The notes beneath the pieces were generated by a model that was given only the letters and a program-made list of their open reading frames with translations, was not told where the DNA came from and did no database searches. This document shows, piece after piece, positions 1-56,399 of a stretch of DNA of 56,399 bases. Numbering within the stretch: position 1 is the stretch's first letter; each line of letters opens with the position of its first letter. The DNA comes from Methanobacteriota archaeon (GTDB lineage: Archaea > Thermoplasmatota > Poseidoniia > Poseidoniales > Thalassarchaeaceae). A program made the position numbers and the translations under genes. Location of the stretch: assembly GCA_004195715.1 (NCBI GenBank), contig PSPX01000004.1, forward strand, positions 1-56,399, written 5' to 3'.

Positions 1-1234
1 AGCCAGGCACACTGCGCCCACTCTCCTCAAGTCGCTCAACCATGCTAGCGGAGCCTATTGAATCCATCATCTGAAAAGGTCCTGATTTCCAATTGAACCC
101 TGCCTTCATGGCAGTGTCTATCGAATAGATATCACCTGTCACATCGGGTACGAGATGCGCTGCGTAAGACAGTGTGTCAAGCAGGATGTCCGAGACGAAG
201 GCGGCGCCCTCGTCGGGGTAGTCAATCAAAGGTCCAAGACCCTGTTTGCCCATCCTAGACGAGGAAAAAGCTGCCTTTCGATTTGCAGGTGCGTATTCGC
301 CTGTAGTCAAATTTCTGGCCTCTTTGACGCGCTTGCCACCCTCTTTATTGAGGCGATAGAAACCTCCCTTGCCCTTACGGCCAGTGTACCCCTCGGCAAT
401 CATTGCCTGGATGATATCCTCACCAGTACCTACGATGTCGTGGAACGGGTCATCATCAGGTAGGTGTGAAATCAGACTCTCAATCACGTGCACGCTCAGG
501 TCTATGCCGACCAGATCCATCAGTCCGAACACCGCTGTCTTGGGTATTCCGATCGGTCGGCCCAGCATCGCGTCTGCCTGCTCTACCGTGAACCCATGGT
601 CGATTGTTGCCTTGAATGCCCTCTGGATAAAGTACACACCGAGCCTGTTACCAACGAATCCAGGGGTATCGTTGCACATTATCACCCGCTTTCCTAAACG
701 CTCGTCGGCAAAGGCGCAGAGCCTGTCCGTCACTGAGTCATTTACTTCGGAGGAGGTGACTACCTCGAGGAGGGGGAGGTATCTCGGCGGATTGAAGAAG
801 TGAGTGATCAGGAAGCGAGAAGCCATCTCAGAAGACATGCCCTCGACGAGCTCGGATCGAGGCAGCGTGGAGGTGTTTGAGGAGACAATGGTTCTAGGAC
901 CAAGGTGCTCGGACATACTAGCGTAGAGTTTTTGTTTGATGTCGAGGTTCTCAATGATGACCTCAATTACCCAGTCGGCCTCAGAGAGTTTGTCCAAATC
1001 GTCCTCGATATTACCCGAACTGATGAGTTTTGCATTGCGCTTGTGCATCAGCATCTCGGGATTTGACTTCGCCATCTGCTCGACCGCTGTTCTGGCGATA
1101 GCGCTGCGATCGTCACCCTCCTTTGCGATGTCCAGCAGAAGGACCTTGCAACCGGCGTTGGCGCAGTGGGCAGCAATTCCGGCCCCCATCACACCGCTGC
1201 CTATGACGGCGACGCTCTGTATGGAACCAGACAA
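1..1234 (-). CDS. 3-hydroxyacyl-CoA dehydrogenase (3' end beyond window)
   Basis: This gene encodes the NAD-dependent dehydrogenase step of fatty-acid beta-oxidation, converting 3-hydroxyacyl-CoA to 3-ketoacyl-CoA. The protein opens with a Rossmann dinucleotide-binding motif (VIGSGVMGAGIA, about residues 9-20). It continues with the family signatures SSNTSTLP, THFFNPPRYLPLLEVV and DTPGFVGNRLG, and a C-terminal 3HCDH domain (GFNWKSGPFQMMD) near the window edge. About 411 codons are visible and the reading frame runs off the left edge, so a fused enoyl-CoA hydratase domain, known in some archaeal homologues, cannot be excluded. The TTG at 1234 is chosen because GGTGGT lies just upstream; a GTG at 1243, immediately after the thiolase stop, is the alternative. 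It follows the thiolase gene in the same direction, so the two form an operon for consecutive beta-oxidation steps. Confidence 0.9.
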   Translation of the reverse strand, partial: MSGSIQSVAVIGSGVMGAGIAAHCANAGCKVLLLDIAKEGDDRSAIARTAVEQMAKSNPEMLMHKRNAKLISSGNIEDDLDKLSEADWVIEVIIENLDIKQKLYASMSEHLGPRTIVSSNTSTLPRSELVEGMSSEMASRFLITHFFNPPRYLPLLEVVTSSEVNDSVTDRLCAFADERLGKRVIMCNDTPGFVGNRLGVYFIQRAFKATIDHGFTVEQADAMLGRPIGIPKTAVFGLMDLVGIDLSVHVIESLISHLPDDDPFHDIVGTGEDIIQAMIAEGYTGRKGKGGFYRLNKEGGKRVKEARNLTTGEYAPANRKAAFSSSRMGKQGLGPLIDYPDEGAAFVSDILLDTLSYAAHLVPDVTGDIYSIDTAMKAGFNWKSGPFQMMDSIGSASMVERLEESGRSVPG

Positions 1235-1243
1235 GAATACCAC

Positions 1244-2368
1244 CTAGACCCTCTCGAGCACAGTGGCCATGCCCATTCCGCCTCCAACACATAGGGTGGC
1301 TAGTGCGTGTTCAGCGCCGTTCTTCTGCATCAGTTGAGCGGCTTTGCCGGTGATTCTGGCACCGCTGGCGCCAAGGGGGTGTCCTAAAGCGATGGCTCCG
1401 CCATCGATGTTGACCTTGTCTGTATCCAGACCAAGCTCTCCTATCACCGCTAGAGATTGTGCGGCGAAGGCCTCGTTGAGCTCAATCAGGTCGATGTCGT
1501 CAAGAGAAAGTCCAGCCCGCTCCAGTGCCTTACGAGAGGCGGCAACGGGACCAATGCCCATGATCTCGGGAGGGCATCCGGAGACGGCGGTGCTCTTGAT
1601 GCGGGCCATCGGCACGAGGCCGTGCTCTGCTGCGAACTCCTCCGAGCAGACGAACACGAAGGCTGCACCATCGGTGAGAGGGGAAGAGGTGCCTGCGGTG
1701 ACTGTGCCGTTGACATCGAACGCTGGACGCAGCTTTCTGAGTACCTCGGCGTTGGTCCCAGGCCTTATGCAACCATCCTCGTGCACCGTACCATCTGTGG
1801 TCTCAATGGGTACTATCTCATCGGCGAACGAACCCGACTCGCGTGCATTGTTGGCCCTTGCTTGACTCTCGATGGCAAATGCCTCTTGGGCATCACGGTC
1901 GATTCCATGAATCTTGGATAGGTTCTCGGCAGTAATCCCCATCGCGGTCATCGCCTCCTCGGCGAGCAAGGGGTTCGGCATCGGGTTGAATCCACCCATG
2001 GGGATACGCGACATGCTCTCTACGCCACCAGCGATGAAAGCGTGCCCCTGTCCTGAGTTAATGCGTGCTGCTGCATCATGTATAGACTGCATTGAAGAGC
2101 CGCAGAAGCGGTTGATGGTAACTCCAGGGACAGTCTCGGGAAGATCAGTGAGGAATGTGATGATTCGGGCTAGGTTGTAGCCCTGCTCGGCCTCGGGGAA
2201 GGCACAACCCACGATTAGATCCTCAACTAGGGATGGGTCGATTCCGGCATCCGATATCAGTCGGTTCACTACCGCTGCGGCGATGTCGTCGGGTCTCGTC
2301 CTTGCCAGCGCCCCCTTCTTTGCGGGAGTGAAGGGTGAGCGACCATAACCAACGATAACGGCAGGCAT
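1244..2368 (-). CDS. Acetyl-CoA acetyltransferase / 3-ketoacyl-CoA thiolase
   Basis: This 374-residue thiolase would perform the last beta-oxidation step (thiolytic cleavage of 3-ketoacyl-CoA) or the reverse acetoacetyl-CoA condensation. The nucleophilic Cys lies in NRFCGSSMQSIHDAA, the His in GHPLGASG and the second active-site Cys in CVGGGMGMA, so all catalytic residues are present and the length is normal. The ATG at 2368 (MPAVIVGYGRSP) is chosen because it matches the usual thiolase N terminus. A TATA-like element lies about 25 bases upstream, which fits a leaderless transcript. The downstream dehydrogenase gene starts 1-10 bases after the stop codon, so the two are co-transcribed. Sequence alone does not separate a degradative thiolase from a biosynthetic acetyl-CoA acetyltransferase; the dehydrogenase neighbour favours degradation. 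Confidence 0.93.
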   Translation of the reverse strand: MPAVIVGYGRSPFTPAKKGALARTRPDDIAAAVVNRLISDAGIDPSLVEDLIVGCAFPEAEQGYNLARIITFLTDLPETVPGVTINRFCGSSMQSIHDAAARINSGQGHAFIAGGVESMSRIPMGGFNPMPNPLLAEEAMTAMGITAENLSKIHGIDRDAQEAFAIESQARANNARESGSFADEIVPIETTDGTVHEDGCIRPGTNAEVLRKLRPAFDVNGTVTAGTSSPLTDGAAFVFVCSEEFAAEHGLVPMARIKSTAVSGCPPEIMGIGPVAASRKALERAGLSLDDIDLIELNEAFAAQSLAVIGELGLDTDKVNIDGGAIALGHPLGASGARITGKAAQLMQKNGAEHALATLCVGGGMGMATVLERV

Positions 2369-2387
2369 ATCCTGCCTTATCGCGCTG

Positions 2388-2400
2388 CTATAAATAAACT
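2388..2400 (-). promoter_or_regulatory. TATA-box-like element of the thiolase operon
   Basis: Read on the minus strand, TTATTTATAG is centred about 25 bases before the thiolase ATG at 2368. That is the usual archaeal distance from TATA box to transcription start, so the mRNA would start at or next to the start codon. No Shine-Dalgarno sequence precedes that ATG. Confidence 0.5.
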
Positions 2401-2546
2401 TCAAGTATCAATAATTACACCTACGGTGTAGTTTTACACTTGAGTTTGAATTAATTCAGTAGCGTGCTAAATTGCGAAAACAAGGGAAAAATATCGAATC
2501 CGTAAGTTGATGGCCTCGGGCCCTGCTCGACCGACGAGGTGAAAAT

Positions 2547-2885
2547 GTGTCAGACGAAGAAGTAGGCCGGGTCGACCGGTATTTCCGGAAGGTTGGCGTA
2601 GCGGCTCTTGAACTCACAGGAGATCTCTCTATCGGCGACAGGATTCGGTTCTCGGGTGCGACAACGGACTTCGAGATGGTTGTTGAATCCATGCAGATTG
2701 ACCTGAATCCGGTTGAGGGTGCTGGAGCAGGTGATGATGTCGGAATCAAGGTCCCCGAGAGGGTGCGACCAAGCGACAGCGTGATTCGATTAGATTCAGG
2801 AGCAGCAGGAGTCAGCCCTGAGATGATCAGGTATGCCGTAATTGCTGTTGTTGTGCTAGCCGCTGCGTACATGCTGTTAGGCTAA
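2547..2885 (+). CDS. Translation elongation factor-like protein (EF-Tu domain 2-like) with C-terminal membrane helix
   Basis: This 112-residue protein resembles the small archaeal proteins annotated as translation elongation factor-like. Residues about 6-83 have the pattern of the EF-Tu/EF-2 domain II beta-barrel, including ALELTGDLSIGDRIRF, TTDFEMVVESMQID and GIKVPERVRPSD. There is no GTPase domain, so it is not itself an elongation factor. The last ~17 residues (AVIAVVVLAAAYMLLG) form a hydrophobic helix that would tether the barrel to the membrane from the cytoplasmic side. The start is GTG at 2547, with GAGGTG six bases upstream; an overlapping ATG at 2545 is out of frame. The gene is divergent from the thiolase and convergent with the helicase. 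Its true role is unknown. Confidence 0.8.
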   Translation: MSDEEVGRVDRYFRKVGVAALELTGDLSIGDRIRFSGATTDFEMVVESMQIDLNPVEGAGAGDDVGIKVPERVRPSDSVIRLDSGAAGVSPEMIRYAVIAVVVLAAAYMLLG

Positions 2886-2937
2886 GCTGTGGAATATCAC
2901 ACCTTCACCGAACTCAGTAACGGGTCTGGAGTTTGCG

Positions 2938-4213
2938 TTATTTACGGCTTCGGCCGCGGCCTGAACGCCGACCATTGCGTCCACCATTGGATTGGTGATT
3001 TGATTTCCCATTCGAGCGGCTACCGTTGGATTTGTTATTGCGCGGCCAGCGCCGGCCACGGCCTCGATTCTGCTGCTTCTTGGGCGCCTTGTTGCCCTTG
3101 CGAGACCGGGCCTTCTCAGAGTGGAAAGGTTGGTCCTCATCAACAGGGATATCCTGACGAATCGTCTTCTCAATACCACGCAGATACTCACCTTCGTTCT
3201 CATCGCAGAAAGCAATGGCGATACCCCCTTGGCCTGCACGTCCCGTGCGTCCAATGCGGTGCACATAGACATCAGGCTCGTTGGGTAGATCCAGATTGAT
3301 GACGTGGCTGATGTGTGGCGACTAGTACCTGGAGGGTGCCCCTGCGGAATCGACGGAGGGCCTTCTCACGCGCGCCCTGACTCTTGTTGCCGTGGATTGC
3401 GAGTGCTTCGATACCGTCTTGTCCGAGCTGCTTGACGATGCGATTGCAACCGTGCTTGGTGCGACTGAACACGAGTACCTTCTCGGGTCGCTCCTCCTCG
3501 ATAATGTAGGTCAAGAGGCCACGCTTATCACCCTTCATGACAAACATTAGGGATTGTTCAATGGCCTCGACGGTGGTCGATTCAGGTGTGATGGAAACTC
3601 TTACCGGGTCGTAGAGCATACCACGGGACAATTCGACAATCGAGTGCGGTATGGTAGCACTGAACAGCAGACTCTGGCGTTTCTTTGGAATTTGTGTAAG
3701 AATTTTGCGGATGTCTCGGATGAAACCCATGTCGAGCATTCGATCCGCCTCATCGAGGACGAGGAATTGCACGTGAGACAAGTCAACGTATCCCTGAGAG
3801 ATGAGGTCAAGCAAACGACCGGGGGTGGCGACTAAGATGTCAACGCCTCGGCGTAGATTGTTCACCTGTGGGCGCTGCGATACTCCGCCAAACATGACCA
3901 TTGAACGGATGTCTAGATGTCGTGCATATTGCTCGATATTGTCGTGAATCTGGGATGCGAGTTCACGCGTTGGACACAGCATCAGAGCGCGGATGCGGCG
4001 TGAGCCCGCGCGCGGATTTTCGGCCATCGCATCGAGGATTGGTAAGGCGAAAGCGGCAGTCTTTCCCGTGCCCGTTTGGGCGCAACCAAGCATGTCGCGG
4101 CCTTCAATGAGGTCAGGGATGGCTTGGGCTTGAATCGGTGTTGGCGTGACGTACCCAATCTCGTCAAGGGCATCCAGCAAAGGTTGACAGAGATTGAGAG
4201 AAGTGAAATCCAT
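2938..4213 (-). pseudogene. DEAD-box RNA helicase interrupted by a deletion/frameshift in motif V
   Basis: The N-terminal part has all core DEAD-box motifs. Q-motif features lie around residues 9-33, Walker A AQTGTGKT at 45-52, PTRELASQ, TPGRLLDL, DEAD at 154-157 and SAT at 185-187. The helicase domain 2 start (VLVFSRTKHGCNRI) is also present. The frame then runs LVAT and goes off into about 14 unrelated residues before a stop. In another frame the protein resumes exactly as [12 protein letters not shown] and continues through [10 protein letters not shown] (motif VI) to a basic tail rich in Arg, Gly, Asn and Lys. Between VAT and ISHV, family members have about 11 residues (typically DIAARGLDI plus two); here one base remains, which implies loss of 32 nt near 3311-3314. 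The ATG at 4213 follows the icd stop by 10 bases, so the genes are co-directional. It is either a recent pseudogene or a sequencing/assembly error. Confidence 0.85.
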
Positions 4214-4223
4214 AGGGGTCAAC

Positions 4224-5486
4224 TCACATGTGTGCGATGATGGCGGCACCGAACTCACTGCACTTGAGCAGAGTCGCATCGTCCATCAGGCGTTCGAAGT
4301 CGTAGGTCACGGTCTTAGCGCTGATCGCACCTTCTACACCGTTGACAACAAGGTTGGCGGCCTCTGTCCAACCCATGTGGCGCAGCATCATCTCCGCCGA
4401 CAGAATCAGGCTTCCAGGGTTGACCTTGTCTTGCCCGGCGTACTTGGGAGCGGTACCGTGAGTGGCCTCGAAGATGGCGACCCCGGTGTCGTAGTTGATG
4501 TTGGCACCGGGAGCAATTCCGATGCCTCCAACTTGAGCTGCAAGCGCGTCCGAAATGTAGTCGCCGTTGAGGTTCATGGTGGTCAGTACACCGTACTCGC
4601 GAGGACGAGTGAGGACCTGTTGGAGCATGGCATCCGCAATGACGTCCTTGATAGTGATCTCAGTGCCTGTTCTTGGATTGGTCATGGTGCACCAGGGCCC
4701 GCCATCGAGTTCGGTGGCTCTGAATTCGTCCTTTGCGAGTTGATAGCCCCAGTCACGGAAGCCTCCCTCTGTGAACTTCATGATGTTGCCCTTGTGAACC
4801 AGTGTCACACTGTCCTTGTCGTTCTCGATTGCATGATTGATTGCTGCGCGGACAATGCGTGCCGTCCCTTCCTGACTGACTGGTTTGATGCCGATGCCGC
4901 TGGTATCAGGAAATCGAATCTTGTCGACGCCCATCTCATTCTGGAGGAAGTTGATCACTTTGTTGACTTCATCACTGCCCGCCTCCCACTCGATACCGGC
5001 ATAGACATCCTCGCTGTTTTCTCGGAAGATTATCATGTCCACCGCTCCCGGATCCTTGACTGGGCTCGGAGTTCCTGTGAACCAGCGAACGGGGCGAACG
5101 CATGCATAGAGGTCGAGTTGTTGGCGGAGCGCCACGTTGAGACTGCGGATGCCGCCACCGACTGGAGTTGTCAATGGTCCCTTAATCGAGACTAGCCCCT
5201 CGCGCATTGCTTGCTTGGTGGCCTCGGGTAGCCACTCACCGGTGGCATCGAAGGCTTTCTGCCCGGCCAGTACCTCACTCCAATGGATGCTGCGCAGGCC
5301 TCCATAGGCTTGCTCGACTGCGGCGTTTACCACAGCCATCATGACTGGTGTGATATCGGTGCCTATACCATCACCTTCGATGTAGTGCACGATGGGGTCG
5401 TCGGGCACGCTCAGGCGGCCTTCCACCATCGATACTTGGGTACCCTCGACCATGTCTCTCAGCGCGCCGACCAACCCCCCCTTCAT
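4224..5486 (-). CDS. icd: Isocitrate dehydrogenase (NADP-dependent)
   Basis: This enzyme oxidatively decarboxylates isocitrate to 2-oxoglutarate in the TCA cycle. The 420-residue length matches the E. coli-type homodimeric enzyme. [20 protein letters not shown] contains the substrate-binding and regulatory Ser and the Arg cluster, and [16 protein letters not shown] is the family signature. [19 protein letters not shown] has the Lys-Tyr pair that in known enzymes contacts the 2'-phosphate of NADP, so NADP specificity is predicted. The ATG at 5486 gives 12 extra residues before MVEGTQVS, and an internal start at that Met is possible. The gene lies 41 bases from the divergent OsmC gene and leads into the broken helicase gene. 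The aconitase-family gene at 10861 supplies the preceding TCA step. Confidence 0.95.
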
Positions 5487-5527
5487 GAAGCCAACCCTTC
5501 AAGGACGATGGCGATGGTGAGTGAAAC

Positions 5528-5920
5528 ATGAAAGGGGAGGTGAAGTGGACCGGAGCAGGCGGTTATGTTGGTACCTCTTCCAGCGGTAAGAGCTTCGGAA
5601 TCTACGGTGACTCTTCCCCCAGTCCTACAGAGATGGTAATTCACGCACACGCTGCTTGCTCTTTGATCGATGTAATTGATGGTCTAAAACATAGAATAGC
5701 AAATGTGGAATATGCGACAGTAGAAATTGAGGTTGAGATGGCGGAAAACGCTCCCAAGGTTTTCACATCTGTCAATATGAATTACATCATCAAAGGTGAT
5801 GTTCCCGAAGTCCTTGTTCGCCGACTCATTGAAAGTAGTCACGAGACATACTGTAGAATCGGGATAATGATTACTCGTTCAGGAGCATCGTTGGATTGGT
5901 CACTTGATATGAGATTCTGA
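5528..5920 (+). CDS. OsmC family peroxiredoxin-like protein
   Basis: OsmC-family proteins reduce organic hydroperoxides with a pair of conserved cysteines. In this 130-residue protein the first Cys lies in HAHAACSLIDVIDGL, which matches the family pattern A-x-C-x-x-x-D at the start of the central helix. The second Cys lies in SSHETYCRIGIMI, matching the HETYC-like motif of YhfA-type members. The ATG is preceded by GGTGAG. The gene is divergent from icd with only 41 bases between them, so its promoter must overlap the start of icd. The middle of the gene looks clearly more AT-rich than its neighbours, which may point to separate acquisition. Whether it acts on peroxides or another thiol substrate is not visible. 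Confidence 0.85.
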   Translation: MKGEVKWTGAGGYVGTSSSGKSFGIYGDSSPSPTEMVIHAHAACSLIDVIDGLKHRIANVEYATVEIEVEMAENAPKVFTSVNMNYIIKGDVPEVLVRRLIESSHETYCRIGIMITRSGASLDWSLDMRF

Positions 5921-6094
5921 TAGAATCAATAATCTAACAATCGGCGCTCTATGGAGACAGGGAATAATTCCTTAATTCGCCTCTGCGGCAACTGAAGTTT
6001 TCCTCAATCATTAAACACCCTCCATTAGGAAGAGTGAATCCCTTGCGTGGGACAAGGACAAATCGAATCGGAATCGACGAAGGAGGGGGAGGGT
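5921..6094 (+). promoter_or_regulatory. Promoter and leader region of the ribonucleotide reductase gene
   Basis: This 174-base AT-rich gap follows the OsmC stop. ATCATTAAAC around 6007-6016 is a plausible TATA element, which would place transcription start near 6038. A long purine-rich Shine-Dalgarno run (AGGAGGGGGAGGG, 6081-6093) sits directly before the ATG at 6095 and decides that start over the GTG at 6047. No riboswitch-like conserved element (for example a cobalamin box) was recognised by eye. Confidence 0.5.
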
Positions 6095-9000
6095 ATGCAA
6101 ACTAGAACCAAAGCAGAAACCGAAGCCGGAATCGCAGAATCCGGGATGGTCATCGAGCGTCGGTTCACAACTGCCGGTGATGACCCGTTCGACACCTTCG
6201 ACTGGATAGAGATGGATGTCGAGATTAGGAACCCGGACGGTTCTATAGCAGATATCATTGAGGGGGTGAAACTTCCCTCGGGCTTCACTGGCGTACCTGG
6301 AAAGGTGTGTGCTCAGAAGTACCTGCGCAAGGCCGGCGTTCCGAAGCACCTACGCAAGGTGCCAGAGGATAATGTGCCCGTCTGGTTGCAGCGTAGTGTA
6401 CCGGACCACGAGAGGCTTCAGACTGTAGAAGCCGAAGAGAGAATGAGTGGAGAAGATGACGGGAGGAATCTCTTCCGTCGACTCGCAGGGACCTGGACCT
6501 ACTGGGGCTGGAAGTACGGCTACTTCGCCAGCGAGGCTGATGCCCGCGCCTACTTCGACGAGATGTGTTACTTGATCGCAAGCCAGCGCTCGGCACCTAA
6601 CAGCCCCCAGTGGTTCAACACCGGACTGCATTGGGCCTATGGCATTGAAGGGCCAGCTCAAGGCCACTCGTTCATCGACCCTGCCAGTGGCAAACTGGAG
6701 TACTCAAGTAACGCTTACGAGCACCCTCAACCTCACGCCTGCTTCATCCAATCGGTATCCGACTCTCTAGTCGGTGGCTCGGAGTCAATTATGGGCCTGT
6801 GGAATCGAGAAGCGTTGCTGTTCAAGTACGGCTCAGGAACCGGTTCGAACTTCTCCAGAATTCGAGGAGCGGGTGAGCCTCTCTCGGGCGGCGGGAGCTC
6901 GAGTGGATTGTTGTCCTTCCTCAAGATAGGCGATAGGGCCGCCGGGGCGATAAAGTCCGGTGGCACCACCAGAAGGGCAGCCAAGATGGTCACTCTGGAT
7001 CTCGACCACCCCGATATCGAGGAGTACATAGACTGGAAGTCGACTGAGGAGGAAAAGGTCTCAGCACTAGTGATAGGGAGCAATATCCTACAGAAGCACG
7101 CTAATGTCCTGATGGATGCAATTTGGAAATACGGCGACGACGAAGGCCGATTCGACCAGAACACCAACCTCGATCTTCGCAGAGCCATGGTGCGAGCCAT
7201 CGGAGAACATGTTCCACAACCTCACATCCAGAGGATACTGGACCTTGCGAAGCAGGGATGGAAAGGTGTCGACTTCGAGGTTCTGGACACTGACTGGCAG
7301 GGTGAGGCCTACCTTACTGTATCTGGTCAGAACAGCAACAACTCGGTCCGCGTCCCAAATCGGTTTATGGAATCAGTCAAGGAGGGTGGTGATTGGAACC
7401 TCTACTGGAGGACCGAACTGGAGAGTTCAGAGGCAGAGGGAAGGGATCCAGAACCGTGCAAAACCCTAGATGCGGGAGAATTGTGGAACAAGGTGGCGTA
7501 CACTGCTTGGGCCTGTGCTGACCCCGGTGTCCAATATGACACCACCATCAATGAGTGGCACACCTGCCCCGAGGGAGGGAGAATCAACGGCTCCAACCCC
7601 TGCTCCGAGTACATGTTCCTCGATGACACTGCCTGCAATTTGGCCAGTATCAACCTCCTACACTACTACGACCTTGACACCCAGACTTTCCAGATAGACG
7701 ACTTCAGACATAGTGTCAGACTTTGGACCACGACCCTCGAGATCAGCGTTCTAATGGCGCAGTTCCCCTCTGAGGAGATAGCGCGCAAGTCGTACGATTA
7801 TCGTACTCTGGGCCTGGGCTACTGCAACATAGGCTCTCTGTTGATGCACATGGGTATCCCATATGATGACGAACGAGCCTATGCAATATGTGGCGCAATC
7901 ACCTCCATCATGTGCGGCGAGACCTACTCGACTAGTGCGGAAATGGCTTCGATACTCGGAACCTTTTCTGATTACGAGAGAAACTCCGAGCACATGCTGA
8001 AAGTGATGAGAAACCATAGGAGGGCTGCTTACGATTCGCCGGTGGACGAATACGAGGGGCTCACTGTTCCGCCCATGGGAATTAACCCGAAGAAATGCCC
8101 GAAGGACCTACTCGAGGCGGCGAGGGAATCCTGGGACCGCGCGGTCAGAGATGGAGAAGAGCATGGATACAGGAACGCGCAGACCACGGTCATCGCACCA
8201 ACTGGTACGATCGGCCTGTTGATGGGAGCTGACACCACCGGCGTCGAACCTCAGTTCTCACTCGTGCAGTTCAAGACGTTGGCTGGAGGCGGTTCGCTGA
8301 GAATTGTCAACAAGGGCGTACCGAGTGCTCTTCGTCGACTTGGCTACTCCGATAGAAAATGCAAGACGATTGAAGAGTATATCGTGGGCACCGGACGACT
8401 CAGCGGATGCCCCACGCTCCCAGTGAATCGCATGAAGGAAGTTGGCTTCAGTGCCGAGGACCTTGCTGTTGTAGAGAACAAAATGGACGATGTGTTCGAT
8501 TTACACTCGGCCTTCGCACCGACTCTGCTCGGAAAGGAACTGTGCACCGGCGCCCTCGGAATGTCAGAGGAGCAATATGAGGATGCCTTCTTCGATACCC
8601 TAGGCTTCCTCGGCTTCACCTCCGAGGAGATAGAAGCGGCTCAAGCCCATATCTTTGGGAATCTGACCATCGAAGGAGCGCCTGGGCTCAAGGAAGAACA
8701 TCTGGCCGTGTTCGACTGCGCCACTCCGTGTGGGGCGAAAGGAACGAGGTCAATCGCGTGGCCTGCTCACGTGAAGATGATGGCTTCTGCGCAGCCGTTC
8801 ATCTCGGGTGCGATTTCCAAGACCATTAACATGCCATCCAACTCAACAGTGGATGAAGTCAGAGAGGCTTACAACCTCAGTCACACCACCATGAACAAGG
8901 CATGTGCGGTTTATCGCGACTGCTCAAAATTATCGCAACCCCTGATGAACCAACTCGTCAAGGACACCGAACTGGCCGAAGAGGTCACTGAAGAGGAAGA

Positions 9001-9739
9001 ACTGGTAGAGAGAATGGTCGTGGAGACTGTCAAGGCTCTGCCCCTTCCAGAATCCGCGGCTCAGCCAGTGGCTGAGTCATTCGTGAAGTTCATCGCAACC
9101 AGACGGACTCTGCCAGATAGGAAGAGAGCTACTTCCACTAAGGCTAGGATAGGTGGGCACAGCGTCCGTCTGATCACCGGTGAGTACCCGGATGGTAAAC
9201 TAGGCGAGATTATTCTGGTGACCTCTAAGGAGGGTGCGGCTTGGAGGGCCATGCTCAATCAGTTCGCAATAGCCGTATCGATTGCTTTGCAACATGGCGT
9301 CCCACTAGAGGCTTTCATCAAGGTGTTCACTTTCCAGAAATTCGAGCCTAGTGGGCCAGTTGAAGGCGGTAGTGGGCGGGTCAAGATGGCTTCGAGCCTG
9401 GTCGACTGGATCTTCAGAGAGTTGGCCATCGACTACGCCGGTCGGGACGACCTCGCCCACGTTGGCGTCGAAGATTTCGACCAATTCTCAATTAGCAAAC
9501 CCGAGATTACTGAAGAAGGAGTGATGCGGGTCGAGGGTGAGAAAAGGGAAGTTCAGATGACTCTCGATGCGACTGTCGCTCCGCTGCAAGAGAAAGATGC
9601 TGAGAGTCGTGCGCGGCAGGCGGCACGCGAGAGGGGTTTCACCGGGGACATCTGTGATGAGTGCGGAAGCAGCCAGATGGTGCGCAACGGAACCTGTCTG
9701 AAGTGCAATGCCTGCGGCTCTACAACCGGTTGCTCGTGA
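6095..9739 (+). CDS. nrdJ: Adenosylcobalamin-dependent (class II) ribonucleoside-diphosphate reductase
   Basis: Class II ribonucleotide reductase makes deoxyribonucleotides using a B12-derived radical and so works with or without oxygen. In this 1214-residue protein, NSPQWFNTGLHWAYG (residues ~169-183) and GSGTGSNFSRIRG are class II landmarks. NPCSE (~500-504) carries the active-site Asn, Cys and Glu, and APTGTIGLLMGADTTGVEP (~700) is the phosphate-binding loop region. A TSCPD domain follows in the C-terminal third (ITGEYPDGKLGEIILVTSK). The protein ends in a Cys-rich tail (CDECGSS, CLKCNACGSTTGC) that relays reducing equivalents. No separate radical-generating small subunit is nearby, as expected for class II. 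It is convergent with the TFB gene, nine bases away. Confidence 0.95.
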   Translation: MQTRTKAETEAGIAESGMVIERRFTTAGDDPFDTFDWIEMDVEIRNPDGSIADIIEGVKLPSGFTGVPGKVCAQKYLRKAGVPKHLRKVPEDNVPVWLQRSVPDHERLQTVEAEERMSGEDDGRNLFRRLAGTWTYWGWKYGYFASEADARAYFDEMCYLIASQRSAPNSPQWFNTGLHWAYGIEGPAQGHSFIDPASGKLEYSSNAYEHPQPHACFIQSVSDSLVGGSESIMGLWNREALLFKYGSGTGSNFSRIRGAGEPLSGGGSSSGLLSFLKIGDRAAGAIKSGGTTRRAAKMVTLDLDHPDIEEYIDWKSTEEEKVSALVIGSNILQKHANVLMDAIWKYGDDEGRFDQNTNLDLRRAMVRAIGEHVPQPHIQRILDLAKQGWKGVDFEVLDTDWQGEAYLTVSGQNSNNSVRVPNRFMESVKEGGDWNLYWRTELESSEAEGRDPEPCKTLDAGELWNKVAYTAWACADPGVQYDTTINEWHTCPEGGRINGSNPCSEYMFLDDTACNLASINLLHYYDLDTQTFQIDDFRHSVRLWTTTLEISVLMAQFPSEEIARKSYDYRTLGLGYCNIGSLLMHMGIPYDDERAYAICGAITSIMCGETYSTSAEMASILGTFSDYERNSEHMLKVMRNHRRAAYDSPVDEYEGLTVPPMGINPKKCPKDLLEAARESWDRAVRDGEEHGYRNAQTTVIAPTGTIGLLMGADTTGVEPQFSLVQFKTLAGGGSLRIVNKGVPSALRRLGYSDRKCKTIEEYIVGTGRLSGCPTLPVNRMKEVGFSAEDLAVVENKMDDVFDLHSAFAPTLLGKELCTGALGMSEEQYEDAFFDTLGFLGFTSEEIEAAQAHIFGNLTIEGAPGLKEEHLAVFDCATPCGAKGTRSIAWPAHVKMMASAQPFISGAISKTINMPSNSTVDEVREAYNLSHTTMNKACAVYRDCSKLSQPLMNQLVKDTELAEEVTEEEELVERMVVETVKALPLPESAAQPVAESFVKFIATRRTLPDRKRATSTKARIGGHSVRLITGEYPDGKLGEIILVTSKEGAAWRAMLNQFAIAVSIALQHGVPLEAFIKVFTFQKFEPSGPVEGGSGRVKMASSLVDWIFRELAIDYAGRDDLAHVGVEDFDQFSISKPEITEEGVMRVEGEKREVQMTLDATVAPLQEKDAESRARQAARERGFTGDICDECGSSQMVRNGTCLKCNACGSTTGCS

Positions 9740-9748
9740 GCAGTGTGC

Positions 9749-10681
9749 TCAAATCTCGAGTTCGATGTTGAGGTTTTGTATCAGTTCCTTGTAGCGGTTC
9801 CTGATTGTGACCTCGGTCACACCGGCTACCTCAGCGACCTCGCGCTGGGTCCTGCGCTTGCCGCACAGAACGCTAGCGATGTAGATGATTGAGGCTGCTA
9901 TTCCAGTTGGGCCTCGTCCACTCGTGAGTTCCTTCTCCTGAGCAGCGGCGATTAGTTCGTATGCCTTCGACTGGACTTCGGCGTCCAAGTGCAGGCCAGA
10001 ACAGAATCTCGGTATGTAGTCCTCCGGCTTGGTAGGTGGTATCTTCATCTTGAGTTCGCGGACCATGAAGCGGTAGGTCCGGCCAATCTCCTTGCGGCCG
10101 GTTCGGCTGGCCTCCCCAATTTCATCAAGGGTTCGAGGGTTGTTGCACTGCCTGCACGCAGCGTAGAGGCTGGCTGCGGCGACTCCTTCGATAGAGCGTC
10201 CGCGGATGAGCCTAGCCTCAACGGCTTTCTTGTAGTTCACAGCGGCTGCCTCGCGAATCGATTTCGGCAGATCAAGTCGGCTAGCCATGCGATCAAGCTC
10301 GGCCAGAGCCATGGCGAGGTTTCGCTCGGTGGCATTGCTTACGCGGGAGCGCTTCTGCCACTTCCTCATGCGATAGAACTGGCTTCGGTAGCGGCTGGAG
10401 ATTGCCTTTCCAGAGTAGTCTTTGTTCTGCCAGTCAATGTCGGTGGACAGTCCCTTGTCGTGCAGCATGACCGTCATAGGTGCTCCCGTACGTGCGCGCT
10501 GATCGCCCTGCTCAGGGCTGAACACGCGCCACTCGGCGCCTTGGTCGATTACGTTGTCTTCTAGAACCAGTCCGCAGTCCTCACACACCACTTCCCCTCT
10601 GGTTTCGTCTCTGTTCAAGCTCCTGCTACCGCATTCGCTGCACTTCACAGTGTCTTCCACTAGATATCCTTCGTCTGCCAT
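9749..10681 (-). CDS. tfb: Transcription initiation factor IIB (TFB)
   Basis: TFB recruits archaeal RNA polymerase to the TBP-bound promoter. The 310-residue protein has an N-terminal zinc ribbon with Cys14, Cys17, Cys33 and Cys36, followed by a B-reader/linker region ([19 protein letters not shown]). Two cyclin-fold repeats occupy about residues 115-205 and 210-305, and the second contains the BRE-binding helix-turn-helix ([22 protein letters not shown], reported here only as the region 275-297). All features of a general TFB are intact. The ATG at 10681 has GGGTGGTG eight bases upstream and a TATA-like element further up. Archaea often carry several TFB paralogues; whether this is the main one cannot be told from the window. 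Confidence 0.96.
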
Positions 10682-10689
10682 ATTTTTAC

Positions 10690-10740
10690 ACCACCCTTGC
10701 TGGCAAAGGTAGTAAATCCCGACAGCCCATCTTATTTAAG
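10690..10740 (-). promoter_or_regulatory. TATA-like element and ribosome-binding site of tfb
   Basis: On the minus strand CTTAAATAA (10732-10740) is a TATA-like element that would place transcription start near 10710. GGGTGGTG (10690-10697) is an anti-Shine-Dalgarno match about eight bases before the ATG at 10681. This gene therefore appears to use a short led transcript, unlike the leaderless thiolase gene. Confidence 0.45.
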
Positions 10741-10860
10741 TCTGATAGTAGAAGAAAAAAGTACAAACGCCTTACTGGGCGGCTGTATAAGGCAATACGA
10801 CCATTGAGAATGATGAAATAGAGCGCGGCCTTGACGTTAATCGAAAGAGGTGGTGTAACC

Positions 10861-12858
10861 TTGACCGAACAGTGGCCCCCGGCACAGATAGCCCTGACCC
10901 CCGGTAAGAGAGTGCTCTTTCTCACCAAGGATCTCGAACTGATACGCAGGCAGCTCTACGAGGGCCTCGATTTGCGTATGGTTGATCTCGGGGCCGACGA
11001 TCTGCTCGATGACATCAACACCGATGTCATGACTCCGGCTTGGGTTTGTTTCGACCACGAGCCGGCAATCATAGCCGAGAACGCCTACGCCGGCCTAGTT
11101 CACGAAGGGAGGCGCGTGTTCGAGCCTCGTGCATTGCTGGACGGTGGCTTCGAAGCCATAGTATCCGGACACCGTAAGGGCACAGGGTCAAGCCGCGAGA
11201 CTGCCGCTCAGTGCGAGCGCTGGTCGGGAATCAGGATTGTTATCGCGGCGTCCTTCGCACCGATTCACGAGCGGAACAACATCAACCTTGGTCAATTGAT
11301 GGGCGACTACGGGATGCTGGAGAGGCTGCAATCCGGTGAGAGTATCTCGCTGAACGAGTTCACCTCTGAGTACGACCCGGTGACCAGACTGATTATTGAA
11401 AACGGTGGCATCCTGCCGTTCGCGAAGAGTCTCAGAGAAGGGGATATCAGCCTCCCTGAGTTGAAGACCGAGCCGCGACCGATGACTATGGTGGAGAAGA
11501 TGATCACGAACAAACTTCTGGGTCAGAACGGCGCGGCGCGCTATGTCAAGCCCGGTGACGCCGTGCTCTCGCAGGTCGACGGTGGTTACTCGCATGAGTT
11601 CACAACCGCACAGGTCCACGAGTTCCTCAAGCAGGAATACGGCAACGATTACTCGCTTCCCAATCCATCGAAATACGCAGTCTTCGAAGACCATTTGCTG
11701 TACGCCACCGGAGTACCTAGGTTTGGTCGTTTCACAGAGAAGATTCAGGCCCTGCGAGATATGCAGCGAGTGTTCCAGCAGCATACCGGGGTGCGTGACT
11801 ATTCCGCGGAGGACGGTGTCAGCCCTGGCATCTGCCATCAAGTCGCCAGAGAGGAATTCATCGATGTTGGCGATTTTATTCAAGCAACCGATTCGCACAC
11901 CTGCATGGGAGGTGCTACGAACGCACTAGCCTACGGTGTCGGCTCGACCGAGTACGCCAACCTCCTGTACAACCAATTCGCCTTTGTCCAAGTTCCAGAG
12001 AGTATTCGCTTCGAACTGACGGGTAACCTAGACCCAGGGTGCACAGCCAAGGATGTCATACTCCATATCCTCTGGAAGTATGCCGCTGAGTCCGAGACAC
12101 TTGACCGTAGTATGGAGTTTGGTGGCCCCGGACTTGCCAGTTTGTCGATGGATGAGAGGGCTACTCTGTGCAACATGGCCACTGAGTGTAGTGCTAAGAC
12201 TGGGATATGCGAACCAGACAACCTCACTGTAGATTGGTTGATGAACCGCAGATCGGGACTGAGTGAGGCAGAGGTGCGCAGCGCCTTCGTGCTGCCGGAC
12301 GAGGGGGCGGAGTATCACGGTGGAGTACACACCATCGACCTAGCACAGATCCGTCCGATGGTCGCACATCCCGGCAAGCCCGATGAAGGAATCCCCTCTG
12401 ACCCGACAAATGGTGCTTACATAGACGAAATTGGCGAGGTCAGAATAGACATCGCCTACGCGGGTTCGTGTACTGCTGGTAAGGATGATGATTTCGCCTA
12501 CTACGCACAAGTCACCGAGGCGGCCCTCGAAGCAGGTCTGACAATCCCTGAAGGTGTCGACTGCTACATCCAGTTCGGCTCAAAGACGGTGAAGAGCCTG
12601 TCCGAGAAGAACGGTTGGAGCGAGATGTTCGAGCGCGCTGGTGTCACGCTAATCGACCCCGGGTGCGGTGCCTGTATAGGAGCCGGGCCCGGAATTAGCG
12701 ATGTTGCGGAGCAGATTACAATCTCAGCAATTAATCGCAATTACCAGGGTCGCTCTGGGCCGGGCAAGCTGTATCTGGCAAGCCCCCTGACTGTGATGGT
12801 CAGCGCCTTTGTCGGGAAGATTACGGCGTGGCATCCAGATATCTTTGCACAGGGTTAA
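10861..12858 (+). CDS. Aconitase-family hydratase with N-terminal swivel domain (probable aconitate hydratase)
   Basis: This 665-residue protein belongs to the aconitase/isopropylmalate isomerase superfamily but has its domains in permuted order. The swivel domain comes first, with the catalytic-Ser loop GTGSSRE at about residues 106-112. The three [4Fe-4S] domains follow. Cluster ligands are Cys537 in YAGSCTAGKDDD and Cys602/Cys605 in DPGCGACIG, and ATDSHTCMGGATNALAYGVG is the substrate-binding signature. Typical AcnA is about 890 residues with the swivel domain last; AcnB has it early but carries an N-terminal HEAT domain absent here. The TTG at 10861 is chosen because GAGGTGGTG (10847-10855) lies just before it; a TTG at 10831 lacks such a site. 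Citrate-to-isocitrate conversion is likely given icd nearby and no leu genes, but isopropylmalate or homoaconitate activity is not excluded. Confidence 0.85.
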   Translation: MTEQWPPAQIALTPGKRVLFLTKDLELIRRQLYEGLDLRMVDLGADDLLDDINTDVMTPAWVCFDHEPAIIAENAYAGLVHEGRRVFEPRALLDGGFEAIVSGHRKGTGSSRETAAQCERWSGIRIVIAASFAPIHERNNINLGQLMGDYGMLERLQSGESISLNEFTSEYDPVTRLIIENGGILPFAKSLREGDISLPELKTEPRPMTMVEKMITNKLLGQNGAARYVKPGDAVLSQVDGGYSHEFTTAQVHEFLKQEYGNDYSLPNPSKYAVFEDHLLYATGVPRFGRFTEKIQALRDMQRVFQQHTGVRDYSAEDGVSPGICHQVAREEFIDVGDFIQATDSHTCMGGATNALAYGVGSTEYANLLYNQFAFVQVPESIRFELTGNLDPGCTAKDVILHILWKYAAESETLDRSMEFGGPGLASLSMDERATLCNMATECSAKTGICEPDNLTVDWLMNRRSGLSEAEVRSAFVLPDEGAEYHGGVHTIDLAQIRPMVAHPGKPDEGIPSDPTNGAYIDEIGEVRIDIAYAGSCTAGKDDDFAYYAQVTEAALEAGLTIPEGVDCYIQFGSKTVKSLSEKNGWSEMFERAGVTLIDPGCGACIGAGPGISDVAEQITISAINRNYQGRSGPGKLYLASPLTVMVSAFVGKITAWHPDIFAQG

Positions 12859-12940
12859 GAGCGATCCTCGGCCGGAGACTTCTATCCAAAAGAGGCCCCG
12901 TGCCATTCGGGTATCGGGAGGACCTGACGGAGGTTTGCGA

Positions 12941-15013
12941 ATGAGCGATGAAAAACCACTAGCCGGGAAACAGAAGCAGATTGCGATAAGCGAATTCTTC
13001 GAAAAGAACAAGCATTTCCTGGGGTTCGACTCTCTACAGAGATCCATCATCACGGCTGTCAAGGAGGCCGTCGATAATTCTCTCGACGCCTGCGAGGAGG
13101 AACGGATACTCCCTGATATCAGAGTCGAAATCAACCGACTCAAGGATGACCGAATAGAGCTGATATCTCAAGACAACGGGCCGGGCATACCAAGAGGGGT
13201 CATCGAACACGTCTTCGGCAAATTCCTGCTTGGATCGAGGTTTCACGCAATCAGGCAGACCCGTGGTCAACAAGGAATTGGAATTACTGGAGTAGTTATG
13301 TACAGCCAACTCACCACAGGCTCGAAGACCACTGTTATTTCAAAGGTTGAAGGCGAGTCTTCGGCGGTCCGGGTCGACCTCGGTATTGACACGAGGAAAA
13401 ATAAAGCGATCAAGAGTGGAGAGAGTAGGGACGTCTGGATCGACGAGGTCACGGGCGAGGAAATCAAGCACGGCTTGAAGATACGGACCGAAATGAAAGC
13501 CAAATATCAACGAGGCAAGCAGTCGGTCTACCAGTACCTCAGGATGACTTCGATTGTCAACCCACACGCCACCATCAGCCTGACTGTAAAGGACCGTGAC
13601 GGGAGTGTAATCGAAGAAGGTCACTGGCTTCGCACCACCGACCGTCTCCCTAGGGTGGTAGAGGAAATCAAGCCCCATCCCCACGGCATCCACCTCGGTA
13701 CATTGCAAAGGATGCTACGTGAAGCAGAGGAGAGGAAGATGACTTCCTTCCTGAGGCACAACTTCTCCGGAGTCAGCATGAGGGCGGCCCGGGAGATCCT
13801 TGAGAAGGCGGGGCTTGAGGAGAGCAGGCAACCTCGCAGAATCAAGGCCGGGGAGGCTCAGGCCGTGCTCGATTCATTCCAAAAGGTCAAACTCTTGAAT
13901 CCGCCTACTGACTGTCTCTCCCCCATCGAGGACCTGCTAATCAAGAAGGGCCTATCGAAGGCGATTGATTCTCGCTTCGCCTCGACTGTTACCAGAGAAA
14001 CACGGGTCACTCAGGGCAACCCCTTCCAAGTCGAAGTCGGTCTGGTTTTTGGCGGAGATCTGGCCTCTGACAGCCCGATCGAGATCCTGCGGTTTACCAA
14101 TCGGGTGCCCCTGATGTACCAGCAGGGAGGATGTCTGCTCACGAAGGCGGTGGAATCTGTCGACTGGAAGCGCTACGGCCTAGATCAGCCAGGAGGTAGG
14201 GGGTTACCCAAGGGGCCAGCGGCCGTTCTCATTCACCTCGCCTCTACCAACGTCCAGTTCACCAGTGAGGCGAAGGAAGCTGTCGCTGCCAACGAGGAGG
14301 TATTAGGAGAAATCAGGAGGGCTCTGATGGAAGTAGGCAAGGGCCTGAGGAACCACCTCAAGAAAAGTTCGCAGAGGAAGAAGGCTCAAGAAAAGTTTGA
14401 GCTGATAAACGTCATTCTCCCTGAGATCTCACAAAAAACCTCGCAAATACTAGGCCGGGAGGAGCCTGATCTAGCGCCGATAATCACCCGGATTATGAAT
14501 GCGGTTTTCTGCGAGGAAGATCTTGGGTGGGACACAACGAGGAAACTGGCGACCTGTGATATCACCGTGTTCAACTACACCGCTCGAGCGCGGGCGTACA
14601 CAATCTTAGCCAAATGGCCCGAGAGCGAAACTGTCGCCATGGTGGACAACCCTCTCGGAGGTCGTAAGGAGACTCACGGTCTGTGGGCTTGGCGATTGGA
14701 CACGCTGGACCCTGGCTCCTCGGCGGTTATCTCGTTCACCGTCTCCGGCCTCAACAAGGGTGATTGGCCGGACATGGAAATCTTTTTCAGAGGCAATGGC
14801 GACATCATCGGAGCCACCAAAATTGACGAGAATCTACTCGATGAGATGAGAAACAAGGAGGCCCTTGATGCCGCGGCGGAAGAGGTGCGCAGCAAGGAAG
14901 ATCCTGTGATTGAGAATCTTGCTGAGAGAGCCGAAGAGGTGTTTCGGGTCCCAAATGACGAGGGTGTAATCGACATGGGGTCATTGACTCCAGATCAGGG
15001 GGTAGATGAATGA
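12941..15013 (+). CDS. top6B: DNA topoisomerase VI subunit B
   Basis: Subunit B is the GHKL ATPase of topoisomerase VI, which relaxes and decatenates DNA by passing one duplex through a break made by subunit A. The 690-residue protein has the N-box EAVDNSLDACEE (residues 42-53), the G1 box DNGPGIP (78-84) and the G2 box QTRGQQGIGITG (106-117). The H2TH domain (TSFLRHNFSGVS region) and the transducer domain follow. The ATG at 12941 (MSDEKPLAGK) with GGAGG at 12929-12933 is chosen over upstream in-frame starts that overlap the aconitase gene. Its stop overlaps the start of the subunit A gene by four bases, so the subunits are translationally coupled. Confidence 0.96.
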   Translation: MSDEKPLAGKQKQIAISEFFEKNKHFLGFDSLQRSIITAVKEAVDNSLDACEEERILPDIRVEINRLKDDRIELISQDNGPGIPRGVIEHVFGKFLLGSRFHAIRQTRGQQGIGITGVVMYSQLTTGSKTTVISKVEGESSAVRVDLGIDTRKNKAIKSGESRDVWIDEVTGEEIKHGLKIRTEMKAKYQRGKQSVYQYLRMTSIVNPHATISLTVKDRDGSVIEEGHWLRTTDRLPRVVEEIKPHPHGIHLGTLQRMLREAEERKMTSFLRHNFSGVSMRAAREILEKAGLEESRQPRRIKAGEAQAVLDSFQKVKLLNPPTDCLSPIEDLLIKKGLSKAIDSRFASTVTRETRVTQGNPFQVEVGLVFGGDLASDSPIEILRFTNRVPLMYQQGGCLLTKAVESVDWKRYGLDQPGGRGLPKGPAAVLIHLASTNVQFTSEAKEAVAANEEVLGEIRRALMEVGKGLRNHLKKSSQRKKAQEKFELINVILPEISQKTSQILGREEPDLAPIITRIMNAVFCEEDLGWDTTRKLATCDITVFNYTARARAYTILAKWPESETVAMVDNPLGGRKETHGLWAWRLDTLDPGSSAVISFTVSGLNKGDWPDMEIFFRGNGDIIGATKIDENLLDEMRNKEALDAAAEEVRSKEDPVIENLAERAEEVFRVPNDEGVIDMGSLTPDQGVDE

Positions 15014-16122
15014 GCATAAGCAGAGAGAAATCCAAGGACGAAGTGATTCAAGCCCTCCATAATGTGGCTTCAGAGATGCATGACAAGATGTCCAAGGGCA
15101 ATCCTCCAACGATGACACTGCCTGTCCGCTCTAAGAGCAACATCGGCTTCGACCAGCGGTTAGGGGTCTACAAATATGGCAAGAAAAGGACGGTGCGCGA
15201 CGCAACCAATCTCGGTTCCGCCAAACAGTTGCTGCGCTCACTACACGTCACCGAGTTCATCGAGGAAATGATCAACAGTGGCAAGTCCTCAACCCTGAGA
15301 GAGATGTACTACATTTCTGAAGGCTGGGGCAACGGCAAGTTCCACTCACAGAACGAAAGCAATAACCTAGCTGAGGACCTTGAGATTGTCACCAAGTGTC
15401 TACGCGAGGACTTCCGTCTGAGGCCGGAGGAGGACGGGGCGAGAATCATCGGGAACGTGACTTTTGAAGAGCGTAATCGACGTGGTGACTGGATGAGGAT
15501 AAACTGTCGCGACGACGTCGGCGACTCTGGATACGGAGTCCCTTACAACGTCGAGTCAGAGAAACTCAGACTCATTGATGAAGACATAGATTTCGTCATG
15601 GCGATAGAGACCGGTGGGATGTTTGATCGACTGATTGAGAACGGTTTTGATGAAGAGGCACGGTGCGCGCTGGTCCACCTCAAGGGGCAACCTGCACGCT
15701 CCACTCGTCGAATTATGCGACGAATGAGTGACGAGTGGAAAAAGCCAATCGTGGTATTCGCTGACTGCGACCCATGGTCGTTCAGAATCTTTGCTAGTAT
15801 CGCATATGGGGCCATCAAGACCGCTCACATCTCGGAGTACCTAGCGAGCAAGGGGGCGATATATCTCGGGATTACTGCAGACGATATTCTCGCTTATGAC
15901 CTACCTAGCGACGATCTCTCAAAACAAGACCTGGGGGCTCTGCAGGCTGAATTGTCAGACCCTAGATTTTCTACAGGGTGGTGGCAACAGCAGATTGAGT
16001 TGATGCAGGAGCTCGGGAAGAAGGCCGAGCAGCAGTCCCTAGCCAAGTACGGACTGGATTTCGTGACAGATACCTATCTCCCTGAGAAGTTGGCTCATCC
16101 GGATGTCGGTCTCGCCTACTGA
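15010..16122 (+). CDS. top6A: DNA topoisomerase VI subunit A (Spo11 homologue)
   Basis: Subunit A makes the transient double-strand break through a 5'-phosphotyrosyl link and is the archaeal relative of Spo11. In the 370-residue protein the catalytic Tyr is in LREMYYISEGW; alignment with Spo11 suggests Tyr101. The Toprim domain shows the acidic metal ligands in AIETGGMF (Glu ~198) and VFADCDPWSFRIF (Asp ~250 and ~252). The gene begins with an ATGA overlap with the top6B stop. All key residues are present and the length is normal. Confidence 0.96.
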   Translation: MSISREKSKDEVIQALHNVASEMHDKMSKGNPPTMTLPVRSKSNIGFDQRLGVYKYGKKRTVRDATNLGSAKQLLRSLHVTEFIEEMINSGKSSTLREMYYISEGWGNGKFHSQNESNNLAEDLEIVTKCLREDFRLRPEEDGARIIGNVTFEERNRRGDWMRINCRDDVGDSGYGVPYNVESEKLRLIDEDIDFVMAIETGGMFDRLIENGFDEEARCALVHLKGQPARSTRRIMRRMSDEWKKPIVVFADCDPWSFRIFASIAYGAIKTAHISEYLASKGAIYLGITADDILAYDLPSDDLSKQDLGALQAELSDPRFSTGWWQQQIELMQELGKKAEQQSLAKYGLDFVTDTYLPEKLAHPDVGLAY

Positions 16123-16160
16123 TTGAGAAGTCTGATAGCACGGAGCCATCACCTCGGGTC

Positions 16161-16895
16161 GTGGCAGAAGTTACGCTCTGGGCCAAGAGGCTCTCAGGAG
16201 TCTCTCTACTACTGGTGTTGATTGGGGTAATATCCTACTACAACGCCATGCCAGCAATGTTCGATGAGTTGGATCCGTCCCAGCGGCATCTTCTGGAGTT
16301 GGAAACCGGAGAGAGTGGAGAAGTCAATTTAGATCAATTAGGGGAATATGTTGCTCTGCGAGTCACGGGGGAGGATTCGCAGTCTGCTGAACTCAGGTTG
16401 ATTGATGCAATAGGGTCTGAGGAAAGTGGTTCGGCACCCACGCGCCTAGATCTCGAGAGACCTGGTGAGGATGGGACTTTGTATGTCCCTGTGAGGGTCT
16501 TCAGATCGGCTCAGGCCGGTGATTACACCCTGCACAATGACGGAAACACCACCCTGTGGTTCGTGGATGATGTATCTGCACAGAAAGCACTGTTCGGGAA
16601 CGGTTGGTTCGTGATGATGTTCTTCGGGTGCTGCCTCGGAATACCGCTGGGCGTCGTCGCACTCATACTGGTTCTCGCGGGGCGGGGGCAGCGTAAGAAA
16701 GCCGGAGGACCCGTGGTCATGTCAAAAGAGGGCAGGCTGCCAACCACCGACGAGTTGTACAGACAGTACCGCGGCCTACCGGAAACAGAGAAGGAGGAGA
16801 CGGTAGCGGACCCATTCCCTGGCCAAACGAAGGTCACTAAGGAATCCCAGCAGGCTGAGGGTGATCGGGATTGGCGTGGTTGGGATGAGGGTTGA
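16161..16895 (+). CDS. Membrane protein of unknown function, two transmembrane segments
   Basis: The family is not recognised. This 244-residue protein has an N-terminal hydrophobic helix (residues ~13-27, SLLLVLIGVISYY) and a second one at about 149-173 (FVMMFFGCCLGIPLGVVALILVLAG). The ~120 residues between them are acidic and beta-rich and probably lie outside the cell. The C-terminal ~65 residues are charged and probably cytoplasmic (LPTTDELYRQYRGLPETEKEE). The start is GTG, 38 bases after the top6A stop, so it may be read with that operon. Its stop codon directly abuts the stop of the convergent gene at 16896. Confidence 0.7.
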   Translation: MAEVTLWAKRLSGVSLLLVLIGVISYYNAMPAMFDELDPSQRHLLELETGESGEVNLDQLGEYVALRVTGEDSQSAELRLIDAIGSEESGSAPTRLDLERPGEDGTLYVPVRVFRSAQAGDYTLHNDGNTTLWFVDDVSAQKALFGNGWFVMMFFGCCLGIPLGVVALILVLAGRGQRKKAGGPVVMSKEGRLPTTDELYRQYRGLPETEKEETVADPFPGQTKVTKESQQAEGDRDWRGWDEG

Positions 16896-17189
16896 TTACT
16901 GCCTCTTTCTGATTGCAACCATGATTACTGATATCACAAGAACCGCCGCGCCCAGATAACCAATCATCTGACCAATGAAATCAACTCTGTCTCTCATGTC
17001 GCGGCCGTCTTGACACTGGCCCTCATCAGCACCGATAATTTCTCCAATGGTACCTGCCTCGTCTTCGCATTCATCTGCAATCCTCTGATCAATGGCATCA
17101 ACTACTATTGAAGCAACAAAAGACAAAGCCAGCATCAGCAATCCTGCGATGACTAGTACTGTGACTATTACTGTCTTCCCGGTTCCCAT
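16896..17189 (-). CDS. Small membrane protein of unknown function
   Basis: This 97-residue protein has an N-terminal hydrophobic segment (VIVTVLVIAGLLMLALSFVA) and a second at the C terminus (GYLGAAVLVISVIMVAI). An acidic loop between them contains two Cys residues (DECED, GQCQD) that could form a disulfide outside the cell. ATAATA on the minus strand (17213-17218) lies about 26 bases before the ATG, which fits leaderless transcription. It is divergent from the ArsR-type regulator gene, whose possible operator half-site at 17225-17235 is next to this promoter, so it may be a regulator target. No function can be assigned. Confidence 0.65.
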   Translation of the reverse strand: MGTGKTVIVTVLVIAGLLMLALSFVASIVVDAIDQRIADECEDEAGTIGEIIGADEGQCQDGRDMRDRVDFIGQMIGYLGAAVLVISVIMVAIRKRQ

Positions 17190-17212
17190 GGCAGTTTTAC
17201 TAGTTCGTCAGA

Positions 17213-17218
17213 TATTAT
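17213..17218 (-). promoter_or_regulatory. TATA-like element for the small membrane protein gene
   Basis: ATAATA on the minus strand is centred about 26 bases upstream of the ATG at 17189, as expected for a leaderless archaeal promoter. It lies a few bases from the repeat at 17225-17235. Confidence 0.4.
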
Positions 17219-17255
17219 CCTATGCTCAAGTTGGGTTTTTAGAAGACCTTCACTA

Positions 17256-17272
17256 CCCAACCTCAGGTTGGG
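17256..17272. promoter_or_regulatory. 17-bp perfect palindrome, likely operator of the ArsR-type regulator
   Basis: CCCAACCTCAGGTTGGG is a perfect inverted repeat with 8-base arms and one central base, ending six bases before the regulator's GTG start at 17279. Its right half plus flank (CTCAGGTTGGG, 17262-17272) recurs 37 bases upstream as CTCAAGTTGGG (17225-17235), 10 of 11 identical. The two copies bracket a T-rich TATA-like stretch. Position and symmetry suggest binding of the dimeric winged-helix regulator encoded just downstream and autoregulation; this is inference. Confidence 0.65.
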
Positions 17273-17278
17273 AAGCAA

Positions 17279-18016
17279 GTGGTTGGTTTCGACGAGGCGC
17301 TCTCGATACTAGAAAACCCTACTAGACGTCAGATTCTCAGGAAATTGGTCAAGGAACCTCACTACCCTCTGCAACTTTCCGAGTTACTGAATGTAAGTCA
17401 GCAAGCGGTGGTCAAGCACCTCAAGGTCCTAGAGGAATCAGGGTTCGTGGATTCCGAACGTGTGCCATCAGAGAAGGGAGGTCCCCCGAAGAAGATGTAC
17501 AAGGTCAACCAGTCCTTCTCCCTGCGTCTCGACCTCGGACCTGATTTATTCCGCGCAGAGCACAGGAAGATACCAGCTGGAGGACCGATGCGCCTCTCCA
17601 ACAGATTGCCGCCAGAACTGAATGGGGTGGTCGACAGGCTGGGTACCCGACGCAAGCTCCCGATGGTGGAGGCTATGGGAGTGCTCTCGGAGTTGGACTC
17701 TGCTCTCGAACGGATAGACGAGCATCGTGACGCTGTGATAGCACTCCATCAGCAGGTGATGAGAAAAGTCTCCCCCAGCATCTCCGAGCAATCTGGATCC
17801 TATGAGGAGAGGCAGTTGGCCCACGCTATCATGAACCAACCCCGCAGGCCACTCGATTTGGATGCGTTCTCGCAGGGACTGAGAATCCAGTCGATGGACG
17901 CAGAGGAGATGATGGATGCTCTGCGCGAGCGTCTGATGCGTGATTTCGCGGCTAGCCGCGGTCGTCTCGTCGCGGCGCGCGAAGGGACGCCGTTGCCATG
18001 GTGGCTAGCACGTTAA
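17279..18016 (+). CDS. ArsR-family winged helix-turn-helix transcriptional regulator
   Basis: Residues about 5-75 form a winged helix. ALSILENPTRRQILRKLVKE is the typical ArsR opening helix pair, QLSELLNVSQQAVVKHLKVL the recognition helix-turn-helix, and VDSERVPSEKGGPPKKMYKV the wing. The remaining ~170 residues are mostly helical and charged without a recognised ligand-binding domain, and contain no CxC metal-binding motif, so a metal sensor is unlikely. The start is GTG at 17279. A perfect 17-bp palindrome lies immediately upstream, which suggests self-control, and the divergent membrane protein gene may share it. Its stop abuts the stop of the convergent giant surface protein gene. Confidence 0.85.
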   Translation: MVGFDEALSILENPTRRQILRKLVKEPHYPLQLSELLNVSQQAVVKHLKVLEESGFVDSERVPSEKGGPPKKMYKVNQSFSLRLDLGPDLFRAEHRKIPAGGPMRLSNRLPPELNGVVDRLGTRRKLPMVEAMGVLSELDSALERIDEHRDAVIALHQQVMRKVSPSISEQSGSYEERQLAHAIMNQPRRPLDLDAFSQGLRIQSMDAEEMMDALRERLMRDFAASRGRLVAAREGTPLPWWLAR

Positions 18017-21000
18017 TCAGAAGACCATGTCCTCATCGTCAAGGTTCGAAATCATACTGGACTTCTCGGCGTAGCGTATCTTTGCCTCCTCCCTGCGTCC
18101 CCACATGACCACTGCGACCACTCCTACTAGAGCGAACGTTGCGCCGAGAATTATGGTCGGCACTGTGTATTGGGCGATGATCTCGATTCCGACATCGAGA
18201 ATTCCTAAATTCGAGCCCATCTCCTTTGAGACCGATTGGATATTGTTGGTTTCATCGGTCTCGACAATTATGTTATCCGGATCCAAGACTACGACGACGT
18301 TGTGTCTTCCAGCCTTGACCATATACAGTAGAGCAATTGTGGGTGGGTCCTCGTTGGCACAGTCGGAACTAGGGTTGTCACAGGGCATTATCGCCTGGAC
18401 TATTTGCCGGTAAACGATGTTCTCCTCGTCGCACCCGTTCTTCTTGATGTCAGATTTAGTCTGGTCTACGCACAGGATGATGTTGACGTCAGTAGCGTGG
18501 GCGTTACCCTTGTTGAGGATTTGTACGTTGACGGAGAGCATCTCTCCGACCTCCCCTGTGTGGGCCGCAGCGAAGACGTCGAGGATGAAGAGGTCTGGTG
18601 CCCTGAGTCTCAGTTCAATGACTTGTTCGTTGGTGTCACAATTGGGCCGGTAGTTATCCGGCAAACCGTCTCCATTCGCGTCGAGGGTGCAGGAATCATC
18701 CCACACCGCAGTCTCATCGTGGTCACCGCCTGCTTCCGAGGAGCCGAATTCCGATACGACCTTGATTCCAATCTCTCGATTGTTCAGTGTAGCGGCTGGG
18801 TCAATCTGGATGATTACGACAATCTGTAGAGTCGAGTAAGCCTCCATCACCGGCATGGTGATTGCATTTGTCTGGGCGGACAGGTAGCAGCCTTCGGCAG
18901 GTGGGTCTTCACCCAGAATTTGTCCGACACATGGCCTCTCGATCGGATACTCGGTGTTGAAGTCCTCGAGCAATGCGTAGCTGATTGCCCAATTACCCAG
19001 CAGAGGCCCCATCGTAGGGGACGTCTGCCACGAATAACGGTCATCGCTGTCATAGAGGGTGTGATTGTGCAGTGTCGGTTGATCGTCCACATTACCGTGG
19101 TTGGTGATGTTTATGGTGAATCGGACAATTCTACCAGGGGCTGTGGACTTGATTCGGCTCTCAACCATCGGATCGACCTCTATCCGCATGTCATGAAACT
19201 CGACAATCTCAACCTGTAGTTCGAGGACGTCCCTCAGTCTGGTCCCCTCGTAGGGCTCCTCGCTCAGCACATGCAGGATTATGGTGTACTGGCCAGCGTG
19301 GGTCCTCTCTGGTACGTTGAGAAGGATAGGTATGGTCTGTGACTCATCACGGTCTAACTCAGTGAATAGAATCCGAGGGATATCAATATCCCAGACGTGC
19401 GATGCCCCAAATGTGTCGGTAATTGAGCCCACTGCTATGTCGTATCTGTCAGCACCGTTTCCTTCGTTGGAGACCGTGGTATCCAACTGGTACGTCTGTC
19501 CTGGATGCAGGGACAGAATGGTTTCAGGTACGCTGGCTTCCAAGTCGTACTCTTGGATGACGTTTGTCAGAAGGACCACGGAGTCTCTGACACGCTGCGC
19601 TCCCTCCAGATGAGCCTTGACGGTGACAGAGTCACCTAGACCGGCAGTAGCGTTGTACGGTGCGCACATGATGGCAGTGACAGTGTATGGGGTGTCGATA
19701 ATTGACCAGTAGCGCGGGGCGTTATCTGAGATCCCGTTCCCTCCGGGGGCTTCAGAGAAATCCAAATCCACCGTCCAGTGGTCGAACCTCCATGTCTGCT
19801 CGGAAATCTCGGGAGGTCTCTCCTCGGGGCCTCCCGGGGTCGTGAATATCAGATGGCCGGGTGTGAAGTGCTTGGTGACCTCGATATCGAACTCAGAGCA
19901 TTCGCCGGGCAAGACATACTGCGTCGTGTCTCCGAGATTGAAGACGATGTTGCCCGTGCTCTTGATCGAGACGTTTATCCAGAGTTCAAGAACATCGAAG
20001 GTACCTTGATCGATAGAGAGCACTGGCTCACCGGTGGACCAACCTTTCAGGTATATCACAAAGGTCCCGGGATCCTGTGAAGTCGGAACACTGACCTGCA
20101 GGTTCCTAGTCACCGACTGGCCGGGATCCAATGATAGCGACGTTGGGAATGTGAGACCCCAACCGAACGGCAGGGCCCATTCGACCTGCCCCTCTAAGGT
20201 AGATGGATCGTAAAACGCGAACGTATCGTATACGTTACCTGTATTGGTAACCGTTATCGAAAAGAACGCCGATTCACCCTGTTCGACATCCACCTGGAAG
20301 TGACTGGTGTCCAAGTTAATCCCGTGGACGACATCCATCAGCGTCAGAGTAATCCTGTCGTCCCTGATAGCCGGATCCTTGTAGGATATTGCAGTCACAG
20401 TGATCGAGGCCAATTCGTCTGAATGGGCCTGATATATCGAAGGGGCGCGGACGCGCATGTACATCGAAACCACGTCGCCGCCGCGCAGGAATACCGGTGT
20501 TGAGTCGAATATTGGTGTGTGGTTAGTGGTGAAGAAGAGTGTGGCCGTCCAATTGTTGGGAACGCCTTCCATAGTCACAGTGAAGGTATCGGCCACGAGC
20601 TCGGCGGGCCCGGGTGTGGGGTTCGAGATTGTCATGTTGTAGGTGGTCTGCTCGCCGGGTTCAATGGTGTGGTAGTAGGTCTCAGTCTCTGTGAGTGCTA
20701 CCTCGACTAGCCCAGTCAAGACGTGAACGTAGCACAGCGTGTAGGATCCACCATTGCTGACGTCGTTGCACTTGTTAGTGTCAGACCAAGCAATATGGGC
20801 CCCGCTTCCGAGATCATTGGCAAATGCTGGTGGTTGACCCAAATCGGGGACCGCAGGTGAGTTCGGACCGAGCTTGTCGGACTGCCACTCGGTAATCGGG
20901 ATGACTTCCCACGGGTCGACGATCCCTACAGCGAGCGAATTGAGAGGGAAGCCCGCAGGATAGTCGTCGTTGGTGTGATTCAGTCTAGTGTAAACGACAG

Positions 21001-23128
21001 TCTCGCCTTGGGTTCCGTTGGAGTTCTCCAACCATGTCAGGTGCACGTTATCGAATGAGTCAGTGATGATGGCTGGCATGTGCGAATTGGCGCCGAAGGG
21101 CCGATCAGTTGGAATTCCTTCGATACCTTCGACTTCTGAGATAGCTGAGTCGATAATCTGCTTGATTCCGTAGGTAGGTAACCCGTCAGAGGCTCCGTCC
21201 CACGCGCCCGCTCCTCTGAGTCGTAGTCTGGTGTAGTAAATCTCGTAGTTGACATCAATGTCAAATCCATAGGCGCGACCATCCATCCAAGCTAGATGGG
21301 TGTTACCGGAGGTGTCTACGGAGATTGCAGGATGTAGGCTGTATGCGTCGTTGAGTGTGATTCTGGTGTCGTTGACCACGACGAGGTTGCCGTATCCTAG
21401 GCCGTCGATAGAGGGCCCTAGATCCTCGATGTACCTGTCGGCCGTGGTGTCGACAAAGGTCCCTGAATCTCCCTTCTGCCAAGTCGGAGGTGGGTTCTCC
21501 AGCAGCGACAGAGGATCGAGTATGGTCATGTAGATCTCACGCGAATTATTTGTGGATAGGTAGACCATGGCCTCAACCATTAGCTGTAATTCAGCTGAAT
21601 TGGTGGCTGAAGTCGGGAAACTGTACATCTGACCCTCCGCATTGGTCAGACGGGTGTTTGAACCCGGGCAGGTCCTAGTGTTCAGGCTCACGAAGCCATT
21701 GGGGCACTGAGCTAGGTCCATCATGTGGGAGCCGACTTGGGTGGAGCCTGCGCCGAAGCCGGCTGCGAGCAGAGGGACGGGGATAATCCCCGCTATGACG
21801 CAGGCGTCGTGGGCCTCATTGATGCTCTGGGTGTCATCGGACTGCTGGGATGGGTCGCCGCCGTACGGACCCTCATCCGAGATTGGGATGATGATCTTGG
21901 TCGCGTTGGGGTTCCAGTGGTGGTCCAACTGGGTAGGCGGGTTGCCGGGCACATTGTTACTGACATCGCGCCAAGACAGGCAGGCCCAAGTGGAGCCAGG
22001 GCCCCAAAATTCACTGTAGTATCCCCCATCCTGCGGCAAGTTGACTGCGCCGTTGTTGTAAATAACCTCGGTGAGCTCTCTAATACCACCGGAGTCATCT
22101 CCTGGGGACAGGCCTAGAGGAGTTGCTCTTGGACCTTGGCTACCCGACCCACCGGTCTGGTATGCAGCGGCGCAATTACCGCTGGTAGCCGCACTCGGCC
22201 AGTTACCGCTGAGGGCATACAGGGTCTCGTAGACCGTCATGTTAGCTCGCAAGAGCATCGGCTTTAGTCCCTCGAAGTAACCACCGCTGGCGAAGTAGCC
22301 GCCATAGAAAACCACACACATGTCGGCCCACTCGGTGTTCATCGAGCCGGAGGTGTCTATCGGAGCAACCATCTCGACTTTTCCGCCGCGGGTGTCATCC
22401 CATACAATCTGAACGAAGTCATCGGCATCGACAGCGACATCGGGGTGCCCCTTGTGGCCGATGATTGGAGTGAGTAGGGTCTCGCCCACGGCGACTACAG
22501 CCTCACGGGACTGTAGGTCGGGTTCAATCATGGAGTAGTAAATCTGAGGTTGTTGGTAGAACTTGTCAAGCGGCTCAAACGAGTCCTCCCAGACGATGTG
22601 GGCGTTGTTCTCAGAATCGGTGTCTATGGCTGGCCAGTCGCGGTTCTGTGTGTGAACCGAGACTTCGAAGTCGTCGATGAGCGAAATCACGTTGTCGATA
22701 GCCGAGTCGCCACTCTGATCATCTTGAGATGGGTCAAGCATGGTGTAGAAGATAGTCCACTGAGCGGCTTTATCGGTCCAAGTGATATGCACATTGTCAC
22801 TACTGTCAACGCTAATGTCGGGGTGCCAAGCCCGATGTGCACCGGGGTTAGATATCTGGGTCTCAAAAATCAGTACATCGCCTCTGGGATTGTGCATCTG
22901 ATACCACAAGTGCTGGGTGTTGCGGCTCCAGACGAAGTGCACGTTACCCATCGAGTCGGCATCGGTAGCCACCATCTTATCGTTCGCTGCGCCCCCATTG
23001 ACAATCTGAATCGCGTCAGTCAAGACCACTTCACTAGCCTCAGCCTGCGGGAATTCGATTACCGCGAAAGTGCTCATCATCATCAAAATAACCATTGTTA
23101 CGCTGTTTCTCATTTTTGCAGTTTCCAT
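18017..23128 (-). CDS. Giant cell-surface protein: beta-propeller with nested VWA domain, NEW3/CARDB-like repeats, C-terminal membrane anchor
   Basis: This is a 1703-residue predicted secreted, membrane-anchored protein. A signal peptide (MRNSVTMVILMMMSTFAVIE, then AEAS) starts the chain. Seven repeats of a D-x(2-3)-G/N-x-H-h-x-W pattern follow (NVHFVWSRN, NVHITWTDK, NAHIVWEDS, FVQIVWDDT, NTHLAWMDG, NVHLTWLEN, GAHIAWSDT), as in a seven-bladed propeller. The fourth repeat is split by about 280 residues (~250-530) resembling a von Willebrand factor A domain, with the metal-site motif DTSGSM and a later IIIPISDEG strand. Several beta-sandwich modules follow that resemble NEW3/CARDB domains (for example VTNTGNVYDTFAF, VNVQILNKGNAHATDV). 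A C-terminal helix (IILGATFALVGVVAVVMWG) and a short acidic tail end the protein. The ATG at 23128 has GGAGG upstream. Adhesion or ligand binding at the cell surface is likely; catalysis is not indicated. Confidence 0.85.
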   Translation of the reverse strand: METAKMRNSVTMVILMMMSTFAVIEFPQAEASEVVLTDAIQIVNGGAANDKMVATDADSMGNVHFVWSRNTQHLWYQMHNPRGDVLIFETQISNPGAHRAWHPDISVDSSDNVHITWTDKAAQWTIFYTMLDPSQDDQSGDSAIDNVISLIDDFEVSVHTQNRDWPAIDTDSENNAHIVWEDSFEPLDKFYQQPQIYYSMIEPDLQSREAVVAVGETLLTPIIGHKGHPDVAVDADDFVQIVWDDTRGGKVEMVAPIDTSGSMNTEWADMCVVFYGGYFASGGYFEGLKPMLLRANMTVYETLYALSGNWPSAATSGNCAAAYQTGGSGSQGPRATPLGLSPGDDSGGIRELTEVIYNNGAVNLPQDGGYYSEFWGPGSTWACLSWRDVSNNVPGNPPTQLDHHWNPNATKIIIPISDEGPYGGDPSQQSDDTQSINEAHDACVIAGIIPVPLLAAGFGAGSTQVGSHMMDLAQCPNGFVSLNTRTCPGSNTRLTNAEGQMYSFPTSATNSAELQLMVEAMVYLSTNNSREIYMTILDPLSLLENPPPTWQKGDSGTFVDTTADRYIEDLGPSIDGLGYGNLVVVNDTRITLNDAYSLHPAISVDTSGNTHLAWMDGRAYGFDIDVNYEIYYTRLRLRGAGAWDGASDGLPTYGIKQIIDSAISEVEGIEGIPTDRPFGANSHMPAIITDSFDNVHLTWLENSNGTQGETVVYTRLNHTNDDYPAGFPLNSLAVGIVDPWEVIPITEWQSDKLGPNSPAVPDLGQPPAFANDLGSGAHIAWSDTNKCNDVSNGGSYTLCYVHVLTGLVEVALTETETYYHTIEPGEQTTYNMTISNPTPGPAELVADTFTVTMEGVPNNWTATLFFTTNHTPIFDSTPVFLRGGDVVSMYMRVRAPSIYQAHSDELASITVTAISYKDPAIRDDRITLTLMDVVHGINLDTSHFQVDVEQGESAFFSITVTNTGNVYDTFAFYDPSTLEGQVEWALPFGWGLTFPTSLSLDPGQSVTRNLQVSVPTSQDPGTFVIYLKGWSTGEPVLSIDQGTFDVLELWINVSIKSTGNIVFNLGDTTQYVLPGECSEFDIEVTKHFTPGHLIFTTPGGPEERPPEISEQTWRFDHWTVDLDFSEAPGGNGISDNAPRYWSIIDTPYTVTAIMCAPYNATAGLGDSVTVKAHLEGAQRVRDSVVLLTNVIQEYDLEASVPETILSLHPGQTYQLDTTVSNEGNGADRYDIAVGSITDTFGASHVWDIDIPRILFTELDRDESQTIPILLNVPERTHAGQYTIILHVLSEEPYEGTRLRDVLELQVEIVEFHDMRIEVDPMVESRIKSTAPGRIVRFTINITNHGNVDDQPTLHNHTLYDSDDRYSWQTSPTMGPLLGNWAISYALLEDFNTEYPIERPCVGQILGEDPPAEGCYLSAQTNAITMPVMEAYSTLQIVVIIQIDPAATLNNREIGIKVVSEFGSSEAGGDHDETAVWDDSCTLDANGDGLPDNYRPNCDTNEQVIELRLRAPDLFILDVFAAAHTGEVGEMLSVNVQILNKGNAHATDVNIILCVDQTKSDIKKNGCDEENIVYRQIVQAIMPCDNPSSDCANEDPPTIALLYMVKAGRHNVVVVLDPDNIIVETDETNNIQSVSKEMGSNLGILDVGIEIIAQYTVPTIILGATFALVGVVAVVMWGRREEAKIRYAEKSSMISNLDDEDMVF

Positions 23129-23241
23129 TTCCAAACCTCCAGCAGAGCTGTGTATCGTCCTAGTTTGTCTTCCAGCGATACTTAACCTCGACCCTTTGCC
23201 GTCACCTGCGCGCGCGAGGGGGGGCGGGCGTGGAGGGGGTT
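23129..23241 (-). promoter_or_regulatory. Promoter and leader region of the giant surface protein gene
   Basis: On the minus strand, TTAAGTAT around 23177-23184 is a TATA-like element that would put transcription start near 23154. GGAGGTTTGGA lies just before the ATG at 23128. The upstream part (about 23205-23240) is an unusually G-rich run on the plus strand. Confidence 0.4.
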
Positions 23242-23874
23242 TCAGGCCCATTCGGAGGGATCGAAATCGCGACCGAAACCACCTGTCTCATCGGTATCTA
23301 TCTCACTCACCTCTGAATGCACTTCAGGTTGGCTGCCCCTGCTCTGGGCCTTCTTGGCAATCCAATCGTCAACCGGCCCGGGCTTGCCCACGCCGGGCCC
23401 GTATGCGAACTTGATTTTGTGAATCAAAGCGAGTTTGGTAAGCCAAAGATGGCGCATCGTATGCATGAACTCATTTTGTGACAGCCCATCAAACCAAATC
23501 GGTCGTGAGAGATTGAACGCCTGCAGCGGGCCGGGCACACCATGCTTCTTCTTGCCAACGTGAAGCACCCAGTCGAGATCTGCCTGAGTGAGGTGTATCC
23601 TAGTGTCGTGGAGCCACTTCTCCCAATCCCCGGCCTCATTCTCGAAGAGTTCCGTCATTTCGCTCTGCTGACCGTCGTCGACCCTAGTGACTGAGTATAT
23701 CAGAACCAGATTGCGGTTCTTCGGAATGACGACGTTGAACACATGACCCTGCTTCGTTGGAGGGTAACGGACATGCAAGTGGAGCATGGCCTGTTGATCG
23801 GCTACGTCTCGGGCTTCGAGGCGCTCGCTCTGCAGCCACTCGCGCACCCTGTCGCCGGCCTCGCGGGAGTTCAT
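23242..23874 (-). CDS. DUF2299-like cytoplasmic protein
   Basis: This 210-residue soluble protein has an alpha/beta pattern. The opening helix (AGDRVREWLQSERLEARDV) precedes beta strands MLHLHVRYPP, HVFNVVIPKNRNLVLIYSV and a central helical part. That layout resembles the archaeal DUF2299 family, but the assignment is tentative. The last ~45 residues are acidic and probably disordered. It starts 21 bases after the acyltransferase stop and so is the likely last gene of that minus-strand operon. The 113-base gap after it is very GC-rich near 23211-23240 and holds the promoter of the giant surface protein gene. No activity can be assigned. Confidence 0.65.
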   Translation of the reverse strand: MNSREAGDRVREWLQSERLEARDVADQQAMLHLHVRYPPTKQGHVFNVVIPKNRNLVLIYSVTRVDDGQQSEMTELFENEAGDWEKWLHDTRIHLTQADLDWVLHVGKKKHGVPGPLQAFNLSRPIWFDGLSQNEFMHTMRHLWLTKLALIHKIKFAYGPGVGKPGPVDDWIAKKAQSRGSQPEVHSEVSEIDTDETGGFGRDFDPSEWA

Positions 23875-23895
23875 GAGGGGATTGGGGTGCCCGTC

Positions 23896-25419
23896 CTATT
23901 TGAGAACGCCGAGTCGAGGAACCAGTCGGCCCACAAGTTCCTCCAACCGACCACCAGTTACTGAAGAAGCCAGTCTCCTTCTTCTTCGGGAGTCGCCGAA
24001 ATCAGTCAACATATCATAGCCCCAGAGGAAAACTAGGTTCGACATGTGGATGATAGGGAGGGATACTGCGAGATATATCGGGAGCAGGGCGGTAGCGCCG
24101 AAGAGAGAGTAGAAGAATGCGAGGGATATCAATGGCCAGAAGAACAGAGGAGAGAAGATTGCGGCGATCATATGGTGTGTAGTCCTAGCGTCAATTCCTT
24201 CGTCCGTGTGATCACCTGCGTACCACCCGACGAGTGCCTGCAGGCCAGTCGTCGGGATGGTGATGGGAGCGAAGAGAAGCATGGCCAGAACCCCCAGTGC
24301 CCCCCTGACCAGTCTAGATTCGCTCTTGATTCGTCCTCTCACATCCAGCGTACGGGCGTCTAGGCCTACCGAGTGTAGTATATCTGCGGCCTCCTTGGCG
24401 TCCTCGACAAGAGAATTGGTGTCCTCAATAAGAATGAGTTGTTCTCTGATATCGCGGGCTGCTAGTACCTCCTGCTTCAGCGAGTTGAGGGGGGAAGTGG
24501 ATGAATTCGCTCTCAAGTGGCCCAGCAGGTGCCATGCCCTGTATGTCTCCCAATCTGGAGCATTTGGGGTGATATGGATCAGGCTTTCATACAATTCGTC
24601 GCGGAGAGGGATAACTTGTTCTGCGGGTGGTTCAAGCCATTCCCCTCCAGCGAGGCTTGTGTGATGTTGGGGGTCATCGAGGAGTGGTATGGTGATTGGT
24701 TCACCAAACTCTACGAAGACATCGGTGCGGAACCAGTAGTGGCATCTGAAATGCAGACCTACAGGCTGAATCACGGGCTGAGGCAGCCCCCTCTCATGCG
24801 CAATGCTGGAGGCATTGAGGGTGAACCGGAGGGCGCCGGTCCTGAGAGCTTGCATCTTGGTGTCCTGGTGGGACTTGCCCTCGGGCATTACAATCGCCGC
24901 GTGACCCGAGGCGATGCAGTTGGCCATGGTCAGCATACTCCTCTTGTTAATCCTCTTCGCGAACTCAGGATTACTAACTCCTCTCTCCAGTTCTGCTCTC
25001 CTGATCACTGGCTGTGAGCCGATTCGGCGTGTGATCCAGCCTATCACAGGCATGGTCATGATGTCGTGCCTACCGATGGCGATGATACGCCTGTCCTGTG
25101 ATTTCATTATTGCCAGCGGATCAATGAGGCCATTGATGTGCGTGGAAGCATACACCGAGCCACCCTCCACCTCAGGTGGGCTGTCCATCTCTGAGTGCCT
25201 GATGATGTAGGACCAGGCTATGTCAACGGCCCGACGGATGACCTCCCAGAAAGATCGATTTCCGGGGTGTTTACCGCTGTGATCCCAAGGCAAACTTTCG
25301 AGTTTTTCGACATTAATCCTAGTAGCACTGCTTGATAGCCTCGGGAGCTCGTCGGGCGCATTCTCAGAATCAGCCATGACATACCCACGGGGCTGGTGGT
25401 TGAGAACACACCGGGTCAT
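23896..25419 (-). CDS. Glycerolipid acyltransferase of the PlsC/GPAT superfamily (Gpt2/Sct1-like), with C-terminal membrane helices
   Basis: This 507-residue protein carries an acyltransferase domain in its first ~290 residues. Motif I is STHINGLIDPLA, in which His and Asp are five residues apart as in Gpt2/Sct1-type enzymes rather than the four of E. coli PlsC. GSQPVIRRAE fits motif II, and PEGKSHQDTKM fits motif III with the PEG core. PVIQPVGLHF fits motif IV. The C-terminal half has a helical segment, then strongly hydrophobic stretches (GVLAMLLFAPITIPTTG and two more around residues 420-475), so it is a membrane protein. It would acylate glycerol-3-phosphate or lyso-lipid, a bacterial/eukaryotic-type reaction. 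The start overlaps the HIT gene stop as ATGA; an ATG at 25377 is the alternative. Confidence 0.82.
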   Translation of the reverse strand: MTRCVLNHQPRGYVMADSENAPDELPRLSSSATRINVEKLESLPWDHSGKHPGNRSFWEVIRRAVDIAWSYIIRHSEMDSPPEVEGGSVYASTHINGLIDPLAIMKSQDRRIIAIGRHDIMTMPVIGWITRRIGSQPVIRRAELERGVSNPEFAKRINKRSMLTMANCIASGHAAIVMPEGKSHQDTKMQALRTGALRFTLNASSIAHERGLPQPVIQPVGLHFRCHYWFRTDVFVEFGEPITIPLLDDPQHHTSLAGGEWLEPPAEQVIPLRDELYESLIHITPNAPDWETYRAWHLLGHLRANSSTSPLNSLKQEVLAARDIREQLILIEDTNSLVEDAKEAADILHSVGLDARTLDVRGRIKSESRLVRGALGVLAMLLFAPITIPTTGLQALVGWYAGDHTDEGIDARTTHHMIAAIFSPLFFWPLISLAFFYSLFGATALLPIYLAVSLPIIHMSNLVFLWGYDMLTDFGDSRRRRRLASSVTGGRLEELVGRLVPRLGVLK

Positions 25420-25841
25420 TTCAGATGGCTGCGGATGCGCTCGGCAAGTATTGCGCCCTCTCCGGGATCGAGTTGTGTGGTGGCGAATGGCCAGGTCAGG
25501 CCGCTGCCGTCATCGTGTTTTGGGATGATGTGGAAGTGAACGTGGAAGACTGATTGGAATGCGGCCTCACCATTGTTCTGCAGGACGTTGAAATCAGTGG
25601 CCCCTGAGGCTGCAAGGACAGCCCTAGATATTCTTGGAAGGACTCTTCCAACTGCAGCAGATGCCTCTTCCGATAGTCCGTCCAGTGTGGCGCTCTGCTC
25701 CTTGGGGACAACTAGGGTGTGCCCGATGCTGCATGGATTAATGTCAAGGAATGCGAATACGTGCTCGTCCTCGTACACCTTATGGCAGGGAATATTTCCT
25801 TGAATGATGAGTGTGAAAATACTCGGATCTGATTCGACCAT
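25416..25841 (-). CDS. HIT (histidine triad) family hydrolase
   Basis: HIT proteins hydrolyse or transfer nucleotidyl groups from phosphoramidates, dinucleoside polyphosphates or similar compounds. The 141-residue protein has the family layout. PCHKVYEDEHVFAFLDINP is the N-terminal strand-loop, HTLVVPKEQ follows, and HVHFHIIPK is the triad motif with the catalytic second His. The length is typical of Hint-like members. It starts one base after the flavoprotein stop and its own stop overlaps the acyltransferase start, so translation of the three is probably coupled. The substrate is unknown. Confidence 0.93.
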   Translation of the reverse strand: MVESDPSIFTLIIQGNIPCHKVYEDEHVFAFLDINPCSIGHTLVVPKEQSATLDGLSEEASAAVGRVLPRISRAVLAASGATDFNVLQNNGEAAFQSVFHVHFHIIPKHDDGSGLTWPFATTQLDPGEGAILAERIRSHLK

Positions 25842-25842
25842 G

Positions 25843-27279
25843 CTATCCCTCTGAGCCGATTATCGCCTCAGCCAGAGCGAACATGCCCTGAAGATGAATC
25901 GCGGTGACCAATTCGGTGTTCATCACTATAGAAGAATCTGTGACCCTGATTCCCGACTCTCGCAACCCAGCGAGTCCGGTTGCGGCTGCTTCGAGGGCTT
26001 TCTCGTCGCGACTGCCGTTGAGATTTCCCATGATTGACGACATGGTGGTTGAGATTCGTCCTACTGACTCGCCAGCGGTTCCCATCAGGGACGTCACTCT
26101 GGCTCGTTCGACCTGAATCGCTTCCTCCCCCAGAGAGGAAGAGCCGAACGATGTACCCGAGGCCCAGACTCCAGCGTGCTCTCCGGCACTGTTTCCACTC
26201 ACTAGGTCCTCAAGCAACTGGTTCCCGGGCAGCATGCCAGCTCCGTGCATTCCAGTGTTGGCTGAGCGCCCAGCCGCGTAAAGACCTGTAAACCACATAT
26301 TACCATCGTCGAAGGTTACTCTGCCACTTTCATCCACAGGAGCGCCTCCGGTAGTTGCGGCGACACTTGGCATCAGGGGAATGACTTCAGTGGTAATGTC
26401 CAAGCCTGCCCTCTCCCTTACCCTTCTAGTGGTCTGAGCGAACCACGGAGATGCTGCTGCATCGAGTGATCGTAGGTCGAGGACGCATCTTTCACCGTTG
26501 AATATTGTCTCGGACTCGACATCCTCTCCGCTCTCCTTGCGCAGTCTACCTCCAGAACCCAGCAGATCGAGGGGGAGGTGCATGTCCGTGCCGCGGATTG
26601 TGAGTGGGTGTTGAGGAGAGTTTGCCATGCCGGACAGACCTACACCTGCAGAGGCAGCAAGGGCGGCTCCGATACCCGCTCCATTCGAAGGAGAGGACCA
26701 TATTCCCTGGTGGCCTTCTGTGGCCAGAATGATTGCTTTTGATTGAATCGAGGATATCCCTCCAGTCAATAGATCCAGCACTACAACACCACGAACCTGC
26801 TGATTGTCCATCACCAGAGAAAGGGGGACTAGGTCCGAGCGGCGAGGGATTCCTCTCTTGATGGCCTGCTCTTCGAGAATACGAGTCACCTCTCTGGCTG
26901 TGCTGTCCCCACAACCTGTCAGACGAGCCCTGCTGTGGCCCGGAGCCTCTGAGGTGTGAGGCAGCCCTCCCTCTCTGCGGCGCAGAACCAATCCCCATCT
27001 CTCAAGTTCAGCAATGACTGAGACTGCCTCACCACAGAATCGGGCTGCTGCGACCTTGTCAGTTGACTCGCCGCCAGCTGTAACCGTATCGTTGCTATGT
27101 GCGGTGGAGTCAATCTCATCTATCGAGGCAGCCAAGCCTGACAGAGGGGCTGTGCCGGATGCTGAACCGACACCTGAGGAGTCAATCACCAGAGGAATTG
27201 TGCCTGCGTCGGCAGAAGCGATGGATGCTCGCAGAGCCGCGGGGCCGCTGCCTATGATGACGATGTCCCACGACTCCAT
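25843..27279 (-). CDS. FAD-dependent oxidoreductase of the succinate dehydrogenase flavoprotein / L-aspartate oxidase family (divergent)
   Basis: This 478-residue flavoprotein begins with the FAD-binding motif WDIVIIGSGPAALRASIASA. Near the C-terminal side of the FAD domain it has GLYAAGRSANTGMHGAGMLPGNQLL, which matches the SdhA/NadB pattern GLYAAGE...GNSLL. Residues ~130-150 (HSRARLTGCGDSTAREV) align with the SdhA segment before the second FAD contact. The loop that in SdhA holds the His covalently bound to FAD reads SASGTAPLSGLAAS here and lacks His, so non-covalent FAD is predicted. The length is about 100 residues shorter than SdhA. No iron-sulfur or cytochrome subunit is adjacent, so it is not a standard complex II subunit. 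The ATG at 27279 has GGAGTG eight bases upstream. Confidence 0.75.
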   Translation of the reverse strand: MESWDIVIIGSGPAALRASIASADAGTIPLVIDSSGVGSASGTAPLSGLAASIDEIDSTAHSNDTVTAGGESTDKVAAARFCGEAVSVIAELERWGLVLRRREGGLPHTSEAPGHSRARLTGCGDSTAREVTRILEEQAIKRGIPRRSDLVPLSLVMDNQQVRGVVVLDLLTGGISSIQSKAIILATEGHQGIWSSPSNGAGIGAALAASAGVGLSGMANSPQHPLTIRGTDMHLPLDLLGSGGRLRKESGEDVESETIFNGERCVLDLRSLDAAASPWFAQTTRRVRERAGLDITTEVIPLMPSVAATTGGAPVDESGRVTFDDGNMWFTGLYAAGRSANTGMHGAGMLPGNQLLEDLVSGNSAGEHAGVWASGTSFGSSSLGEEAIQVERARVTSLMGTAGESVGRISTTMSSIMGNLNGSRDEKALEAAATGLAGLRESGIRVTDSSIVMNTELVTAIHLQGMFALAEAIIGSEG

Positions 27280-27349
27280 GTTCACTCCGTTGGTCGCAAT
27301 CACAATAGTGCCATGAACGTGACGCTCGGGACTCCGTCCCGCAAGGACC

Positions 27350-28801
27350 TCAATCGGCTATGGAGAGAGCCAGTCTGCGAACAGCCGAGGCTGCGTCAGA
27401 CATTCGCTGGCCTGCGCTCTCCTGCTGCGCCTTTGACGACAGTGTGGTCTGCACCACAACTGAGGAGAGTGTTTTCCCGTGCTCCCCTCTCAAGGTGACC
27501 TGTACTGGATGCGAGCCTAGTTTGGAGTCGGGCCACGCAAGACCGATCCAGAGCACGATGGCGTCATCCAGCAGACGCCCCAGTGAATCGACCTGATCCG
27601 TGGCTCTTGCCCTATCAATACGACGGGAGGCTCTGGCCTCGACTCTGATTGTCTGCAGAGCCGGCTCCCCCTCGGCCACCACAACATCGACCTTGACATT
27701 GGTAGTAGTTCCGGTATTGTTGTGCAGCATGACGAATAGGTCGGCCTGGCCTTGAGAGCAGCGGGGGGGCAGGTCGAGATCCAGTCTCCAAGACATCTCA
27801 TTCATCGAGTGGTCGCCTCTGATGGCCGAGTCCTGCAGCCTGTCGATCAACCTGAACAGCCCCGGTTCCCAAGCTTTGGTGTGCGCCAACAGGGTCCGCA
27901 GTGATCTCAGATCAAACTTGTTCGATTTGTCAATCAAACTGTCGATTGCTGACACCTTGAAAACACGCTTCGCCTCGGTCATCAATCTAGCATCGTCGAG
28001 CAGTCCCTGCTCATTGAGATGCACTGCACGCAGAAGGTGTTCTACGGCCGAATCGGGGGTCTGATTGGCCCTCACACTATCCATTAGGGAGATTTTCCAA
28101 TCATCCCACGCTGCCGCGGTCTCTGGATCTAGATGTGCGACCATAAGGTCGGACAACGGCCTGTTCAAAGTACTGTCATGCAGAGTCGGGGCGTGCAGGG
28201 AGAGTAGGGGAAATGAATTGGAGCGCATGGGAATTGAGTCGTCCAATATTAGTGAGTTGAGGAAACACAGTGCCCCCAGAGCCATCGAAGCGCCCAAGAG
28301 TAACGACCCGAGAGTATTGCCCGTCTCGAGGTCCCTCACTGCAATCAGCGCCACCGCACCGAGTGCTGCTGATAGGAGGCGTATTCTCTCCCTCAAGGAC
28401 CTCTCCCCCAAGGTGTTGAGAATCCGCTCCACACCTGGATAGGCATCCATCGATCTCTGGCCCCCATCTCTCAACTTGAGTCGGTCACGCGCAGACATCC
28501 CCGCGAAGGTTGCCGCGAGATTGGTGGGGATTAGCAGCACAACAAGGAGAGTATATGCTGCGATGGCTGCATTGTAGGAGGCGAAATCCCACTTCACCAA
28601 CAGCAGACCGGCGCAGATAGGGGCTACCAAAGAGAGGGTTTGACGAATCAAAGGAGTCTTGGCGGACCCAGAGACGCGAGTCCAGAAGCGCCTCCCGGTA
28701 TCTCTGGCTGCCACTCTGCGAGAGAGTGCTCGCTGGTTCGAGGCGCCGAACTTGCTCGAATCCGAATACGGTGTCGGCAGCTTCGGGATAGGGGCCTCCA
28801 T
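27350..28801 (-). CDS. Membrane protein of unknown function
   Basis: I do not recognise a family. The 483-residue protein has a basic N terminus (residues 1-50), a hydrophobic pair around residues 55-100 (SLVAPICAGLLLVKW, NAAIAAYTLLVVLLIPTNLA) and another around 142-185 (LLSAALGAVALIAV, SLLLGASMALGALCFLNSLI). A soluble C-terminal portion of about 290 residues follows; its second half is beta-rich (ADLFVMLHNNTG, VQVTLRGEHGKTLSSVVVQ), perhaps a beta-sandwich. The gene is 70 bases upstream of the flavoprotein gene in the same direction and is probably first in that operon. The 107 bases upstream to the tRNA-Arg hold no recognised gene. Confidence 0.65.
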   Translation of the reverse strand: MEAPIPKLPTPYSDSSKFGASNQRALSRRVAARDTGRRFWTRVSGSAKTPLIRQTLSLVAPICAGLLLVKWDFASYNAAIAAYTLLVVLLIPTNLAATFAGMSARDRLKLRDGGQRSMDAYPGVERILNTLGERSLRERIRLLSAALGAVALIAVRDLETGNTLGSLLLGASMALGALCFLNSLILDDSIPMRSNSFPLLSLHAPTLHDSTLNRPLSDLMVAHLDPETAAAWDDWKISLMDSVRANQTPDSAVEHLLRAVHLNEQGLLDDARLMTEAKRVFKVSAIDSLIDKSNKFDLRSLRTLLAHTKAWEPGLFRLIDRLQDSAIRGDHSMNEMSWRLDLDLPPRCSQGQADLFVMLHNNTGTTTNVKVDVVVAEGEPALQTIRVEARASRRIDRARATDQVDSLGRLLDDAIVLWIGLAWPDSKLGSHPVQVTLRGEHGKTLSSVVVQTTLSSKAQQESAGQRMSDAASAVRRLALSIAD

Positions 28802-28908
28802 GGAACTTCGGAGGACGCAGGATGCTTGATGGCATCGGCGCTATTGCTGTCGATGGGGGGTGATTCTGCGAACGTTACCTTTCTTGGGGAGAGTGCTGTC
28901 GCAGAGCC

Positions 28909-28985
28909 GGGCGATTAGTGTAGTCTGGATATCACCTTGGCCTCCTAAGCCGAGAACACGGGTTCAAATCCTGTATCGCCCGCCA
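28909..28985 (+). tRNA. tRNA-Arg (anticodon CCT), CCA encoded
   Basis: The 77-base sequence folds as a cloverleaf. The acceptor stem is GGGCGAT/ATCGCCC, the anticodon stem TTGGC/GCCGA with loop CTCCTAA (anticodon CCT, reading AGG), and the T arm ACGGG-TTCAAAT-CCTGT. The discriminator G is followed by genomic CCA at 28983-28985. There is no intron. It ends six bases before the stop of the convergent clamp-loader-like gene. Confidence 0.95.
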
Positions 28986-28990
28986 TTCCA

Positions 28991-30130
28991 TCAGCCGAAA
29001 GCGAGACCGTGTTCCCTTCCAGCTCTGGCGACTTTGTGTAGGAAATTCTCGAAGGGGATTCGTGCGTGCATTGAGCGATTGAGTTGGGTGTCACAGTCAG
29101 CCAATGACCCTAGCAGCTGCTCACGGAGGGGATCGGGGAGAGAGAGTCTACGACCGACTAGAACGTCGTGGAGTTGGTGGACTACGTCGTCGGAATCCAT
29201 TCCGTGGTCGTTCATCATGCGGTCGATTTCGGCCAATGCCCCTGCCAGCACCTTCTTCTTGCGGCCTCCTCGATTCTCCCACCTCCACTCGACCACTCTC
29301 CCTCTCAAAGCAAGTTCCAATAGGTGTCTGCCAGACTGCAGGGTGGTTGACTGAACTAGGGTGTGAACCGCCGAGCGATCTTGTGCGAGACCTCTCAGGT
29401 GCAGCATCTCCAAGGTGAACAGGGCCTTCCTGAGGTTACCTCCCGAGATGTAAGCAATGTCCTCAAGTACCCCATTTACGGTCTCCACGCCCTCTGATTC
29501 GGTGACTGAGTACATAGTGGACAGCATTGTCCCACGCTCAGTCGCCGGAATTCGGATCATCTGAGTTCGAGAGCGCAACGCGTCGATAATCCTCGAGGGG
29601 GCTCTTGCCACAAGGACAAACCTAGAGGCGTTTCCAACAGTCTCCATCATCCTGCGCAAGTAGGCCTGTCTGATTGAGCCAAGGTAATCAGCGTCCTCGA
29701 GGACGATGAGTCGGCTCACAGGCAGGACACCGGGAATGATTTCGATTTCCCTACCGGCAGGGGCAACGTCGTTTGGGGAGCCGGTTGAAATCCCTCTGTC
29801 AAAGGCATCTAGGCTGAGTCTTCCAGCTAGGGTGTCGCTCGAACCAGTACCGCCGGGCCTGAGAAAATTCTCAAATGTGTTCATGGCGCCACGTTTCCTG
29901 ACAAGGTCGCGGGCCTGCAGTACGTGTGTCGTGGAACGCCACCCTCTTCCGAGAATCTGGCGGGCAACCAATCGCCATGCTGCCGTCTTACCCACACCCG
30001 CCGGGCCGGTTATCAGCAAGTGCGGTGGCTCGGCGGATAGGCTGGCCGAGAGTAGTGCCTGACGCGCCTTGTCGGGTACGGCCAGTTGCTCGAATGTTTG
30101 AGGCGCGTGGGTATTCAACCAGCCCGTCAT
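28991..30130 (-). CDS. AAA+ ATPase resembling replication factor C small subunit
   Basis: Clamp loaders of the RFC family open the PCNA ring and place it on primed DNA. This 379-residue protein has Walker A GPAGVGKT (residues ~41-48), a Walker B-like strand LIVLEDAD and a sensor 1 region. ARAPSRIIDALRSRTQMIRI matches the RFC segment containing the SRC-type arginine finger and the 'SRI-I--LRSR' pattern, and a collar-like helical C terminus follows. Deviations are the ED-A-D Walker B instead of DEAD and SR-T instead of SRC-type spacing. It therefore looks like a diverged RFC paralogue rather than the main small subunit. It follows the RpoP-like gene by 40 bases in the same direction. Confidence 0.75.
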   Translation of the reverse strand: MTGWLNTHAPQTFEQLAVPDKARQALLSASLSAEPPHLLITGPAGVGKTAAWRLVARQILGRGWRSTTHVLQARDLVRKRGAMNTFENFLRPGGTGSSDTLAGRLSLDAFDRGISTGSPNDVAPAGREIEIIPGVLPVSRLIVLEDADYLGSIRQAYLRRMMETVGNASRFVLVARAPSRIIDALRSRTQMIRIPATERGTMLSTMYSVTESEGVETVNGVLEDIAYISGGNLRKALFTLEMLHLRGLAQDRSAVHTLVQSTTLQSGRHLLELALRGRVVEWRWENRGGRKKKVLAGALAEIDRMMNDHGMDSDDVVHQLHDVLVGRRLSLPDPLREQLLGSLADCDTQLNRSMHARIPFENFLHKVARAGREHGLAFG

Positions 30131-30170
30131 GAGAGGTCGTCGGATAGGCGGGACTTGAAGACCGCGCTGC

Positions 30171-30509
30171 TCACTCGGCCTTCAGGGTCTTGTGACGTCC
30201 TTCCTTACGGGGTTTGACGAAGATCCGGTATCCACACTTGTGGCAGGACTTTCCAGCGGTGCCTGCCTCAGTCCAGGTTAGGTGGCCGCAACGCAGACAC
30301 TTGTAGCGGATCTCAAGTGGATCCATAGTCGACTCACAGTGAGTGCACTTGGGCAGCTCAGCAGGGGTCCAAGCCCTTCGATCGGTGCGATTGCAGCTCC
30401 TGCACTTGTGGAGCACGAGACGTGCTGCTTCGGTGGACATCGAGCCGGCGACCTGCCGGGCCTTCTTCAATCTGTCCTCTGCCTCACCGGGCTCTGCGGG
30501 CCCGTTCAC
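30171..30509 (-). CDS. RpoP/Rpb12-like RNA polymerase zinc-ribbon protein with N-terminal extension
   Basis: The C-terminal ~45 residues (YKCLRCGHLTW ... SCHKCGYRIFVKPRKEG) match archaeal RNA polymerase subunit P, a four-Cys zinc ribbon followed by the C-GYRI--K motif. Subunit P is normally about 45-50 residues. This product has up to 112 residues and a second potential zinc-binding unit upstream (CRSCNR ... CTHCEST). The GTG at 30509 overlaps the guaA amidotransferase gene by 26 bases. A TTG at 30470, just after that gene's stop and with AGAGGA upstream, would give a 99-residue form, and the ATG at 30440 a shorter one. Membership of the polymerase is inferred from the C-terminal motif. Confidence 0.7.
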   Translation of the reverse strand: MNGPAEPGEAEDRLKKARQVAGSMSTEAARLVLHKCRSCNRTDRRAWTPAELPKCTHCESTMDPLEIRYKCLRCGHLTWTEAGTAGKSCHKCGYRIFVKPRKEGRHKTLKAE

Positions 30510-31077
30510 ATACCCCTACGAAATTCTCGAAAATCCTCGCACCATACTCTGAGTCGTTTACTTCGGGGTGAAATTGAAGTCCAAATCTATCTTCAGATTC
30601 GTTCTGCATGCCCTGCACTCCGCAGGACTCGCTGTGCGCGGTAATCACAAAGCCGGGAGGTGCTTCTGCGACCTCGTCATTGTGGCTCTCCCAGACTGTC
30701 TGCTCGTCTGGGGTTCCCTCGAAAAGTGCGCCACCACCACCAACGAGAGAGATGGTAGCAGCGCCGAACTCAGGTTTTGGCGCCTCGGCAGCACTGCCAC
30801 CGTAGAAACCGGCCATGAACTGATGACCAGCGCATATTCCGAGTATGGGAATGTCCATGTCGAGGAAACTCCCACAGTTGCCTAGTTCTCCGGTGAGACC
30901 TACGCGGGCTGCCCCACCCGATAGAATGAGGCCGTCCACGGGCCGGAGCTCCTCGACGGGTGTGTCATTGGGAAGAATCTGGGTATCAACACCTAGGTAG
31001 CGCAGCATGCGCCACTCACGGTGAGTCCACTGGCCGCCATTGTCGATGACATCAATGACGAGGGGGGGCTCACCCAT
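30484..31077 (-). CDS. guaAA: GMP synthase glutamine amidotransferase subunit (stand-alone)
   Basis: In many archaea GMP synthase is split; this subunit hydrolyses glutamine and passes ammonia to the ATP-pyrophosphatase subunit, which aminates XMP. The 197-residue class I amidotransferase has the nucleophile Cys in GICAGHQ and the His/Glu pair in LQFHPEVND. DNGGQWTHREWRMLRYLGV matches the GuaA N terminus, and no synthetase domain is fused. The partner gene is not in the window. The 3' end overlaps the RpoP-like gene. The tRNA-Asp lies divergently 78 bases upstream. Confidence 0.92.
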   Translation of the reverse strand: MGEPPLVIDVIDNGGQWTHREWRMLRYLGVDTQILPNDTPVEELRPVDGLILSGGAARVGLTGELGNCGSFLDMDIPILGICAGHQFMAGFYGGSAAEAPKPEFGAATISLVGGGGALFEGTPDEQTVWESHNDEVAEAPPGFVITAHSESCGVQGMQNESEDRFGLQFHPEVNDSEYGARIFENFVGVCERARRAR

Positions 31078-31155
31078 GTCGAACCCCAGTGGGGACGGGT
31101 GATGAACAATACCCTATCAAAGATTGAAAAAGAGTGGCCTTGTCGAAGGGCCTCT

Positions 31156-31231
31156 GCCCTGATGGTGTAGTGGCCTATCATGCAGCCCTGTCGAGGCTGC
31201 GACCCGGGTTCAAATCCCGGTCGGGGCGCCA
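31156..31231 (+). tRNA. tRNA-Asp (anticodon GTC), CCA encoded
   Basis: The 76-base sequence forms a full cloverleaf. The acceptor stem is GCCCTGA/TCGGGGC (one T-G pair), the anticodon stem CAGCC/GGCTG with loop CTGTCGA (anticodon GTC), and the T arm CCGGG-TTCAAAT-CCCGG. Discriminator G is followed by genomic CCA. The tRNA ends one base before the stop codon of the convergent small gene at 31233. Confidence 0.95.
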
Positions 31232-31232
31232 C

Positions 31233-31538
31233 TCATTCACCCGAGTCATCTTCCCACCAACCAGGTTCGCTACCGGCCTCTGGTTCCGATTCCAGTGGGT
31301 TTTCGTCTTGGTGTCTCAAGCAATAGTCGGAGGATCTGAAAGTCAATGCAGAGCATCCTTCGTGCGAACAATTGCGGAGTGCGTCTCGGTTCTCAATAAG
31401 TCGCTTACTCCGGTTGCCTGTTGGAGCTGAAGTTCTCAATTCGGTGGATGGTTTTTGAGCGTTTTTCACAGCAGAATCGGCGGCGGCTGCGTAGAACAGC
31501 CCGGAACAAATTAGTTCACCAATCAGGTTAGCGATCAT
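31233..31538 (-). CDS. Small protein with a Cys/His cluster, unknown function
   Basis: This 101-residue product has a hydrophobic N terminus (MIANLIGELICSGLFYAAAA) that may be a signal or membrane helix. A basic linker and a possible zinc-binding cluster follow (CSHEGC, then CLRH 10 residues on, pattern C-x4-C-x10-C-x2-H). An acidic tail ends the protein. A TATA-like CTTATTT on the minus strand around 31558-31565 would allow a leaderless start at the ATG. No Shine-Dalgarno precedes it. The gene is inferred from the cluster and the fit of its boundaries. Confidence 0.5.
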   Translation of the reverse strand: MIANLIGELICSGLFYAAAADSAVKNAQKPSTELRTSAPTGNRSKRLIENRDALRNCSHEGCSALTFRSSDYCLRHQDENPLESEPEAGSEPGWWEDDSGE

Positions 31539-31589
31539 GGTGGTTCATTGAAGGAGGTGAAATAAGTCTGTCTACGGCGTTGGGGCCAT

Positions 31590-33407
31590 TCATGCCTCAA
31601 AGGAGCACTGTGGATATGGGGACTGCATAGGTGGTAGGAAGAGGTCTGTGCAGTCACGGTTAACTGTGGACAATCCCAAGAGACTCGAAGAATCGAGATT
31701 TAGTGTTACAGGCATCATCGAGACTGGGCTTGGAACATAATCCTCACCAGTTTGAGTAATAATCAGGTTGATGGCATCACCGGAGGGGATGATTACATCC
31801 ATTCCGAAGAATTCCATTTTTGCGATTACCGTCTCTCCTGGAGTCAATATCTCACCATCACTACCTCCTGCATGGAATCTCAGGTCCATCACGGCATGCC
31901 CTAGATGCATGCCACTGCTTGCTTGGACCATTTCCACGAAGAGATGTCCACTACTTGCGAAAAGGGATATTGTGGCCTCAACGTGGAAAGTCGGGGTCCC
32001 AACAATGCGAGTCTCAACATCGAACTCGGGACACTCAACAATCAGACTGGAAGTCGCTGTGATTGTGTTGCTGCCACCTATCGAACAGGAGTCCATGTCA
32101 AAGTAAAGCCACTCTTGATCGGGAGGTGGATAGTTGGGTTCAACCCTCCATCCTCCTATGTTGTCCTGAACCTCGGCAATCAATCTGGGTTGGGGCCCCT
32201 TGTCCTTGAGGTAGAAATTGAACCATTCCAACATATCATCGGCCCAATCCCAACGCAGTGTATACGGGAATGCCTCGGCCCCCCGCCCGCTGTTCAGACC
32301 CTCGTGGCCGCTTCTGCGGTCAGGATAGTCGTGGCCCCATTGCCCGTAGAGGCCCTTGACATCAAAGCCGGCCTCAAGCAGAGTATTGTGTACTGGGAAA
32401 GCCATGTGAGGGTCAACGTTCCAATCCTGCAGACCGTGGATGATGTACACAGAGCCGTTGTAATTCTGCAGAGCTCTGGTCAGGAAGTGGCGCTCGGTCC
32501 AGTAGTCGCTGCCGGTCCACGCGAGATTGTCGCCGGTCAGATACGCCCCCACTCCTGCGTAGTATCCCTCGAAATACCCCTCACAAGCATTCTGGGCGTC
32601 CTCAAGGTCGCCGTCCAAACCAAAGCTGCCGTAGACGCCGTTGTGCATGATGGCACCACGCGCCTCCATGCTGCCATTACGCCACATCAGGTCATGAACG
32701 CCAATCAGTCCAGACATTGGCACTATGGTCTTCAGGTGATCTGATCCCATTGCTGCTGCTTCCCACGGTGTAGAGCCGTCATACGATTTCCCAATCACGC
32801 CGACATTCCCGTTCGAGAAGGGTGCGTCTCCGAGATATTCCACAGCAGCATGTATCCCCTCTTGCTCATCGAGACCCATGAGATCCATACAGTGGTTTGA
32901 CTCTCCAGTACCAAACACAGACACCTGAGCGACTCCGAAGCCATGCGGCACGAAGTTCTCTATTAGGAAACGACCGAGTCTATCTGCTGGAGTCAGGGCG
33001 TCAACATCACCGTCGTCGTAGTACGGTCCGATCTCGGCAATTACGGGGACTCGGCACTCCTCGGGTAACTCTGCGGCGTCCATGTCGCATCCTTCGATAA
33101 CAGGAAGCCACAAACCCATGTGGACTTCTGCGCCACCGGTGACTCCGGCACCGCCATCACTCGCAGTAATGGCTGGCACAGGGACATAGATTGAGCGAAC
33201 GGTGTCGACACCAAAAGAGCCGTTCCATGAGACTCGACTAAACACATCGTCGTCCTGATAGAACTTGTTGGATCGATCCTCGACGTCTGGGAGCCAGTGC
33301 TCGTACTCTGGCTCTCCTTGTAATTCGTCCTCGAAGCCAAAACAACCCGTTAGAGTAGAAGTGAGCAAGATGAGAGTTAGGAAGGAGCACCCCAATCGAG
33401 TTGCCAT
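31590..33407 (-). CDS. Lipoprotein hydrolase of the S15 / CocE-NonD family
   Basis: This 605-residue protein starts with a lipoprotein signal (FLTLILLTSTLTGC, Cys as lipid anchor), so it acts at the cell surface. It is an alpha/beta hydrolase of the X-Pro dipeptidyl-peptidase S15/CocE type. The nucleophile Ser is in GVIGKSYDGSTPWEAA, a likely catalytic Asp in HGLQDWNVDPH and His in GQWGHDYPD. A C-terminal jelly-roll domain (residues ~420-600) follows, as in the PF08530 type. It could cleave peptides or esters outside the cell. The ATG at 33407 comes two bases after the stop of the Trm5-like gene, with GAGGGTG inside that gene's end as ribosome-binding site. Confidence 0.88.
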   Translation of the reverse strand: MATRLGCSFLTLILLTSTLTGCFGFEDELQGEPEYEHWLPDVEDRSNKFYQDDDVFSRVSWNGSFGVDTVRSIYVPVPAITASDGGAGVTGGAEVHMGLWLPVIEGCDMDAAELPEECRVPVIAEIGPYYDDGDVDALTPADRLGRFLIENFVPHGFGVAQVSVFGTGESNHCMDLMGLDEQEGIHAAVEYLGDAPFSNGNVGVIGKSYDGSTPWEAAAMGSDHLKTIVPMSGLIGVHDLMWRNGSMEARGAIMHNGVYGSFGLDGDLEDAQNACEGYFEGYYAGVGAYLTGDNLAWTGSDYWTERHFLTRALQNYNGSVYIIHGLQDWNVDPHMAFPVHNTLLEAGFDVKGLYGQWGHDYPDRRSGHEGLNSGRGAEAFPYTLRWDWADDMLEWFNFYLKDKGPQPRLIAEVQDNIGGWRVEPNYPPPDQEWLYFDMDSCSIGGSNTITATSSLIVECPEFDVETRIVGTPTFHVEATISLFASSGHLFVEMVQASSGMHLGHAVMDLRFHAGGSDGEILTPGETVIAKMEFFGMDVIIPSGDAINLIITQTGEDYVPSPVSMMPVTLNLDSSSLLGLSTVNRDCTDLFLPPMQSPYPQCSFEA

Positions 33408-33408
33408 A

Positions 33409-34632
33409 CTATTCACCCTCAGAAGTTGTGGCTATCCATGCCTCGAAGGAGCAAAGTCGCAATGTGGAGCTGTAGTCACGCTTGATTCTTAACACGGGAT
33501 CAGGCATGCCCTCTAGACGATTTGGGAGTGCGGAGCGGATAGCGGCGTTAGCAGTGTCAATCTCTGATTCTGCTACTATCACTCTGCCTCTGATTAAGCT
33601 CGGGGATCGAGTGTCCAACAGTGGAACAAGAGATGGGAGGAGTTCGATGGTTCGATGTGGTAAGTTGACCAGTAGTAAGTCCCAGTTACCAGAAATTTGT
33701 GGATCCGATGGCAGGGAAGTGGCATCGGCCACCCCAACGAGTCTGTCAGGGTGAATTTGGGAGAGGGGAATGGGGTCACTAGGGTAGTCCCTGCCGTCCC
33801 AGCGACGCAGGTTGTCGAACAACATCTCGACGGCGTCGGGGTTGAGATCTGATGCGAGTGCTTCGCCCACCAAATCTGGCTCGCCGAGAAGTGTGGCGAG
33901 TGCCGGACCGACGCCGCAAAACGGGTCGCATACCCGCAATGGGCGACCGAGCAAGGAGTGAAGTTTCTTGGCGAGAACCAAGGTCTCGAGTCTTTCCGAC
34001 TGTAGTTTGGTGGAGAAGTATGCCCGGGTGGGGTCGCATAGAATGCTTCTTCCAGACTCTCTAACCATTACTCTGGTGCTAGTAATGTCATCAGGGATGT
34101 TCTCCGAGAAGATTACGTCGTCGCGACGCGCACCTATGATGGACAGGTCCCGGATTCTGAGTTCACCCAGCACCCCTCGATCAGACAGGACTAACCTGAT
34201 GTGGGGATGTGATTGAAGCTTGGCGGTGGCAATCTGCTGGGAGTAATCAGCGACCTCATCATCCAATCTCACGATCATCATGTCGCCGAAGAACTCGTGC
34301 GAAGATGGCCATGCCTCGCCGTGTCGCTCGACTGTCTCCTCACCAATCAACACCCTCAGATACTCCCACCAGTCACTGTCAGCTCTCTCATCGGGCTTGC
34401 CCTCGTGCTCCACAACCTCGAATTTTGCTAGACCTTCTGGCAGAGATAGAGGGGCGCCAAAATCTAGTGGTATAAGCCTAGAATCACCGTCCTCGGCCGG
34501 GAACACATGCATGGCGGGAGCGAGCAGGTCGTGCTCGCGAATCAGGCCTAAGGCCTGCTCCACCTGGCGATTAGGCACTGAGATATGGCGCATCACGTTC
34601 ATGATGTGCAGCGGGGCAGCCCGCTTCACCAT
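33409..34632 (-). CDS. Trm5-like tRNA (guanine-N1)-methyltransferase
   Basis: Trm5 methylates G37 next to the anticodon, which prevents frameshifting. The 407-residue protein has the layout of the family. DPTRAYFSTKLQSERLETLV corresponds to the conserved region before the Rossmann fold. VCDPFCGVGPALATL is the SAM-binding motif I, ASDLNPDAVEMLFDNL motif II, and LLVNLPHRTIELLPSL the catalytic N-L-P region. The chosen ATG at 34632 shares bases with the dph5 ATG at 34631 on the other strand; Met codons at 34602 and 34593 (MRHISVPNRQ) are realistic later starts. The substrate is inferred from the motif order. Confidence 0.8.
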   Translation of the reverse strand: MVKRAAPLHIMNVMRHISVPNRQVEQALGLIREHDLLAPAMHVFPAEDGDSRLIPLDFGAPLSLPEGLAKFEVVEHEGKPDERADSDWWEYLRVLIGEETVERHGEAWPSSHEFFGDMMIVRLDDEVADYSQQIATAKLQSHPHIRLVLSDRGVLGELRIRDLSIIGARRDDVIFSENIPDDITSTRVMVRESGRSILCDPTRAYFSTKLQSERLETLVLAKKLHSLLGRPLRVCDPFCGVGPALATLLGEPDLVGEALASDLNPDAVEMLFDNLRRWDGRDYPSDPIPLSQIHPDRLVGVADATSLPSDPQISGNWDLLLVNLPHRTIELLPSLVPLLDTRSPSLIRGRVIVAESEIDTANAAIRSALPNRLEGMPDPVLRIKRDYSSTLRLCSFEAWIATTSEGE

Positions 34633-35446
34633 GACGGATGGAGTGGGAGGGCCCGGACTTTGGCTGATTGGCATCGGACCGGGGGACCTCGACCACATGA
34701 CCGAGCGGGCTAGGAGTGTTGCTAGAGAGTGCTCCAAGAGATTCCTAGAGGGTTACACTGCGGTCCTACCACCTAGTGAGGAGGAGCGTTTGGAATCGGT
34801 TGTAGGTAGTTGGGAGAAACTGATGCGTAATGGGGTCGAGAAGCCCAACAAACTGCTCAAGTTAGCTAGCAAGCGGCCAGTGGCCCTTCTGATTGTCGGC
34901 GACCCCATGCAGGCGACCACACACATAGATCTGGAGGAGCGATGTGCTGAGGAGGGGATTAATTTCCACGTGATACCCGGTCTGACCGCCACTGCCCTTG
35001 CAGTCTCGCTTTCTGGATTGCAGTCATACCGATTCGGCCGGCAGGTCACCATCCCATTCTCGGCCGGTGACTACCTGCCGACATCCCCACTGGAAATGAT
35101 ATGCAAAAACAAGGAGTCTGGGCTTCATACTCTGGTATTGCTCGACCTCGATCCAACAGGAATGGGTTTGGAAACACCGCGCCCAATGGTGCCCGGCGAG
35201 GCTGTGGCCTTGCTCGAGAGGATGGGTGAGCGAACTGAGAGTATCTCGTCGTCGCTCGACCAACCCATCAGAAATTGGGTTGGGATGTTGTTGAGCGACC
35301 TTGGCACCGAGGAAGAACAGGTTGTATCGGGCACTCTTGGGGAACTTTCGGAAATAGGCATAGGATATGTGCACGCGTTCATACTCCCAGCCGAGTTCAG
35401 CGGTATGGAGGAATCTGCCTTCGAGCGCCGCAGGCTCCCCAATTAG
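34631..35446 (+). CDS. dph5: Diphthine synthase (diphthamide biosynthesis methyltransferase)
   Basis: Dph5 methylates the modified His of elongation factor 2 on the way to diphthamide. The 271-residue protein shows the tetrapyrrole-methylase-like fold of the family. LWLIGIGPGDLDHMTERA lies at the N terminus, VALLIVGDPMQATTHIDL is the diagnostic GDP-x-x-ATTH motif, and VIPGLTATALAVSLSGLQSY and the core GRQVTIPF follow. The ATG at 34631 gives ten residues before the usual start of the family. It is head to head with the Trm5-like gene, with no intergenic space. Confidence 0.93.
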   Translation: MTDGVGGPGLWLIGIGPGDLDHMTERARSVARECSKRFLEGYTAVLPPSEEERLESVVGSWEKLMRNGVEKPNKLLKLASKRPVALLIVGDPMQATTHIDLEERCAEEGINFHVIPGLTATALAVSLSGLQSYRFGRQVTIPFSAGDYLPTSPLEMICKNKESGLHTLVLLDLDPTGMGLETPRPMVPGEAVALLERMGERTESISSSLDQPIRNWVGMLLSDLGTEEEQVVSGTLGELSEIGIGYVHAFILPAEFSGMEESAFERRRLPN

Positions 35447-35490
35447 ACGACGGACTCAAACAGGGGCTTTGCTTGGAGGGGGCGAGAGAG

Positions 35491-37191
35491 ATGGCGAAAC
35501 CCCCTGCAGAAGTCAGTTTCCCTGGCGACAAAAATCGTCGCAAGAAGATTCGTATGCGAGGGATAAAACAGGCCTCGAAGGAGATTCAGCACCGGCTTGA
35601 CAGGAACCTCGAGGAACTCATGGACGACCCTGAGATCTTCGTGCCGGAAATAAGGGGGGAACTGGACGGGTCGTTTTTCTCGAAAGACAAGATGGCGAAG
35701 ACGCTCAAAGAACTCTCTCAAGTGGCCTCGAAACGTAACGACCCCAGATGGCTGCGCAAGCGGATGACGAAGAAAGGGGGTGACCCCGTATGCTGTGCGT
35801 TGGCTGGTAGTCTGCTTGCCGCAACGGAAGAAGATCGGTCCACTGTCGCGGTGTTCAAGAATCCCCTGTTCGGGGTCGCCAGTTACATCCGCAGAGGCAA
35901 TGGCAAACAGAGCCATCTCGCAGGAATTCAGAATCACACTCATCCAAAGTTACGTCTGCTAGTCTGGGACGAACACGCCAAGTCAGGACAGTGGTTCTTC
36001 TCATGGGACGGTGGTTTCGTATTCACTGGGAATACCCCCTCTCCTCCGGCTGAATGGGTGGATTGGAGCCTTGATAACGCTTCGATCGAGTTGAGTGGCG
36101 ACCAGGTCAAATGGAGTAGGGGACTCGATGAGCATACAGTTGCTGATGGTGAGTTAACCGAGGCCGGTTGGCTGCGTATGGAGTTCGGTGATGGGGCTGT
36201 AGTAGGCCTTTCTCAGGCTGCTCTGGCAAAGTCCGAGGAGCAGTTCGCCCAAAGCGTGGCGATGGGGATGATGCCGCCCCGCCTTAGGGACGTGTCCAGC
36301 GTTGAGTGGATGTGGAGGCCAGAGGGATGGCCAGAGGACAGAGATTTGCCTGAGGAGGGGGTCGAGCGGCTCGAGGAGGTTCTCGAGGCTTGGCTTGGGC
36401 TGGCACTCGATGATTCCCTTCTAGCGAGATCCTGCAGAACTAGTATACTGAACTCCATCGGCGATGGTTATGTGGTCGGGACCCACTGGTTTTCAGAGGA
36501 AGCAAGGGGGGATTTCCTAGAGCACATGTCGGGGGCTGCAGAGGAGAGAGCTGCGTTGGCCTGCATCCTAGACTCACTGGAGACGGGGATTCACGTCAGG
36601 ACCGATGGATTGGTCCTTGAAATCGAGGATGATGTGATCCGCTTCGAGGACTACGCCTGCCACCCCAATCTTGTCGCACTCTGGCCGGAGCACGGTCTCA
36701 CCATACTCGAAGAAATCTATGAGATGACGGGAGAAGATGCTGGGGCTGTTCTAAGCAAGCAAGAGAAGCGTAAGCAGGGCTTTGGGGCATTCCTCCGCGA
36801 ACTCGGTGAGAGCAGGTCCACGGCCATGCGACTGGAGAGACTGCCATGGGAAGCCGGCTCTCTACCTAGTCCACTGGACTTCGTTGACGATCTGATTAGG
36901 CAGGCGGTCGACAGGGGGGTTGCTTCCACTGTCTCCAAGGCACGGAAAGGGAAGGGGTTGGAGATGGCGATGGGTTGGGCTTGGCTCAATGTGCACGATA
37001 GAACCGAGTCGGACGCCTGGCGCTTCGACGAAGCCAGCCGGGACAAAGGGGGCGATTGGGTCCCGGCTCTACAAGCATTGTGGGATGCTGCTGAGGACCT
37101 GTTACTCAACGACAACAAGGATGCGGTACAAGACTACGAAGCGGCGATGAAGTGGCTTTCTGAGACTAGCGGTTCGGGCGTGCTGCCCTAA
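35491..37191 (+). CDS. Protein of unknown function, 566 residues
   Basis: I do not recognise this family. The product is soluble, with no signal or membrane segment, and rich in Trp and acidic residues. The first ~90 residues are basic and helical (GDKNRRKKIRMRGIKQASKE). A central part (~150-270) has a beta-rich pattern (LRLLVWDEHAKSGQWFFSWD, FVFTGNTPSPPAEWVDW), and the remainder is helical. The ATG at 35491 has GGAGGGGG about ten bases upstream and starts 44 bases after dph5 in the same direction. Its stop codon abuts the stop of the convergent LysE gene. Long, conserved-looking and well bounded, it is very probably a real gene. Confidence 0.75.
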   Translation: MAKPPAEVSFPGDKNRRKKIRMRGIKQASKEIQHRLDRNLEELMDDPEIFVPEIRGELDGSFFSKDKMAKTLKELSQVASKRNDPRWLRKRMTKKGGDPVCCALAGSLLAATEEDRSTVAVFKNPLFGVASYIRRGNGKQSHLAGIQNHTHPKLRLLVWDEHAKSGQWFFSWDGGFVFTGNTPSPPAEWVDWSLDNASIELSGDQVKWSRGLDEHTVADGELTEAGWLRMEFGDGAVVGLSQAALAKSEEQFAQSVAMGMMPPRLRDVSSVEWMWRPEGWPEDRDLPEEGVERLEEVLEAWLGLALDDSLLARSCRTSILNSIGDGYVVGTHWFSEEARGDFLEHMSGAAEERAALACILDSLETGIHVRTDGLVLEIEDDVIRFEDYACHPNLVALWPEHGLTILEEIYEMTGEDAGAVLSKQEKRKQGFGAFLRELGESRSTAMRLERLPWEAGSLPSPLDFVDDLIRQAVDRGVASTVSKARKGKGLEMAMGWAWLNVHDRTESDAWRFDEASRDKGGDWVPALQALWDAAEDLLLNDNKDAVQDYEAAMKWLSETSGSGVLP

Positions 37192-37791
37192 TCAGTGCGA
37201 GAGAGTTATCCAAATTGCAACAGCGAACAGCGATACTCCCATCACCCGATTGAGGTTTTTCGCAGATTCGGGACTACTGAAGGCGCTCTTCAGAAGAGTG
37301 CCGAAGGCGGCCCAAGATATCACTGCGGGCAAGCCAAAGATAAGGTTCAGGAAAACAAGCAGGGCCTTGGCCTCAAGCCCGGTTCCAAACAGGGACCCGA
37401 AGGCTGTCATTAGCACGAGGAAGTGAATCCAAGCCTTCCCATTAACAACTTGCAGGACAATACCTGTAATGGTACCAAGGCGTTCGCTCTCCTGAACTTC
37501 TTCCGATATTGGAGAGGCCGTGGCTACCTTGAATGCGAGATAAGCAATGTAGGCCGCACCAAGATATCTTAGCAAGTTGAAGAATGACTTGTTCTCCTCG
37601 ATAAACACTGTAGCGCCACCGACAAACAAACCAAGTGTCGACCAGCCGATTGCCATACCTGCAATCAGAGGGAGGGTTGCTCGTAGACCATGTTGGGATC
37701 CATGAGCAGCGCATAGTACATTATTCGGACCCGGAGAAAAACACATCGGGATGATGAAAACAAGAGTGGCAATCAGTAAATCAGTGTCCAT
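37192..37791 (-). CDS. LysE/RhtB family amino-acid exporter
   Basis: This 199-residue integral membrane protein has about six hydrophobic segments and the family signature near the N terminus (FIIPMCFSPGPNNVLCAAHG). LysE/RhtB proteins export amino acids such as lysine, homoserine or threonine. It starts nine bases before the end of the cystathionine synthase gene on the same strand and is probably co-transcribed with it, which suggests a role in the same sulfur/threonine amino-acid branch. A second member, at 49374, is unrelated in context. Confidence 0.9.
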   Translation of the reverse strand: MDTDLLIATLVFIIPMCFSPGPNNVLCAAHGSQHGLRATLPLIAGMAIGWSTLGLFVGGATVFIEENKSFFNLLRYLGAAYIAYLAFKVATASPISEEVQESERLGTITGIVLQVVNGKAWIHFLVLMTAFGSLFGTGLEAKALLVFLNLIFGLPAVISWAAFGTLLKSAFSSPESAKNLNRVMGVSLFAVAIWITLSH

Positions 37792-37800
37792 GCGGACACC

Positions 37801-39003
37801 TCAAGCTCTGGTTTCTAGGAAGGCGTTTGCAGTAGTCAGTGCTTGATGCATATCAGCCCACAGGTCCTCGACGTCCTCTATCCCGACGCTCATTCGTACG
37901 AAGCCGGGAATGACGCCTGCCTCGGCCCTCACCTCCTCGGGAACGAACATGTGGCTGGAATTGAACGGGCACTCTACAAGGCTCTCTATGCCTCCGAGGC
38001 TGGTGGCCTCGAAAATCAGCTCCAGTGCTCTCATGTAACGCAGTGCAGCCTCATCGCCTCCCTTGATGACGTAAGACAGCATGCCACTTCCTCTAGGCAT
38101 AATTCTCTGGGCGACTTCGTGGTCGGTGTAACTCAGGAGGGAAGTGTGGTTGACGCTCTCTATCATCGGGTGTGCCTCCAATCTGCTCGCTAGTTCAGCA
38201 GAGTTGGCAGCGTGGATTGGCATGCGAGCGTGGAGTGTCCTCATCCCCCTTTCAAGCAGGTAACACATATGTGGGTCGGCGGCGCCACCCAGATGCACCT
38301 TCTTGGGGAATATCTCGGCCACTAGTTCCTTACTTCCGACTACGATTCCGGCTATCAAATCCGAGTGTCCTCCGAGGTACTTGGTCCCTGAGTGAATGAC
38401 TAGGTCGAAGCCCATTGATATGGGATTGCATGACCAAGGGGTTGCGAAGGTGTTGTCAACAATGGCGATGAGACCGTGTTTCTTAGCAACCGCAGCCATT
38501 GCCTCCAGGTCGCACACCTTGAGAACGGGGTTAGTCAGAGTCTCTACGTACAGAATCTTGGTGTTCTCCTGGATAGCGGCCTCATAGGACGAAGGGTCCC
38601 TGATATCAGCCATCGATACCTCGATGCCGAATCTCGGTAGATCCTCGGTCATGAATCCGTATGTCCCGCCATAGCAGTCGGGGCTCGCCACTATGTGGTC
38701 ACCCTTCGAGAGTAATGCGAGCAGTGTCGTTGTGATTGCCGACATCCCACTCGCGAATGTTTCCCCATCCTCTGCACCCTCAAGGGCGGCAACCTTCTGT
38801 GCCACCCCCTCGGAGTTGATGCTTGAGAGGCGGCTGTACAGTGCTGTGTGCTGGGCCCCATCGGCCCAGCCCTGATAGCGCTCATCGGTCAGGCGGTAGG
38901 TCGAGGTCAGGAAGATAGGGGTGGAGGCGGCTCCCTCGATATTCTGGGTGCCTGACCATATCGCCCGTGTCGCGAATCTCTTGTCGGAGTACTTGTCGCT
39001 CAT
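37801..39003 (-). CDS. Cystathionine gamma-synthase / lyase type PLP enzyme
   Basis: This 400-residue member of the Cys/Met metabolism PLP family has the catalytic Lys in HSGTKYLGGHSD and the cofactor-contact residues YSRLSSIN. DNTFATPWSCNPISMG contains the PLP Asp. Sequence does not cleanly separate gamma-synthase, gamma-lyase and methionine gamma-lyase functions. The neighbouring threonine synthase and Lrp regulator point to homoserine-derived methionine synthesis. The ATG at 39003 has GGAG just upstream and a TATA-like TTATAAATATA at about 39044-39057 on the minus strand. The LysE gene follows. Confidence 0.88.
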   Translation of the reverse strand: MSDKYSDKRFATRAIWSGTQNIEGAASTPIFLTSTYRLTDERYQGWADGAQHTALYSRLSSINSEGVAQKVAALEGAEDGETFASGMSAITTTLLALLSKGDHIVASPDCYGGTYGFMTEDLPRFGIEVSMADIRDPSSYEAAIQENTKILYVETLTNPVLKVCDLEAMAAVAKKHGLIAIVDNTFATPWSCNPISMGFDLVIHSGTKYLGGHSDLIAGIVVGSKELVAEIFPKKVHLGGAADPHMCYLLERGMRTLHARMPIHAANSAELASRLEAHPMIESVNHTSLLSYTDHEVAQRIMPRGSGMLSYVIKGGDEAALRYMRALELIFEATSLGGIESLVECPFNSSHMFVPEEVRAEAGVIPGFVRMSVGIEDVEDLWADMHQALTTANAFLETRA

Positions 39004-39043
39004 GGAACTCCGAGAAGTGATTGTTTCATCAACTATACGCCGG

Positions 39044-39120
39044 TTATATTTATAATATGTCGAATAAAAAACATAAATACACAGATTATCCGACTAAATG
39101 TCGGAATATTTTATTTCTTA
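39044..39120. promoter_or_regulatory. Divergent promoter with 17-bp palindrome, likely Lrp operator
   Basis: Between the cystathionine enzyme gene (minus) and the lrp gene (plus) lies an AT-rich region with a TATA-like element for each. TTATAAATATA serves the minus gene; ATATTTTATTT (39106-39116) serves lrp and is about 27 bases before its ATG, so lrp appears leaderless. Between them TCCGACTAAATGTCGGA (39089-39105) is an inverted repeat with 6-base arms. Its right arm ATGTCGGAATA recurs as ATGTCGAATA 41 bases upstream, about four helical turns. Binding by the adjacent Lrp-type regulator to control both genes is inferred. Confidence 0.6.
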
Positions 39121-39138
39121 CCGTCACTTCCCAAACTC

Positions 39139-39609
39139 ATGCCTACCTCTGAATTGGACATCAAGGATGCAAACATAATTCGAATGTTGAAAGAAGACTC
39201 GAGAGCCAGTACACAGGCTATAGCCGATGCTTTAGCAATGCCTAGGGTCACCGTTCATGATAGGATAAGGAGGTTACAAGAGAGGGGGATTGTGCGGCGC
39301 TTCACGGTGGAACTTGGAAAGGAGGAACTTGGATGGAGTCTGCACGCCTTCATCCTCGCCAACTGGGCCGGAGAGAGGGGGGAGACCGACAGGCGGGATG
39401 TGGCTCAGGAGATCTGTAGCATGCCATTCGTCGTCGGATGCCACATAGTCACCGGACAGTGGGACTTCATCATCGAAGTTCTAGCAAAGAACATGGAGGA
39501 TCTCGGTGACTCAATTCTCGATGGGCTCTCAGCAATACAGGGAGTGGGTCACACTCAAACTCTGGTCTCGTTCTACAACTTTGATGGAGAGGCAAAAGCC
39601 CTTAGTTAA
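39139..39609 (+). CDS. Lrp/AsnC family transcriptional regulator
   Basis: Lrp-type regulators are DNA-binding proteins that sense amino acids. The 156-residue protein has an N-terminal helix-turn-helix ([20 protein letters not shown], residues ~27-46) after the typical opening [21 protein letters not shown] ligand-binding domain follows ([20 protein letters not shown] ... [11 protein letters not shown]). It is divergent from the cystathionine enzyme gene and convergent with threonine synthase, whose stop it overlaps by four bases. Its position suggests it controls the methionine/threonine branch. Confidence 0.93.
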
Positions 39610-40667
39610 TCCAGCCCGATAGCTGCCAGCACTGAATCCAAATTGGCGTCAACCACTGTCGATTCGGCGAGAGAGTTCTTGACCGCTACCTCGGGGTCCT
39701 TCAAACCGTGGCCGGTCACGGTGACAACTACTGTGCTGCCTTTAGGAATGTTACCGGCAGCGTGGCACTTCAGTAAACCTGCGATGCCGGCAGCTGAGGC
39801 AGGCTCCACAAATATCCCAGCAGTGCGAGCCAGTATCCTTTGAGCATCCAGTATCTCATCGTCACTCACCATGTCGATTGCTCCTGATGACTCGGTGGCT
39901 GCTTTGATCGCGTGTTCCCAACTTGCTGGGTTGCCAATGCGTATCGCGGTGGCGATAGTCTCGGGGTTCTCTACAGGGGCTCCGCGCACAATCGGAGCGG
40001 CCCCCTCTGCCTGCCACCCCATCATCTGAGGCAGTCCCTTGCTTCTCCCCGCTTCGCGGTACTCTTTGTAGCCCAACCAATAGGCGGTGATGTTGCCGGC
40101 ATTGCCCACTGGGAGAAAGTGCATGTCGGGGGCATCTCCAAGAGCGTCACAGACCTCAAACGCCGCTGTCTTCTGACCCTGTATGCGGAATGGGTTGATG
40201 CTATTCACCACTTCAATCTCATCCCTCTCACCCAACCTCCTGACGATTTCGAGGGCATCGTCGAAGTTGCCCCGGACCTCGAGGGTACGGGCTCCATGGA
40301 TTAGCGCCTGAGCCATCTTTCCATAGGCAATCTTGCCCTCTGGTATCAGGACTAAGCAAGTCATTCCGGCAACAGCAGCATAGGCCGCAGCGGAGGCACT
40401 GGTATTGCCTGTGCTGGCACACACCACAATGCTGGCCCCGCGCTCAGCTGCCTTGGTGACGGCCAGTGTCATTCCCCTGTCCTTGAACGAAGCCGTCGGG
40501 TTGAGTCCCTCGTACTTGACAAAGAGGCGGAAGTCTCCTCCGATATCACTGACGATGCCTGGGGCCTCGATGAGAGGAGTGCCGCCTTCGTTCAACGTGA
40601 TCGAGCGGGTTCCCTCAGACACCGGTAGGAATTCGCGATAGCGTCGAATCACGCCGTGGCCCGTCAT
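39606..40667 (-). CDS. thrC: Threonine synthase
   Basis: Threonine synthase converts O-phosphohomoserine to threonine with PLP. The 353-residue protein has the PLP Lys in [15 protein letters not shown] and the loop [36 protein letters not shown] and [18 protein letters not shown] are short-form ThrC signatures. O-phosphohomoserine is also a possible substrate of cystathionine synthases, so this gene and the one at 37801 would compete at a branch point with the Lrp gene between them. The YczE-like gene upstream is in the same direction, 18 bases away. Confidence 0.95.
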
Positions 40668-40685
40668 GGTCAGACCAGATGGGTT

Positions 40686-41297
40686 TCAGCCATGAACCTC
40701 ACCCGTGCTACCAAAGCGCCCTGCTAGGTTGAGGCAAATAGCAACTACAGGTCCTATCAGGATAGCGAAAAGGATAGTGCCCTCCCTAAACGTCCCTCCC
40801 AGCAACACCCCGAATACTAGAACAGAAACTTCGATGCCGCCTCGGACCCTTGCTAAAGGAAACCCGGAGGCCTTCTGCAACCCGGTCATCCATCCGTCCC
40901 GCGGGCCCGGTCCCAAATTGGCTGTGAGGTAGATGCCGCTGCCGATTCCAATCAAGAGTACGCCAACTAGGACCTGTGCCACAGCCAATGCCTGTGAATC
41001 AGGGGCTGGTAAAAGTGGTACCATCACCTCAATCGCCAGAGAGATGAAGACCGCATTGAGGATTGTACCGACGCCGGGCTTCTCCTTCAAGGGGATCCAA
41101 AGGAGAAGTACGAGGATGCTGACAAGGAAAGTGGCTTGACCTACAGACCAATCGATGTTCAGTGCTATTCCCTCTGCCAATACAGTCCAGGGTGTGTTGC
41201 CGATTCCCGCTGCAATCAGTATGGCGTCGCCGGTGCCGAATATCCAGAGTCCGGCTATCAGAATCAACAGGGTCCTAGCGGGTGGCCTAGTGGTCAT
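40686..41297 (-). CDS. YczE/YitT-like integral membrane protein
   Basis: This 203-residue protein has about five hydrophobic segments. LLILIAGLWIFGTGDAILIA and GNTPWTVLAEGI match the pattern of the Bacillus YczE/YyaS family, as do YLTANLGPGPRDGWMTGL and the LARVRGGIEV stretch. The family's function is unknown; some members sit next to transport or antibiotic genes. The ATG at 41297 (MTTRPPAR) is chosen over 41366 because the latter adds a soluble extension without family resemblance. It precedes thrC by 18 bases. The 222 bases upstream (41298-41519) hold no recognised gene; a weak stem (GCCCAT/ATGGGC, 41361-41380) is the only structure seen. Confidence 0.78.
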   Translation of the reverse strand: MTTRPPARTLLILIAGLWIFGTGDAILIAAGIGNTPWTVLAEGIALNIDWSVGQATFLVSILVLLLWIPLKEKPGVGTILNAVFISLAIEVMVPLLPAPDSQALAVAQVLVGVLLIGIGSGIYLTANLGPGPRDGWMTGLQKASGFPLARVRGGIEVSVLVFGVLLGGTFREGTILFAILIGPVVAICLNLAGRFGSTGEVHG

Positions 41298-41519
41298 GGG
41301 GTCAGTCGCGCTCCACCAGGTAGTAGGGACCTGTTTGGCAGGACGCAGTAATGAAAGCACGCCCATAGGCCACGATGGGCTTTCAGTCTTGAACCCAATC
41401 GGAGAATCCGGGTGTTCTGGATGCCTTTTCCTAGTACTATCCGCGGATTCCCATACGAGTGATTGGAGATTATTAGCTCAATGAGTTGGTTCTTGGTGTC
41501 GGCACTTTTTCGATCACAT

Positions 41520-42974
41520 TCATTGCCATTCGATGAATTCTGAATCAGATATTTCCAGCGAAACGGCGTCGGGCCAGCCAAGCAGTCGCGAGAGGAAAAC
41601 CAGCGCCGCACGATTGGTGATATTCGCGACCTGCTGAATGCTCAATTGACCGTCGCAGTATTCGGGATAAGCGTCACAGCCTATCGGTGAAAATTGGTAA
41701 TGACCGGTATTGTTGATGACTCCAAAAGTCAAATCAACGCCATCGCCAATGTCTTTGACGATTTGTGAAACATGTTCCAGATCTGTCGTTTCATCGGAAT
41801 CTCCTGTGAGAATAAGCGTCGGAATGGCAATGTCAGAAAGACCGGTTTTTAGCACTCCTCCATTCCAAGGAGCCAGGGCGATTGAAGCCCAGATTCTGTC
41901 ATCTCGAAGTGTGACCGTGTCCTCGTTTGGGCGTTCGTTCCACCAAGCATCGCGGATTTCGCAGCCCTCTTCGATTCCTCGATCGCATGCCTCAGTCAGG
42001 TCGTCTGTGTCAATCGTCGCTCCCGCCAAAGACAATGTCGTATAGCCTCCGAACGAATGGCCGGCCACTGCATATCCTGCATCAGCATCCAAACAATTCT
42101 CGAAGAGTCCTTCTGCTGCAGATTCGTCAACCAGCCAATTGAACGTATCCATTATATCAGTGGGTCTCCGCAAAATCAATTCAGGGTATTTTTCCTCGGT
42201 GTTGTCAAAGAATGTGTTGAACTTGTGATCGGGCGCGGCGACTATGAAGCCGTGTGAGACGAGTCGTTGCATGAGGAATTCGGTGTTCCAGCGCATTCCA
42301 GTGTTGCCGTGTGAAAACACCAGAACGGGATGGATTTCGGAGCAGTCGATCGAGGGGGAGTCCCACGATTCACCCAGATAAAGAGAGTCGTAAATAACCA
42401 CCTCACCAGACTCACCAGATGCCGGATACCAAACTTGGACAGTGAGTTCTAGACCGGTCGATCCAGTGAATTTGTAGTCATTTGTACCGACTGAATATGG
42501 TCCGGACTCGAGTAGTGAAGTTGCAATCGTCAACGGGAATGGATCGTCTGGGTCAATGAATCCATCGCCATCATCATCGGTGTCGGCATTGTCGCCGACT
42601 CTGTCACCGTCGGTGTCGGTGGTTTCGGTTGGGTCGTCGGGGAACGCATCCTCGTTGTTGGCAACACCATCGCCATCTCGATCAGCATCGGTAATGTCTC
42701 CGATCCCATCACCATCGCTGTCGCTAATCTCGCTGGAATCGAGTGGGAACGCATCGTTGGAGCCGCTCACGCCATCACCGTCAGCATCTTCATCGCAAGC
42801 ATCGCCATCACCGTCGGAATCGAGGTCGCTCTGGTCTGAGTTGGGGATGTTGAGACAATTATCATCGACATCGGCGATACCGTCGGAATCTGCATCGTCG
42901 AAACCGAGGCAGCCTGATAGGATCGAGAGAATGAGAATCGATATGACGGGAAGGACTGTGTTTCGCATCTCCAT
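41520..42974 (-). CDS. Lipoprotein with thrombospondin type 3-like calcium repeats and alpha/beta hydrolase domain
   Basis: This 484-residue protein has a lipoprotein signal ending in LSILSGC. About 120 residues rich in Asp-Gly follow, with the thrombospondin type 3 repeat pattern (DSDGDGDACDEDADGDGV, DSDGDGIGDITDADRDGDG), expected to bind several calcium ions. The remaining ~330 residues are an alpha/beta hydrolase with the nucleophile elbow AVAGHSFGGYTT. HPVLVFSHGNTG is the oxyanion strand, TLILTGDSDETT holds a likely Asp and INNTGHYQFSP the His. It resembles platelet-activating-factor acetylhydrolase/dienelactone hydrolase types, so a surface esterase or lipase is likely. Start ambiguous between 42974 and 42968. 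Confidence 0.85.
   Translation of the reverse strand: MEMRNTVLPVISILILSILSGCLGFDDADSDGIADVDDNCLNIPNSDQSDLDSDGDGDACDEDADGDGVSGSNDAFPLDSSEISDSDGDGIGDITDADRDGDGVANNEDAFPDDPTETTDTDGDRVGDNADTDDDGDGFIDPDDPFPLTIATSLLESGPYSVGTNDYKFTGSTGLELTVQVWYPASGESGEVVIYDSLYLGESWDSPSIDCSEIHPVLVFSHGNTGMRWNTEFLMQRLVSHGFIVAAPDHKFNTFFDNTEEKYPELILRRPTDIMDTFNWLVDESAAEGLFENCLDADAGYAVAGHSFGGYTTLSLAGATIDTDDLTEACDRGIEEGCEIRDAWWNERPNEDTVTLRDDRIWASIALAPWNGGVLKTGLSDIAIPTLILTGDSDETTDLEHVSQIVKDIGDGVDLTFGVINNTGHYQFSPIGCDAYPEYCDGQLSIQQVANITNRAALVFLSRLLGWPDAVSLEISDSEFIEWQ
42540..42890 (-). repeat. Coding repeat: thrombospondin type 3-like Asp/Gly repeats
   Basis: The DNA shows degenerate repeats around GATGGCGATGGT and its complement. 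They encode alternating DSDGDG-type calcium-binding segments of the lipoprotein hydrolase. The periodicity comes from the protein, not from a mobile or CRISPR element. Confidence 0.8.
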
Positions 42975-43077
42975 CACTCGCACAATATGGCTCACAGCAC
43001 ATCGAAGAGGTGATTACGAATCAACCCGATGCATAGTTTGAATGCAAAGTGTCTCTTAGCCTCGATACGGTGAGCCT

Positions 43078-44451
43078 GTGAAGGAGTGGGAACAGCCTAT
43101 TGACACCGGGGAAGCTCCGGAGGACGGTTCCCACTTCGATGTGATTGTAGTAGGGGGAGGTCCTGGGGGCGCGGCCGCGGCCTCCTACCATGCGATGAAT
43201 GGCTGCCGGGTGTTATTGCTCGAGAAAGGAGTCTGGCCTCGTGACAAGCCGTGCGGAGATGCCGTGGGGGGAAAATCACTGTCTCATGTCGAGGAGCTCG
43301 GCGTGCTCCCTATGATCGAAGCCACTCCTCACTACGTTGTCGATTCCATTCTCTTCGGCAGCACCAACGGTTCAGAGGTCAGGGTGATGCTGCCCAAGGA
43401 AACCTATGAGGAAAAGGGGTTGATGTCAGGCTATGCCCTGCCTAGAATTCAATTCGACTACATGCTGTTCAAGCGCGCTACCGAGGTAGTAATCGAAGCG
43501 GGTGGTGCGGTAATCCAAGGCTTCTCTGTCAACGATGTACCTGTTGTTGGTGCGGGTGAAGGAGCGAAGATATTGGGAGTAAAAGGGAAGATAGGAGGCG
43601 CTCGGTCCGAGGAGCCTGAGCTTGCCTTCAGTGCTCCCTTGACGATTGGAGCGGGTGGCTACAACTGCCCAGTATCACGCACTATCACCGAGGTCTACGA
43701 AGAACCATTCCGAGATGATGAGCACTTCTGTGGGGGCTACCGTGAGTACTGGGAGAATGTTGGTGGCCTCGGGGACTCAGAGGGGCCGATTGAAATTCAC
43801 TTCATCGATGAGGTTCTACCCGGATACTTCTGGCTATTCCCGGTTCAGAAGGGAGTGGTAAATGTCGGCGTTGGCATGCTGATATCAGAACAGAGGAAGC
43901 AGAAGGGAAAGAAAAAGTCCCTCAAGAAGATACAGAAGTGGGTCATTGAGGAGCACCCCCGATTCAAACAACGATTTGCCAACGCTACTCTCGTACCTAA
44001 ATCACAGAAGGGGTGGCAACTCCCATTCGGCTCGCCGAGGAAGAAGGCGCCTTCCTTCCAACCGAGGCGCGCGGCAATGGCCGGGGCGATGGCTGTGGGA
44101 GACGCGGCCAGTTTGGTTGATCCATTCAGTGGAGAAGGTATCGGTAACGCTTTGCTGTCTGCCAAGATGACGAGTAGGCATTTCGACAAAGAGGGGCATG
44201 CAGACGGTTTTCCCGAGAGTGCAGCGGTGGCGTACATGGAGGATTTGTGGGGAGAGTTGGGTAAGGAACTGACAAATTCTACGAAACTGCAGAGATTGAT
44301 GAAGAGAAAACGTCTCACCAACTGGTTTGTCAAGAAAGCATCGAAGAAGAAGGAGATAGGAAATATGATGTCGGAGATGATCGCTAGCAAGGAGAGTCAA
44401 GAGTCACTTTGGAGCCCTTGGTTCATGTTCAAGACACTGATACTGCCATGA
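43078..44451 (+). CDS. Geranylgeranyl reductase family FAD-dependent oxidoreductase (archaeal lipid saturation)
   Basis: These enzymes reduce the double bonds of geranylgeranyl chains of archaeal ether lipids. The 457-residue protein has the FAD motif DVIVVGGGPGGAAAASYHA (residues ~24-42), LLLEKGVWPRDKPCGDAVGG with the family's K-P-C-G-D signature, and AMAVGDAASLVDPFSGEGIG, the third FAD contact typical of the group. The C-terminal ~90 residues are basic and helical. The start is GTG at 43078. It leads a probable operon with the HAD phosphatase (10 bases downstream) and the SDR gene. Substrate assignment to lipid rather than chlorophyll- or quinone-type isoprenoids follows from the archaeal context. 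Confidence 0.85.
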   Translation: MKEWEQPIDTGEAPEDGSHFDVIVVGGGPGGAAAASYHAMNGCRVLLLEKGVWPRDKPCGDAVGGKSLSHVEELGVLPMIEATPHYVVDSILFGSTNGSEVRVMLPKETYEEKGLMSGYALPRIQFDYMLFKRATEVVIEAGGAVIQGFSVNDVPVVGAGEGAKILGVKGKIGGARSEEPELAFSAPLTIGAGGYNCPVSRTITEVYEEPFRDDEHFCGGYREYWENVGGLGDSEGPIEIHFIDEVLPGYFWLFPVQKGVVNVGVGMLISEQRKQKGKKKSLKKIQKWVIEEHPRFKQRFANATLVPKSQKGWQLPFGSPRKKAPSFQPRRAAMAGAMAVGDAASLVDPFSGEGIGNALLSAKMTSRHFDKEGHADGFPESAAVAYMEDLWGELGKELTNSTKLQRLMKRKRLTNWFVKKASKKKEIGNMMSEMIASKESQESLWSPWFMFKTLILP

Positions 44452-44460
44452 GGTGAGGTG

Positions 44461-45246
44461 ATGAGGGAAATTCCACGTACTCTAGAGGGAATCGAAGCGG
44501 TGTTCCTCGATCTCGATGGGACACTGTATCTAGGCAACAATGTGATAGAAGGGGCCTTGAATTTCCTCTCGAGATTGGAAGAGAAGGGGATTCAGAGGTT
44601 CTTCCTCTCTAACAACTCGAGTCGGTCTGTCACACAGTACGTCGAGAAGCTGCAGGGTATGGGAGTACCTGCCACTTCAGAAGACATTCTGCTTTCGACC
44701 CATGACCTACTCGCGTGGCTAAGCGTTAACGGGATATCAGAAACTTATCTCGTCGGTACTTCGGGGATGCGCCAAATGCTCGAAGATGCGGGCGTCTCTA
44801 CTGATTCAACAGAGCCGCAATACGTCGTTCTTGGTTACGACACGGAAATAACCTATGAGAAACTCAGCACGGCTTCAGTACATCTCCACAGAGGGATTCC
44901 GATGGTGGCCAGCCATCCAGACACGGTCTGTCCCTCACCCGATGGGGGTCTGCCCGACACTGGGGCCTACATGGATCTGTTCGAAGCCACCACAGGGGTA
45001 CGTCCAGAGCATGTGTGTGGTAAGCCGAACGCGGGGATGATACTGCATAAGGTCGAGTCGTTGGGGCTGCTCCCGGAGCAGTGCGCAATGATTGGTGATC
45101 GACTCTATACCGACATGGAAATGGCGAAGAGAGCTGGGGTCCATGGCATACTGGTTCTCAGTGGGGAAGCCACAATGGAAGACTTAGGGGCTGCTCCACA
45201 GAACCCTTCGCTCGTGGTTGGCTCCGTTGATGAATTAGCCAAGTAG
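44461..45246 (+). CDS. HAD-superfamily phosphatase (NagD/phosphoglycolate phosphatase-like)
   Basis: This 261-residue haloacid dehalogenase-type phosphatase has motif I AVFLDLDGTLYLG with the nucleophile Asp, and motif II FFLSNNSSRS. The Lys of motif III lies in CGKPNAGM and motif IV in MIGDRLYTDMEMAKRAG. The C2-type cap insert (residues ~90-185) places it in the NagD/p-nitrophenyl phosphatase group, which includes phosphoglycolate and glycerol-phosphate phosphatases. The ATG at 44461 has GAGGTGAGGTG directly upstream. Its position between a geranylgeranyl reductase and an SDR gene hints at lipid-head or isoprenoid phosphate metabolism, but the substrate is unknown. Confidence 0.88.
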   Translation: MREIPRTLEGIEAVFLDLDGTLYLGNNVIEGALNFLSRLEEKGIQRFFLSNNSSRSVTQYVEKLQGMGVPATSEDILLSTHDLLAWLSVNGISETYLVGTSGMRQMLEDAGVSTDSTEPQYVVLGYDTEITYEKLSTASVHLHRGIPMVASHPDTVCPSPDGGLPDTGAYMDLFEATTGVRPEHVCGKPNAGMILHKVESLGLLPEQCAMIGDRLYTDMEMAKRAGVHGILVLSGEATMEDLGAAPQNPSLVVGSVDELAK

Positions 45247-45264
45247 AGGGAGAAACCCTCAATC

Positions 45265-46317
45265 ATGACAACCCCTGCCGAAATCGTGAGTGAGGGCTTA
45301 GTTACTGTCACTGGCGCGAGTGGTTTCATCGGCAGCCATGTCGTCGCGAACCTGCTCGCTCGTGGCAGAGTTGTAAGAGCGACTGTGCGAGATTCTTCTG
45401 ATACAACTAGGGTCGACCATCTGAAGGCTCTACCAATGATCGAAGGGGGGGCTCTTGAGATAGTCGAGATGGATCTGTTCGATGTGGCTTCGGTGAATGC
45501 CGCAATCGCCGGGTGCACCGATCTCATACACACCGCAGCAGCGGTTAGGATCAGTGCCAAGGACCCTCAGAAACAAATCGTTGACCCAAGTGTGATAGGA
45601 ACCCAGAATGTAGTTTCGGCAATCGATGCTGCGGGCACAGTCGAGCGGTTTGTGCACACTTCTTCCACGGCAGCCATCAGGCCGATGAAGTGGAGAGACG
45701 GAGAGACATTGACGACCGAGACATGGGCTGATGATGCTACGCTCGATGGCAATCCATACGGACTGGCAAAGGTCGAGGCAGAGAAGGTGGTTAGGAACTG
45801 GCATGCCGCTTCTGACGTCAAAACACGCCCGCGGATGGTGACAATACACCCGAGTGTGGTATTCGGACCGCCGATGAGTAAGATTCACCTGCGGGGCTCT
45901 CTATCTTTCGTGATGGCGCTCGTTCGAAGAGAGATTCCGGTGGTGCTACCAATGCAGATCAACATAGTTGACGTGAGAGACGTTGCCGAGGCCCATGTCA
46001 GGGCTCTGACACAAGGCGAGGATGCTGGTCGATATCTGACAGTGAGTGGAGACATGCAGTTCAAGGATATCTCACTTGCACTCAGGCAGGCCCACCCTGA
46101 ACTAAAGACGCCCACATTCACCCTGCCGTACCCGGCGGCATTGGTGGTCTCAATTTTCCATCGCAGACTGAACTTAGCTTGGGCTCGCCAACATCTCAGG
46201 CGCCGGATATACTGGGACGCGACACCAGCAGAGAGGGATCTTGGAATGACATGGAGGGCTCCTCAGGAGGCTCTTCTGGACTCCATGCCAGTCATTCTAG
46301 AGAACGACTGGGTATAG
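45265..46317 (+). CDS. NAD(P)-dependent epimerase/reductase (extended SDR, dihydroflavonol reductase-like)
   Basis: This 350-residue extended short-chain dehydrogenase begins with the dinucleotide motif VTGASGFIGSHVVANLL (residues ~13-29). It keeps the catalytic Ser region (VHTSSTAAI) and has the YxxxK motif in NPYGLAKVEAEKV. NIVDVRDVAEAHVRAL is typical of dihydroflavonol-4-reductase- and 3-beta-hydroxysteroid dehydrogenase-like members. The C terminus has a short hydrophobic stretch (AALVVSIFHRR). It follows the HAD gene by 18 bases. The substrate is not predictable; a sugar-nucleotide or isoprenoid alcohol/ketone is possible. Confidence 0.88.
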   Translation: MTTPAEIVSEGLVTVTGASGFIGSHVVANLLARGRVVRATVRDSSDTTRVDHLKALPMIEGGALEIVEMDLFDVASVNAAIAGCTDLIHTAAAVRISAKDPQKQIVDPSVIGTQNVVSAIDAAGTVERFVHTSSTAAIRPMKWRDGETLTTETWADDATLDGNPYGLAKVEAEKVVRNWHAASDVKTRPRMVTIHPSVVFGPPMSKIHLRGSLSFVMALVRREIPVVLPMQINIVDVRDVAEAHVRALTQGEDAGRYLTVSGDMQFKDISLALRQAHPELKTPTFTLPYPAALVVSIFHRRLNLAWARQHLRRRIYWDATPAERDLGMTWRAPQEALLDSMPVILENDWV

Positions 46318-46351
46318 GATTGGTTTTCAACGAGCCTCCTAACGGAGGGCT

Positions 46352-47878
46352 GTGTCCAGAGTGGCTCACCTACTTGTGCTGCTGATGCTGAGTTCTACAA
46401 TCAGCGGTTGCCTTTGGTGGGGAGAGGATGAGGTTGACGAACCGGAAACGGGTCCGTTCAATTTCGAACAGGAGTTGCCGAACACCACTTGGTATCACTA
46501 TCCTGGAACGGTGTCGGAGCCGTGGGCTGTAGATGCCACTGATGCTGCTGCGGTATCCGCGGCTAACATCACAGCAAACCTGAGTGGGAACAGTACCCCT
46601 TACTTTGCCAACGCGACATACTACGGGACCGGGTTCGACACCTTTGAGCCGACCATTGGGGTCACTTCATCGGGGGCTATCTTCTTCACTAACTACAACG
46701 GACTCGGTGACGGTACACACATCATCCGCTCGCGGGACCAGGGTCAGACATGGGAGGATGTGGGGCCGTTCGGGTCTGTGGATGATGATTCGGGGCAGAC
46801 CCCTAACTCCAACGACCCTTACATCTACGTCGACAAGTTCACTGACAGACTGGTTAAGTTCGACATGCATGCCCTTGCTGCAATGTTCGTCGAATACTCT
46901 GACAATGATGGTGACTCATGGAGCACCCCCTTTCCCGTAGAGGGTTACTATGTAACTCAGGATCACCAGAGCATAGCCTCAATGCCACCACCACCTGGTG
47001 TAACAGCATTACACGATGTAATCTACGTCTACTGCATCAACACGGGCTCACCTGCGGCGGGAGCACAGTGTTCGCGCTCACTCAATGGTGGTCTATCGTG
47101 GGACGTGCAGAGAATCGGTTTTCCTAGCAGCAGCTTCCCGCAGTGCTCAGGGTTACATGGCCACGTGGCCGGGGGAATTGACGGGGCTATTTACAGAGGT
47201 AATCCCTCGTGTGAGGGCCCAGCAGTCTACCGTTCTCTAGATGGAGGCTACACCTGGACTGAGCACACCATAACCACAGAAGTCGACATGCAGCAGGGCT
47301 GGCACTCACACGAAGTCGCGACGGCAGTAGATGATGGGGGTAATGTACACGCCACTTGGATTAGCAACGATCAGTTGCCGTGGTATGCATACTCGCGAGA
47401 TCAAGGCAACACCTGGAGTGAGCCGATGATGGTCGCATCCCCGGGTGTCATAGAAACTGGTTTTCCAACAATCTTTGCGGGTGCAGAGGGGCGTGTAGTG
47501 GTAGGCTACATCGGAGAGATCAATGATGTGAGTGCGAATAACACGACTTCTGGTGGAGTCGGATGGGGGGGCTACATGGCCATCATGACCGATGCTTTCG
47601 CTGAGCATCCCCTAATCACCACGGTGGTTGTCAACCAGCCAAACGATCCACTGGACATCACATCCGACTGTGGTAATGTGCGCTGCGGAGGATTTGGAGA
47701 TTTCATCGATGTTGAGATTGATGATGAGGGGCGTCCTTGGATCGCGCTTGCACACAACGCGGCTGGGTTCGAGGAAGCGATTATCGGGACATTGACCGAA
47801 GGACCTGTTTTGTATGGTGATCTAGCGTACCTTCCGGTGCTACCGGCTGGTGGTAATACAACCCTGATGATGGGGTAA
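46352..47878 (+). CDS. Lipoprotein with Asp-box beta-propeller (sialidase-like fold), paralogue A
   Basis: This 508-residue protein has a lipoprotein signal (LLVLLMLSSTISGC), so it is surface-anchored. Repeats of the Asp-box type S-x-D/N-x-G-x-x-W are visible (SRDQGQTW, SDNDGDSW, SLNGGLSW, SLDGGYTW, SRDQGNTW), which mark a sialidase-like six-bladed propeller. Shared landmarks with the next gene are NTTWYHY, FEPTIGVTS, NDPYIYVDKFTDR-KFDMHAL, QDHQSIAS and RCGGFGDF. It starts with GTG at 46352 in a 34-base gap after the SDR gene. Sugar binding or glycosidase activity is possible but catalytic residues were not identified. Confidence 0.85.
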   Translation: MSRVAHLLVLLMLSSTISGCLWWGEDEVDEPETGPFNFEQELPNTTWYHYPGTVSEPWAVDATDAAAVSAANITANLSGNSTPYFANATYYGTGFDTFEPTIGVTSSGAIFFTNYNGLGDGTHIIRSRDQGQTWEDVGPFGSVDDDSGQTPNSNDPYIYVDKFTDRLVKFDMHALAAMFVEYSDNDGDSWSTPFPVEGYYVTQDHQSIASMPPPPGVTALHDVIYVYCINTGSPAAGAQCSRSLNGGLSWDVQRIGFPSSSFPQCSGLHGHVAGGIDGAIYRGNPSCEGPAVYRSLDGGYTWTEHTITTEVDMQQGWHSHEVATAVDDGGNVHATWISNDQLPWYAYSRDQGNTWSEPMMVASPGVIETGFPTIFAGAEGRVVVGYIGEINDVSANNTTSGGVGWGGYMAIMTDAFAEHPLITTVVVNQPNDPLDITSDCGNVRCGGFGDFIDVEIDDEGRPWIALAHNAAGFEEAIIGTLTEGPVLYGDLAYLPVLPAGGNTTLMMG

Positions 47879-47922
47879 CAAATCGCCGTTCATCTGATGT
47901 ATGCGAATCTTGACCGCGAATC

Positions 47923-49377
47923 GTGCGCGCGACGGCGATGATGCTGGTGCTACTGATGATATCAGCCCCCCTTGGGGGCTGCTTCGGTAAAGAAGAGGTC
48001 GTAATCAAGGAGGAAAACGTGTTTGACTCGCTTTGCCCCGATGGCATCTCTAACAGCACCTGGTACCACTATTCCAACGCCACCGACGCCACTACTGTCT
48101 CAGATGTATTCAACGGCACCTCAGTGCTTGTAGGAAACAACGCTCCGTCCTGTGCTATGGGTAGCTACTACGGCATCGGTATGACGACCTTCGAGCCGAC
48201 CATTGGAGTCACCTCAGCGGATAACCTGTACATGACGAGTTGGGGTAATGGCGCTTCGGGGTCGACAGCGATAGTGCGCTGCTCGGGTTTGATTGGAATG
48301 ACCAATGTGAGTGACTACGTCTGCGAGGATGTCTACAGTGTATTCCTGCCCGTGGCTAACAGCAACGATCCGTATCTCTACGTTGACCCTTGGACTGACC
48401 GCGTGATGAAGTTCGACATGCATGCCTTGCTTGGGATGACTGTTGAGTGGTCCGACAATGAGGGAGGAAGTTGGACTGGTCCGTCTGTCGCAACTGGTTG
48501 GTCGGTCCAGGATCACCAGACCATAGCCTCCTCTCCTTACTCAGCACTCCTTCATCCCACCACATGGGTGTTCTGCGTCAACGGCAACTACCCATATCCA
48601 GTCTGCTCAGCCAGCAACGACGGGGGGCTGACATGGGGGCCTGAGCTGCCGGGAGCTCCGAATGGTTGTGACAGTGGAGGGTTGACTGGTCACATGATGG
48701 GTTCTGAGAACGGTAACTTCTATCGCGGCAACAGGGGATGTAACGGGGGCGAGGGTTACTCTGTATACCGGAGCACGAATGGAGGAATTACTTGGACCGA
48801 ACACCCACTACCAACTGAGAATACGGGGACTGCGGAGACTTGGAACTTCGAGGAAGCACAGGTCTATCCCGACTCTGAAAACAACGTCCACGCAATGTGG
48901 ATGGGTTCTGACAACATGCCATATTACTCATACTCAACCGACGAGGCTGAGAGTTGGAGTGTTCCGTTGATGATCGCCCCGCCTATCGGCCTAAACGGCA
49001 CTGGATTCCCAGTACTGACTGCCGGTGGTCCTGGACAGGTAGCCTTTGGCTACATTGGGGATTCGGGGGGAAATACCTGGAACGGTTACCTCACCGTCAT
49101 CACCGACGCATTCAGCCTGATGCCTTTGATGACAACAGTACAGGTCAATGGGTGGGGTGATCCGTTAGACACCACAGCTGACTGTGGCTTCAATCGGTGT
49201 GGAGGATTCGGGGACTTCAATGACATCATAATCGACCAGCACGGAAGACCCTGGTTCGGGCTCGCACACAACGTCGGTGGAGAACTGGGGATTTTTGGTA
49301 CTATGACGCTTGGGCCGTCTCTACGAGGTAACGGGACCCTCGAAGAATTGCCATCAGGCGGACCAAGCACCCTCTAG
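47923..49377 (+). CDS. Lipoprotein with Asp-box beta-propeller (sialidase-like fold), paralogue B
   Basis: This 484-residue lipoprotein (signal LVLLMISAPLGGC) is a tandem paralogue of the preceding gene. It shares NSTWYHY, FEPTIGVTS, NDPYLYVDPWTDR-KFDMHAL, QDHQTIAS and RCGGFGDF-D in the same order. Its Asp-boxes are SDNEGGSW, SNDGGLTW, STNGGITW and the degraded STDEAESW. It has extra Cys residues (for example VRCSGLIGM, YVCEDV) not seen in paralogue A. The start is GTG at 47923, 44 bases after paralogue A. Its stop overlaps that of the convergent LysE gene by four bases. The pair looks like a local duplication that has since diverged. Confidence 0.85.
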   Translation: MRATAMMLVLLMISAPLGGCFGKEEVVIKEENVFDSLCPDGISNSTWYHYSNATDATTVSDVFNGTSVLVGNNAPSCAMGSYYGIGMTTFEPTIGVTSADNLYMTSWGNGASGSTAIVRCSGLIGMTNVSDYVCEDVYSVFLPVANSNDPYLYVDPWTDRVMKFDMHALLGMTVEWSDNEGGSWTGPSVATGWSVQDHQTIASSPYSALLHPTTWVFCVNGNYPYPVCSASNDGGLTWGPELPGAPNGCDSGGLTGHMMGSENGNFYRGNRGCNGGEGYSVYRSTNGGITWTEHPLPTENTGTAETWNFEEAQVYPDSENNVHAMWMGSDNMPYYSYSTDEAESWSVPLMIAPPIGLNGTGFPVLTAGGPGQVAFGYIGDSGGNTWNGYLTVITDAFSLMPLMTTVQVNGWGDPLDTTADCGFNRCGGFGDFNDIIIDQHGRPWFGLAHNVGGELGIFGTMTLGPSLRGNGTLEELPSGGPSTL

Positions 49378-50012
49378 AATATATCTGGGTACAAGCCGTA
49401 TGCCTGGTAGGCGAAGCTTCCAGCGAAGCCAAGCATTGCGAAGCCGCAGAAGACCATTGCGATTCTGTATTTACGCGAGGAGAGCCATGTGCCTCCACCT
49501 ACAAACAGCCATGCTATCGATGCCTTTACCAAGATAATGGTGATTAGAAAGCAGACAGCGTACAAGATAGGTGCAAGAGGTTCCTGTTCAGCCGCCGAAG
49601 CCATCAGCGGACCACCGATGAGGAACCAGAACATGTACACGTTGGGGTTCAGAAGATTAGTGACTACACCGCGTTTGAAAGATCCGGAGGCGTCGGTTTC
49701 TGTATTCTCAGGATCCGGTGCTTCTAGAGAGAAGCATTCTAAGCCCATCTTAGTCAGAAATAACGCCCCAAGAAGCGAGATTGAAAACAGTACGGTGGGT
49801 TGTGTAGCCATCCAACCAGCTAGGAAGAGACTAGCGATTATCATCGGACCATCGGTGAAGATAGGGGCTGCAGCAGTCCACATACCGGCCTTCAGTCCCT
49901 TAGAAAGGGACTCTCTGATTACCATGGTCAATAGCGGGCCTGGCTTGATGCCTTCGATAATCCCGAGGGCTATTCCCGCCGCCGCTAGGCTGGCGATAAG
50001 GTCTGTTTCCAT
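49374..50012 (-). CDS. LysE family exporter
   Basis: This 212-residue membrane protein has about six hydrophobic segments and the LysE signature GIIEGIKPGPLLTMVIRESL. This group exports amino acids or other small metabolites. VVTNLLNPNVYMFWFLIGGP is the conserved second motif of the family. It lies three bases downstream of the Bax inhibitor-1 gene and is co-directional. The substrate is unknown. Confidence 0.88.
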   Translation of the reverse strand: METDLIASLAAAGIALGIIEGIKPGPLLTMVIRESLSKGLKAGMWTAAAPIFTDGPMIIASLFLAGWMATQPTVLFSISLLGALFLTKMGLECFSLEAPDPENTETDASGSFKRGVVTNLLNPNVYMFWFLIGGPLMASAAEQEPLAPILYAVCFLITIILVKASIAWLFVGGGTWLSSRKYRIAMVFCGFAMLGFAGSFAYQAYGLYPDIF

Positions 50013-50015
50013 ACA

Positions 50016-50771
50016 CTACCTCGAGGCGGCTATCTTAGCTAGGAGTTTGAGTATCTCAAGATAGAGCCAAATCAATGTGACCATCAAACCGAAGGCCGCT
50101 CTCCACTCTAATTGCTTGGGAGCACCTCTCTCCACTCCCTTCTCGATGAAGTCGAAGTCCGCAACCAAACAGAGGGACGCAATTCCTACAACGAAGAGGG
50201 AAAATAGAATGCCGATTGGGCCAGCGCCGTGAATATACGGAATTGCGTACCAACCAGAGATTGATCCTATGATTGAAATTCCGTAGATGAGCATGATTGC
50301 AACTAGTGCTGAAGAAACCGCAATCTGTGTGTTACGGTCCCATGCGATTAGTCCGGCTCTGTAGATGGCTATCATTCCCCCAAGAATGAGGAAGGTGAGT
50401 AGTGCTGCGGAAATACCGATACCTGGCATATCTAAACCAACCTCGAAAAGCCATGTTATTCCTCCGAGAACCAGTCCTTCCAAAGCTGCGTAAGAGCAAA
50501 TCAACATTGGATTCATTGATCCGGAAAAAATCACTATCAAAGCAACGACAAAACCTCCCACTGCTCCAATTAAAATCAGAGGCACTGCTTGTGGCATTGA
50601 AAAAGCCGTCATTATGGCGGTGGTCGCTGTGATTAAGAGGAGTATTCCTGTCTTCTCAGCAACTCCTTCGATGGACATTAGGTTGGATTCTTCGTCCCAC
50701 CAGTTGGCGTCCTCATAGGAGCTCTTATCGAACGTGGCATCGGAAAGCGCGGGGTTCCCTGAGCGGTACAT
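50016..50771 (-). CDS. Bax inhibitor-1 / YccA family membrane protein
   Basis: This 251-residue protein has seven hydrophobic segments and the YccA-type N terminus (MYRSGNPALSDATF). The C-terminal acidic pair region is SLCLVADFDFIEKGVERG, a hallmark of the family (D-x-D near a pH-gated calcium site in characterised members). Members are membrane-embedded calcium leak channels or protease regulators. The ATG at 50771 is chosen over a TTG at 50801 because it matches the family N terminus. The gene appears more AT-rich than its neighbours. Confidence 0.88.
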   Translation of the reverse strand: MYRSGNPALSDATFDKSSYEDANWWDEESNLMSIEGVAEKTGILLLITATTAIMTAFSMPQAVPLILIGAVGGFVVALIVIFSGSMNPMLICSYAALEGLVLGGITWLFEVGLDMPGIGISAALLTFLILGGMIAIYRAGLIAWDRNTQIAVSSALVAIMLIYGISIIGSISGWYAIPYIHGAGPIGILFSLFVVGIASLCLVADFDFIEKGVERGAPKQLEWRAAFGLMVTLIWLYLEILKLLAKIAASR

Positions 50772-50820
50772 CAGAGGAACTGATGTGGTCCCCCTTCTCA
50801 AGGGTTAGCCCAACGCATGC

Positions 50821-53802
50821 TCATACGAAGCTCAACAGGTGCTTCCCGGTGTAACTGTCAGGATTCTGTGTGATTTCCTCGGGTGTACCCTCGGCAACCA
50901 CCAAGCCACCCCGTTCACCACCCTCAGGCCCGAGATCTATGACCCAATCAGCGCATTTGATTACATCGAGATGATGTTCGATGATGATGACTGTGTGGCC
51001 GTTACGGCGTAGACGAAGGAGCACTTCGATGAGTTGGTGGACGTCAGCTAAGGCGAGGCCCGTGGTCGGTTCGTCAAGGATGTACACGGTGTGCTTGGTA
51101 GCCGGGCGGTGTAACTGCGTGGCAAGTTTGACCCTCTGGGCCTCGCCTCCAGAGAGGGTTGTAGCGGGCTGGCCCAGACGGATGTAGCCCAGACCGACAT
51201 CCCGGATTGTTGACAGGATGCGGTAAATCGAACGCTGGTTGGCGAAGAAATCGCAGGCCTCGGTGACATTCATCTCGAGGACATCATGGATGTTCTTGCC
51301 ACGCCACTTGACCTCTAGGGTTTCGCGGGTGTAGCGCTTGCCCTTGCAGATGTCGCAGACCACCCAAACATCAGGCAGGAAGTTCATCTCCAATTTGCTC
51401 GAACCACCGCCTTTGCAGGCCTCACACCTGCCGCCTCGCACGTTGAAAGAGAACTGTCCGGGTTGGTAGCCACGCTCCTTGGCGAGGTTGGTCTGGGTGA
51501 ACAAATCGCGTATCGGAGAGAATGCTCCGGTGTATGTGGCCGGATTGGAACGAGGGGTGCGCCCAATTGGAGATTGGTTGATGACGATGGTCTTGTCAAT
51601 GAGTTCGTAGCCCTCGATTTTGTCGTGACTACCAGGAGTGGTGTCGGCCCCGTGGAGTTTTCGTTGGAGAGAAGGGGCTATGGTGGAAGTCACGAGAGAA
51701 GATTTCCCTGAGCCCGAAACACCAGACACAGCAACAATGCACCCAAGGGGGATTCTAACGTCTATGTCCTGCAGGTTATTCTGACGGGCGCCGGTTACTA
51801 CGAGCCATCGATCATCATCCGGTGTGGCTCGGTCTTCAGGGAGGGGTATACTCTTCCTGCCCGAGAGATAAGCTCCGGTCACACTTTCTTTGGTGTTGAG
51901 GAGTTGTTCAAGACTGCCATTGGACACCACTCTGCCACCCTCCTTGCCCGCACCTGGGCCTAGATCTACGAGCCAATCGGCCTGTCGCAGAGTCGCCTCA
52001 TCGTGCTCTACCACAAGTAGGGTGTTGCCAAGAGAGGTCAGCTCTCTGAGGGTCTCCAACAGTCTGCCGTTGTCTCTCGGATGAAGGCCTATGCTGGGTT
52101 CGTCAAGGACGTACATCACACCTGTCAGGCGTGTCCCTATCTGAGTAGCCAGACGGATTCTTTGGGACTCGCCACCCGAGAGGGTATTGGCGCGGCGATC
52201 GAGAGTGAGGTAGTCGAGTCCTACAAGAGCAAGGAAACGGAGTCGGGATTCAATCTCCTTGATGATATCGTGTGCGATGAACAGTGATCTCTCATCGAGG
52301 TGTTCGGTCTTAGAGACCGTGGGGGTATGAGGTTCCTCTCTCTCGAGTCTTGACCAGGTATCGTCCAAGCCTCCGATGCGCCAGTTCTGTACAACTGCGA
52401 GGGCTTCTAGGACGCTGCAGAACGATATCTCAGGTAGGGAGACACCACCCACCGTGACCATACTCACCGCGTTGTTTAGCTTCTGGCCCCGGCAGTCGGG
52501 GCACGGCTCGTCGGTCATGTACGAAGTGAGTCGCGACCTAGTCCGATTCGAACTGGTGTCCGTGTAAGTTCTCCGTAGGCGCGCGAAGACGCCCTCCCAA
52601 GGACGGACCATCTGGTATGAGGAGCCTTTCTGTGATACAAAATTGAAGGTGATAATCGTGTCACCCGAGCCGTTCAGCATGATATCTTGGGCCTCATCGT
52701 CCAACTGACCGAACGGGACATCATGTGGGATCCCATAGTGCTCACAAGTCTGTGTCATCTGTGTCCTGTACCACCCAGACATCATTGAGCGGCGAAACGG
52801 TGTGATGCAGCCTTCTCCAACCGTAGCGAGGCGATCTATGACGAGATCAGGGGAGAAGTTCCTCTGAACACCGAGACCCTGGCATGATGGGCATGCGCCT
52901 AGAGGATTGTTGAATGAGAAAACTCGTGGACTCATCTCAGGGAGGAAAGCGCCGTGCTCAGGGCAGGCGAACTCCTCGGAGTATGCTATTGACTCTCCCT
53001 GCCCTGTCTGGAACCTCTGCTCGTCTGGGTCGTCGGACTTCTTCAGTTTGGGTGCCTTGAGGCTCTCGATTGCCACAGCACCAGCGCCTAGTCTGAGTCC
53101 GGCTTCCACTGCTTCAGTGAGTCGCTGCCGGGTCACTCTCTCGAGTCGGATTCGATCTATTCTGACATCTATGTCGTGACGCAGGTTCTTCTCAAGCTCT
53201 GGGGGGTTCTCGAAATTGGCATCGCGCCCGTTCACCTTACCCCCAAGGTATCCCTGCTCAACAAGCGCTCGGAATAGGTCGGCGTGGGTCCCCTTGCGAT
53301 CGCGCACCGCTGGACTCCAGACAGCCACCGCATGGGCCTCGAATCGCCATAGCACGTCGTCGACTATCTCCTGTACGGTTCGCCTTGCGACCTCCTTACC
53401 ACAATCAGGGCAATGAGGGAGCCCGACTCTGGCCCAGAGCAGGCGCATGTAATCCATGATCTCGGTTACTGTCGCCACGGTTGAGCGGGGGTTGTGACTG
53501 CCTTGCTTCTGATCAATGCTGATGGCAGGGGAGAGGCCTTCGATGCTGTCACAATCAGGCTTCTTCATTTGTCCGAGGAATTGCCTCGCATAGGAGCTCA
53601 AACTCTCGATGTAGCGGCGCTGCCCCTCGGCGTACAATGTGTCGAAGGCTAGGCTTGACTTTCCCGAGCCGGACACCCCAGAAAGGACGACGAACTTGCC
53701 TCTTGGAATCTTGACGTCGATATTCTGGAGATTGTGGGTGCGGGCTCCCCGAACCTCTATCCATCCGTCCTTGGCTGCGCCGTTCTTCAATCGCTTAGCC
53801 AT
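50821..53802 (-). CDS. uvrA: Excinuclease ABC subunit A
   Basis: UvrA is the damage-sensing ATPase of bacterial-type nucleotide excision repair. The 993-residue protein has two ABC ATPase halves, with Walker [14 protein letters not shown] and [13 protein letters not shown] and the ABC signatures [14 protein letters not shown] and [14 protein letters not shown]. The zinc modules include [15 protein letters not shown]...CPSCQGLG, and CEACKGGG...CDICKGKR. All are intact and the length is near the usual ~940. It is transferred in archaea from bacteria; uvrB and uvrC are not in the window. The gene is 86 bases downstream of moeA. Confidence 0.97.
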
Positions 53803-53888
53803 GTCTCAACTTCCTTGAGGAAGCATGCGTGCGCGAGGATGTCCTTGAATTCATGTATTGGACGGTGACTCTTCTAACTGGGCTCCTT

Positions 53889-55097
53889 TCATCGGATCCA
53901 GAGTGCATCTATTGTGTCGCCAGCCTCCGCGTCGGTGTCGGGGGGGAGTAAGGTCAGGCCGTTATGGGCCACCATGCTGTGGATGTTGCCGCTGCCCTGA
54001 TGGGTACGTGTGCTGGCTGTGAGGCCGTCCTCACCTACCTCTATCCTGATTCTCCTCATGCAGAGTTTTCCGGGTGCGCCTTTGATTCCCTCTACGAGCT
54101 TGACTTTGACCCTGTCACCGATGGTGGGGCCGTTCTCTGAGTGCGCCTCCATGCAATGAGAGAGCCAAGGGGCGACGAGAGAGATGAACACCACGTGGCT
54201 GCTGACTGGATTTCCTGGTAGACCGAAGAGGGGCGTTCCCTTCCAGGTTCCAAAGAGAGGGGGGCCTCCGGGCCTGATTTTCACTCTCCAGAATGAAAGA
54301 TTTCCCTCTTCTTCCATCAACCGACGGACAAGATCCCACTTCCCCATACTGACTCCCCCACTGGTGAGGATTGCATCGCATTCACGGGCGGCGCTGTCGA
54401 GGGTTGCTCGTAGTCTGTCGATAGTGTCGTGAACGACATCGTAGCGGACCGCCTGACCTCCCATCCTCTCGATTAACACGGCAATGCCGTAGGAGTTGGA
54501 TTCGTATATCTGCCCAGCAGTGAGTTCGACACCTGGTGGTACGAGTTCATCTCCGGTGCTGATGACTGCCACTTTGGGGCGGACCACGACCTCGACCTCA
54601 CCATGACCCATGGTCGCAGCTAGGGATATCTCCGCCGGGCCGAGATGAGTGCCCTTCTGCAGAGCCTCCTGTCCGACCCTTAGGTTCTCAGCTGTCTTCC
54701 GTATGTATCCAGGTCGGGCGGGTCCGAGGATTCGTACTGTGTTGTCGAACTCCTCTGAGTCCTCGACCATCACGATAGCGTCAGCGCCCTCTGGAACTGG
54801 TGCTCCTGTCATGATTCGGCAGGCCTCACCTTGGGCTACCACCGGAGGTGTCTCTCCTCCCGCTTTACTGGTGCCTGTGATTGAGAGTATTGGTTTTTGA
54901 ATATCGCAATCAACGGCCCGCACCGCCCAACCATCCATTGCCGAGTTATCGAATCGTGGATCGTCGACCTTAGAGGCGAGTGTTTTGGCCAGAACGCGGC
55001 CAGCAGCGTCGCTCAAAGAAACCCTCTCAGTTCTCCTCTCGATAGGTGAGAGGCAAGCGAGGTCGATGGCCCGCTGCAGGGTGACGCTGGTCTCCAT
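53889..55097 (-). CDS. moeA: Molybdopterin molybdenumtransferase MoeA
   Basis: MoeA inserts molybdenum into adenylated molybdopterin. The 402-residue protein has the MoeA core. DNSAMDGWAVRA lies at residues ~51-62, GEACRIMTGAPVPEGAD is the catalytic loop region, and LTSGGVSMGKWDLVRRLM the family signature of the MogA-like domain. GLPGNPVSSHVVF and a C-terminal beta-barrel domain (IRIEVGEDGLTAS) follow. The length is normal. It is divergent from the TauE/SafE gene, 65 bases away. Confidence 0.95.
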   Translation of the reverse strand: METSVTLQRAIDLACLSPIERRTERVSLSDAAGRVLAKTLASKVDDPRFDNSAMDGWAVRAVDCDIQKPILSITGTSKAGGETPPVVAQGEACRIMTGAPVPEGADAIVMVEDSEEFDNTVRILGPARPGYIRKTAENLRVGQEALQKGTHLGPAEISLAATMGHGEVEVVVRPKVAVISTGDELVPPGVELTAGQIYESNSYGIAVLIERMGGQAVRYDVVHDTIDRLRATLDSAARECDAILTSGGVSMGKWDLVRRLMEEEGNLSFWRVKIRPGGPPLFGTWKGTPLFGLPGNPVSSHVVFISLVAPWLSHCMEAHSENGPTIGDRVKVKLVEGIKGAPGKLCMRRIRIEVGEDGLTASTRTHQGSGNIHSMVAHNGLTLLPPDTDAEAGDTIDALWIR

Positions 55098-55162
55098 GAC
55101 TGTTGAGTGGCGGTTGAGTTGAAGTGTTCTTCCTATGTCGCTGGTCTGTGCTTTCGAGTGAG

Positions 55163-55909
55163 ATGTGGCTGATTCTGGCCGGCCTATTCATCGTGGCAGC
55201 GCTGTACTCCTCAGTCGGTCATGGAGGGGGTTCGGGCTACCTTGCAATCCTCTCACTCACCAGTTATGGTTCAGCCGAGGCTGTTTGGTTGAAGCAATAC
55301 GCGTGGTCGCTGAATCTAATTGTTGCTGGGTTGGCCTTCTGGCATTATTACAAAGCAGGGCACCATGATTGGAGTCGATCTTTACCATTCATAGTAGCAA
55401 GTGTTCCTTTAGCTGCTTTGGGTGGATACATGAGTGTGGGGGGAGATGTCTACGACCTCCTACTCTCTGCCGCTTTAGTGGTGGCCGCATGGAGGTTGTT
55501 CGTGGGGAAATGGGAATCGGGGGGGGTTGAGTTGCCCGAGAAGTCGAAAGCTGTCGCGGTGGGTGGGGGTATTGGTCTTGCTAGTGGGGTGGTAGGCATA
55601 GGGGGTGGCATCTTTCTCTCCCCGGTGATGATGTTAAACAACTGGGCGACAGCAAAGCAAACTGCCGCAACTGCAGCGCTTTTCATCTGGTTGAATTCCC
55701 TAGCCGGATTAATTGGGTCTGGTCTATCGGGTCAAGTCGGTCTGGACCTTGATTTGCTTGGGTCATTCGGAGTTGTTGTCATGTTGGGAGGGGTGCTTGG
55801 TTCGAGATATGGTTCAAAGATTTCCTCACAGAATGGTATCCGGGGCTTGCTCGTCCTAGTGCTATGCGCCGCTGCAGCACGTAGATTGCTCAGTGTGATG
55901 GGGATTTAG
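55163..55909 (+). CDS. TauE/SafE family (TSUP) transporter
   Basis: This 248-residue membrane protein has about seven hydrophobic segments. Its duplicated signature appears as YSSVGHGGGSGYLA (residues ~12-25) and GVVGIGGGIFLSPVMML (~144-160). TSUP proteins export sulfite, organosulfonates or related anions. The ATG at 55163 is chosen over 55124 because it gives the standard N terminus (MWLILAGLF) and has GAGTGAG just upstream. The divergent moeA suggests, but does not prove, a link to a molybdoenzyme. Confidence 0.9.
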   Translation: MWLILAGLFIVAALYSSVGHGGGSGYLAILSLTSYGSAEAVWLKQYAWSLNLIVAGLAFWHYYKAGHHDWSRSLPFIVASVPLAALGGYMSVGGDVYDLLLSAALVVAAWRLFVGKWESGGVELPEKSKAVAVGGGIGLASGVVGIGGGIFLSPVMMLNNWATAKQTAATAALFIWLNSLAGLIGSGLSGQVGLDLDLLGSFGVVVMLGGVLGSRYGSKISSQNGIRGLLVLVLCAAAARRLLSVMGI

Positions 55910-55915
55910 GCGCAA

Positions 55916-56399
55916 TCAAATCCCGATCATGTCCTCGTGGCCGCACTCAGAGTAGGCGCATATGACCTTGTAGCGCTCGCGCTTGGGTTGTGGAATCTGC
56001 ATGATGGAACCACACATCGAACATTGGTGATTGACTACTTCTGGCTTATGTTTTTCCTCAACGGCATCCAGTGGCTCCAAGATTTCCTGGGAAACTGTCC
56101 ACCCTACTTGGTCGTGATAGGTGTCCTCCTCCTCTGTTAGCCGATTTTGCTTGAGGCCGAGTTTGATTCTGATTCTACGACCTTTCTTCTTTGGGGTGGA
56201 AGTGGGTTTCTTCCCACGACCTAGGGGCGGCCTTTTCTTGGTACCTTTCCGACGTCTTTTGGTGGGTTTGGAAGATGGTGGGCGCTTCTTCGCTGGAGGT
56301 GGTGGTTTCTCGGCCTTTGGAGGGGGTGGAGAGGGTGGGGCTGCCTTTTTTGGCTTGGGAGGTGGAGGTGCTTTCTTGGCCTTTGGAGGGGGTGGAGGG
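55916..56399 (-). CDS. Zinc-ribbon protein with Lys/Pro/Ala-rich N-terminal region (5' end beyond window)
   Basis: A minus-strand frame open from the window edge ends at TGA (55916-55918). About 160 residues are visible. The N-terminal part is low complexity, with repeats such as PPPPPKAKKA and PPPPKPKKAA, followed by a very basic segment (PTKRRRKGTKKRPPLGRGKK) and KKKGRRIRIKLGL. The C terminus carries a four-Cys zinc ribbon (CSMCGSIM ... CAYSECGHEDMIGI). The domain order resembles a basic DNA- or RNA-binding tail joined to a zinc finger. No family was recognised. The start lies outside the window. Confidence 0.7.
   Translation of the reverse strand, partial: PPPPPKAKKAPPPPKPKKAAPPSPPPPKAEKPPPPAKKRPPSSKPTKRRRKGTKKRPPLGRGKKPTSTPKKKGRRIRIKLGLKQNRLTEEEDTYHDQVGWTVSQEILEPLDAVEEKHKPEVVNHQCSMCGSIMQIPQPKRERYKVICAYSECGHEDMIGI
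56280..56399 (-). repeat. Low-complexity coding repeat (Pro/Lys/Ala-rich)
   Basis: On the plus strand GGCCTTTGGAGGGGGTGGAG occurs twice (near 56315-56335 and 56379-56399), with GGAGGTGG variants between. It encodes tandem PPPP-K-A/P-KK units of the zinc-ribbon protein, and the repeats run off the window edge. Confidence 0.7.

Follow-up and report, generated by a model that had tools for sequence, protein, structure and literature searches.

How a von Willebrand factor A (VWA) domain could be carried inside a single blade of a propeller, and what such a protein would do on the surface of an archaeal cell, is the question raised by the gene at 18017..23128 (minus strand) of the window, the 56,399-nt stretch of Thalassarchaeaceae DNA analysed here. 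Translation of the gene gives a predicted single-pass surface protein of 1703 aa in which a signal peptide, a propeller with a nested VWA domain, a beta-sandwich stalk, a transmembrane (TM) helix and a tail follow one another; full-length orthologs show 56-95% identity. We propose that the protein is probably a large cell-surface adhesin or ligand receptor that would use a divalent metal and that would have reached an integrin-alpha-like form independently. The putative signal peptide region (aa 1-32; 23033..23128, minus strand), assigned from hydropathy, has a hydrophobic core at about residues 8-26 (hydropathy above 1.5 at 8-28) and an AEA-S cleavage-like site. A second candidate start, an in-frame ATG at 23251, lies upstream of 23128 and either may be the true start; the METAKM start and the Met at residue 6 alike lie ahead of the signal-peptide-like segment. 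The window also holds ordinary large open reading frames, namely a B12-dependent ribonucleotide reductase (6047-9739, plus), an aconitase family protein (10831-12858, plus), topoisomerase VI B (12809-15013, plus), an X-Pro dipeptidyl-peptidase of the S15 family (31590-33416, minus) and UvrA (50821-53802, minus).

The preliminary description of this DNA had counted seven propeller-type motifs, and a motif scan bore this out. Motifs of the form D-x-x-[G/D/N/F]-x-[H/Q]-h-x-W were found at residues 58, 108, 171, 234, 605, 690 and 772, compared to a mean of 0.006 and a maximum of 1 when this protein was shuffled 2,000 times. Blades 1-4, up to strand B of blade 4, occupy aa 33-249 (22382..23032, minus strand), and the region from strand C of blade 4 to blade 7, with the motifs at 605, 690 and 772, occupies aa 531-812 (20693..21538, minus strand). 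We modelled residues 33-830 with AlphaFold2 from 35 alignment rows, leaving out the rows of f2, the other Poseidoniales family (inferred to be Poseidoniaceae; Thalassarchaeaceae is f1). The model had a mean pLDDT of 68 and a pTM of 0.71, with most of blades 1-4 at 80-93 and mixed values, 35-90, from strand C of blade 4 to blade 7. In VIA-align, model residues 4-774 matched single closed seven-bladed propellers, and this span runs across the insertion, suggesting that the N- and C-terminal blades close around the insert. The matches included CylK (Z 30.7, 353 aligned, 2.9 A), YncE (Z 29.5, 299 aligned, 2.4 A), PLL-type lectins (Z 26-27) and the integrin alphaM headpieces 9t3y_A (Z 24.0, 348 aligned, 3.3 A) and 7p2d_A (Z 23.2, 353 aligned, 3.4 A). 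The aligned counts for integrin alphaM fit the propeller alone and so give no evidence of superposition of the I domain. Together, the predicted structure and the VIA matches support the proposal that the seven motifs form one closed propeller; searching Pfam, NCBIfam and the PDB directly by sequence returned no propeller or VWA family above cut-off.

Since sialidases, glycoside hydrolases, polysaccharide lyases, PLL lectins and CylK appear among the Foldseek and VIA matches, we considered substrate capture or polymer processing, in which the propeller face would bind or cut polysaccharide and the VWA domain would aid docking. We regard this role as quite improbable, because the matches share a common propeller fold at ~10% identity, no enzyme family scored above the Pfam or NCBIfam cut-off and no enzyme active site was identified.

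As the preliminary description had proposed, an insertion of ~280 residues separates the fourth motif, DADDFVQIVWDDT (234-246), from EIYMTILDPL (531-540), the strand that closes the blade, and the insert contains DTSGSM (258-263) and TKIIIPISDEG (410-420); sequence and model agree on this point. The model has a strand at 239-245, then the insert at ~250-530, then a strand at 531-537, which means that the insert (aa 250-530; 21539..22381, minus strand) is located, in the model, in the B-C loop of blade 4, between the second and third strands. Its N-terminal part was modelled as a strand (250-259), a helix (261-275) and a strand (298-308) followed by helices, its C-terminal part as a strand (410-413), a helix (436-446), a strand (449-454) and a helix (462-474), and its end as a short strand near 502 and a helix (508-525). 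In the full model this is the secondary-structure order of a VWA domain (beta1-DxSxS-alpha1 ... beta4-[S/T]D ... alpha7).

Pfam gave no direct VWA match on the insert, and the window's own genome had no match to the VWA family PF00092; the reason is the divergence of the insert from that family rather than absence of the domain. We therefore rely on an intermediate, the family f5, which is another Thermoplasmatota family. A profile of the nested insert recovered the f5 proteins L107 (E 7e-20) and L106 (E 8e-11), which score 25.1 and 23.8 bits, respectively, against PF00092 (cut-off 23.8). The insert profile aligned with a profile of five f5 VWA domains at a probability of 99.7% (hhalign, E 5e-27), and the PDB matches of the f5 profile were almost all VWA chains, with a collagen VI chain as the best match (E 0.0023), followed chiefly by I domains of integrins alphaL, alphaM and alpha2 (best of these E 0.006-0.01). 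Transitive homology through f5 and the secondary-structure order thus support the earlier identification of the insert as a VWA domain, while the model of the insert folded alone had a pLDDT of 53. Its best VIA match had a Z of 4.9 (134 aligned, 3.7 A), and the integrin alphaM I domain gave a Z of 3.1 (133 aligned, 4.5 A). The response regulators, GTPases and NmrA matched by the insert alone are generic alpha/beta folds retrieved with a low-confidence model, and we gave them little weight.

The f5 proteins carry the same VWA subtype, recognizable by DTSGSM...W, E-[S/T]-W and SDE-x-x-Y-x-G, in other surroundings. Unlike the propeller-nested form, the VWA domain of L107 is flanked by Big_7, Y_Y_Y and PKD domains; L153-L155 have no blade motifs, and the f5 VWA fragments are 188-226 aa long compared to 280 for the nested form. 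Some of these proteins are giants of 1,900-3,000 aa (L153:2827-11946, L155:3-5819 and L106:3-8741) and are a possible source of the VWA domain.

The preliminary description had also called the domain metal-dependent, and here the outcome was divided. The DxSxS element of the metal ion-dependent adhesion site (MIDAS) is DTSGSM (aa 258-263; 22340..22357, minus strand), in which D258 and S260 were conserved in all of 100 distinct sequences and S262 in 98%. The SDE motif (aa 417-419; 21872..21880, minus strand), which contains the MIDAS Asp ending beta4 of the VWA domain, has D418 and E419 invariant in the same set, as are E373 and W375 of the E-x-W-G motif, present here as EFWGP (aa 373-377; 21998..22012, minus strand). 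In the classical MIDAS the fifth residue is a Thr. Its probable position in the insert, aa 374, varies among F, D, M, S, E, A and N in the 100 sequences, with an uncertain loop alignment, and it is T in the f5 protein L106 and S in four other f5 relatives. The DxSxS and the distal Asp are therefore present and the conserved middle-loop Thr is not. We infer from the conserved DxSxS and SDE that the insert would bind a divalent metal. The variable Thr position (F, D, M, S or E) would fit a VWA-like scaffold with no working metal site that serves protein-protein contacts only. We find such a scaffold very unlikely, given the invariance of D258, S260, D418, E419, E373 and W375 and the 98% conservation of S262, which neither neutral nor purely structural use would predict. 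The cysteines at 271, 319, 383, 443, 475 and 487 were 95-100% conserved in the 100 sequences, as expected of an oxidised extracellular domain.

The beta-sandwich stalk (aa 813-1640; 18209..20692, minus strand) follows the propeller. Pfam placed a NEW3 domain at 976-1025 (26.9 bits, cut-off 24.4) and a CARDB domain at 1511-1631 (48.9 bits, cut-off 22.7), both above cut-off, and a hydrophobic helix was located at ~1654-1678, so that the sandwiches and the membrane anchor anticipated in the preliminary description were both recovered. The NCBIfam family choice_anch_T (NF041740) matched 1156-1291 at 67.7 bits, just below its cut-off of 70; this family resembles the stalk only and is silent on the propeller/VWA head. 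The predicted TM helix (aa 1654-1678; 18095..18169, minus strand) has a hydropathy of up to 2.43 and aligns with a hydrophobic segment in 44 orthologs, and the short cytoplasmic tail (aa 1679-1703; 18020..18094, minus strand) carries a recurrent GRR...AE[KQ]SS[LM] motif that was seen, with some exceptions, across the same 44 orthologs of both families. Mean identity between f1 and f2 was 69% for residues 931-1050, 60% for the VWA domain, 60% for 813-930 and 56% for the blades. The NEW3-containing residues 931-1050 (19979-20338, minus strand) are thus the best conserved part between the families, above the VWA domain, suggesting that the latter is not the sole functional focus.

Of the 145 Poseidoniales genomes sampled, 138 encode the nested VWA domain, mostly in frames of ~1,700 residues, and these represent 21 of 21 genera. 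Among 292 genomes of the phylum, full-length matches were confined to f1 and f2; f3, a family of the same class, gave at most one weak match, and the rest of the sample gave fragments only. Proteomes outside the phylum were scanned with close-relative patterns only. The NEW3/CARDB-tailed protein, which we call A-type, is encoded by a gene that is largely single-copy across the order and occupies a conserved locus. Its upstream neighbour, a gene for a 210-aa DUF2299 protein (23242..23874, minus strand; PF10061, 49.9 bits), adjoins it at 55 of 60 f1 loci, 11 of 11 deep f1 loci and 21 of 21 f2 loci, and may be a functional partner. A convergent neighbour encoding an ArsR-type winged-helix protein (17279..18016, plus strand) was present at 55/60 f1 and 20/21 f2 loci, and genes for an acyltransferase, a HIT protein and an FAD oxidoreductase (the latter two named from inspection of their sequences) also travel with the A-type gene in both families. 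The neighbours shared by both families indicate that the A-type gene belongs to the core genome and has been passed on together with its locus. Neither this order-wide core status nor the paralogs and the integrin-alpha parallel set out below appeared in the preliminary description.

Several paralogs carry the same head, and none of them has the conserved neighbour genes of the A-type alongside. Type B (L065:6677-11908 and L066-L072) combines the propeller/VWA head with a tail that has no NEW3 or CARDB, and the window's own genome has a type B copy (G000:C3:30-2948). The type B tail contains ~20 repeats of the D-x-[D/N]-x-D-[G/N] type, which by eye resemble thrombospondin type 3 repeats (calcium-type). 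Type B proteins have ~255 further residues between the last strand (GGEMFLYP) and the last helix of the VWA domain, which is a third level of nesting. Two other paralogs, L109 and L157, are about as long as the NEW3/CARDB-tailed form; of these, L109 contains both domains and has DSSGGM in place of DTSGSM. Among the orthologs, L047:6929-12388 has more than 100 extra residues inside a later blade, between P0001 positions ~652 and 680.

These gene copies bear on the main rival to the adhesin or receptor reading, namely that the protein is a structural component of the envelope, an S-layer-like element or anchored pillar whose propeller and VWA domain would make lattice contacts with the metal as glue. 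A core, largely single-copy A-type gene at a conserved locus across the order would suit this role, as would the long stalk with its TM anchor. Propellers are also already a theme in archaeal surface-layer proteins, in which Jing et al. are said to have described them in 2002. Paralogs with different tails nevertheless share genomes, which is more like a receptor family than a lattice, and we consider the envelope role unlikely.

The paralogs also point to exchange of the VWA domain itself. The propeller windows of L061 (6899-11392) share 27-47% identity with the A-type and are mostly closer to the B-type, and its VWA core (300-509) shares 67-100% identity with the A-type compared to 48-77% with the B-type. 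In trees, placing the L061 propeller with the A-type was rejected (p-AU 1e-64), and grouping its VWA domain with the B-type was not rejected (p 0.088). Compared to the f2 A-type, L161 (2918-7228) shares 12-43% identity in most propeller windows and 73-93% in the VWA core; keeping its VWA domain outside the f2 A-type was rejected (p 0.002), and grouping its long-branched propeller with the f2 A-type was not (p 0.155). From these sequence comparisons, L061 and L161 are likely mosaics with a VWA cassette that arose in the two families independently. The trees support the mosaics in part, making cassette exchange likely rather than proven. For L161, fast divergence of the propeller beside a constrained VWA domain, with no exchange, is also possible. 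A doubtful and more far-reaching suggestion is that of an integrin-alpha-like family, evolved independently of animals, in which a metal-binding VWA cassette is swapped among paralogs and the TM helix couples binding to the conserved tail; if true, the family would be a dedicated system for adhesion to, and sensing of, particles and cells in the Poseidoniales.

In the adhesin or receptor reading that we prefer, the beta-sandwich stalk would lift the seven-bladed propeller, and the VWA domain would bud outward from blade 4 at its B-C loop. The domain may hold a divalent metal through D258, S260, S262 and D418, possibly with E373 replacing the missing Thr, and the metal-bearing domain would bind an acidic group on an external partner. 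Candidate partners are a polymer on the surface of a particle or alga, a surface protein of another cell and a neighbour in the envelope. The TM helix would anchor the protein, and the conserved tail motif may link binding to a cytosolic partner.

The available parts of two accounts describe Marine Group II archaea as uncultured and abundant in the ocean (PMC6864105, PMC9723583), and for adhesion the corresponding parts of PMC6864105 and PMC6336850 mention only archaella and flotillin-like proteins. The protein offers a concrete, expressible candidate for the means by which these archaea touch particles, algae and each other. Literature searches that left most subscription journals outside their scope found nothing for Poseidoniales with von Willebrand and no description of the protein or of prokaryotic propeller/VWA nesting. 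Titles and abstracts on Poseidoniales with S-layer or surface protein named no such protein, and integrin-like, VWA domain, archaea and propeller together returned only work on yeast.

Known archaeal and bacterial propeller-repeat proteins (RIVW/LVIVD repeats; PDIAV_lipo, NF053835) likewise display tandem blades in surface proteins, and PDIAV_lipo matched residues 40-125 at 24.8 bits, far under its cut-off of 90. The available part of an account of RIVW/LVIVD-repeat surface proteins does not mention a nested VWA domain (PMC2447325). Like an integrin alpha chain with an alpha-I domain, the archaeal protein has an N-terminal seven-bladed propeller from which a VWA domain buds, beta-sandwich domains after the head, one TM helix and a short cytoplasmic tail. 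To our knowledge, a VWA domain inside a propeller is otherwise known from animal integrins. In a propeller the B-C loops share a face with the D-A loop, which in integrins bears the I domain, and the archaeal VWA domain would thus occupy a surface comparable to that of the integrin I domain. The two differ in their blades, which are FG-GAP/Cage repeats in integrins and D-x-x-G-N-x-H-h-x-W in the archaeal protein; FG-GAP and integrin families had no match in the latter (Pfam, E<=1). They also differ in the point of insertion, which is inside blade 4 here and between blades 2 and 3 in integrins (PMC3192720, PMC12422189), in which alpha-I has been reported only from urochordates onward (PMC4237329). 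A search with the integrin-beta family PF00362 matched 0/60 genomes of the class, and also no control genome. With a different blade type, a different insertion point and no beta subunit found in this search, which was blank in the control genomes as well, the integrin-alpha-like layout looks, from sequence and model, like convergence that arose independently. The solution of a propeller with an inserted VWA domain thus exists outside animal integrins, which bears on why such nesting works.
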